NCBI GenBank assembly: GCA_945903265.1
Contig: CAMDNQ010000030.1
Coordinates: 1-35,948 of the forward strand
DNA from: Candidatus Sulfopaludibacter sp. SbA3
GTDB taxonomy: Bacteria > Acidobacteriota > Vicinamibacteria > Vicinamibacterales > UBA2999
DNA length: 35,948 bases
Direction: 5' to 3'
The translations under genes were made by a program, and so were the position numbers. The notes below the pieces were generated by a model. It saw only the letters and a list, made by a program, of their open reading frames with translations, ran no database searches and had not been told where the DNA came from. Shown one piece after another: positions 1 through 35,948 of this stretch. The stretch's first letter is position 1; the number at the start of each line of letters is the position of its first letter.

Positions 1-103
1 TCTTGCCTTCGTCCAAGACCAGCCGGACGGCGCCGGCGATGAACTCTTCGGTGAACTGCCGCCTGGCTCGCCGTCCACGCTTGTCTGATCCCATTCTGGC
101 CAT
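1..103 (-). CDS. IS3-family transposase OrfA, N-terminal fragment
   Basis: Thirty-four codons are visible from an ATG at 103 to the window edge. They read MARMGSDKRGRRARRQ and then FTEEFIAGAVRLVLDEGK. The 'RRQFTEEF.AGAVRLVLDEGK' stretch is the typical start of the helix-turn-helix OrfA proteins of IS3/IS911-type elements, which bind the IS ends and are fused to the OrfB integrase core by ribosomal frameshifting. The rest of the gene lies outside the window, so I cannot say whether the element is intact. Its orientation, reading away from the nuclease gene, fits insertion into that gene. Confidence 0.75.
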   Translation of the reverse strand, partial: MARMGSDKRGRRARRQFTEEFIAGAVRLVLDEGK

Positions 104-148
104 CGTATCCGCCCTTCGGAAGATGTCCACGGAATCGGATCAAGCTCA
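1..148 (-). mobile_element. End of an IS3-family insertion sequence (partial, runs off the left edge)
   Basis: The minus strand carries the first codons of an IS3-type OrfA (see next entry), preceded by a short untranslated leader. Reading the minus strand inward from position 148, the sequence starts TGAGCTTGATCC and continues with GTGGACA about 20 nt in. This resembles the TGA... terminal repeats of IS3 elements. On the other side of this point a protein-coding frame of a different kind begins abruptly. The exact end is estimated (within about 5 nt), and the other end, with its target duplication, is outside the window. The family is supported by the OrfA similarity; the boundary is inference. 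Confidence 0.6.
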
Positions 149-1434
149 CGTGCTTCGCGATTCTTGGTGGGCAGTTTGATGTCCGCGTCAACGGAAAGCC
201 GCTAACGCGGGACGATGCGGCGGACCTGCAGTTTCGCTTTCCACCGGAGGGAGTGAACGACGAGTACGTCGACGGCGTCGGTGAGGTGAGGTGGTGGGCG
301 GGTTTTACCGAGAAACCGATCAAGATCGAGGACGCGCGTGGCATTTCGATCATCGTTCGCGGAAAGATGGCGCAAACGCCGTTCTTCTTCGGCATCACCG
401 GTGGTGTCCACGGTCAGCACGGCATGCAATACATGATGGGCGAGGTGTTCGCCGATCAGGTCGACGCTGAGAGAGATCAGGTTGGAACCGATCGTCAGGG
501 ACTCGTGTGGTCTGAACCAACCCCGGCGGCATTAATGGTTTGGGGGCAGGGGAAGATTCACGACCTCCTTCGGAATTGGCTCGCCAAGCGCGAGCGAGCG
601 AATGAAGAGAAGCTCGAGACTATCGTCAATGAACTCGATCAGACAGTCGGCGAACGCATTGACCGCCTGCCGGCTTCCGAGCAGTTTGAGGCGCGGCAGG
701 TTCTCCGCAAGCTCGCGTCGATTGAATCGATCACGGACGAGCCTGATCGCGCGAAAGAGCTGATAGACCTGGTACTTCGCGCGTTTGAAGACAGCTCGTT
801 TTTCCAGTTGTTGAAGGTACTGAAAGATACAAGTGAGGCCGAGCGTGATGAGATCACCAAGCTGGTGACCGAACTTGACATCTTTGAGACGGTCAAGATG
901 GCCGAAATCGTTCGTGCCCGTGTCGGCGTGATTCAGAAGTTCAAGGAGATGATCGACGCCGACGTGCCTGAAAAACCGGATATGCAGAACTTCTTGTTCC
1001 AGCATCCGTGGCTCATCGATCCCGAGTGGCAAGTGGTTGAGCACGAACGCGGCCTCGAGACGCTCATCATTGAGAAATTCAACCTGGATCCCGCTGGCGT
1101 CGATCCCAAGCGCGAGCGAGTGGACTTCTTCTGCATCGGAACCCGCGGACGCTTTCTCGTGGTTGAAGTGAAGCGCCCGGCCCAACCGATTGGCAAGGCT
1201 GAGTGCATTCAAGCCATGGACTACGTCGGCTACTTACGCGATCAGGTACCAGCGACGGAGGGGCGGCCGAACTTCTACGAAGGGTACTTGATCGGCCACC
1301 ACCTTACGCCGGAGGGACGATCTTGGTCCCGCAATGCTGCTGATTCCAAGGTATACGTCAAGACATGGACGGAGCTTCTCGACATTGCTGACCGAACAGC
1401 ATCTCGTCGATCTGCGTCAAGAGATTCTCTTTGA
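149..1434 (+). pseudogene. GHKL-type ATPase / PD-(D/E)XK nuclease, 5'-truncated by the IS
   Basis: The frame is open from the IS junction to the stop at 1434, but the first usable start inside it is GTG 253. Translation right after the junction (CFAILGGQFDVRVNGKPL) already looks like the middle of a protein. The following segment (WWAGFTEKPI, RGISIIVRGKMAQ, GQHGMQYMMGEV) resembles the region after the ATP-binding lobe of bacterial GHKL/HATPase_c_3 (MORC-like) proteins, so the ATPase lobe itself appears to have been removed. A charged, probably helical linker follows. The C-terminal part (FLFQHPWLI, then D291 in RVDFF and E305-x-K307 in VVEVKRP, numbered from GTG 253) has the D...ExK core of PD-(D/E)XK nucleases of the Shedu/DUF4263 kind. 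The original gene was probably a defence-type ATPase-nuclease. A C-terminal nuclease fragment could still be made. Confidence 0.62.
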
Positions 1435-1783
1435 TAACCGACAGGAAGCTGTTGATCCAGAGGTGGCGATCGAGTGGTTCAAGCAAGAAGTCGGTCTCAA
1501 CGCAAAGACTCTTCGCAGCTGGGGCGTGATCAACGAACTGCGCCTCGTCGCGAATACGGTAAAGCACTCTGAAGGTGGGTCCGCCAGGGCGTTGCGACGC
1601 GCGAGGCCGCAGCTTTTCGTGTTTCCGGGCCTTGAGGATCGCTACGTCTCCAAGCTAAGACTTCGGACCCCGCTGTTTGGGCAGGAACTGTTCGTCACGA
1701 AAGATGATTTCGTGAGATACCACCAAGGCAGCGTTTCCTTCTGGACGGAGTTTGCCGAGGGGCTGTTCAAGCTGGCGCGGTAG
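1385..1783 (+). CDS. Hypothetical protein overlapping the nuclease gene
   Basis: I do not recognise a named family. The frame overlaps the 3' end of the nuclease gene. An ATG exists at 1334, but the first 17 residues from there look like an out-of-frame reading of the nuclease. A TTG at 1385 has a GGAG 10 nt upstream (1371-1374) and is my preferred start, giving about 132 residues. The most striking segment is ELRLVANTVKHSEGGSA followed by LRRARPQLF. Such 'VANxVKH' strings occur in small uncharacterised bacterial proteins. The overlap suggests translational coupling and a shared function with the ATPase-nuclease. No membrane segment or signal peptide is seen. Confidence 0.55.
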   Translation: MLTEQHLVDLRQEILFDNRQEAVDPEVAIEWFKQEVGLNAKTLRSWGVINELRLVANTVKHSEGGSARALRRARPQLFVFPGLEDRYVSKLRLRTPLFGQELFVTKDDFVRYHQGSVSFWTEFAEGLFKLAR

Positions 1784-1812
1784 CAGTCGGTCCTTTCAGT
1801 TTGAAGGCTCGC

Positions 1813-2493
1813 TCAGATCAGGGACGGCCATTTTTCAAGAAGCACCAAGAGTTCCTCGACAGCGTCGGCTGCGACCGCGTATGGCACGTTTCGTCCCGCG
1901 TTTAGCCCTTCGGCTGTGTGTTTGAAATCGTTAACTTCCTTGTGCACTTGAGCAACGTTCGCACGCGACCATGCGTGCCCGGCCCATGTCGGATACAGAG
2001 TCGGCTTGTCAAGTTCGTCGAGCAGCGTGCGAATGCTTTTGTCCTTGCCGACATTTCCCGTGACGGTCTTTAAGCTGCGATGGTAGACGGCCGAGAGGCG
2101 CAGCAGCCCACTGTTGAAATGAAAGCCCGCCATCCACTTGCCGTCGATCCGGACATCTCCGTTGGCGAGTTTGTCAGCGCGATTCTGTAGCACCGGGATT
2201 TCGATATCAGTTCCAACTGGCCTATCGACAAACCCCTGAATCTGCGCCAGGTTCAATCCGTAAAGCGCGCCCAAGAACTCATCGATTGTGCCCGCCACGG
2301 CGCGCTCCTTTCGTGTTGTGCCGTGTTGAAGCAAACGTGAGAGGCGAGCGGCGAATCCGGCAAGTCGCCCATATGGCGGATGGGCTAGGTTCAACTGCAT
2401 GCGACAACTTTGAGGCACGATCGACCGGTCCCGGAAGGACAAAACTACCGGCCGCGTTCCCTCAAGGGCGGGGTCCAAACAGGGTTCACTCAC
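1813..2493 (-). CDS. Hypothetical protein, cytosolic
   Basis: This frame of up to 226 residues converges on the preceding gene with 29 bp between the stops. I do not recognise the family. Conserved-looking stretches are GFHFNSGLLRLSAVYHRSLK near the middle and EVNDFKHTAEGLNAGRNV near the C-terminus, which is mostly helical and acidic. The FKHTAEG string is loosely reminiscent of the VKHSEGG string in the neighbouring gene, but I would not claim homology. The start is uncertain: GTG 2493 is the longest, and ATG 2400 (MQLNLAHPPYG) is equally possible because the first 31 residues look less protein-like. No Shine-Dalgarno helps decide. Confidence 0.5.
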   Translation of the reverse strand: MSEPCLDPALEGTRPVVLSFRDRSIVPQSCRMQLNLAHPPYGRLAGFAARLSRLLQHGTTRKERAVAGTIDEFLGALYGLNLAQIQGFVDRPVGTDIEIPVLQNRADKLANGDVRIDGKWMAGFHFNSGLLRLSAVYHRSLKTVTGNVGKDKSIRTLLDELDKPTLYPTWAGHAWSRANVAQVHKEVNDFKHTAEGLNAGRNVPYAVAADAVEELLVLLEKWPSLI

Positions 2494-2521
2494 CCCTTGT
2501 GTCCAGAGGGCGCAGTCCGAT

Positions 2522-2788
2522 CTACGTCCTTTCAGTAATGCAGTCGTAGGCGAAATCGGTGAACTCCGAAAGGGAAACCCCAGCCGTCACAACATCTTTC
2601 CCTGCTTTAGACCGGACGTGTCCCTCGGAAAGCTGGAAAGCGTTGCATCCCGGTCTGGTGTGGCCGCGAAATTGGATCAGTGCGATGTCAAGGGATGGGT
2701 GCGGCCTGACGTCGAGGTTTACCGTGCCGTCAATCGATGAACTGTGTTCGCAGTTCCACCGTGACGGCCGCGGTGTAGCATACTTTTT
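2522..2788 (-). pseudogene. Possible degraded protein-coding remnant, trypsin-like-protease flavour
   Basis: Most of the roughly 430 bp gap between two genes (2494-2921) is filled by this remnant. A minus-strand frame is open from 2788 to a stop at 2522 with no good start. It reads like real protein: IDGTVNLDVRPHPSLDIALI, then FQLSEGHVRSKAGKDVVTAG and LSEFTDF. 'HPSLDIALI' and 'GKDVVTAGVSLSEF' resemble the Asp-containing and following strands of trypsin-like peptidase domains. Just upstream, a different frame (ISATILKKVCYTAAVTVELR) also looks protein-like and ends at the same 'FID', as if one gene had been frameshifted. The family guess is weak. No other feature is visible in the gap. Confidence 0.25.
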
Positions 2789-2921
2789 TCAAGATCGTTG
2801 CGGAGATGCCACTCCTTCTGCTTGCCGCGACCGGCAGCGAGATCGTGTTGATCGGTAAGTGATTATTGCGCTCTTCACGCTGGCGCCGACCGTACCCGCG
2901 GCGCAACACTTCCGTATGATG

Positions 2922-3335
2922 TTAGAAATAGCGCGCCATCATTTCTTCCGCCTGTGGAATGGCGCCGAAGCCGAACTTCTCGTACAAACCGTGGGCGTCG
3001 CGCGTCCGGAGCAGCATGAGGCGAATGCCGCCCAACTCCGGATGCTCAACCATCGCCTTCACGATGGCCTTGCCGACGCCGCGACTCTGAAATTCTGGAA
3101 ACACGATGATGTCCGCGAGATACGCGAACGTGGCGTAGTCGGTAATGACGCGCCCAAAGCCAACCTGCTGCCCCGCCTGATACGCACCGAAGCTAAGCGA
3201 GTTCTTGATCGAGAGTTCAACAGTGGCCCGCGACCGGCCCGGCGCCCAGTACGACGCGCTCAAGTGGCGATGAACGAGATCGATATCCAGGCGCGCGGGA
3301 TCCGTCGAAATCTCAACGTCCGGGAGTGTTGTCAC
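2922..3335 (-). CDS. GNAT-family N-acetyltransferase
   Basis: A 137-residue protein with the GNAT fold: a short N-terminal half, then ATFAYLADIIVFPEFQSRGVGKAIVKAM, which contains the beta4 strand and the acetyl-CoA pyrophosphate-binding QSRGVG loop (Q/R-x-x-G-x-G/A). The C-terminal part LMLLRTRDAHGLYEKFGF is the usual 'A..FYEK.GF' end. Such proteins transfer an acetyl group from acetyl-CoA to an amine; the substrate cannot be read from sequence. The start is GTG 3335, chosen because a -10-like TACGAT ends only 6 nt upstream and nothing resembles a Shine-Dalgarno. It stands alone between two non-coding stretches. Confidence 0.85.
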   Translation of the reverse strand: MTTLPDVEISTDPARLDIDLVHRHLSASYWAPGRSRATVELSIKNSLSFGAYQAGQQVGFGRVITDYATFAYLADIIVFPEFQSRGVGKAIVKAMVEHPELGGIRLMLLRTRDAHGLYEKFGFGAIPQAEEMMARYF

Positions 3336-3341
3336 GCGGGG

Positions 3342-3347
3342 ATCGTA
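3342..3347 (-). promoter_or_regulatory. -10 box of the GNAT gene, leaderless arrangement
   Basis: Minus-strand TACGAT lies 6 nt before the GTG start. The predicted transcription start would fall on or next to the start codon. No clear -35 is seen. Same arrangement as alaS, rpsT, leuS and others in this window. Confidence 0.45.
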
Positions 3348-3362
3348 TCAGGAGGGCGGGAG

Positions 3363-3620
3363 CCGGTCAGGCGTGTCGGCGAGCCGCCGACCTGCGCGGC
3401 ATGCCGAGGTGCGTCAGGCGTGAAGTCGAGCGAAGCGATTCTTCAGCGTGTCTCCCGGCAACGCGTTCGAGTTGCAACGAGCCAGCTCGGACGTTTTGAG
3501 CCGTGTGACAGATGTCGTATCGAGGCAGCAACTAGACGCGCGGACAGCGTCAGGTAGAGAGCGGAGCGAGACTTCCGGCATGCCGTCGCGGGAGCGCGGC
3601 TCGCCGACATGCCTGACCGG
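3363..3620. repeat. Large imperfect inverted repeat in a 350-bp gene-free gap
   Basis: Between the GNAT and GlcG genes (3336-3686) there is no convincing gene. Positions 3363-3387 and 3596-3620 are inverted copies of a 25-nt sequence with one mismatch. Similarity continues inward: both arms next carry CGGCATGCCG (near 3398 and 3577). The element is about 258 bp with a roughly 200-bp spacer and encodes no obvious protein. It may be a MITE-like or folded RNA element. Its nature is unknown. Confidence 0.5.
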
Positions 3621-3686
3621 CTGGGTGCGTAGGCGGGTCCGCGACTCGCTGGCACCTGCCTCGTCGCGGAGCCGCCCTACTTCCGA

Positions 3687-4181
3687 CTAGTTCGACTTCA
3701 GAAGGTCGGCGACTTTCGCGACGCCGGCCCGCGCGCAGGCGTCGTCGATGTCGAGGGTCGAGCCGGCGCTGCCGACCGCGCCGATGGTGTCGGTGCCGAC
3801 CTGAATCGGGATGCCGCCACTCAGCGCCAGGATGTCGTGCAGGTCGCGCTGCGCGGCGCGTGCCGGGTCGCTGAGCGTGCGCTCCTGGAATTCCTTCGTG
3901 GAGACCCGGAACATGCGCGCGGTGTAGGCCTTGCGACGGGCCATTTCCAGCATCTGCGACGTCGCCTGCTCGTTGCGCAGCAGCACAAGAACGTCCCCCG
4001 CCCGATCGACGACCGCCGCAGCGGTGTTGTAGCCCTTCGCCTTGCACTCGGCGAGCGTCGCCTCGGCAATTGCCTGCGCCATGCCGAGCGACAAGGTCCG
4101 TTGCATGACGACCCCTTGCGCGTGCGCCGGCGTTAGTGCGATGAGAACGAATCCAACGGCGAGCACTGCAATGAACTGCAC
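3687..4181 (-). CDS. Exported GlcG/HbpS-family (DUF336) protein
   Basis: A 164-residue protein with an N-terminal signal peptide (about 1-21, ending AHA-Q). Then comes a single GlcG/HbpS domain: LSLGMAQAIAEATLAECKAKG, AAAVVDRAGDVLVLLRNEQA, the Ala/Arg-rich helix with KAYTAR, and the GGIPIQVGTDTIGAVGSAGS loop. The family binds haem or small ligands (HbpS) or sits in glycolate operons (GlcG); here there is no glycolate gene nearby, so a periplasmic haem or redox-linked role is only a guess. The start is GTG 4181, with GGAGG 4 nt upstream (4186-4190). It is the second minus-strand gene after DUF4126, separated by about 90 bp carrying a palindrome. Confidence 0.85.
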   Translation of the reverse strand: MQFIAVLAVGFVLIALTPAHAQGVVMQRTLSLGMAQAIAEATLAECKAKGYNTAAAVVDRAGDVLVLLRNEQATSQMLEMARRKAYTARMFRVSTKEFQERTLSDPARAAQRDLHDILALSGGIPIQVGTDTIGAVGSAGSTLDIDDACARAGVAKVADLLKSN

Positions 4182-4196
4182 GGGGCCTCCCTGATC

Positions 4197-4216
4197 GCGC
4201 AGGCTGAAGCCTGCGC
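4197..4216. repeat. Short extragenic palindrome (CGCAGGCT type)
   Basis: GCGCAGGCT-GA-AGCCTGCGC is a near-perfect palindrome with a 2-nt centre, between the DUF4126 and GlcG genes. There is no T-run after it in the direction of transcription, so it is not a normal terminator. Next to it 'TCCTAGTG' occurs twice (4225-4232 and 4254-4261). It looks like a dispersed extragenic palindrome. Confidence 0.55.
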
Positions 4217-4272
4217 TCTACGTTTCCTAGTGCTGCAGCTCGCGCACTGCGTCTCCTAGTGACGTCGTGAGA

Positions 4273-4914
4273 TTATGGCCGGACGACGGGCCGGCCGGCG
4301 AGGCGATTCCACTGCCCGGCGGCAAGGCCCCGGATGCCCGCAATCTCACGGCGTACGAGGCGAATCACCTTCGGGATTAGCCAGAGCGCAAATCCGACCA
4401 GCAGGATCACAGCCGCCAGCGCCAGCAGCGGGTACTGCACGGCCAGCCAGACGCCGCCGAGGACGAGCCCGTCTTCCGCGAGGCTCAGGCCGATATTCGA
4501 AAACGGCTCCGGGCTGTGATTCGCGACGATTCGCGTCCCCGCCTTGGTCGAATGGCTCGAGAGCGCGATTCCGCCGCATAGCAGCGCCGCGCCAAGCTTG
4601 ACGGCGGGACTGACGTCGCCCATGGCGGTGGCCGCCAGTACGCCGGCGCCCAGCGGGCGGATGAACGTGTGGAGGCCGTCCCACATGGTGTCGACCCACG
4701 GGACTTTGTCGGCGACGAACTCCACTGTGTAGATGACGCCGGCGAGAATGAGGATGGGCGTCTGGGCCAGCACGTCCAGCGAGCTGAGCGACTGCGGAAG
4801 CGTGAAGAAACCCCAGCGAATGCCGAGCCCGACGGCGAGCACCGTGGAGTAAAGACGGACGCCCGACACAAAGGCGAGCCCCATCAGCGTGCCGAGCGTG
4901 CTGAGTGCGTCCAT
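4273..4914 (-). CDS. DUF4126 membrane protein
   Basis: A 213-residue protein from ATG 4914 (MDALSTLGTLMGLAFVSGVRLYSTVLAVGL). It has several hydrophobic segments: about 7-30, 48-64, 84-110 and a strong one near 168-188 (LLALAAVILLVGFALWLIP). The body matches the DUF4126 family: GxRLYxTVLxxGL at the start, PWVDTMWDGLHTFIRPLGAG and the SSHSTKAGTRIVANHSPEPFSN loop. The function of the family is unknown; it probably sits in the inner membrane. A longer reading upstream would run into the promoter of rsmE, so I reject it. A CATACT -10-like box lies 7 nt before the ATG. It is divergent from rsmE. Confidence 0.85.
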   Translation of the reverse strand: MDALSTLGTLMGLAFVSGVRLYSTVLAVGLGIRWGFFTLPQSLSSLDVLAQTPILILAGVIYTVEFVADKVPWVDTMWDGLHTFIRPLGAGVLAATAMGDVSPAVKLGAALLCGGIALSSHSTKAGTRIVANHSPEPFSNIGLSLAEDGLVLGGVWLAVQYPLLALAAVILLVGFALWLIPKVIRLVRREIAGIRGLAAGQWNRLAGRPVVRP

Positions 4915-4983
4915 CACGATCAGTATGCGGCCAGTACGACCGCTCCGCCAGAGCGCGGGCGTGGACGCGTCATAATCGGCGGC
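4915..4983. promoter_or_regulatory. Divergent promoter region, DUF4126 / rsmE
   Basis: A 69-bp spacer with two -10-like boxes: CATACT on the minus strand (4922-4927) 7 nt before DUF4126, and CATAAT on the plus strand (4971-4976) 7 nt before the GTG of rsmE. Neither gene has a Shine-Dalgarno sequence. Both look leaderless. Confidence 0.45.
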
Positions 4984-5763
4984 GTGCTTCCCCGCTTCTT
5001 TGCCCCCGGCGCCGGACAGACGGGCGACATCACCGACCTCCCCGGCGACGAAGCGCAACACCTCACGCGGGTCCTGCGCCTGAAGGCCGGCGCGCCAGTC
5101 CGGATCTTCAACGGACGCGGGATGGAATTCGACGCGGTTGTCGAGTCGGTCACGAAGACACGAGCCACCGTGACCGTCGGGCCTGCGCGTGCCCCCGCGC
5201 CGGAACCCCGTGTCGCCGTCACGCTTGCCCAGGCGGTCCTCAAGGGCGACAAGATGGACGACGTCGTGCGGGATGCGGTGATGATGGGCGCCGCGGCTAT
5301 CCAGCCGATCGTGACGACGCGGTCCGAAGTGACGCTGGCCACCGTGTCGAGAAGCGGCCGCGTCGAGCGCTGGGAGCGGATCGCGATCGCGGCGGCGAAG
5401 CAGTCAGGCCGCGCGACCGTTCCCGCGATTCTCGAGCCGCGCACCTTCGCCGACCTCGTGGGGGCACTGGGTCACGCCGCACTATCAAGGCCGGCGCTCC
5501 CCGGTCCCGGCCTGATGCTCGTCGAGCCCTCAGCGGCGCGCGGCCCATCGATGCCTGGTGAGTCGACGCTTGGTGAGATGACCGACCCGCCGCCTCGGGA
5601 AACGACGCTGGTAATCGGGCCTGAAGGTGGATGGGACGCGGAGGAACTCGATCGCGGCGCCGCGGCCTGCCGCCTGGTGACGCTCGGCGGCCGCACCATT
5701 CGCGCCGACGCGATGGCGATCGTCGCGCTCGCCGCACTCTTCGCGCACTGGAAAGAGTTTTAG
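4984..5763 (+). CDS. rsmE: 16S rRNA (uracil-1498-N3)-methyltransferase RsmE
   Basis: A 259-residue protein starting at GTG 4984 (MLPRFFAPGAGQTGDITDLPGDEAQHLTRVLRLKAG), the usual RsmE N-terminal PUA-like domain. The C-terminal SPOUT knot is seen in KGDKMDDVVRDAVMMGAAAIQP, ERIAIAAAKQSGR and VIGPEGGWDAEELD. The final knot motif reads LGGRTIRADAMAIVALA, where most family members have LG.RILR.ETA. The aspartate and methionine here are unusual but conserve the shape. A low-complexity insert (about residues 163-205) separates the two halves of the catalytic domain. It uses S-adenosylmethionine to methylate U1498 of 16S rRNA. It heads a same-strand run with the kinase gene, 20 bp downstream. Confidence 0.9.
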   Translation: MLPRFFAPGAGQTGDITDLPGDEAQHLTRVLRLKAGAPVRIFNGRGMEFDAVVESVTKTRATVTVGPARAPAPEPRVAVTLAQAVLKGDKMDDVVRDAVMMGAAAIQPIVTTRSEVTLATVSRSGRVERWERIAIAAAKQSGRATVPAILEPRTFADLVGALGHAALSRPALPGPGLMLVEPSAARGPSMPGESTLGEMTDPPPRETTLVIGPEGGWDAEELDRGAAACRLVTLGGRTIRADAMAIVALAALFAHWKEF

Positions 5764-5768
5764 CCGCG

Positions 5769-5774
5769 TATAAT
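5769..5774 (+). promoter_or_regulatory. Consensus -10 box of the kinase gene
   Basis: A perfect TATAAT ends 9 nt before the TTG start of the kinase and lies just after the rsmE stop. The expected transcription start would fall 1-3 nt before the start codon, so the mRNA is probably leaderless. No convincing -35 is seen. Confidence 0.5.
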
Positions 5775-5783
5775 CCGTCTGCC

Positions 5784-6803
5784 TTGTTCTTCCGCGATCA
5801 GGTCATCGGCAAGTACCGCATCCTGTCTCCCCTCGGCAGCGGCGGCTTTGGCGCCGTGTACCTCGCGCAGGACACCTGGATCGACAAGAAGGTCGCCCTC
5901 AAGGTTCCCCACAAACAACAGGTCGACTTCAGCGAGATGCTGAAGGAGCCGCGTCTGCTGGCGTCGATGAGCCACCCGAACATCGTGACCGTGCTGACCG
6001 CGGAAAAGCAGGACGACACGTTCTTCATCGTCATGGAGTACGTCACCGGCGAAACGCTCGAGTCGATCATCATCCGCGAAGGCGCGCTGGATCTGACCCG
6101 CGCGCTCGACTTCACCTGCCAGATGTGCAACGCCGTCGATCACGCGCACCACGCCGGCGTCCTGCATCGCGACCTGCGTCCCGGCAACATGCTCGTCTCG
6201 GACACCGGGATGCTCAAGGTGACGGACTTCGGCACGTCGCGCATCCTGGAAATCGCCGCCCACGGGACGACGGTGATTGGCAGTCCACCGTATATGGCGC
6301 CTGAGCAGTTTCAGGGGAAGGCGACGTTCGCGAGCGACATCTACTCCATCGGCGTGACGATGTACCAGATGATGACCGGCGAGCTGCCGTACCAGACGCC
6401 GGCGCCCGCCGATCTCGATCGGCTGATGCGGGGCGAGCTGGTGCAGTCCCCCCGGAAGAAAAACAGCCGCATCCCGATCGGCATCAGCAACATCGTCCTC
6501 AAGGCGCTCCAGGCGGATCCGTCGAAGCGGTATCAGCGCGCCGGGGACCTGCTGCAGGACGTCCTGGCAGTCCGCGGGACCCCCTCCGGCAAGTCGCCCC
6601 GCCGCGCCGCGACGGCCGGAACCTCCACCGCGACGGTGACGCCGCCGCCGCGTGCGACGCCGAGGAGCCAGGAGAATGTCGCGGACATCCAGTCCCGCCT
6701 CAAGGCCCGGGAGACGCCGCAGCCCCGTTTCTGCTGGCACTGCCGGAAGCCGCTCCACGCCCGCACCGACCGCTGCCCGTTCTGCAGCGAAAGCCAGTCA
6801 TAG
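5784..6803 (+). CDS. Ser/Thr protein kinase with C-terminal zinc ribbon
   Basis: A 339-residue Hanks-type kinase from TTG 5784. Visible motifs are the glycine loop GSGGFGAVY (about 18-26), the ATP-anchoring lysine in VALK (K40), a helix-C glutamate in KEPRLL (E55), HRD 128-130, DFG 148-150, and PPYMAPEQF for the activation segment. The catalytic loop reads HRDLRPGN, where the usual lysine after HRDL is arginine; this may lower or alter activity. After about residue 265 comes a Pro/Thr/Arg-rich linker and then a CWHCRKP...RCPFC zinc ribbon. There is no transmembrane segment, so it is a soluble kinase, unlike the kinase-TM-propeller proteins common in this kind of genome. The longer reading from 5631 overlaps rsmE and is rejected. 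Confidence 0.9.
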   Translation: MFFRDQVIGKYRILSPLGSGGFGAVYLAQDTWIDKKVALKVPHKQQVDFSEMLKEPRLLASMSHPNIVTVLTAEKQDDTFFIVMEYVTGETLESIIIREGALDLTRALDFTCQMCNAVDHAHHAGVLHRDLRPGNMLVSDTGMLKVTDFGTSRILEIAAHGTTVIGSPPYMAPEQFQGKATFASDIYSIGVTMYQMMTGELPYQTPAPADLDRLMRGELVQSPRKKNSRIPIGISNIVLKALQADPSKRYQRAGDLLQDVLAVRGTPSGKSPRRAATAGTSTATVTPPPRATPRSQENVADIQSRLKARETPQPRFCWHCRKPLHARTDRCPFCSESQS

Positions 6804-6856
6804 GTACAGAAGCCGGGCCCGCCAGCCCGCACAGGCACGCGAGGCGCCCTATCCGG

Positions 6857-6880
6857 TAGGATCTAAGGGAAAGACAGGAG
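6857..6880 (+). promoter_or_regulatory. Promoter -10 and Shine-Dalgarno of ilvE
   Basis: TAGGAT (6857-6862) is followed by AGGAG (6876-6880), 6 nt before ATG 6887. This is a normal leadered start, in contrast to the leaderless-looking starts elsewhere in the window. Confidence 0.4.
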
Positions 6881-6886
6881 TTCGCT

Positions 6887-7828
6887 ATGGCTTTTCCCGG
6901 CACAGGCAAGATCTGGATGAACGGCACGTTCGTGGACTGGAAAGACGCCCAGATCCACGTGGCGTCGCACGTCATCCATTACGGCAGCGGCGTGTTCGAA
7001 GGCGCTCGCTGCTACGACACCACGCGCGGCCCCGCGTGCTTCCGGCTCGATCCGCACATGCGGCGCCTGATGGAGTCCGCCAAGATCTACCGGATGGAAG
7101 TCCCGTTCACGCAGGCGCAGCTGACCGAGGCCGTCATCGAGACGATCCAGGTCAACGGCTTCCGCGCCTGCTACATCCGTCCGCTGATCTATCGCGGCTA
7201 CGAATCGCTCGGTGTCCATTCCGGCGGCTGCCCCATCGACGTCGCGATCATGGTGTGGGAATGGGGCGCGTACTTCAGCAAGGAAGCGATCGAGGAAGGG
7301 CTCGACGTGAAGGTCAGCACCTGGGCCCGCAACGCGCCGAACACGACGCCGGCGATGGCGAAGAGCGTGGCGAACTATGCCAACGCGCAGCTGATCAAGA
7401 TGGAGGCGGTGACGGACGGCTACGCGGAAGGCATTGCGCTCGACACCACGGGCAACGTCAGCGAAGGCAGCGGCCAGAACGTCTTCGTCGTCCGCGAAGG
7501 CATCATCTACACGCCGCCGATCGGGTCCTCGGTGCTCTGGGGGATCACCCGTGATTCCGTGATCACCGTCGCGAAGGATCTCGGCTTCGAGGTGCGCGAG
7601 CAGGTACTGCCGCGCGAGGCGCTCTACATCGCCGACGAAGTGTTCTTCGTGGGCACCGCCGTCGAAGTGACGCCGGTCCGCTCCGTCGATCGGATCCCGG
7701 TTGGCGCCGGCCGTCGCGGCCCGGTCACCGAGAAGATCCAGCAGCGGTTCTTCCAGATCGTGAAGGGCGAGGCGCCGGACACCCACGGCTGGCTGCAATA
7801 TGTGAATGCCGCAGTCGGTAGTCGGTAG
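6887..7828 (+). CDS. ilvE: Branched-chain amino acid aminotransferase
   Basis: A 313-residue fold-type IV PLP enzyme that matches the family over its whole length. It interconverts branched-chain 2-oxo acids and leucine, isoleucine or valine with glutamate. Key features are FEGARCY near residue 38, the PLP lysine K159 in AMAKSVANY, EGIALDTTGNVSEGSGQNVF, GITRDSVITVAKDLG, and LYIADEVFFVGTAVEVTPVRSVD, ending in HGWLQYVN. The start ATG 6887 is fixed by the Shine-Dalgarno at 6876-6880. The last codons (GTCGGTAGTCGGTAG) fall inside a small tandem repeat, so the C-terminal four residues are not part of the conserved protein. pilT follows after 12 bp. Confidence 0.95.
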   Translation: MAFPGTGKIWMNGTFVDWKDAQIHVASHVIHYGSGVFEGARCYDTTRGPACFRLDPHMRRLMESAKIYRMEVPFTQAQLTEAVIETIQVNGFRACYIRPLIYRGYESLGVHSGGCPIDVAIMVWEWGAYFSKEAIEEGLDVKVSTWARNAPNTTPAMAKSVANYANAQLIKMEAVTDGYAEGIALDTTGNVSEGSGQNVFVVREGIIYTPPIGSSVLWGITRDSVITVAKDLGFEVREQVLPREALYIADEVFFVGTAVEVTPVRSVDRIPVGAGRRGPVTEKIQQRFFQIVKGEAPDTHGWLQYVNAAVGSR

Positions 7829-7840
7829 CAGGCAGTCGAA

Positions 7841-8971
7841 ATGCACGTCAACGATCTTCTGAAAATCGCCGTCGAACGGGGCGCGTCGGACCTGCATCTG
7901 AAGGCGGGCAGCTACCCGATGATGCGGGTGCGGGGCGAACTGACGCCCATCTCGCAGGACAAGCGATTCGACCACGACGACATGATGGCCATCCTCGCCG
8001 CCATCCTGCCGACGGCGCTGCGTGAGCGCTTCAAGGACAGCCACGAGGTGGACCTCGCCTACAGCGTCGCTGGACTCGGGCGCTTCCGCTGCAACGCGTT
8101 CCAGCAGCGCGGCACCATCGGCATGACGCTCCGCGTCATCCCTGTTCGCGTCCAGAACATCCAGGAGCTATTCCTGCCGCCGGTGCTCAAGACGATCGCC
8201 CACGAGGAACGCGGACTCGTGCTCGTCACGGGCACCACCGGCTCCGGCAAGAGCACCACGCTCGCGTCGATCATCGACGAGATCAACACGAACCGCACGG
8301 TCAACGTGATGACGATCGAGGATCCGATCGAGTATCTGCACCGCGATAAGCGGTCGATCATCTGCCAGCGCGAGGTCGGAACGGACACGAGCTCGTTCGC
8401 CAACGCGCTGCGAAGCGCATTGCGGCAGGATCCGGACGTCATCCTCGTCGGTGAAATGCGGGACTTCGAGACAATCGAAACCGCCCTGCACGCGGCGGAA
8501 ACCGGCCACCTCGTGTTTTCGACGCTGCACACGGTTGACGCGACGGAGACCATCAACCGGATCGTCTCGGTCTTCACGCCGCACCAGCAGCTGGCCAGCG
8601 TGCTGCGCGCCGTCGTCTCACAGCGGCTCATCCCGAAGGCGGACGGCAAGGGCCGCGTGCCGGCTGTCGAAGTCATGATTGCCACGCCGTTCATCCGCGA
8701 ATGCATCATCGACGGTGAACGGACGAAGCTCATTCCGGGCGCCATCGCGCAGGGCACGTCGCAGTACGGTATGCAGACGTTCGATCAGTCGATCTTCTCG
8801 TTGTTCGAGCAGGGACTGATCGCGCAGGACGAAGCGCTCCGCTGGGCGTCGAGCCCCGACGAGTTCAAGCTGCGGCTGCAGGGCGTCACCAGCACCGCCG
8901 ACGCGGCGCGCGACGAAATGGCGCGCTCGGCCACCGGAGGAACGGGTCCCACCATTACGCGCGGCTTCTAG
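7841..8971 (+). CDS. pilT: PilT-type retraction ATPase (type IV pilus)
   Basis: A 376-residue secretion-type ATPase. The N-terminal PAS-like domain starts MHVNDLLKIAVERGASDLHLKAG. The RecA-like domain has Walker A GTTGSGKST (131-139), an Asp box around MTIEDPIEYLH, Walker B in RQDPDVILVGEMRD, and a His box in AAETGHLVFSTLHT. The AIRNLIRE-type C-terminal motif of classical PilT is not obvious; the related stretch here is VMIATPFIRECI. It is expected to power pilus retraction at the inner membrane. No pilus structural genes are in the window, which is common for pilT. It sits between ilvE and recX and shares one base with the recX start. Confidence 0.9.
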   Translation: MHVNDLLKIAVERGASDLHLKAGSYPMMRVRGELTPISQDKRFDHDDMMAILAAILPTALRERFKDSHEVDLAYSVAGLGRFRCNAFQQRGTIGMTLRVIPVRVQNIQELFLPPVLKTIAHEERGLVLVTGTTGSGKSTTLASIIDEINTNRTVNVMTIEDPIEYLHRDKRSIICQREVGTDTSSFANALRSALRQDPDVILVGEMRDFETIETALHAAETGHLVFSTLHTVDATETINRIVSVFTPHQQLASVLRAVVSQRLIPKADGKGRVPAVEVMIATPFIRECIIDGERTKLIPGAIAQGTSQYGMQTFDQSIFSLFEQGLIAQDEALRWASSPDEFKLRLQGVTSTADAARDEMARSATGGTGPTITRGF

Positions 8972-9447
8972 TGGCTGACGCGTACATCACGGGCCTGCGG
9001 ATGCTCGCACGGCGTGAGCTGAGCGAAGCGCAGGTCCGTCAGCGGCTCACCCGCAAGGAATTTCAACCCGAGGAGATTGACGCTGCCGTCGAACGGCTGC
9101 GCGGCAATCGGTCGCTCGACGATCGCCGCACGGCGCTCGCCTGCGCGCGCACCGAGGCGCTGGTCAAGCGCCGGGGACGGATGCGTGTGCTGCGGCAGGT
9201 CGAATCGCTCGGCATCGATCGCGAGATCGCGCGGGCCGCGGTGGCTGAGGTCTTCGCGGACGTGGACGAGGACGCCACGATCGAGAACGCGATCGACCGG
9301 CGCCTGCGAACGCGTCCAGACAGCGCTCGCCCCACGCCCGCCGACCTGCGGCGCGTGCAGCAGTACCTGCTTCGGCAGGGTTTTGATTCCGGAAAGATTG
9401 GGAACGCGGTGCGGCGGCGGCTCAGGGAACCGGCACGAGACGCTTGA
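8971..9447 (+). CDS. recX: Regulatory protein RecX
   Basis: A 158-residue, all-helical, arginine-rich protein made of RecX-type three-helix repeats: AYITGLRMLARRELSEAQVRQRL, then RNRSLDDRRTALACAR-like and LRRVQQYLLRQGFDSGKIGNAVRR repeats. RecX binds RecA filaments and modulates recombination. The start is GTG 8971, whose first base is the last base of the pilT stop (TAGTG), so translation is coupled. recA is not next to it. In many bacteria recX is followed by alaS; here the alaS gene lies 10.6 kb further on, after the TIR block. The 3' end overlaps the convergent TIR gene by 26 bp. Confidence 0.85.
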   Translation: MADAYITGLRMLARRELSEAQVRQRLTRKEFQPEEIDAAVERLRGNRSLDDRRTALACARTEALVKRRGRMRVLRQVESLGIDREIARAAVAEVFADVDEDATIENAIDRRLRTRPDSARPTPADLRRVQQYLLRQGFDSGKIGNAVRRRLREPARDA

Positions 9448-11638
9448 GTTCCTCGAACCAGTTCACGACGACGTTGATCTGCGTGGCGGCCGCAGGTTCA
9501 TCCTTCACCATCAGGAAGCGCTGCCCATCGCGCGTCACGTCGTAGGTGACGCCGGTCAGCGGAAACGTGCTCGCGAGATACGGCCCGTCGAACAGCATGG
9601 CCGGCCGGCCGGCTGAGAAACCTCCACTTGTCTCCACAGGCACGGCCAGCATCTGGCTGCCGTTTCGGTAGAACAGTTCCCGCCCGTTCGGGTTCCAGAG
9701 CGGCTCGATGCCGCCGTCTGTCGAAATCTGCCACTTGCCGCCGGGGCCTGGGAACGGCTGGACGTACACCTCCGGCCGGCCCGATTCTCCGGAGACGTAT
9801 GCCATCCAGCGCCCGTCCGGCGAGAATCGCGGCGCGCCTTCGGTGGCGGGCGTCGCCAGAAACGGCGTCCGCTTCCGGCCGTCGATCGACAGCACCCAGA
9901 TGTCGCGCAGGGTCTTGGCGTCGTTGCGTGTGAAGGCCAGGAACCGGCCGTCCGGTGAAAAGGACTGCGCGAGATCTGCGATCCCGTCGGGTGGGGTCAC
10001 GAGTTCGTCTCCGCCGCTCCCGTCGGCTCGCTGCCAGAAGAGGCTCGCCGGTGGTCCGGCCCTGCTGGTTCGCACCACGATACGCGTGCCGTCGGGCGTC
10101 CAGGCCGGCGAATCGTTCTGCGTGCCCGTGAACGTCAGGCGCGTCAGGGTGCCGCGCGCGACGTCATGGATCCAGGTCTGTCCGTCCAGTTCGACCGCCA
10201 CCCGCCCGCCGTCTGGCGACAGGCGCGGCCAGTCGTAGGCGCGGGCCGGCACGGCAAGCGCCTGCTCCGCGCCGCTGCGCGTGACCCACACGAGCCGGCG
10301 CTCGAACGCGCCGGAGCCGGCCACGTAGAGCAGCGTCCCGGTATTCGAGAAGCTGTAATAGGGGAAGCCCGCGCTCGTCTGGAGTACGCCCTGGACAACG
10401 GGGATCCCCGTCCCCGTGATAGTTCCCGCCGCGAGATCGAACGGAACAGCAAAGAGCGTCCCCGCCTGGACGTAGACGAGGTGCCCCGTGGGCAAATAGG
10501 CCGGAGCCACCGCATTCTCCACCAGATCGCGCGCCTCGCCGGTCGACGGATCGACAAGAACGACGGTGGCGGAGTCCGGCGTCGGAGCCCGCAGCACGGT
10601 GTACAGCAGGCGTCCGTCCGGCAGGCCGTACGGCATCCGATGGTTGCCCTCTCCCCCGGCTCGCTGTGTGAGCGACCGTGGCTCGCCGCCGTTCTCCGGG
10701 ATCCGGAACAATCCCTGCGGCGACCCGAGCGTCATCTCTCCGGCCGCCCAGTAGGCGCCAACAGGGAAACCTCCGGCCAGGAGCCGGACCGACGCTCCGC
10801 CTTCAATCGGCACCTTGTGCAGCGACTCGACGGTTGAATAGCCGATCCAGCGCGCATCAGGCGAAAAGAACGGAGCGGAGGCGCCGGCAGCGGTTGACAG
10901 CACCTGTACGTCGCCGGTGTCGATGCGCCGAGTCACCAGCTCGTAAATCGTTCCCCGGAGGCGGACGTACGCCATGCGGGTCCCATCCGGAGAAATCACG
11001 ACCGACGAACCGACGTTGGCGCTGAGCGGAACCACCAGCCTTTCCCCGCCGGCCATCGGGACGACGAAACGCATGACCTGGGCTGAAGCCGGTGTCGATG
11101 GCTTCAGGCTCCAGCCGGCGACACCGGCAAGAAGTGCGACGGCGACGGCCGTGGCGCCAATCGGCACCCACTGACGCGCGCGCCCCTTTGTCCTGGGCCT
11201 GGCGGGACGGGATACTGGCGCCGCCGGCGTACCCGCAGTCGCACCAAGCAGCGTGACGACCGCGGCGGCCACCTGCGGCACCGACTTCGGCAGCGGCACG
11301 CCAAAGCCATCGGTCCAGTGATGCCGCGCCAGGTAGAAGCCAAGCGACTTGTTCGGCTGCACGTCCTCCGCGCGGAACGTGAAGATCGGTTTCTTTGAAG
11401 CGAACGCGTGATTGACTTCGTTGCCGACGTACGGCGACTCGTTGGCCGCGGCGGTGAGGACGAGCAGGAACGCGCCTGCGTTCGAGATCGCGTCGACGAT
11501 CGCTTCATCCCACTTCGCGCCGGGCGCCACGTCTCGCGGCGCGATCCAGCAGCGGACGCCCTGCGCCTCGAGGAGCGCACACACGTCCATCGCGACCGGC
11601 TGATCGTCCGAGGCGTAGGAGATGAAGAGCGTGTTCAT
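9422..11638 (-). CDS. TIR domain - TM - PD40 beta-propeller protein, copy 1
   Basis: A 738-residue protein. Residues 1-112 form a TIR_2-type domain: LFISYASDD (box 1), CWIAPRDVAPG and WDEAIVDAI. In SPYVGNEVNHAF, E74 corresponds to the glutamate needed for NAD cleavage in catalytic TIR domains. A linker rich in Pro/Arg leads to one transmembrane helix (about 157-176). The rest (185-738) is a PD40/WD40-like propeller with repeated 'SPDGrwiAyvS' units and the end GVTYDVTRDGQRFLMVKDE...WFEELK. In this genome type the same propeller is often fused to Ser/Thr kinases. By topology, the TIR domain is cytosolic and the propeller periplasmic. It is the last gene of four; its ATG overlaps the stop of copy 2 (ATGA). 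Confidence 0.9.
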   Translation of the reverse strand: MNTLFISYASDDQPVAMDVCALLEAQGVRCWIAPRDVAPGAKWDEAIVDAISNAGAFLLVLTAAANESPYVGNEVNHAFASKKPIFTFRAEDVQPNKSLGFYLARHHWTDGFGVPLPKSVPQVAAAVVTLLGATAGTPAAPVSRPARPRTKGRARQWVPIGATAVAVALLAGVAGWSLKPSTPASAQVMRFVVPMAGGERLVVPLSANVGSSVVISPDGTRMAYVRLRGTIYELVTRRIDTGDVQVLSTAAGASAPFFSPDARWIGYSTVESLHKVPIEGGASVRLLAGGFPVGAYWAAGEMTLGSPQGLFRIPENGGEPRSLTQRAGGEGNHRMPYGLPDGRLLYTVLRAPTPDSATVVLVDPSTGEARDLVENAVAPAYLPTGHLVYVQAGTLFAVPFDLAAGTITGTGIPVVQGVLQTSAGFPYYSFSNTGTLLYVAGSGAFERRLVWVTRSGAEQALAVPARAYDWPRLSPDGGRVAVELDGQTWIHDVARGTLTRLTFTGTQNDSPAWTPDGTRIVVRTSRAGPPASLFWQRADGSGGDELVTPPDGIADLAQSFSPDGRFLAFTRNDAKTLRDIWVLSIDGRKRTPFLATPATEGAPRFSPDGRWMAYVSGESGRPEVYVQPFPGPGGKWQISTDGGIEPLWNPNGRELFYRNGSQMLAVPVETSGGFSAGRPAMLFDGPYLASTFPLTGVTYDVTRDGQRFLMVKDEPAAATQINVVVNWFEELKRLVPVP

Positions 11639-13863
11639 TCCGTTGGCACGAGCCGCTTGAGCTCCTCGAACCAGTCCGCAATCACGTTGATCTGCGTCGC
11701 CGAGGTCGTCTCGTCCTTGACCATCAGGAAGCGCTGCCCGTCGCGCGTGATGTCGTAGGTCACGCCGGTCAGCGGGAACGTGCTCGCCAGGTAGTCGCCC
11801 TCGAAGATCAGCACGGGCCGATCCGCCGAGAACGTCCCTTGCGTCGTCACGGGCACCGCCATCATGCGCCTGCCGCTCCGATAGAACAGCTCACGGCCGT
11901 TCGGGTTCCAGAGCGGCTCGATGCCGCCGTCAGTCGAGATCTGCCACTTCCCGCCAGGACCGGGGAACGGCTGCACGTAGATTTCCGGCCGGCCTGACTC
12001 GCCGGAGACGTAGGCGATCCAGCGGCCGTCGGGCGAAAACCGCGCCGCGCCCTCGGTTGTCTGCGTGACCAGGAACGGCGTGCGCTTCCGGTCCTGCATC
12101 GACAGAATCCAGATATCGCGCAGCGTCTTGGGATCGGCGCGTATGAAGGCCAGGAACCGGCCGTCCGGCGAGAACGACTGCGCGAGATCGGCGACGCCGA
12201 CGGCGTCGGTCAACCGCTGGTCGCCTCCGCTGCCGTCCGCGCTCTGCCAGAACAGCCGGTTGGGCGGCCCCTCGCGGTTGGACCGCACCACAATCCGCGA
12301 GCCATCGGGCGTCCATGCTGGGGCGTCATTTGACGCGCCAGTGAACGTCAGGCGCGTCAGCGTGTCGCGCGCGAGATCATACGTCCAGACCTGCTGATCG
12401 ATCTCCACGGCGATCCGGCGGCCATCGGGCGATAGCCGAGGCCAGTCGTATCCCCGTGTCGGCGCCGGGAGCGGCTCCTCGATACCCCGGCGCGATACCC
12501 AGACGAGCCGGCGGGCCGTCGTGGCGTTGCCGGAGACGTACACCAGCGTGCCGGTCTCCGAGAGGCTGTAGTACGGAAGTCCGTTGCTCATCTGCAGAAT
12601 GCCCTGCAGAACCTGCTGCGGCTCGCTGGTCACCGCGAGCGTCTCGAGATCGAAGCCGGCGGCCAACAGCGCGCCGCCTTGCACGAAGACGAGATGGCCT
12701 GTGGGGGTATAGCGGGGCGCCACTCCCAGCGGGACGACTTCCCGGACAGTCCCCGTCGCCTGTTCGCGCACGAGGACGGGCCCCGTGAAATTCGGACCAC
12801 CGGTCGCACTGAAGAGGATCCCGCGGTTGCCGGGCAGCACGAATGGTGTCCGATGGTTCCCTACCCCCGGCACGGGCTGCGTGAGCTGCTGGAACGACCC
12901 ACCCCCCTCTGGGAGCTGCCGCAAACCATTGGCGCCGCCCACGGTGATCATCCGGTCGGACCCCCAGAACACGCCCCCTGTCGTGGCCAGGGAATCGACG
13001 TGGAGGGCATTCCCTCCCCGCGTCGGGGCCTTGTCGAACCCTGCCGCGGAGAAGAAGCCAATCCACTGCGAGTCTGGCGAGAAGATCGGCGCGGCAGCAC
13101 CCAGACTTCCCGCGACCGGAGTCGACTGGTCGTCATCAATCGGTCGGATGTAGATCTGCTGCACGCCGTTGCCCTGCGCCGAATACGCGAGGAATTTGCC
13201 GTCCGGCGAAATCGTGACTGACGAGGGCGGATCGAGCTGCTCGTTGATGAGCAGCTGAAACCCGTCAGGCATCCTGATCGTGAAGCGCATCACCTGTGAC
13301 GGGGATGGCTCGGGCGCTGGCTTCAGCGTCCAGACGGCTGGCGCCGCCACGAGAATCCCGGCAAGCAGGCCGGCGGCCAGCGGCACCAGCGGCAGGCGGC
13401 GCGTCCGCGGCTTCGGCGCCGGACGCGAGGTGCGTGGAGGGGCAACCGCCGCCACGCCTGGCTGCGCGCCAAGCAATGCCGTGACAGCCGCGGCCACCTG
13501 CGGCACCGTCTCCGGCAGCGGTCCCGTGAAGCCGTCGGTCCAGTGATGCCGCGCGAGATAGAAACTGAGCGACTTGCTCGGCTGCACGTCCTCCACCCGG
13601 AACGTGAAGATCGGCTTCTTCGCCGCAAACGCGTGATTCAGCTCGTTCTTGACGTAGGGGGATTCGTTGGCACCTGCGGTGAGCACCAGGAGAAACGCGC
13701 CGCTCGCGCCGATCGCATCGAGGATCGCTTCGTCCCAGACGGCGCCCGGCGACACGTCCCGCGGCGCAATCCAGCACGCCACGCCCTGCGCCTCGAGCAG
13801 CGCGCAGACCTCCATCGCGACTGCCTGGTCGGTGGAGGCGTACGAGATGAACAGCGTGTTCAT
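11635..13863 (-). CDS. TIR domain - TM - PD40 beta-propeller protein, copy 2
   Basis: A 742-residue paralogue with the same three-part build. The TIR domain (1-112) has FISYASTDQ, CWIAPRDVSPG and SPYVKNELNHAF with E74. A single hydrophobic helix lies at about 157-179 (LVPLAAGLLAGILVAAPAVW). The propeller starts at about 190 (MRFTIRMPDGFQLLI) and ends ITRDGQRFLMVKDETTSATQI. Compared with copies 1 and 3 the middle of the propeller diverges while the last 150 residues are nearly identical. Start and stop overlap the neighbouring copies by 4 nt (ATGA at both ends), indicating one polycistronic mRNA with coupled translation. The propeller probably senses something outside the inner membrane; its ligand is unknown. 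Confidence 0.9.
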   Translation of the reverse strand: MNTLFISYASTDQAVAMEVCALLEAQGVACWIAPRDVSPGAVWDEAILDAIGASGAFLLVLTAGANESPYVKNELNHAFAAKKPIFTFRVEDVQPSKSLSFYLARHHWTDGFTGPLPETVPQVAAAVTALLGAQPGVAAVAPPRTSRPAPKPRTRRLPLVPLAAGLLAGILVAAPAVWTLKPAPEPSPSQVMRFTIRMPDGFQLLINEQLDPPSSVTISPDGKFLAYSAQGNGVQQIYIRPIDDDQSTPVAGSLGAAAPIFSPDSQWIGFFSAAGFDKAPTRGGNALHVDSLATTGGVFWGSDRMITVGGANGLRQLPEGGGSFQQLTQPVPGVGNHRTPFVLPGNRGILFSATGGPNFTGPVLVREQATGTVREVVPLGVAPRYTPTGHLVFVQGGALLAAGFDLETLAVTSEPQQVLQGILQMSNGLPYYSLSETGTLVYVSGNATTARRLVWVSRRGIEEPLPAPTRGYDWPRLSPDGRRIAVEIDQQVWTYDLARDTLTRLTFTGASNDAPAWTPDGSRIVVRSNREGPPNRLFWQSADGSGGDQRLTDAVGVADLAQSFSPDGRFLAFIRADPKTLRDIWILSMQDRKRTPFLVTQTTEGAARFSPDGRWIAYVSGESGRPEIYVQPFPGPGGKWQISTDGGIEPLWNPNGRELFYRSGRRMMAVPVTTQGTFSADRPVLIFEGDYLASTFPLTGVTYDITRDGQRFLMVKDETTSATQINVIADWFEELKRLVPTE

Positions 13864-16118
13864 TCTGTCGGCACCAGCCGCTTCAGCTCCTCGAACCAGT
13901 TCACGACGACGTTGATTTGCGTCGCGGAGGTCGTCTCGTCCTTGACCATCAGAAACCGCTGTCCGTCGCGCGTCACGTCGTAGGTGACGCCGGTTAACGG
14001 GAACGTGCTCGCCAGGTACGACCCTTCAAACAGCACCGTGGGATGTCCGGCCGCGAACGTTCCCTGCGTCGTCACGGGAACCGCCATCATGCGCGTGCCG
14101 TTGCGGTAGAAGAGCTCGCGGCCGCTGGAGTTCCACGCTGGCTCGATGCCACCTTCGGTGGAAATCTGCCACTTGCCACCCGGACCGGGAAACGGCTGGA
14201 CAAAGATTTCGGGACGCCCAGATTCGTCCGATACGTACGCGATCCAGCGCCCGTCGGGTGAAAAACGCGCCGCGCCTTCGGTGGCCGGGGTCACGAGAAA
14301 CGGCGACCGCACTCTCCCCTCGACGGACAGCACCCAGATGTCCCGCAGCGTTTTCGGATCGGTGCGCCCGAACGCAAGCAGCCGTCCGTCCGGTGAGAAC
14401 GAGTGCGCGAGGTTGCCTACCTGATCCGCGGGACTGAGGCGCTCATCCCCGCCGCTGCCGTCCGCCATTTGCCAGAACATGGTGGCGGGCGGGCCTCCGC
14501 GATTGGATCGCACGGCGATCCGCATCCCGTCAGCGCTCCACGCCGGGCCATCGTTCTGGCTCCCCGTGAATGTCAGGCGGGTCATGGTCTCGCGCTTGAG
14601 ATCGTGCACCCACGTCTGGCCGTCGATCTCCACTGCCACGCGGCCGCCATCCGGTGAGAGGCGCGGCCAGTCGTACCCCTGAAGCGGAGCCACGAGCGGC
14701 TCTTCGACCCCGTTCCGCCCGACCCACACGAGCCTCCGGCTCGCGATCGCGGATCCGGACACGTACACCAGCGTGCCGGTGTTGGAAAAGCTGTAGTACG
14801 GATAGCCGGAGGCGGTCTGCAGGAGGCCTTGCAGCACCGCCACCGGGTTTCCAGTGGCCGTCATCGTCGCCAGATCGAACGGGAGAGCGAACAGCGTCCC
14901 GTTCTGGACGTAGACGATGTGTCCTGTCGGCGCATAAGCGGGCGCGGTTCCGGCTGCAATCAAGTCGCGCCGCTGGCCGCTTGCGACGTCGTACAACACT
15001 GTTCCCTGCGGGCCCTGGGCCGACGTCATGGTAAACAGCACCGCGCGGCCGCCGGGCAGCACGTGCGGGTGTCGATACGCACCAGCGGCCCCGACCGTAC
15101 CAGCATTCGGTACCAGAATTCGCTCCGGTCCCCCGCCTTCGGGAATCTGCAAGAGTCCCCTGGTTCCTCCCAGCACGATTGAGCCGTCGTTCACCCAATG
15201 CGCACCGCTCGAGCCACCCGTCGTGGTCACGCGCATGCCCACACCGCCGCCGACTGGCGCCTTCCACAGCCCCCCGATCGCCGTCATCCCGATCCAGCTC
15301 GCATCCGGCGAGAAAAACGGGCCGACGGCGCCGGCGCTGCCCGGTACGATCCGGGCGTCGGCGCTGTCAATCGGGCGCACGAGCGTCTCCTGCGTCCCGC
15401 CCCGCACGACGACGTAGGCGACGTACCTGCCGTCCGGGGAAATCACCACAGACGAGGGGCCAATGATTGGCTCCTGCACGGCGAGGCGCTCGCCGTCCGG
15501 GAGAGCGAGCGTGAATCGCACCACCTGCTGGGGCGCCACCGGAGGGGCCGGCTTCAGATACCACGCGGCCGCCCCGGCGAGCACAGCGACCGCGACGGCT
15601 CCGGCAGCCAGGCGCACCGGGCGGAGGTTCGATGACGTCTTTGCTTTCCGGGCCGGCGAGACCGGGCGCGGGGCTGCGACGACGGTCGCCACGCCGCTCG
15701 CCGCGCCGCTCGCCGCCGTGCCGAGCAGCGACGTGACGGCGGCGGCCACTTGCGGGACCGTCTGTGGCAGCGACCCTGTGAAGCCATCAGTCCAGTGGTG
15801 CCGCGCCAGGTAGAAGCCAAGCGACTTGTTCGGCTGCACGTCCTCCGCGCGGAACGTTAAAATCGGTTTCTTCGAAGCGAACGCGTGGTTGACTTCGTTG
15901 CCGACGTACGGCGACTCGTTGGCAGCGGCCGTGAGCACGAGCAGGAACGCGCCTGCGTTTGAGATCGCGTCGACGATCGCTTCATCCCACTTCGCGCCTG
16001 GCGCCACGTCGCGCGGCGCGATCCAGCACGCGACGCCTTGCGCCTCGAGCAGCGCGCAGACCTCCATCGCGACTGCCTGGTCGGTGGAGGCGTACGAAAT
16101 AAAAAGAGCGGAAGGCAT
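13860..16118 (-). CDS. TIR domain - TM - PD40 beta-propeller protein, copy 3 (mosaic)
   Basis: A 752-residue paralogue starting at ATG 16118 (MPSALFISYASTDQ); the frame is open further upstream, but that part is antisense-like reading of copy 4. The TIR glutamate is E75. The transmembrane helix is about 163-186 (VRLAAGAVAVAVLAGAAAWYL), followed by the propeller. Residues 1-31 match copy 2 (STDQAVAMEVC...GVAC), while residues 32-109 match copy 1 (VAPGAKWDEAIVDAISNAG, SPYVGNEV), also at DNA level. This points to gene conversion or unequal crossing-over between tandem copies. Copy 4 ends 2 nt before its start (TGA-AT-ATG). Confidence 0.9.
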   Translation of the reverse strand: MPSALFISYASTDQAVAMEVCALLEAQGVACWIAPRDVAPGAKWDEAIVDAISNAGAFLLVLTAAANESPYVGNEVNHAFASKKPILTFRAEDVQPNKSLGFYLARHHWTDGFTGSLPQTVPQVAAAVTSLLGTAASGAASGVATVVAAPRPVSPARKAKTSSNLRPVRLAAGAVAVAVLAGAAAWYLKPAPPVAPQQVVRFTLALPDGERLAVQEPIIGPSSVVISPDGRYVAYVVVRGGTQETLVRPIDSADARIVPGSAGAVGPFFSPDASWIGMTAIGGLWKAPVGGGVGMRVTTTGGSSGAHWVNDGSIVLGGTRGLLQIPEGGGPERILVPNAGTVGAAGAYRHPHVLPGGRAVLFTMTSAQGPQGTVLYDVASGQRRDLIAAGTAPAYAPTGHIVYVQNGTLFALPFDLATMTATGNPVAVLQGLLQTASGYPYYSFSNTGTLVYVSGSAIASRRLVWVGRNGVEEPLVAPLQGYDWPRLSPDGGRVAVEIDGQTWVHDLKRETMTRLTFTGSQNDGPAWSADGMRIAVRSNRGGPPATMFWQMADGSGGDERLSPADQVGNLAHSFSPDGRLLAFGRTDPKTLRDIWVLSVEGRVRSPFLVTPATEGAARFSPDGRWIAYVSDESGRPEIFVQPFPGPGGKWQISTEGGIEPAWNSSGRELFYRNGTRMMAVPVTTQGTFAAGHPTVLFEGSYLASTFPLTGVTYDVTRDGQRFLMVKDETTSATQINVVVNWFEELKRLVPTE

Positions 16119-16120
16119 AT

Positions 16121-17905
16121 TCAGTTCCCCGGCACACGCTGCCGCAATTCCTCCGCCCAGTTCAGCACCACGACGATGGACGGCGCCGAGTTCGATCCAC
16201 CGGTGCCGGCCTGTTTGACCATCAGGAACCGCTGCCCATCCGGGGCGATGTCGTAGGTGCGGCCCGGGTTGCCGCCATGGGAGAAATACCCCGTCGGGAC
16301 GAGGACAGACGGAACGGTTGCCGACCACATCTCGCCGCGCGCAACCCCGATGCGCATGAGCGCACCTGCCGGTGAGATGAAGAACAGCTCCTGACCGTTC
16401 GGGGACCACAGCGGCCGTGTGCCGCCGCCGGTGGATACCTGCCACTTGCCGGTCGTACCGTCGGGATACGGACGCACGTAGATCTCGAACGGTCCGGAGT
16501 CGTTCGCCTCGTACGCCAGCCAGCGTCCATCGGGAGAGATGATGCCGTTCTGCTCGGCAAACGGCGTCTGCACCAGATACCGGGGCTCGCCGCGCGGCAC
16601 GAGCTGAAGTTCCACGATGTCCGCACCTGTTGCCGCCGTGCGCTCCGTGAAGATGACGCGGTTCCCGTCCGGCGAAAGACCCGTCACGTCCTGCAGGACC
16701 TCGCTCCGGGTCAGCCGCTCGGGAGATCCGGTGCCGTCCGCCGCCTGCCGGAAGATGTTACGCAGGCCTTCACGATCGGAGCTGAAGACGACGTGCCGGC
16801 CGTCGGGCGTCCAGAGCGGATAGATATCCAGACCTGGATCGAACGTGAGTCTCCCGAGAGCCGCCCGCGCCAGATCCCACACCCAGATGTCGCTCGCCTG
16901 GTCGGAGCTGTAGAAGGCCACGCGCGTGCCGTCCGGCGACACCCGCGGATAGACGTACGCGCGGGACTGGGCGGCGATCGCACTTTCGCGCCCCTGCCGA
17001 TCGACCCACACCATCGTCCGCTGCGGCGTGGCGCTGCCCTCTCCCGGGACGTACGCGAGCGTGCCGTTCCCGGCCACGACGGCGTCCACGGCACCGAGAT
17101 CGGTGGCCATGACCTGCGCGACAACCGGCACCGCCGTACCGCGAATCTCCAGCCGCTCCAGGTCGAAGGCTGCGGCCTGCAGCGATCCGCCAACGGCATA
17201 CACGAGATGCCCGCTCGGCGCGTACTGGGCGTGCGTACCGCCGCGGACGAGGACTTTCTGTGCCCCGGTCTGCAGATCGAGCACGGCGATCGACGCCGCA
17301 TCGAGACTGCCGGTCAGGGGTCTGATGGTGAAGAGCACAGCGCGGCCGCCAGGGAGGACTTCGGGCCAGATGTGGTCGGCCTCTCCCTGGGACCGATCCG
17401 GTTGCGTCAGCACCGAGGGCGCGGCGCCCGCTCCCGCGGAACCGGGGTCGGCCGTCACCGCCAGAAGGCCCGTCGCCAGGCTGGTCGTATAGATGATCGT
17501 GTCGTCGGCCGCCCACGCCTGCCCGCGTGGCGTCCCATCAAGCTGTACCAGCGTGATCGCCGGCCCGCCTGTAATGGGAACTTTCTTCAGCGTGGCATTC
17601 GCGTCCACGAAACCCACCCATCGGCCGTCCGGCGAGACGAACGGCCCGCGAGGGTTTCCCGAGAACAGCACCAGCGGCTCCAGCGCCTCGAGCGCCCGGA
17701 CAAAGAGCTGGGTACCGTTGTTCCCGACGTACACGACGCGCGAGCCATCAGGCGTAATCGCGATGTCGCGATCGATGCCGTTGATGCTGAGGGCCGTCGC
17801 CGCCGGGGACGTGATCTGCAGCCGCATGACCGGCTGCGACACGATGGGACGCGTGTACGACAACCCAGCGCCGACCAGCAGCGCCGGCAGCCACGCCCGC
17901 CGCAA
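16121..17905 (-). CDS. TIR operon copy 4, TM plus propeller part (separated from its TIR part by a frameshift)
   Basis: A 594-residue frame that reads from a possible TTG 17905 through a hydrophobic stretch (LPALLVGAGLSY) into a PD40 propeller (VMRLQITSPAATALS ... SPDGRWVGFV ... YDIAPDGQRFLMVKQAG ... VVVLNWAEELRQ). It lies one base out of frame with the TIR frame 17748-18383. Joining the two at about 17880-17890 rebuilds a normal 20-residue helix like those of copies 1-3, so this was, or is, one gene. The propeller is clearly more diverged than in copies 1-3. Possible explanations are a sequencing error, a real inactivating insertion, or two separate proteins with TTG re-initiation. Confidence 0.7.
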   Translation of the reverse strand: MRRAWLPALLVGAGLSYTRPIVSQPVMRLQITSPAATALSINGIDRDIAITPDGSRVVYVGNNGTQLFVRALEALEPLVLFSGNPRGPFVSPDGRWVGFVDANATLKKVPITGGPAITLVQLDGTPRGQAWAADDTIIYTTSLATGLLAVTADPGSAGAGAAPSVLTQPDRSQGEADHIWPEVLPGGRAVLFTIRPLTGSLDAASIAVLDLQTGAQKVLVRGGTHAQYAPSGHLVYAVGGSLQAAAFDLERLEIRGTAVPVVAQVMATDLGAVDAVVAGNGTLAYVPGEGSATPQRTMVWVDRQGRESAIAAQSRAYVYPRVSPDGTRVAFYSSDQASDIWVWDLARAALGRLTFDPGLDIYPLWTPDGRHVVFSSDREGLRNIFRQAADGTGSPERLTRSEVLQDVTGLSPDGNRVIFTERTAATGADIVELQLVPRGEPRYLVQTPFAEQNGIISPDGRWLAYEANDSGPFEIYVRPYPDGTTGKWQVSTGGGTRPLWSPNGQELFFISPAGALMRIGVARGEMWSATVPSVLVPTGYFSHGGNPGRTYDIAPDGQRFLMVKQAGTGGSNSAPSIVVVLNWAEELRQRVPGN

Positions 17906-18383
17906 CGAACGACGCCGGGCGGTGCCACGGTGTCCGCTTCCGCGCCTTCACGACTGTCCGCGGCAGCACATCGCCAACGACGGCGGCGCCGAGCAGCGCG
18001 GTCACCGCCGCCGCAAGCTGCGCCACCTTGACGTCGAGGGGGGGTGGAAAGCCGTCCGTCCAGTGGTGGCGGGCCAGGTAGAAGCCGAGCGACTTGCTCG
18101 GCTGCACGTCCTCCGCGCGGAACGTGAAGATCGGCTTCTGCGCCGTGAAGGCGTGGTTCAACTCGTTCTTGACGAAGGGCGATGCATTGGCCGGAGCCGT
18201 GAGAATCAGCAGGAAGGCGCCGCTCGAGGTAATCGCGTCGACAATCGCTTCGTCCCACTGCGCGCCCGGGGCGACGTCACGGGGGGCAATCCAGCACCGG
18301 ACGCCCTGCGCCTCCAGCAGGGCGCAGATCTCCATCGCGACCGCCTGGTCATCCGAGGCGTAGGAGACGAATAGATTGTTCAT
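17748..18383 (-). CDS. TIR operon copy 4, TIR part (first gene of the operon)
   Basis: From ATG 18383 the frame gives a full TIR domain: LFVSYASDD, CWIAPRDVAPG, SPFVKNELNHAF with E74, and LARHHWTDGF to about residue 111. A basic linker follows, then the first half of the transmembrane helix (ASFVAAGVAAGA). After about residue 170 the frame continues as arginine/histidine-rich nonsense to a stop at 17748, so the real C-terminus lies in the other frame (16121-17905). If translated as is, it would be a soluble or weakly anchored TIR enzyme without a sensor. A minus-strand TACAAT lies 18 nt upstream. It is divergent from the SLOG-membrane gene. Confidence 0.75.
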   Translation of the reverse strand: MNNLFVSYASDDQAVAMEICALLEAQGVRCWIAPRDVAPGAQWDEAIVDAITSSGAFLLILTAPANASPFVKNELNHAFTAQKPIFTFRAEDVQPSKSLGFYLARHHWTDGFPPPLDVKVAQLAAAVTALLGAAVVGDVLPRTVVKARKRTPWHRPASFVAAGVAAGAAGRRWVVVHASHRVAAGHAAADHVPGGDGPQHQRHRSRHRDYA

Positions 18384-18441
18384 GGCCGAGGAGCCGCGCG
18401 AATTGTAGCCCGGAACGCGCCGGTGCTATCGTCGCGAGCGC
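18384..18441. promoter_or_regulatory. Divergent promoter between the TIR operon and the SLOG-membrane gene
   Basis: Only 58 bp separate the two start codons. The minus strand has TACAAT at 18402-18407 for the TIR operon. The plus strand has TATCGT at 18427-18432, 9 nt before ATG 18442. No operator-like repeat is obvious. The shared spacer makes co-regulation likely. Confidence 0.45.
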
Positions 18442-20013
18442 ATGCCCCTCCCCTACGAGCTGCGGCTCGGCGTCACCGGTCACCGCAGCGTGGCCGATGA
18501 AGACGCCGTCGGGGCGGCGATTGATTCGCTCCTCGCCCGCATTGCCGCGACGCTGAACGCCCCCGGCACCGCCCTCAGCTGCGTCGTCATCTCGCCGTTA
18601 GCCGCCGGGGCCGATCGGATCGTGGCGCGCGCGGCGGTGGTCGATGAACTCCCCGGCCCCAGGGCAAGCACTCTGCCCGGCAGCATCTCCTACGCCCAGC
18701 GGCGCGACGCCGCCTATCACCGCGTGGGCGAGCGCGTCGTCGATGCGTGCGAGATCCTGATCGCGGTCTGGAACGGCCGGCGCGCCGCGGGGATGGGCGG
18801 GACGGCCGATATCATCGCGCACGCGCTGCGGCGGGATCGACTCGTGATCTGGATTCACGCCGACCAGCCGAACGCACCGCCATCTGTCGTCAGGCGCATC
18901 ACGTATCGGCACGTCACAGACGATGAGGCCGTCGTCGAGACGGCGGCGTTTCCAGACGACCGCAAGGAGTTGTCGCCCGGCTACCACCAGCAGGCGTCGT
19001 ATTTTCGCGATGGCGGCGTCGACGACGCGGCGGTCGGCCGCTCGGCGGCCGCCTTGCGCGAGCAGCTCAGAGGGACGGCGGAGCGCGCCGGCATTGCGGC
19101 CAGCGCGCTGACCGGCATCCAGGAATCGCTCGTGCCGGAGTTCGTGCGTGCCGACGCGCTTGCTGTGAAGTACCAGCGCCGCCACGTGCTGGTGGTAAAC
19201 GGCATTCTGCGCCTGGCGGCCACGGCCGTCACGATGGCGCTGATACAACTGCTGTTTTTCCCCGCGCAGACATGGCTCAGCCTGATTGAGATTGCGGCGA
19301 TGACCGCGGTGTTCGGGCTCTGGCGAGGCAGCCGTCGCGGCGCGTGGCACGAGAAGTGGCTACACGATCGGTTCCTCGCCGAGCAGCTGCGCGCCGCCAT
19401 GTTCGTGGTGCTCGCGGACGCGCGGCAGCCGGCAAGCGACGACCGGACCCTCGAGTTCTATCGCGGCCCGAAGCACTGGCTGTCGCAGGTCGTCACGTCG
19501 CTCGCCGCCGCGGCGAGACAGCGCCTCTCACCGATCCCGCTCGATCCGCTGCGACGTCTGCTCGTGGACGGATGGCTCCGCGATCAGCAGGCGTTCCACG
19601 AGCGGAACGCGCATCGTAAGGCACACCAGGCACATCGCCGGCATCAGCTCGGGTTCGCGCTCTTCGGGGGCACGCTGCTGATGGCCACCCTCCACTTTCT
19701 GCACGTCGGCGACATGGACACTGCCGGACGCCCATGGCTGAATCCCGCCGTCTGGATCACGTTCCTCGCGCTGGTGTTTCCCGTCTGGGCAGGCGTCGTG
19801 CACGCCATCACGACGCAGCTCGAGCTCGAACGCGTCGCGGAGCGCTCGACCCGCATGGCAACGACGCTGGCGGGGCTCGCGGATCGGATGGAGCGCGCCC
19901 TCACGCAGGACGAACTGGCGGAGACCGCCCGCGAGACGTCGGCGGTGATGCTCGGCGAGACGCACGACTGGTGGGTGCTTCTCAGCTTCCAGGACGTCAA
20001 GCTGCACGTCTAG
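18442..20013 (+). CDS. SLOG-like domain plus SLATT-like membrane protein (putative signal-gated effector)
   Basis: A 523-residue protein. The N-terminal part (about 5-140) has a SLOG/LSDAT-type Rossmann-like fold: LRLGVTGHR (8-15), CVVISPLAAGADRIVA, VVDACEILIAVWNG (99-112), GGTADIIAHAL (119-129) and VIWIHAD. These are the nucleotide-binding glycine and aspartate stretches of the SLOG superfamily. After a linker come two hydrophobic segments (about 249-271 and 277-294), a WLHDRFLAEQLRAAMFV motif like the one following the 2-TM unit of SLATT proteins, then two more helices (404-422 and 435-456). SLATT units are predicted pore-formers in nucleotide-signalling defence systems. Beside TIR genes this suggests a receptor-effector. 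Compared with typical relatives the segment around 68-85 is short. Confidence 0.75.
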   Translation: MPLPYELRLGVTGHRSVADEDAVGAAIDSLLARIAATLNAPGTALSCVVISPLAAGADRIVARAAVVDELPGPRASTLPGSISYAQRRDAAYHRVGERVVDACEILIAVWNGRRAAGMGGTADIIAHALRRDRLVIWIHADQPNAPPSVVRRITYRHVTDDEAVVETAAFPDDRKELSPGYHQQASYFRDGGVDDAAVGRSAAALREQLRGTAERAGIAASALTGIQESLVPEFVRADALAVKYQRRHVLVVNGILRLAATAVTMALIQLLFFPAQTWLSLIEIAAMTAVFGLWRGSRRGAWHEKWLHDRFLAEQLRAAMFVVLADARQPASDDRTLEFYRGPKHWLSQVVTSLAAAARQRLSPIPLDPLRRLLVDGWLRDQQAFHERNAHRKAHQAHRRHQLGFALFGGTLLMATLHFLHVGDMDTAGRPWLNPAVWITFLALVFPVWAGVVHAITTQLELERVAERSTRMATTLAGLADRMERALTQDELAETARETSAVMLGETHDWWVLLSFQDVKLHV

Positions 20014-20028
20014 GGCTGGAGCGCCGAA

Positions 20029-20034
20029 TACAAT
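20029..20034 (+). promoter_or_regulatory. -10 box of alaS, leaderless arrangement
   Basis: TACAAT lies 8 nt before ATG 20043 and directly after the stop of the SLOG-membrane gene. No Shine-Dalgarno fits the ATG. The transcript probably begins at or 1-2 nt before the start codon. Confidence 0.45.
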
Positions 20035-20042
20035 AGTCGAGA

Positions 20043-22736
20043 ATGACCGCGAACGAGATTCGCCGCTCGTACCTGAAATATTTCGAGCGGCACGGCCACC
20101 GCATCGCCCCCAGCTCTCCCCTGGTGCCGCACGAGGACCCGACACTGCTCTTCACCAACGCGGGGATGAACCAGTTCAAGGACGTCTTCCTCGGCCGCGA
20201 GAAGCGCGACTACGCGCGCGCGACGACGGCCCAGAAGTGCATGCGGGTGAGCGGCAAGCACAACGACCTGGAAAACGTCGGCCCGTCGCTCCGCCATCAC
20301 ACCTTCTTCGAGATGCTCGGCAATTTTTCGTTCGGCGACTACTTCAAGAAGGACGCAATCCCGTTTGCCTGGACGCTGCTGACCGACGAGTGGAAGCTGC
20401 CGGCGGACAAGCTGTTCGCGACGATTTTCAAGGGCGACGCCGCGGTGCCGCGCGATGCGGAGGCACACGCCATCTGGTCGAAGTTCCTGCCGGCGATCCG
20501 GATCGGCGAACTCGGCGCCGCCGACAACTTCTGGCAGATGGGCGAAACCGGCCCCTGCGGCCGCTGCTCGGAGATCTACTACTACCGGGGTGCCGGGATT
20601 CCGTGCGGTGAAGAAGCCGGCGGCAGAGCGTGCCGCGGCCTCGAATGCAGCTGCGATCGCTACATCGAAATCTGGAACAACGTGTTCATGGAATTCGACC
20701 GGCAGGCGGACGGCACGCTCAACCCGCTGCCGGCGCCGTCCATCGACACCGGCATGGGCCTCGAGCGCGTCACGGCGGTGCTCCAGGGCCATCTGTCGAA
20801 CTACGACACCGACCTGTTCACGCCGCTCCTGGCGGCCATCGGCGAACGGGCCGGCTCCACACACACCGGGTCGATGTCGGCCACCGACGTGTCCATGCGC
20901 GTCGTCGCGGACCACACCCGGTCGATGACGTTCCTGATTGCCGACGGCGTCGTGCCCTCGAACGAGTGGCGCGGCTATGTGCTGCGCAAGATCATGCGGC
21001 GCGCGATGCGCCACGGAAAGCGGCTCGGGGTGACGCAGCCCTTCCTCCACACGCTCATCGACACGCTCGTGCGCGACTTCGGGCAGGCGTATCCGGAGCT
21101 GAAGACCGAACGCGAGTCGATCGTCCGGGTGGTACGAAGTGAGGAAGAGCGGTTCAGCGCGGTCCTCGCCGAGGGGCTTCCCAAGCTCGAAGAGGTGCTC
21201 GATCAGGCGGCGGCAGCAGGCCGACCCGTTCCGGGTGAGGCGGCGTTCCGCCTGTATGACACGTTCGGCCTGCCGCGCGATTTCATCGAGGACATGGTCG
21301 AGGAGCGCCGCCTGACGCTCGACCGCGAGGGCTTCGACCGCGCGATGGAGGGCCAGCGCGACAAGGCGCGGGCGAAGAGCAAATTCGGCGGGGCTGCCGC
21401 CGGAGAGGCAACCGTCTGGCAGACACGCCCGGAACTCGCGCAGGTAGCAGATGCCTTCCGTGGCTACGATGCCACCGCGGTGAACACCCAGATCATCGAG
21501 CTTCTTGACGCGAAACGGAGCCACGTCGAGCGCCTCGAGCAGGGTGCAGAGGGCTTCGTCGCGCTGACAGAGACGCCGTTCTATCTCCAATCGGGCGGCC
21601 AGGTCTCAGATACCGGCACGTTGAGCGCGCCCGGCGGCGACGCGGACGTGACGGACGTCGTGAAAGCCCCGGGAACGCTGCCCCGGTTTCACGCGATCAG
21701 GGTGACCCGCGGCGCGCTGGCTCACCGCGATCTGGTCACGGCGGAAGTCACGTCAGCCCTGCGCGACGCCACCCGCCGCAATCACACGGCGACGCACCTG
21801 CTGCACGCCGCCCTGCGCCAGGTCCTCGGCGCGCACGTCAAGCAGGCAGGGTCGCTCGTCGCGCCGGATCGGCTCCGATTCGACTTCGCACACTTCGGCC
21901 CGGTCACCCGCGAACAGCAGCTCGACATCGAGCGCATCGTGAACGAGCAGATCGTTCGCAACACCCCTGTGCAGACCGACGTGAAGAACACCCAGGATGC
22001 GATTGCCGCGGGAGCGATGGCACTCTTCGGCGAGAAATACGGGGATCGCGTCCGTGTGGTGTCGGTGCCGGGATTCAGCGTGGAGCTCTGTGGCGGCACC
22101 CATGTCCGCGCGACCGGCGACATCGGCTTGTTCGCGATTGTGTCCGAAAGCGGCGTCGCCGCCGGCACGCGGCGCATCGAGGCGATCACGGGCCTCGAGT
22201 CCCTTCAGGTCTTCCAGCGGAACCGCGATCAGATCGCGCAGCTGGCGGAGGCGCTCAACACGAAACCCGACGAGCTCGTACCACGCCTGTCAGCCATACA
22301 GGATGAGAGCAAGCGCCTCACTCGCGAGCTGCAGCAGGCGCGCATGAAGGCAGCGATGGGAGGGGCCGGTGGCGCCGGTACGACAGCAGCCGATGACACG
22401 ATCGATATCGGGGGCGTGAAGCTGGTCGCGCGCGAGGTCACCGGCCTCGACAAGGACGGACTGCGGACGCTCGTCGATCAGCAGCGCGACCGCATCAAAA
22501 GCGGCGTCGTCATTTTTGCCGCTCCGTCAGATGGCAAGGTGACCGTCGTCGTGGGCGTGACACCCGACCTGACAAAACGAGTATCCGCCGGTCAGGTGGT
22601 CAAGCAGCTGGCGCCGATCGTCGGCGGCGGCGGAGGCGGGCGGCCGGACTTCGCGGAAGCCGGCGGCAAGGATCCCTCGAAGATCCAGGAGATGCTCGCG
22701 GCCAGCCGTGGCATCGTCGAAAAACTTTTGCAATAA
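20043..22736 (+). CDS. alaS: Alanyl-tRNA synthetase
   Basis: An 897-residue full-length AlaRS. The class II catalytic core starts MTANEIRRSYLKYFERHGH and includes LLFTNAGMNQFKDVFLG, RHHTFFEMLGNFSFGDYFK (motif 2) and IDTGMGLERV (motif 3). The editing domain shows HTATHLLHAAL and LCGGTHVRATGDIG, the His/Cys zinc site that clears mischarged Ser- and Gly-tRNA(Ala). The C-terminal oligomerisation domain has the usual GGGGGGRPDFAEAGGKDPSK. An insert with several cysteines (GIPCGEE...CRGLECSCDRY) near residue 185 is seen in some bacterial AlaRSs. It charges tRNA(Ala) in the cytosol. Confidence 0.97.
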   Translation: MTANEIRRSYLKYFERHGHRIAPSSPLVPHEDPTLLFTNAGMNQFKDVFLGREKRDYARATTAQKCMRVSGKHNDLENVGPSLRHHTFFEMLGNFSFGDYFKKDAIPFAWTLLTDEWKLPADKLFATIFKGDAAVPRDAEAHAIWSKFLPAIRIGELGAADNFWQMGETGPCGRCSEIYYYRGAGIPCGEEAGGRACRGLECSCDRYIEIWNNVFMEFDRQADGTLNPLPAPSIDTGMGLERVTAVLQGHLSNYDTDLFTPLLAAIGERAGSTHTGSMSATDVSMRVVADHTRSMTFLIADGVVPSNEWRGYVLRKIMRRAMRHGKRLGVTQPFLHTLIDTLVRDFGQAYPELKTERESIVRVVRSEEERFSAVLAEGLPKLEEVLDQAAAAGRPVPGEAAFRLYDTFGLPRDFIEDMVEERRLTLDREGFDRAMEGQRDKARAKSKFGGAAAGEATVWQTRPELAQVADAFRGYDATAVNTQIIELLDAKRSHVERLEQGAEGFVALTETPFYLQSGGQVSDTGTLSAPGGDADVTDVVKAPGTLPRFHAIRVTRGALAHRDLVTAEVTSALRDATRRNHTATHLLHAALRQVLGAHVKQAGSLVAPDRLRFDFAHFGPVTREQQLDIERIVNEQIVRNTPVQTDVKNTQDAIAAGAMALFGEKYGDRVRVVSVPGFSVELCGGTHVRATGDIGLFAIVSESGVAAGTRRIEAITGLESLQVFQRNRDQIAQLAEALNTKPDELVPRLSAIQDESKRLTRELQQARMKAAMGGAGGAGTTAADDTIDIGGVKLVAREVTGLDKDGLRTLVDQQRDRIKSGVVIFAAPSDGKVTVVVGVTPDLTKRVSAGQVVKQLAPIVGGGGGGRPDFAEAGGKDPSKIQEMLAASRGIVEKLLQ

Positions 22737-22744
22737 GGAGACAC

Positions 22745-23698
22745 ATGCGCAGACAGACGACTGTTCTTTCCACTCTCGTGCTCGGTACGACCCTCATCCT
22801 CGCGGGCTGCAGCCGCAATGAGCCGCCCGCTGAAACGGCGGCGCCGGCCGCCGAGGATCATGCCGCGCACATGCCGGCCGCACCTGCCGGCGGCTGGACC
22901 CTGACCGACGGCATCGCCACCCCTGAGAGCGTGTACGTCGACGCGGCGTCTGGCTGGATTTTCTCGTCGCAGATCGATGGCATGCCGGATGGCCGCGACG
23001 GAAACGGCCGCATCGCGCAGCTCGGCGGCGACGGTCACGTCATGTCGACGACCTGGGTGACCGGGCTGAACGCGCCCAAGGGCCTCCGCAGCCACAACGG
23101 CACGCTCTGGACCGCGGACCTCGATGAGGTTGTCGGGATCGATATTGCGAACGCGAAGATCACGTCGCGAACCAAGATCGAGGGCGCCATGTTCCTCAAC
23201 GACGTCGCCGTCGGGCCCGACGGCACGGTCTACGTGTCGGATACGTTCGGCAACAAGATCTTCGCTGTCAAGGACGGGAAGGCGACGGTGTGGGCCGAGG
23301 GCGAACAGCTCGAATGGCCGAATGGCCTGCTCGTTGACGGCAACCGGCTCCTGGTCGGCGGTTGGGCGGGTCGTGCCCCGAAGCCGGACTTCTCCACCGA
23401 GATCCCCGGCCGTCTCTTCGCGCTCGACATGACCACGAAGCAGAAGACGCTGATTACGCCGAAGCCGTTCGCGAACATCGACGGGCTCGAACTCGACGGC
23501 CGCGGCGGCTACATCATCAGCGATTACATGGCCGGGAAGATCTACCAGGTCACGTCGAATGGCGAGGCGCGCGAGCTGCGGCAGTTCAAGCCAGGCGCCG
23601 CCGACATTGCATTCGTGTCAGGCACGAACGTGCTGCTCGTCCCGCACATGAACGAGAACACGGTCGCGTCGTACGATCTGTCAGCAGAGCTGAAGTAA
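22745..23698 (+). CDS. SMP-30/gluconolactonase-like lipoprotein
   Basis: A 317-residue protein with a lipoprotein signal (MRRQTTVLSTLVLGTTLILAGC, lipobox LAGC, lipidated C22), followed by a low-complexity Ala/Pro segment and a six-bladed propeller of the SMP-30/LRE type. Repeated blade ends include GIATPESVYVDAASGWIFSS, LNDVAVGPDGTVYVSDTFGNKI, WPNGLLVDGNRLLVGG and IDGLELDGRGGYIISDYMAGK. Relatives hydrolyse lactones or act as binding scaffolds; the substrate is unknown. The start ATG 22745 has AAGGAG 4 nt upstream, overlapping the alaS stop, so it is probably co-transcribed with alaS. Its stop directly abuts the convergent stop of the TRAP binding protein. Confidence 0.85.
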   Translation: MRRQTTVLSTLVLGTTLILAGCSRNEPPAETAAPAAEDHAAHMPAAPAGGWTLTDGIATPESVYVDAASGWIFSSQIDGMPDGRDGNGRIAQLGGDGHVMSTTWVTGLNAPKGLRSHNGTLWTADLDEVVGIDIANAKITSRTKIEGAMFLNDVAVGPDGTVYVSDTFGNKIFAVKDGKATVWAEGEQLEWPNGLLVDGNRLLVGGWAGRAPKPDFSTEIPGRLFALDMTTKQKTLITPKPFANIDGLELDGRGGYIISDYMAGKIYQVTSNGEARELRQFKPGAADIAFVSGTNVLLVPHMNENTVASYDLSAELK

Positions 23699-24757
23699 CT
23701 AGAGACCGGCGAGGGCCAGTAGCTCCTTCGAGTACTGGCTCCTCGCCTCCCCGTAGATCGGATTCACGGCGTCCTGGAACGCCTTCATCTGCGCGGGCGT
23801 CAGATCGAGGATCTCGCCGCCCGCCTTCCGGATCGCCACCATCGAATCTTCCTCTTCCTTCACGTGCAGGTCGCGCTGGAAGGTCATGGCGTCCTTGATT
23901 GCGGCGCGCATCTCGTCCTGGATCTCTTTCGGCCAGGCATCGAACGACGCGCGGTGCAGGAAGATCGGCCGCGAGAGATAGAAGTGGTTCGACGCGGTGT
24001 GGAACTTGTGGAAGTTGTGCACACCGTAGGTGACGGTGTTGAGGAACGGATTCTCCTGCGCGTCGAGCGTCCCGGCCTTGACCGCCGGCATCACCTCGCT
24101 CAGGTCCATGATTTTCGGCGAGGCGCCAAGGAGCTGGAACGTCCGCTCCTGCACCTTGCTCGGCAGCACGCGGATGGTCATCCCCTTGAGGTCCGCCGGC
24201 GTCCGCACCGGCCGCAGCCGGTTCGAGATGTGGCGGAAGCCGTTCTCGAACCAGCCGAGAATCCGGAAACCCATTCCCGACTCGATGCGCTGGGCGAGAA
24301 CCGCGCCAAGCTTGCCGTCCATCGCCGTGCGCGCCGTCTGCGTGTCTTTGAACAGGAACGGCAGATCGGCAATCCCGAGATCTGGCACGCGCTCGGTGAG
24401 GTAGCTGCTCGACTGATAACCGAGCGTCAGGACGCCGCTCTCGACGAGCCAGAGGATGTCCTCGCCGCGGTACCCGAGGTCGAGAATGTTGTAGACGTAT
24501 TTCACGTCGACGTCACCCTTGAACTTCGCAGTCAGGCGATCGCCGATCCGTTTCAGCGCGAGGCTGAACCCGTTGTTCGCCGGCGCGTAGCCGGACAGGA
24601 TCATCCTGATCGGGCGGCGCGTTGCAATCGCCGGCGCGGCCGACTGGGCTGCGCCTTCTGAGGCGGTCTCTGAGGCGGCTTCCGAGGGGGCAATACCTGC
24701 CGCGAGCGTGCCCGCACCCGCCACCGCCGTCGTCTTCAGAAAATCTCGTCTACGCAT
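23699..24757 (-). CDS. TRAP-type (DctP-like) periplasmic solute-binding protein, Tat-exported
   Basis: A 352-residue protein with a twin-arginine signal (MRRRDFLKTTAVAGAGTLAAG). The mature part is the DctP/TAXI fold: IRMILSGYAPANNGFSLALKRIGDRL, GYRGEDILWLVESGVLTLGYQSSSYL, LPFLFKD, GFRHISNRLRPVRTPADLKGMTIRVLPSKV, the signature arginine in that stretch, then DLSEVMPAVKAGTLDAQENPFLN. It should bind an organic acid and deliver it to a DctQ/DctM transporter. Neither transporter subunit is present in the window. It follows the PepSY membrane gene by 7 bp, so both are likely one operon. The signal peptide is followed by an unusual Ser/Ala/Glu-rich spacer. Confidence 0.9.
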   Translation of the reverse strand: MRRRDFLKTTAVAGAGTLAAGIAPSEAASETASEGAAQSAAPAIATRRPIRMILSGYAPANNGFSLALKRIGDRLTAKFKGDVDVKYVYNILDLGYRGEDILWLVESGVLTLGYQSSSYLTERVPDLGIADLPFLFKDTQTARTAMDGKLGAVLAQRIESGMGFRILGWFENGFRHISNRLRPVRTPADLKGMTIRVLPSKVQERTFQLLGASPKIMDLSEVMPAVKAGTLDAQENPFLNTVTYGVHNFHKFHTASNHFYLSRPIFLHRASFDAWPKEIQDEMRAAIKDAMTFQRDLHVKEEEDSMVAIRKAGGEILDLTPAQMKAFQDAVNPIYGEARSQYSKELLALAGL

Positions 24758-24764
24758 AAGGGAC

Positions 24765-25721
24765 CTATTCTACGCGCTGCGGTTCCCGCCGCAGCGGGAT
24801 GCTGCCGTTCGTTTCATCCACGAGCGAGCGCTTGCGCACGACACGGTGCCACCACATGAACGCGCCCGTGATGAGCATGACCGCCGGAACCAGCCCCATC
24901 ACGACCCAGACGGCCTGGAGCGTCTTGCTGTCCCATCGGCCGAAGTGGAGCCGCACCACCCATCTGATGATCTCGTCGCCAGGGCTCAGCTCGTAGTTCC
25001 GGTTTTCCGGGGGGCCCCAGATCCATTCCACGACCGCGTTGAACGGATCCGGCCACGCGAAATAGATGCCCGACACCGCCCAGATGCCGATGAGCGCGAA
25101 GAACCAGAACCCGAGGGCGCTGTGCATGTCGAAGTTCAATTTCGGCCAGGCCGCGCGCCAGGAGAACGCGAAGCCTTTGCGCCACACCTTGAGGCCGCGC
25201 CACCAGAGCACCGCCCCGGTCCCCCACAGCGCCAGCAGGAAGATGCTGCCCACGCCGTTCCACCACCGCCCGCGGCGATCCTCGAGCATCAGCAGGTCGT
25301 CATGGAGGTCGGTCAGCTTCAGAAGCATCCGGGCCGACCAGGGGTTGGGATCGCCCATGTCTTCGCCCGTGTAGCCGTTGAAATCGCGCTCGATCAGTTC
25401 GCCGTTCCGGGTGATGTTGACGCGTACGAGGGCGGACCGGCGCTGGGGGTCACCCACCCGCTCGATCGTCCCCCCCGGGTACAGCGCCTGGGCAGCCGCG
25501 ATGAGCTGGGTCCTGGTCATGAACTCCCGCCCCTCGACCCGCGCCGCCGAAGGCCGGAACGCCCGGTCGAGCTCGCGGCGAAACACGAGGGCGCTCCCGC
25601 TAATACTGAGCAAAACGACCCAAAGGCCAAGGGCGAGGCCTATCCAGAGGTGAATCTGAAAGGACGCGCGGCGAAGCCAGACGGTCCTGGGTTTTCGGAG
25701 CCAGTTCTGCCAGAGGGTCAT
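24765..25721 (-). CDS. PepSY-associated membrane protein
   Basis: A 318-residue PepSY_TM-type inner-membrane protein from ATG 25721 (MTLWQNWLRKPRTVWLRRASFQIHLWIGLAL). There are four transmembrane helices: about 23-45, then after a periplasmic PepSY-like loop GSIFLLALWGTGAVLWW, ALGFWFFALIGIWAVSGIYF, and VVMGLVPAVMLITGAFMWW. Histidines placed near helices (IHLWIG, DMHSALGF, LHFGRW) are those that coordinate haem or ligands in related siderophore-iron reductases. Function inferred: redox or iron-uptake related. A longer reading up to 26096 is antisense to the transglycosylase gene and is rejected. A TAGTAT box lies 11 nt upstream. Confidence 0.85.
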   Translation of the reverse strand: MTLWQNWLRKPRTVWLRRASFQIHLWIGLALGLWVVLLSISGSALVFRRELDRAFRPSAARVEGREFMTRTQLIAAAQALYPGGTIERVGDPQRRSALVRVNITRNGELIERDFNGYTGEDMGDPNPWSARMLLKLTDLHDDLLMLEDRRGRWWNGVGSIFLLALWGTGAVLWWRGLKVWRKGFAFSWRAAWPKLNFDMHSALGFWFFALIGIWAVSGIYFAWPDPFNAVVEWIWGPPENRNYELSPGDEIIRWVVRLHFGRWDSKTLQAVWVVMGLVPAVMLITGAFMWWHRVVRKRSLVDETNGSIPLRREPQRVE

Positions 25722-25838
25722 AGGGCGTCGAGATACTAGCAGGAGACCTAACCTCGAGGCCCTCTCCAGCCGATAAATCTTCAGAACCCACCAGGGGGAG
25801 CTGTACGGTAAACTCCTACTGCTCAACTGTTTCCAGTA
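25722..25838. promoter_or_regulatory. Divergent intergenic region, PepSY gene / lytic transglycosylase
   Basis: A 117-bp spacer between divergent starts. Minus-strand TAGTAT (25733-25738) is placed for the PepSY-DctP pair. Plus-strand TAAACT (25809-25814) lies 24 nt before the transglycosylase ATG. No strong Shine-Dalgarno or operator-like palindrome is seen. Confidence 0.35.
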
Positions 25839-26564
25839 ATGCTCATCCGGATCCTCTTCTTCGTGGCGACTGCCTTGACGATCTGCCCCGCGCAGGCGGC
25901 TGCGCAGATCTACGCCTGGCGCGATGCCGCAGGCACACTGGTACTGTCGGATCGGCGGCTCGACCCGGGCGCCCCGATCACGACGTACGCGGTGGCCGGC
26001 GCACCCGCCAGTGTTGCCGTCCGCACCACCCGGCAGGCGGTACCGGCCGTCGCCGAACGCTTCGAGCCACTCGTCCAGGAACATGCAGGACGGCACGGTC
26101 TGCGGGCCGATCTCGTCCGCGCGGTAATCCAGGTGGAGTCAGGTTTCAACCCGAAGGCGACATCGCCAAAGGGTGCCATGGGGCTGATGCAGCTGATGCC
26201 CGGAACGGCTCGGGAACTGGGCGTGGTGAACGCCTACGATCCGGCTGAGAACATCCGCGGCGGGACGATGTACCTGCGGCAGTTGCTCGACCGCTATGAC
26301 GGAAAAGAAGAGCTCGCGCTCGCGGCGTACAACGCCGGATTCAATGCGGTCGACCGGTACGGCCGCAAGGTTCCGCCCTACAACGAGACGCAGAATTACG
26401 TGAAGAAAGTGGGCGCCGCGGCCGACGCCGTGCCCGCATCGGCGGCGCGGCCCGTGCGCCGCCTCATCATCTACAAGACGATCGAGATTGTCGACGGCCG
26501 GCCTGTGGCGAGCTATACGACGGAGCGCCCGACGTCTGGAACCTACGAGATCATCGAGCGCTAA
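25839..26564 (+). CDS. Periplasmic lytic transglycosylase with DUF4124 domain
   Basis: A 241-residue protein with signal peptide (about 1-22, ending AQAAAQ). A short DUF4124-like segment follows ([19 protein letters not shown], 24-42). The SLT (lysozyme-like) domain is about 75-200, with catalytic E100 in [29 protein letters not shown] and [13 protein letters not shown] near the C-end. It cleaves peptidoglycan glycan strands by a 1,6-anhydro reaction and likely acts in the periplasm during wall remodelling or pilus/flagellum assembly. The C-terminal tail with TYEIIER is unassigned. rpsT follows after 17 bp but has its own promoter. Confidence 0.9.
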
Positions 26565-26566
26565 GG

Positions 26567-26572
26567 TACAAT
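26567..26572 (+). promoter_or_regulatory. -10 box of rpsT, leaderless arrangement
   Basis: TACAAT ends 9 nt before ATG 26582 and begins 2 nt after the transglycosylase stop. No Shine-Dalgarno is present before rpsT, an otherwise highly expressed gene. This fits leaderless transcription. Confidence 0.45.
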
Positions 26573-26581
26573 CAGGCGTTT

Positions 26582-26848
26582 ATGGCAAAGCGAACGAAGT
26601 CAGCACTCAAGGCCAATCGGCAGAACGTGAAGCGGCGGGATCACAACCGGCAGTTGCGGACGAAGCTGCGCAGCGCGCTCAAATCGATCCGCGCGATGCT
26701 CGACAAGAAGGACGTCACGGGCGCGAAGACGGCGCTCAGCAAGACCGTCTCGATCGTCGACAAGATGGCGACCAAGGGCATCATCCACCGCAACGCGGCG
26801 TCGCGCTACAAGTCGCGCCTCACCACGCGCGTCGCAAAGAGCGCGTAG
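26582..26848 (+). CDS. rpsT: 30S ribosomal protein S20
   Basis: An 88-residue, strongly basic, helical protein beginning MAKRTKSALKANRQNVKRRDHN and containing the family's KGIIHRNAASRYKSRLTTRV end. It matches S20 in length and in both ends. S20 binds the 5' and 3' minor domains of 16S rRNA. It converges on holA with only 5 bp between the stops. Confidence 0.96.
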   Translation: MAKRTKSALKANRQNVKRRDHNRQLRTKLRSALKSIRAMLDKKDVTGAKTALSKTVSIVDKMATKGIIHRNAASRYKSRLTTRVAKSA

Positions 26849-26853
26849 GCGCC

Positions 26854-27777
26854 CTACCTCCCCGCACAGAGCTCGACGACAAGCCTCTCGAGGAGGATCC
26901 GCGGATCCCCTCCCGAGGACTTCATCGCCAGATCTGTCCGCATCAGCGCGCTGATCGCGTCGGCAAGGCGCCTGGCCGGCGCCTTTTCGGCCGCAATCCG
27001 CAGCTGGCCGAGCACTTTCACAGGCACATCGCCCGCTTCGAGCGCCGCGTGCAGCTCGCGAAGCGCTTCGCGCACATCGTTGCGCTGGATGGCGTTGGCG
27101 ATCCCCCAGTCCGCAGGGCCGTCTGGCGCTGCCAGCACTGCGGCCTTCACATCATCCGCCGTGATGGCGGGCTGCCCCAGCGCGTAGAGCGCCACGCGCT
27201 CGAGGCCAGCGCGTAGCCGCCCGATGTCGGTTCCGGCGCGCTGCACGAGCACGCTCACGGCGCCCGCGTCGAGCGGCGCATTCATCTTGGCGGCGCGGGT
27301 CTTCACCCACCGCTCCGCATCGGCGGCGTCGCCGATCGTGCCACAGTCGACGACGCTCGCCAGCTTTCGCAGGAGCGCGACCATGCGCCGGCGGTTGTCG
27401 AGATGCCCGCAGACGAACACGACCGCCGCATGCGGCGGCGGGTCCTTGATGAACTCCTCGAGCCGCTCGAGTTCTTCGTCAGCCGCCTTTGACTCCCGCT
27501 TCGGAATCAGGATCTTCTCGCCCTCGAGCACGATGACCAGGCGCTTCGGCGCCATCATCGGCAGCGTCGCCGCCGCCTGAATCACGTCATCGACTTTTGT
27601 ATCGCCGCCGTACAGCCGATCCACGTTGAAAGCACGGAGCCCTTCATCCACCATGTCGGCAAACTCGCCCGCCACAGCCGATTTCTCCGCATCGTCGTCG
27701 CCCACCAGCATGTAGAGGGGATCGAGCGTCTCCGCGGCAATCTGCTTGCGGAGCGCGGCAGGCGTGAGCTGTGGCAA
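26854..27777 (-). CDS. holA: DNA polymerase III subunit delta
   Basis: A 307-residue HolA. N-terminal AAA-like part: PLYMLVGDDDAEKSAVAGEF, ALRAFNVDRLYGGDT-like, and LPMMAPKRLVIVLEG. Then LEEFIKDPPPHAAVVFVCGHLDNRRR, and the C-terminal collar domain with IGRLRAGLERVALYA and VLGQLRIAAEK. As usual for delta, there is no Walker A. It opens the sliding clamp within the clamp loader. The start is TTG 27777, immediately after the lptE stop (TAATTG), so translation is coupled. The order leuS-lptE-holA is conserved in many Gram-negatives. Confidence 0.92.
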   Translation of the reverse strand: MPQLTPAALRKQIAAETLDPLYMLVGDDDAEKSAVAGEFADMVDEGLRAFNVDRLYGGDTKVDDVIQAAATLPMMAPKRLVIVLEGEKILIPKRESKAADEELERLEEFIKDPPPHAAVVFVCGHLDNRRRMVALLRKLASVVDCGTIGDAADAERWVKTRAAKMNAPLDAGAVSVLVQRAGTDIGRLRAGLERVALYALGQPAITADDVKAAVLAAPDGPADWGIANAIQRNDVREALRELHAALEAGDVPVKVLGQLRIAAEKAPARRLADAISALMRTDLAMKSSGGDPRILLERLVVELCAGR

Positions 27778-28308
27778 TTAGAACGCTTCCAGGATGGCGG
27801 TCGCGACGGTGCGCGCGACGTCGTCGGAAATGCGGTCGAAGGAGCTGCGCTCCTGGCTCAGAAATGTCGCGGCGTCGACTTCGACGTTGCTGCGGATGCC
27901 GAGTTCGTATTCCTCACGAAAGATCAGTCCCGCGTTCGACCAGAGCACCTTGCTCGTGCGCGCATCGGTAAACTCCACGCTCATCGTGAGCGTGAACTGA
28001 TACCGGGACGCGAACTGCTGCTCGGTGAAGCCGACCGGCGTCACCGTGATGGACCTGACGACGCCGGTGACGACGGCGTCGGCGCCCTCGGGGTTCGGAA
28101 TGACGGTGTAGCGGCCGCGGCCAATGAATTCCGTGCGGAGCTTCTCGGTGAGAATCTGCTCCACCTGAAAAAATGTGCTCAGGTTCGCCAGCTGCGGGAT
28201 GCCGACGATGCGGATGTAGTCCGGGAGGAAGGAGCCACGGCCTGCCAGTGCGTAGCCGCAGCCGGTATGCACGAGGGCGACGCACACCAGCAGCAGGATC
28301 CTCGTCAC
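27778..28308 (-). CDS. lptE: LPS-assembly lipoprotein LptE
   Basis: A 176-residue lipoprotein. The start GTG 28308 (MTRILLLVCVALVHTGCG) gives a clean lipoprotein signal with the lipobox ending in HTGC, lipidated at C17; a TTG at 28335 within the leuS end is an alternative start. The mature protein has GYALAGRGSFLPDYIRIVGIP, the beta-strand pair of LptE (PQLANLSTFFQVEQILTEKLRTEF) and the YTVIPNPEGADAVVTGVV segment. It plugs LptD in the outer membrane and helps deliver LPS. The presence of LptE indicates a Gram-negative LPS-type envelope. Located between leuS and holA. Confidence 0.85.
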   Translation of the reverse strand: MTRILLLVCVALVHTGCGYALAGRGSFLPDYIRIVGIPQLANLSTFFQVEQILTEKLRTEFIGRGRYTVIPNPEGADAVVTGVVRSITVTPVGFTEQQFASRYQFTLTMSVEFTDARTSKVLWSNAGLIFREEYELGIRSNVEVDAATFLSQERSSFDRISDDVARTVATAILEAF

Positions 28309-28312
28309 GGCT

Positions 28313-30865
28313 CTATTGAACCACGATGGAGACAAGACGGCCGTTGGCCACCACGACTTTTTTCACCGTCTTGCCGGCAAGATGCGGCGCGACGGCGGCG
28401 TCGGCCAGCGCGAGCCGCTTTAGCTCCTCTTCCGGTGTGCCGGCCGGCACGGTCAGACGGCCGCGCACCTTTCCGTTGACCTGGATCGGCACGACGAGCT
28501 CTTCGGCCTGAGCCACGGCCGGATCGAACTCCGGCCAGACGGCGTCGGTGAGCGTCGTGGGATGTCCCAACCGCTCCCACATTTCCTCCGCCGTGTGCGG
28601 AGCAAATGGCGAGAGCATTCGGACGAGAGCCTCGACGGCCTCGCGGACGACGCGGATGGCCTCGATGCGCTCGACGACCCCGGCACGCGCGACATCCTCG
28701 TCCACGCGGCGGGTAGGGCCGCCCGTGACTGTCTGCTCCGAGAATGCGTAGAGCTCGTTGACCAGCTCCATCATCGCGGACACCGCCGTGTTGAGCTGCT
28801 GACGCTCTTCGATGTCAGCCGTGACGCGCCTGATCGTCTCGTGGGTTTTGCGGCGCAGCGCACGTTCCTGGCCATTGAGCGTCTGGATGTCCCCGGCGGC
28901 CCCCATGCCTTCGCCGCTGATCGTTTCGCACCAGTGGTCGACGATGCGCCAGACACGGGCGAGAAACCGCCAGCTCCCCTCGAGCCCGGCGTCGGTCCAC
29001 TCGATTTCCTTTTCCGGCGGGGCGACGAACATCACGTAAAGCCGAAGGGCGTCGGCGCCGTACCTCTGCATCATCGCGTCCGGGTCGACGACATTCCCCT
29101 TGGACTTCGACATCACCGCGCCGTCCTTCAGCACCATGCCCTGAGTGAGCAGGTGCGTGAACGGCTCGTCGTGGTCGACCAGGCCCAGATCGCGGAAGAC
29201 GCGCGCGAAGAATCGCGAGTAAATCAGGTGGAGAATCGCGTGCTCGACGCCGCCGACGTAGAAGTCGACCGGGAGCCAGTACTTCACCTTTGCCGGATCG
29301 AACGGCAGTGCGGCATTGCGCGGATCCGCGAACCGGTAGAAGTACCAGGACGAGTCGACAAACGTGTCCATGGTGTCCGTTTCGCGGCGGGCGGGGCCGC
29401 CGCATGTCGGACACGTCACGTTGACGAACTCCGGAACCTGCGCAAGCGGTGAGCTCCCCTTGCCGGTGAACTCGGTGACCTTGGGGAGCACCACCGGCAG
29501 CTGGTCGTCCGGGACAGGCACGATGCCGTCCTTGTCGCAGTAGAGCATCGGGATCGGCGTGCCCCAGTACCGCTGACGCGAGATGCCCCAGTCCTTCAGG
29601 CGGAACTGGACGGTCCCCTCGCCGATGCCCCGTTCCTGTGCCACCGCGATCATCCGCTTCTGCGCGTCTTCCGACGGCAGGCCCGAATACTCGCCAGACT
29701 CGACGAGCGTCCCGTAGGCGTCCGCGGCTTCCGTCAGCGTCTCCGCGGCGAACGGTTTGCCGTCCGGCGTGACGACCACGCGAATTGGGAGGTTAAACTT
29801 CCGCGCGAACTCGAAGTCGCGCTGGTCGTGGGCGGGCACCGCCATGACGGCGCCGGTGCCGTACTCGCCGAGGACGAAGTTGGCGACCCAGATCGGGACC
29901 GGCTGCTTCGTGAAAGGGTTGATGGCGCGGGCGCCGGTGTCGAATCCCTGCTTCTCGATATCGCCGCTCACGCGCGCCGCGCGGTCCTGCAGCCGGAACG
30001 CCTGCGCCTGCTGCTTGAACGACGCCGGATTGTCCGTCCGATCGGCGAACACGGATACGAGCGGATGCTCCGGACCGAGCAGCACGAAGGTGGCGCCGTA
30101 AATCGTGTCGATCCGGGTTGTGAAGACTTCGATGTCGGTGCGATCCCCCGCCGGCTGTTCCAGCGGAAACTTGACGCGCGCGCCTTCCGACCGCCCGATC
30201 CAGTTCTGCTGCATCGTCAGAACCATGTCGGGCCACTTCGCTAGCGCCTTCGTCGCCTCGAGGAGCTCGTCCGCGTAGGCCGTAATCCGGAAACACCACT
30301 GCTCCAGATCACGCGTCTCCACAGGAGAGGCGCAGCGCCAGCAGCCGCCGTCGACGACCTGCTCGTTCGCGAGGACCGTGTTACAGCTCGGGCACCAGTT
30401 GACGGACGAGCGGCGGCGATACGCCAGCCCCTTCTCGAACATCCGGATGAAGAGCCACTGGTTCCACTTGTAGTACTCGGTGTCGCAGGTGGCCAGCTCG
30501 CGCTCCCAGGCGTAGCTGATGCCGAGCCGCTGCAGCTGTCCCTTCATGTGCGCGATGTTGCCGCGCGTGGAGTCTTCCGGATGGATGCCGTTCTTGATGG
30601 CGGCGTTTTCGGCGGGCAGGCCGAACGCATCCCACCCGAAGGGATGGAGCACGTTGTAGCCGCGCATCCGCTTCACACGCGCGAGCACGTCGCCGATGCT
30701 GTAGTTGCGGACGTGGCCCATGTGCGCGTGTCCCGAGGGATACGCGAACATTTCGAGGCAGTAGAACTTCGGCTTGGACGGGTCTTCCGTCGTCTCAAAC
30801 GCGCGCGCAGCGGCCCAGCGCTGCTGCCACTTCTTATCGAGATCCTGGGGGCGATAGTCGGCCAA
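28313..30865 (-). CDS. leuS: Leucyl-tRNA synthetase
   Basis: An 850-residue class I synthetase of bacterial type. The HIGH motif is in [18 protein letters not shown] (HMGH at 48-51), zinc-type cysteines in [14 protein letters not shown] and CWRC, and the CP1 editing domain in the 220-415 region with [19 protein letters not shown]. The KMSKS motif is [13 protein letters not shown]. The C-terminal domain ends [11 protein letters not shown]-like then [13 protein letters not shown]. It attaches leucine to tRNA(Leu) and hydrolyses misactivated amino acids. The start is TTG 30865 ([17 protein letters not shown]), supported by the TATAAT 7 nt upstream. Confidence 0.97.
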
Positions 30866-30872
30866 TCACTCG

Positions 30873-30878
30873 ATTATA
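30873..30878 (-). promoter_or_regulatory. Perfect TATAAT -10 box of leuS
   Basis: Minus-strand TATAAT ends 7 nt before the TTG of leuS. It overlaps the TAA stop of the histone-deacetylase-like gene, so the promoter is buried in the end of the upstream gene. Leaderless arrangement. Confidence 0.5.
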
Positions 30879-31896
30879 GCGTCCAGTACTTGCTCAAATG
30901 GCGGCGCGCCGCCGCCAGAGACGACTCGGCACGGCTGGTGTCGCCGGTCGGGGCGGGCGGCAGCACTCCCGATCCATCGAGCACATCGATGGCGGCGCGC
31001 AGCGATCCGGCGAGCGCCTTCAGATCGTAGCCACCCTCGGTGACGGCGACGACGCGGCCGCTGCAGCAGGTGTCGGCGGCGGCGCAGACCTTTGCGGTGA
31101 GCCGCGCGAACTGCCGGGTGCTCACGCGCATGCCTCCGAGCGGGTCGTCCGCGTGCGCGTCGAACCCGGCCGACAGGAGGATCAGCTCGGGGCGAAACCG
31201 CTCCAGCACCGACGCCGCGACGTCGTAGAGCCGCTCGAAGTCGGCATCGGTGCCGCCGGCGTCGACGGGAAAGTTGACGGTAAATCCCGCGCCGGCGCCG
31301 CGCCCTGTTTCATCCGCGGCTCCGGTTCCCGGATAGAACGGGTACTGATGCGACGAGAGGAACAGCACCGATGGGTCGTCATAGAACGCCCATTGCGTGC
31401 CGTTGCCGTGGTGCACGTCGTAATCGACGATCGCCACGCGCGACAACCCGCGTGAGCGCGCGTAGGCGGCGCCAATCGCAATGTTGTTGAACAGGCAGAA
31501 CCCCATCGCGCGGTTACGCTCCGCATGGTGTCCGGGCGGGCGGACCATCGCGAGGGCGCGCGTGCCTCGTTCCCCGGCAAGCACGTGATCCACACCGGAC
31601 ATCACAGCGCCAGCAGCCAGGAGTGCGACGTCGTACGTATCCGGCGACGTGTAGGTGTCGGCGTCGAGGGCCACGGCGCGGCCGGCCGTTTCCCGGACCC
31701 TGCCGATGTAGGCCGGATCGTGAATGCGCGCCAGGTCTTCCTGTGTTGCCGCCCGCGGCTGCTCCACGCGGCCGCCGCGCTTCCGGAACTCGGCGGCGAC
31801 CGCCTGCATGACTTCGGCGCGCTCGATGCGCTCGGGATGCCCCGGCGGCATCAGGTGGTCGGCGAACCGATCGGAGGTGAAAATCGTCAGAGACAC
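30874..31896 (-). CDS. Histone-deacetylase-family (AcuC/HdaH-like) hydrolase
   Basis: A 340-residue zinc hydrolase of the arginase/deacetylase fold. It has HPERIERAEV near 20-29, RPPGHHAERNRAMGFCLFNN with H123 and H124, the zinc ligands D160 and H162 in VDYDVHHGNGT, D246 in LSAGFDAHADDPLGG, and the catalytic tyrosine in EGGYDL. The family removes acyl groups from lysine or polyamine-like amides in the cytosol. The start is GTG 31896, with GAGGAG 8 nt upstream. It overlaps the stop of the ACT gene by 10 nt (coupled). Its stop forms part of the leuS promoter. Confidence 0.9.
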   Translation of the reverse strand: MSLTIFTSDRFADHLMPPGHPERIERAEVMQAVAAEFRKRGGRVEQPRAATQEDLARIHDPAYIGRVRETAGRAVALDADTYTSPDTYDVALLAAGAVMSGVDHVLAGERGTRALAMVRPPGHHAERNRAMGFCLFNNIAIGAAYARSRGLSRVAIVDYDVHHGNGTQWAFYDDPSVLFLSSHQYPFYPGTGAADETGRGAGAGFTVNFPVDAGGTDADFERLYDVAASVLERFRPELILLSAGFDAHADDPLGGMRVSTRQFARLTAKVCAAADTCCSGRVVAVTEGGYDLKALAGSLRAAIDVLDGSGVLPPAPTGDTSRAESSLAAARRHLSKYWTL

Positions 31897-32255
31897 GCGA
31901 GGAGCTCCTCGAGATCATCGGAGGCAATCACGAGCCGGTTGCGGGTCGCCAGATAGCTGAACGTGATGTTCACCTTGGCGTCCGCGATCTTCCGGAAGAT
32001 ACCGGCCGCGGATCCCGGCCGATCCTCGACCGGCACCAGGGCGACCTGCTGTTCCCGCACGACGCGGAAACCGGCGGCCTCGAGCGCATCCCGCGTCGCG
32101 GCGGCGTCCGTCGTGAGGACGTGCACGACGCCGCCGACTTCGGCGTGGCCTTCGAGGTTGATGCCGGCCGCGCTCACCGCGTCCACCGCCTTGGAGAGCA
32201 TGCCCGGACGATCTTCGGGAAGCGTGACGGCGAGGTTGGTCGCGAGGTGTGCCAT
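31887..32255 (-). CDS. Tandem ACT-domain protein
   Basis: A 122-residue protein with two ACT modules. The first is about 4-65 (VTLPEDRPGMLSKAVDAVSAAGINLEGHA) and the second about 70-120 (VPVEDRPGSAAGIFRKIADAKVNITFSYL). ACT modules bind amino acids or similar small ligands as stand-alone sensors. I chose ATG 32255 (MAHLATN) because GGAGG lies just upstream and a -10-like TATGAT sits before it; a longer start at 32294 lies inside the promoter. It is the first gene of the coupled pair with the deacetylase-like enzyme. Its ligand and partner are unknown. Confidence 0.85.
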   Translation of the reverse strand: MAHLATNLAVTLPEDRPGMLSKAVDAVSAAGINLEGHAEVGGVVHVLTTDAAATRDALEAAGFRVVREQQVALVPVEDRPGSAAGIFRKIADAKVNITFSYLATRNRLVIASDDLEELLACL

Positions 32256-32321
32256 CTGTGGTCCTCCATCGGACACCGGATCATAGACTCGCACCGAGAA
32301 TCTGCGTTAGAGTTCGCGATT
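32256..32321. promoter_or_regulatory. Divergent promoter, ACT gene / SEC-C gene
   Basis: A 66-bp spacer. The minus strand carries TATGAT at 32282-32287 and a GGAGG Shine-Dalgarno just before ATG 32255. The plus strand carries TAGAGT at 32308-32313, 8 nt before ATG 32322, with no Shine-Dalgarno, so one side is leadered and the other probably leaderless. Confidence 0.4.
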
Positions 32322-32567
32322 ATGAGCAAGCCAGGACGCAACGACCTCTGCCACTGCGGAAGCGGCAAGAAGTTCAAGAAGTGTCACGGGGAGAAAGCCG
32401 CCGCAGCCGGCGGAAACCTCATGCTGGTGCTGGTCGGCGCTGCCATCATTGCGGCCATTGTCGTCGGGATTACCTCGTTCACGGGTGAACCCGCGGCGGG
32501 TGCGCAGCAGGTCTGGTCGACCGAGCACGGTCATTACCACAGCGCGACGGGCGGCGAAATTCCCTAG
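32322..32567 (+). CDS. SEC-C zinc-motif mini membrane protein
   Basis: An 81-residue protein. The N-terminal SEC-C motif MSKPGRNDLCHCGSGKKFKKCHGEK binds zinc through C-x-C and C-H. Next comes a single transmembrane helix (about 34-53, MLVLVGAAIIAAIVVGITSF), then a short tail WSTEHGHYHS rich in histidine. The SEC-C motif was first described in SecA and recurs in many proteins that contact ribosomes or secretion factors. Here it would face the cytosol, with the His tail outside. Function unknown. It is not an operon member; it is divergent from the ACT gene and convergent with DUF374. Confidence 0.75.
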   Translation: MSKPGRNDLCHCGSGKKFKKCHGEKAAAAGGNLMLVLVGAAIIAAIVVGITSFTGEPAAGAQQVWSTEHGHYHSATGGEIP

Positions 32568-32593
32568 GCGGTGATCGTCCTGGCGAGCGGCTT

Positions 32594-33265
32594 TTAAGAG
32601 GTCGCCAGGTCGAGGGCACGCCGTTCGAGCGCTTGCAGACGTCGCTCGAGCTCCACACGCGCCCGTTCGAGCTCGTCATCGGCCGCTTCGCGCGGCACAT
32701 GGAACGGCTCGCCGATCACCAGCGCCACCGTACTGAACGGCTTCGGGATTTGCGTGCGGTCCCAGCTCCCCAGCGACCAGTAGCTCGACGCCTCGAGATG
32801 AAACGGCATCACGGGATGACCGGTAGTGCGCGACAGCCAGATGGCGCCGGGCTGCGCCACCTTGGCGGGACCGCGGGGCCCGTCGAGCGTGAAGCCGGCC
32901 GCCTTCCCCGCTTCCATGTCGCGCACCAGCCGCAGCATCGCCTTCCGCGCACCGCGTGACGTGGACCCGCGCGCCGTCCCGTATCCGAACCGCTCGATGA
33001 TCCGCGCGATCCATTCGCCGTCGAAGTTTTCACTCGTGATGACGACAATGCCGCGGCGGCGGAAGTAGTACGTCGCGGAAAGAATCCGCCCGTGCCAGAA
33101 GGCCATGACGGGCTGCCGGCCCGCAGCGTAGATGGCCTCGAAGTGCTGGAACCCCTCGACGCGCCAGCGCAGCGTGCGGCCGAGCAGGTTGATGAGGTGA
33201 TACCCAACCGTGGCAATTGCCGCGGCTTGAAAGCGTCTGATCGGGGATGTTCGCCAGTCAGTCAT
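32594..33265 (-). CDS. DUF374 lysophospholipid-acyltransferase-like protein
   Basis: A 223-residue member of DUF374 with the pattern of LPLAT acyltransferases: PVMAFWHGRILSATYYF (H58 as catalytic candidate), RGSTSRGARKAMLRLVRDM, and GFTLDGPRGPAKVAQPGAIWLSR with the DGPRGP substrate loop. A weak hydrophobic N-terminus (AAAIATVGYHLINLL) may anchor it. The family is thought to acylate lipid A precursors or glycerophospholipids; the acceptor is not known. The ATG 33265 lies 1 bp from the CACGAAG palindrome that separates it from ETF-quinone oxidoreductase. Confidence 0.8.
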   Translation of the reverse strand: MTDWRTSPIRRFQAAAIATVGYHLINLLGRTLRWRVEGFQHFEAIYAAGRQPVMAFWHGRILSATYYFRRRGIVVITSENFDGEWIARIIERFGYGTARGSTSRGARKAMLRLVRDMEAGKAAGFTLDGPRGPAKVAQPGAIWLSRTTGHPVMPFHLEASSYWSLGSWDRTQIPKPFSTVALVIGEPFHVPREAADDELERARVELERRLQALERRALDLATS

Positions 33266-33266
33266 G

Positions 33267-33324
33267 AACCACGAAGGTCACGAAGAACACGAAAGCCATT
33301 ATTCATCTTCGTGGCTTCGTGGTT
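33267..33324. repeat. CACGAAG-type extragenic palindrome, copy A
   Basis: A 58-bp palindrome: AACCACGAAGGTCACGAAGA at one end, and TCTTCGTGGCTTCGTGGTT at the other. It begins 1 bp before the ATG of the DUF374 gene and ends inside the TAA of the ETF-quinone oxidoreductase gene. It would form a hairpin in RNA or single-stranded DNA. Confidence 0.8.
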
Positions 33325-35000
33325 TACATACCGTTGTACTGCGGGCCGCCGCCGCCTTCAGGCGCGACCCAGGTGATCACCTGGTATGGGTCCATGATGT
33401 CGCACGTCTTGCAGTGCACGCAGTTCGAGGCGTTGATCTGCAGGCGCGGAACGCCTGGCCCGAGCGGCGTCGAGGGGTCGGGCTCGCGGACGATCTCGTA
33501 GACGTTGGCAGGACAGAAGCGCGTGCACGGATGACCGTACTCGGGACCGCAGATCGTGCTGCAGACCTCCGTATGCACCAGCAGGTGCGACGGCTGGTCT
33601 TCGTCGTGCGCGGTGCCTGAGTAGTGCACGTTGGTGACCTTGTCGAACGTCAACCGGCGATCGACCGGCGGCTGATTGTGCGGCGTGATCGACGTGTCCG
33701 GAGTGCCGTAGTACCACGTGAGCGTCTTCATCCGCTCATGGCCGGGATGGCCGTGGAGATCCTCGGCCCAGCGGCCGCCCGTCAGTACCGAGAGGCCCGC
33801 AAATGCGAGACCCGTAAAGAGACCGTGGCCGAATGCCTGGTGGACGTTGCGGACCGGATAGAGCTCGGCGCGCACGGGACTGGCGTCAATCTTCGACTGA
33901 TAACGCGAGAGTCCGGCCGCGGAGGTATCGCCGGCGCGGATCGCCTCGAATGCCGTTTCCGCCGCCAGCATGCCGGTCCGCATCGCGAGGTGAATCCCCT
34001 TGAGGCGCATTGAATTGACGAACCCGCCCGCATCGCCCGCGATCAGCGCGCCGTCCAGATACGGCTGCGGAATCGTGTTCCAGCCCCCTTCGGGCATCGC
34101 CTTGGCGCCATAGCGGACCATCTGTCCGCCCTCCAGCAGCGTCGTCACGAGCGGATGCCGCTTGAACCGGTTGAACGCCATGTGCGGGTCGAACAACGGA
34201 TCCTTGTAGTCGAGACCGACGACGAAGCCGAGCGAGATACGGTTGTCGGGCAGGCCGTAGATGAACCCGCCGCCGAACTCCTCGGGACGCAGCGGATAGC
34301 CGAGCGAATGCATCACCGTCCCGGGATCGAGGCGGCCCGCGGGGACCTCCCACAGCTCCTTGATCCCGAGCGCGAACTGCTCCGGCTGCCGTCCGCGGCC
34401 AAGCTGAAACTGTCGCAGCAGCTCCTTCGTGAGGTTGCCGCGCACGCCGTCGCAGAAGATCGTGACCTTGGCGGTGATGTCGACGCCAGGCTCGAAGGTC
34501 GATTTGTGGTCGCCGTGCCGGCCGATGCCGCGATCGCCGGTGCGCACGCCGATGACGCGATCGCCGTCGGTCAGGACGTTCTGGCCCGCGAATCCGCTGA
34601 AGAAATCGATGCCCTGTCCTTCTGCCTGCTCGGCAAGCCAGCGGACGAACTGATTGAGCGAAATGATGTAGTTGCCGTGATTGCGGAGCGGCGGCGGAAT
34701 GATCGGCAGCCGGAGGCTGCCCGTCTCGCCCAGGAAGTAGACGCGGTCGCGCTGGACCTCCGCGGCGAGCGGCGCGCCCTTCTCCTTGAAATCCGGAATC
34801 AGATCGCGAAGCGTGGAGGGATCGAGCACCGCGCCGGACAGCATGTGCGCGCCGGCGTCACGCGCTTTCTCGAGCACCGCGATCGACAGCGGTTCGCCCC
34901 CCTGCTGCTGCTGGAGCTGCGCGAGCCGCAACGCCGCCGACAACCCCGCCGGCCCGCCGCCGACGATCAGGACATCGACTTCGAGGGCCTCACGCTGCAT
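33324..35000 (-). CDS. Electron transfer flavoprotein-ubiquinone oxidoreductase
   Basis: A 558-residue ETF-QO. FAD-binding VDVLIVGGGPAGLSAALRLA is at residues 8-27; GAHMLSGAVLDP, then a ubiquinone-binding hydrophobic region (AGLSVLTGG...) and DGALIAGDAGGFVNSMRLKGIHLAMRTGMLA follow. The C-terminal 4Fe-4S domain shows four cysteines: PCTRFCPANVYEI and then NCVHCKTCDIMDPYQV. It takes electrons from reduced ETF and passes them to quinone at the membrane, so fatty-acid and amino-acid oxidation feed respiration. It follows the ETF alpha gene in the same direction, with only the 92-bp palindrome between. Confidence 0.95.
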   Translation of the reverse strand: MQREALEVDVLIVGGGPAGLSAALRLAQLQQQQGGEPLSIAVLEKARDAGAHMLSGAVLDPSTLRDLIPDFKEKGAPLAAEVQRDRVYFLGETGSLRLPIIPPPLRNHGNYIISLNQFVRWLAEQAEGQGIDFFSGFAGQNVLTDGDRVIGVRTGDRGIGRHGDHKSTFEPGVDITAKVTIFCDGVRGNLTKELLRQFQLGRGRQPEQFALGIKELWEVPAGRLDPGTVMHSLGYPLRPEEFGGGFIYGLPDNRISLGFVVGLDYKDPLFDPHMAFNRFKRHPLVTTLLEGGQMVRYGAKAMPEGGWNTIPQPYLDGALIAGDAGGFVNSMRLKGIHLAMRTGMLAAETAFEAIRAGDTSAAGLSRYQSKIDASPVRAELYPVRNVHQAFGHGLFTGLAFAGLSVLTGGRWAEDLHGHPGHERMKTLTWYYGTPDTSITPHNQPPVDRRLTFDKVTNVHYSGTAHDEDQPSHLLVHTEVCSTICGPEYGHPCTRFCPANVYEIVREPDPSTPLGPGVPRLQINASNCVHCKTCDIMDPYQVITWVAPEGGGGPQYNGM

Positions 35001-35004
35001 AAGG

Positions 35005-35096
35005 AACCACGAAGCTCACGAAGGAATCGAAGGACACGAAGAATCTATTTTATGGGTGTTCTTCGCGTTCTTCGTATTCTTCGTGTCTTCGTGGTT
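35005..35096. repeat. CACGAAG-type extragenic palindrome, copy B
   Basis: A 92-bp imperfect palindrome of iterated CACGAAG/CGAAG words: it starts AACCACGAAGCTCACGAAGG and ends TTCTTCGTGTCTTCGTGGTT. It fills the whole gap between ETF alpha and ETF-QO, and supplies the first bases after (and part of) the ETF alpha stop codon. Confidence 0.8.
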
Positions 35097-35948
35097 ATTT
35101 CTGGAGCTCTGCGATCATCGCCGGGACAATTTCGAACAGATCTCCCACGATGCCGTAATCCGCGACCTCGAAGATCGGCGCGTCGGCGTCCTTGTTGATG
35201 GCGACAATCGTGCGCGAGCCTTTCATGCCGACCAGATGCTGGATGGCCCCCGAGATGCCGAGCGCCACATACAGCTTCGGCGCGACCGTCTGGCCGGAGC
35301 TGCCAATCTGGCGCTCCATCGGCAGCCATCCGCTGTCGCAGATCGGCCGCGAAGCGGCAATCTCGGCGCCGAGCGCTTTTGCGAGCGACTCCGCCACCGG
35401 CAGCTGCTCCTTCGACTTGATGCCGCGGCCGACCGCCACGATCTTCGCCGCCTGACTCAGGTCGACGGCGCGCTGCGCCTCCTGGAACGGCGGCTCGGGC
35501 AGCTGGCGGATGGCGGCGGGATCGATCTTGACGGCGACATCCGTCACCGGTGACGGGGCGGAGCCGCGCTGGAGCTGGTCGGCGCGAAACGCCCCGATCT
35601 GGAATGTCACGAAGCAGGGGCCGCTGCCGACCGGCTTCACTTCGGCCGCCAGCTTGCCCTGGAACATCGGCCGCATGAAGGTGGGCGCTTCGGCCGTCCC
35701 GGTAATCGTCGTGGCGTCGGTAATGAGCGGCGCGTTCAGCCGCGCCGCGAGCGCGGGCACGAAGTCGCGCGCCTGGTACGTGTGCGCGAGCACCACGAAC
35801 CTGGGCGCCTGTCCCTGTACCACCTGCGCCAGTGCGGTCACGAAGCCGTCCGGTGTGTACGACGCGAGAGCGGCATCGGTCACCGTCAGTACATCGCCGA
35901 TACCCGCGCCGGCGAGCTCCTGGGCGGCACTGGCGGCCTCGCCGGCCA
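35095..35948 (-). CDS. etfA: Electron transfer flavoprotein alpha subunit (N-terminus outside the window)
   Basis: The frame continues past the right edge; the GTG at 35883 is an internal codon, because upstream sequence (AGEAASAAQELAGAGIGDVL) is typical ETF alpha. The rest includes YTPDGFVTALAQVV, LAARLNAPLITDATTI, and the C-terminal FAD domain: AVGRGIKSKEQLPVAESLAKALGAEIAASR, GSSGQTVAPKLYVALGISGAIQHLVGMK, and IVAINKDADAPIFEVADYGIVGD, the PS00696-like signature. It carries FAD and shuttles electrons from acyl-CoA dehydrogenases to ETF-QO. The beta subunit gene is probably just outside, to the right. Confidence 0.93.
   Translation of the reverse strand, partial: AGEAASAAQELAGAGIGDVLTVTDAALASYTPDGFVTALAQVVQGQAPRFVVLAHTYQARDFVPALAARLNAPLITDATTITGTAEAPTFMRPMFQGKLAAEVKPVGSGPCFVTFQIGAFRADQLQRGSAPSPVTDVAVKIDPAAIRQLPEPPFQEAQRAVDLSQAAKIVAVGRGIKSKEQLPVAESLAKALGAEIAASRPICDSGWLPMERQIGSSGQTVAPKLYVALGISGAIQHLVGMKGSRTIVAINKDADAPIFEVADYGIVGDLFEIVPAMIAELQK

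Follow-up and report, generated by a model that had tools for sequence, protein, structure and literature searches.

The window analysed here is an entire contig (C30, 35,948 nucleotides) of the draft genome of Candidatus Sulfopaludibacter sp. SbA3, which comprises 3.52 Mb in 45 contigs. Its minus strand carries four TIR–propeller genes (copies 1–4) arranged head to tail, with the following features.

9422..11638, minus strand: copy 1, TIR–TM–PD40 propeller receptor, 738 aa (TIR_2 4e-20, PD40 6e-25)
11635..13863, minus strand: copy 2, TIR–TM–PD40 propeller receptor, 742 aa (TIR_2 2e-19, PD40 7e-29)
13860..16118, minus strand: copy 3, TIR–TM–PD40 propeller receptor with a mosaic TIR, 752 aa
13899..15521, minus strand: propeller part of copy 3, approximately residues 200–740 (PD40 matches and all-beta model)
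15558..15608, minus strand: predicted TM helix of copy 3, model residues 171–187 (AlphaFold2 helix with pLDDT under 50; hydrophobic stretch)
16121..17905, minus strand: copy 4 propeller, in another frame than its TIR (594 aa ORF; orthologue of MEKU01 copy C, 83% aa identity)
17748..18383, minus strand: copy 4 TIR and linker in a single frame (211 aa ORF; TIR_2 8e-20)

The coordinates of copy 3 agree with those in the initial annotation. Copies 2 and 1 overlap by ATGA. Copy 4 as a whole extends over approximately 16121–18383, and its TIR and propeller frames switch near 17890. This change of frame may reflect a pseudogene, a sequencing error, or a programmed shift; RNA folding at the site was no better than that of shuffled sequences (z +1.2). 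The TIR_2 profile (PF13676) scores 71–73 bits in all four copies against a curated cut-off of 28, and it spans residues 5–112 of copy 1, 5–113 of copy 2, and 6–114 of copy 3. The array is flanked by recX (8971–9447) on one side and by alaS (20043–22736) and a 523-aa gene with no match in Pfam on the other.

The predicted structure of the copy 3 TIR domain (pLDDT 91.9) matched known structures with Z scores of 14.5–18.2 among the 50 matches listed, nearly all of which are TIR domains, including those of SPARTA (chains with Z 14.5–18.2), SARM1, and AbTir (15.6). The only non-TIR protein among these 50 is a deoxyribosyltransferase (Z 14.6). In known TIR NADases, the α-C glutamate is catalytic. 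The corresponding column (E75 in copy 3) is Glu in 47 of 47 TIRs in our alignment, which covers 41 of 79 loci fetched by the patterns CWIAPRDV and CA[QL]LEAQGV and holds nine of the 11 array copies (without E and F of the sister array described below). A profile alignment also places E75 opposite a Glu of Cat1, which is matched at E 5e-7. The whole-protein AlphaFold2 model of copy 3 is weaker (pLDDT 71.7, pTM 0.45). It shows an all-beta C-terminal half, and Foldseek aligned it, at low TM-scores, with tricorn protease and TolB among other structures. Basic residues flanking a TM helix mark the cytoplasmic side, and those located before the predicted helix suggest that the TIR domain lies inside and the propeller outside. 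PADLOC 2.0.0, run on copies 1 and 3 and on the TIR frame of copy 4, gave weak matches that are mostly confined to the TIR domain; the copy 4 frame also matched Cmr3 weakly.

An order-level search with the copy 1 TIR found matches at E 1e-15 in six of 162 genomes. Close relatives (65–90% identity) are present only in the window's genome and in MEKU01 (G013, 'Acidobacteria bacterium RIFCSPLOWO2_02_FULL_67_21'), which belongs to the same family, and the TIRs of the other four genomes are at 38–45%. In a sample of 396 genomes from the phylum, five matched at E 1e-20, with identities of 40–43% apart from the window's genome; MEKU01 is absent from these matches and was presumably not drawn into the sample. 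MEKU01 has seven TIR copies, labelled A–G, spread over two contigs, which may be adjacent because two of their ends have 105 of 113 bases in common. The flanking genes of MEKU01 correspond to those of the window (alaS 74%, the 523-aa gene 64%, recX 68%, and a T2SSE gene 82% identical), and further matches were found to an SGL-like gene on the alaS side and to two more genes on the recX/T2SSE side. Since the flanks agree on both sides, the arrays of the window and MEKU01 sit at the same locus. Copies E, F, and G contain an extra base, frame changes, or an N run (L042 at approximately 9640; L042 from 13338 on into L062; L062 from 3542 on). Counting copy 4 as well, four of the 11 copies in the two arrays appear disrupted or gapped, and part of the array may therefore be decaying or mis-assembled. 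One more TIR–PD40 gene is present in L068, a MAG filed as Proteobacteria. There, the TIR–PD40 gene (120–2201, minus strand) adjoins a gene (2335–4602, plus strand) that, by eye, apparently encodes a different TIR followed by TPR-like repeats.

The propellers have diverged more than the TIR domains, which are the more conserved part in all pairs compared. Propellers of copies 1–3 are 57–62% identical to one another. The propeller of copy 4 shares 83% identity with that of C, 53% with that of B, and 30–39% with the remaining six compared (F and G left out), and the other between-genome propeller pairs are likewise at 30–39% (again leaving out F and G). The array genes have PD40 repeats and a TM–propeller half homologous to Pkinase–PD40 proteins, and among the matches to copy 3, 25 proteins with a kinase motif share this propeller half. 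In a tree of 12 TIR-linked propellers and these 25 proteins, whose kinase sample was selected by similarity to copy 3, monophyly of the TIR-linked propellers was rejected (delta logL 287), and the propellers of B, C, and copy 4 cluster with two kinase proteins (support 98–100). Among 99 genomes, the top-scoring relative of the C propeller outside the arrays is 63% identical, whereas its array neighbour B is at 57%; the corresponding values for the A propeller are 49% against 41% for D, and the top-scoring relative of the E propeller outside the arrays is at 55% over the first 383 residues of E. A kinase motif was found in 12 of the 14 examined relatives of C, A, and E within the stretch examined. 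Pfam detected both Pkinase and PD40 in all six of these relatives that were submitted and in the two proteins clustering with B and C. A fuller FastTree with the 14 relatives of C, A, and E required at least eight changes between TIR and kinase, and trees with shuffled labels gave a mean of 11.0 (range 8–12). The nesting of TIR-linked propellers at several places among kinase propellers indicates that TIR and kinase outputs were swapped repeatedly. Copy-3-like propellers are common (73 of 99 relatives) and the TIR form is rare, from which we infer a change from the kinase form to the TIR form.

The TIR domain of copy 3 is a mosaic of those of copies 1 and 2, as the initial annotation had proposed. 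Its two main tracts are as follows.

16029..16097, minus strand: copy-2-like tract of the copy 3 TIR, codons 7–29 (counterpart 13777–13845)
15786..16022, minus strand: copy-1-like tract of the copy 3 TIR, codons 32–110 (counterpart 11309–11545)

Codons are numbered according to copy 1, and copy 3 starts with one additional codon. Over codons 4–130, copies 1 and 2 differ at 82 sites; copy 3 agrees with one or the other at 74, and the eight sites matching neither were excluded. Up to codon 31, copy 3 is copy-2-like at 14 and copy-1-like at one of 15 distinguishing sites. The relation is reversed in codons 32–112, where 44 of 48 sites are copy-1-like and four are copy-2-like (Fisher p 1.1e-9 for a switch at codon 31/32, all sites). 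At silent sites only, the ratio of copy-1-like to copy-2-like changes from 1:6 to 20:2 (p 3.8e-4), and a run permutation of the copy 3 sites gave p 5e-5 for all sites (the lowest value possible with 20,000 shuffles) and p 0.003 for silent sites. Copies 2 and 3 differ at 2 of 75 bases in codons 7–31 and at 53 of 237 in codons 32–110, and copies 1 and 3 differ at 15 of 75 and 12 of 237 in the same ranges. Fourfold sites follow this pattern, with differences at 2 of 16 between copies 2 and 3 (codons 4–31) and 8 of 45 between copies 1 and 3 (codons 32–112), and fractions of 0.37–0.74 elsewhere in copies 1–3. In maximum-likelihood trees of 11 TIR copies, the AU test rejected the grouping of copies 1 and 3 over codons 5–31 (p-AU 0.005) and that of copies 2 and 3 over codons 32–112 (p-AU 0.0045); the SH test for the same two groupings was above 0.05 (0.079 and 0.054, respectively).

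The first break maps between window positions 16029 and 16022, immediately before the IAPRDV codons, and the matched parent changes within three codons. This agrees with the switch near the CWIAPRDV codons noted earlier, and the previously described match to copy 1 over residues 32–109 is borne out by the site counts and base differences. The match to copy 2, which had been assigned to residues 1–31, stands for codons 7–31; the tract begins at approximately codon 6–7, as copy 3 has diverging initial residues (MPSA). A uniform identity profile across the copies, with no break near residue 31, was looked for and is excluded by the distribution of the copy 3 sites. In codons 112–130, 8 of 12 decisive sites are copy-2-like, as counted from the site list without a separate test, and a second, weaker break near codon 111 (window 15780–15786) seems to end the copy-1-like tract.

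Such a hybrid gene could also have been made by unequal crossing-over during array growth, without short conversion tracts. The head-to-tail order of the copies suits this process, and the unit repeat runs on across the 3/2 and 2/1 junctions (63–90% ungapped identity upstream of copies 1 and 2, compared in ten steps of 60 bases). A single crossover would leave one break, however, and a second one appears to be present in copy 3, although its weak support speaks for crossing-over. Past the TIR, the silent sites are divided almost evenly, with 53 of 107 resembling copy 1 (p 0.12), which does not suit a single crossover, although all sites together give p 0.04. We consider it unlikely that copy 3 arose by crossing-over.

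The sister array contains similar tracts. MEKU01 copies B and C have no differences over 81 bases (codons 5–31) and 62 differences over 198 bases (31%) in codons 47–112, and copies D and G differ at just 12 of 198 bases in codons 47–112. The mean pairwise DNA identity in MEKU01 is 95–96% in windows of codons 12–34 and 65–77% from codon 44 to 106. The B and C tract may also cut across orthology: over codons 5–31, C is identical to its paralogue B (0/81) and differs from its orthologue copy 4 at 14 of 81 bases (p-AU for copy 4 with C, 0.055). All nine sites common to copy 4 and C and absent from copies 1–3 and B are located at codon 42 or beyond. TIR residues 17 and 22 are M and L in all four copies of the window, as in L068, and L and Q in all seven copies of MEKU01. 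These array-specific residues, found despite the orthologous propellers of copy 4 and C, indicate that the TIR ends evolve in concert.

Purifying selection alone might keep the TIRs alike, with the copy 3 pattern resulting from uneven constraint and no exchange. The higher conservation of the TIR than of the propeller in all pairs is in line with this, and CWIAPRDV is invariant in the 47 aligned TIRs, which counts for little because the loci were fetched with the same pattern. In addition, a pairwise tract test flags between-genome pairs (copy 4–G at the floor, copy 3–G, and others), so that uneven rates exist and add to the signals of this test, which covered 55 pairs with 2000 permutations each and no joint correction; our case does not rest on it. 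Constraint on the protein is difficult to reconcile with a switch at silent sites (p 4e-4) where the matched parent changes within three codons, or with B and C DNA that is identical over 81 bases and 31% different later, and we regard it as a very improbable sole cause. Equally little weight falls on an assembly artefact, in which the assembler would have joined reads of similar copies. Both genomes are drafts (45 contigs in the case of the window's genome), similar tandem copies are known to be difficult to assemble, and several copies are frame-shifted. However, the copy 3 tracts hold 2/75 and 12/237 differences and are thus 95–97% rather than 100% identical to their counterparts, which is unexpected for a chimera of the present copies, and similar tracts occur in the separate MEKU01 assembly. 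An artefact of this kind is accordingly hardly credible.

Concerted evolution of the TIR ends by gene conversion is the most likely explanation. Paralogues are unexpectedly close within bounded tracts, silent sites included, which is how gene conversion is recognised. The exchange of segments between tandem copies put forward in the initial annotation is thus supported by the silent sites, the reciprocal AU rejections, and the sister-array tracts. Within the window's genome, homogenisation is clear only for the copy 3 tracts. The AU test for its four copies as one group over codons 32–112 is marginal (p 0.053), as is that for copy 4 with C; identity among the four copies over codons 4–34 (83–87%) is no higher than that between genomes (84–86%); and between-genome pairs are flagged by the tract test. 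Fourfold differences in the TIR for pairs of this genome other than 2–3 and 1–3 are 0.37–0.54.

Past the TIR, each of copies 1–3 was tested in turn as the mosaic child. All sites gave p 0.035 for copy 1, 0.0004 for copy 2, and 0.04 for copy 3, and silent sites gave p 0.19, 0.80, and 0.12, respectively. An older exchange among these copies may have extended beyond the TIR. No sharp exchange tract was seen at the propeller ends of copies 1–3. The fourfold differences of the three pairs in the last two regions (codon columns 620–778) are 0.37–0.68, and the C-terminal motif NWxxEL is also present in 13 of the 25 kinase-type relatives. Family-wide constraint may thus suffice to explain the alike propeller ends, and the earlier proposal that exchange maintains them is not supported. 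Repeated sequence was also observed upstream of D, E, F, and G (L042, L062), with 89% identity between F and G over 393 bases and 85% between E and G over 156 bases; exchange may reach upstream as well.

A promoter-like motif is shared by part of the copies in both genomes.

18398..18412, minus strand: promoter-like motif CGGGCTACAATTCGC upstream of copy 4 (pattern match, common to five sister-array copies, one with a mismatch)

The pattern CGGGCTASAATYCGC has a single exact match in the window's genome, 5' of copy 4, and exactly four in MEKU01, 5' of A, C, D, and G; the match 5' of F deviates by one mismatch. Three other one-mismatch matches occur elsewhere across both genomes, and a reversed-pattern control gave 0. 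In the scan of both genomes, copies 1–3, B, and E had no upstream match of their own. The distribution of this motif suggests that part of the array is under common control.

Taken together, these data make it probable that copies 1–4 are tandem membrane TIR receptors whose TIR ends are gene-converted and whose propellers come from several receptor-kinase lineages, combining one TIR output with different sensors. Each copy would be a single-pass receptor with an N-terminal cytoplasmic TIR, one TM helix, and a C-terminal beta-propeller across the membrane, according to the predicted topology. Short gene-conversion tracts would move between the TIR ends of tandem copies. Copy 3 would now have two such tracts, one in common with copy 2 (at least 69 bp) and one in common with copy 1 (approximately 237 bp), and exchange in the MEKU01 array would leave very little variation at the beginning of the TIR. 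The propellers would meanwhile diverge, having been drawn from several lineages of the Pkinase–TM–PD40 receptor-kinase family, so that a single TIR output would be coupled to different sensors at this locus. A ligand bound by the propeller may cluster the TIR domains, and the clustered TIR may then cleave NAD or make an NAD-derived signal. The repertoire of sensors with one shared output suggested in the initial annotation fits this scheme and is strengthened by the several separate origins of the propellers, with both output and sensing being predicted functions.

A more tentative reading, possible but less probable than the receptor array itself, is that the locus is a receptor-diversifying site, in which a fixed cassette of promoter-like motif and TIR, kept alike by conversion, is repeatedly joined to new receptor-kinase propellers. 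If so, the bacterium would renew its sensors and retain one TIR output, as in the receptor gene clusters of animals and plants.

The closest parallel is the mammalian TLR1/TLR6 pair, in which gene conversion, acting independently in several species over a region of approximately 300 residues, limits divergence of the TM and most of the TIR, and the N-terminal part follows orthology (PMC2077338). Both systems are tandem TIR receptor paralogues with a converted signalling part and a diverging sensor, but TLR1/TLR6 have a C-terminal TIR and a leucine-rich-repeat sensor, and their abstract reports no output-domain swap (PMC2077338). Fungal NOD-like receptors, as described in PMC4986451, resemble the arrays in that related receptor halves carry swapped N-terminal effector domains and the family undergoes concerted evolution, but they have a central NOD ATPase, and concerted evolution is reported there for the repeat part. 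The acidobacterial Pkinase–TM–PD40 receptor kinases share the TM–propeller half (roughly 35–63% identity) and have an N-terminal kinase where the array copies have a TIR. SPARTA and Cat1, which are defence TIR NADases, and AbTir share the TIR fold (Cat1 by sequence profile) and the α-C glutamate. To our knowledge, none of these three is a TM–propeller receptor in a tandem array. The TIR–TM–PD40 architecture is not described in the text examined from four papers on bacterial conflict systems with TIR domains or propellers (PMC7159879, PMC8195603, PMC10907252, and PMC13174449), and no title or abstract beginning naming TIR–TM–PD40 arrays was listed in searches of open-access literature.

Mammalian TLR1/TLR6 thus provide a known case of conversion that preserves the TIR output as the sensors diverge. 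A like division of labour in bacterial TIR–propeller receptors, together with repeated TIR/kinase swaps, suggests a general route to receptor repertoires. The 11 copies in two genomes form a small natural set for testing sensor, output, and promoter apart. Outside the array, the window's genome has a fifth match to TIR_2, within an open frame of 489 aa (L001, G000:C22:37443-37844).
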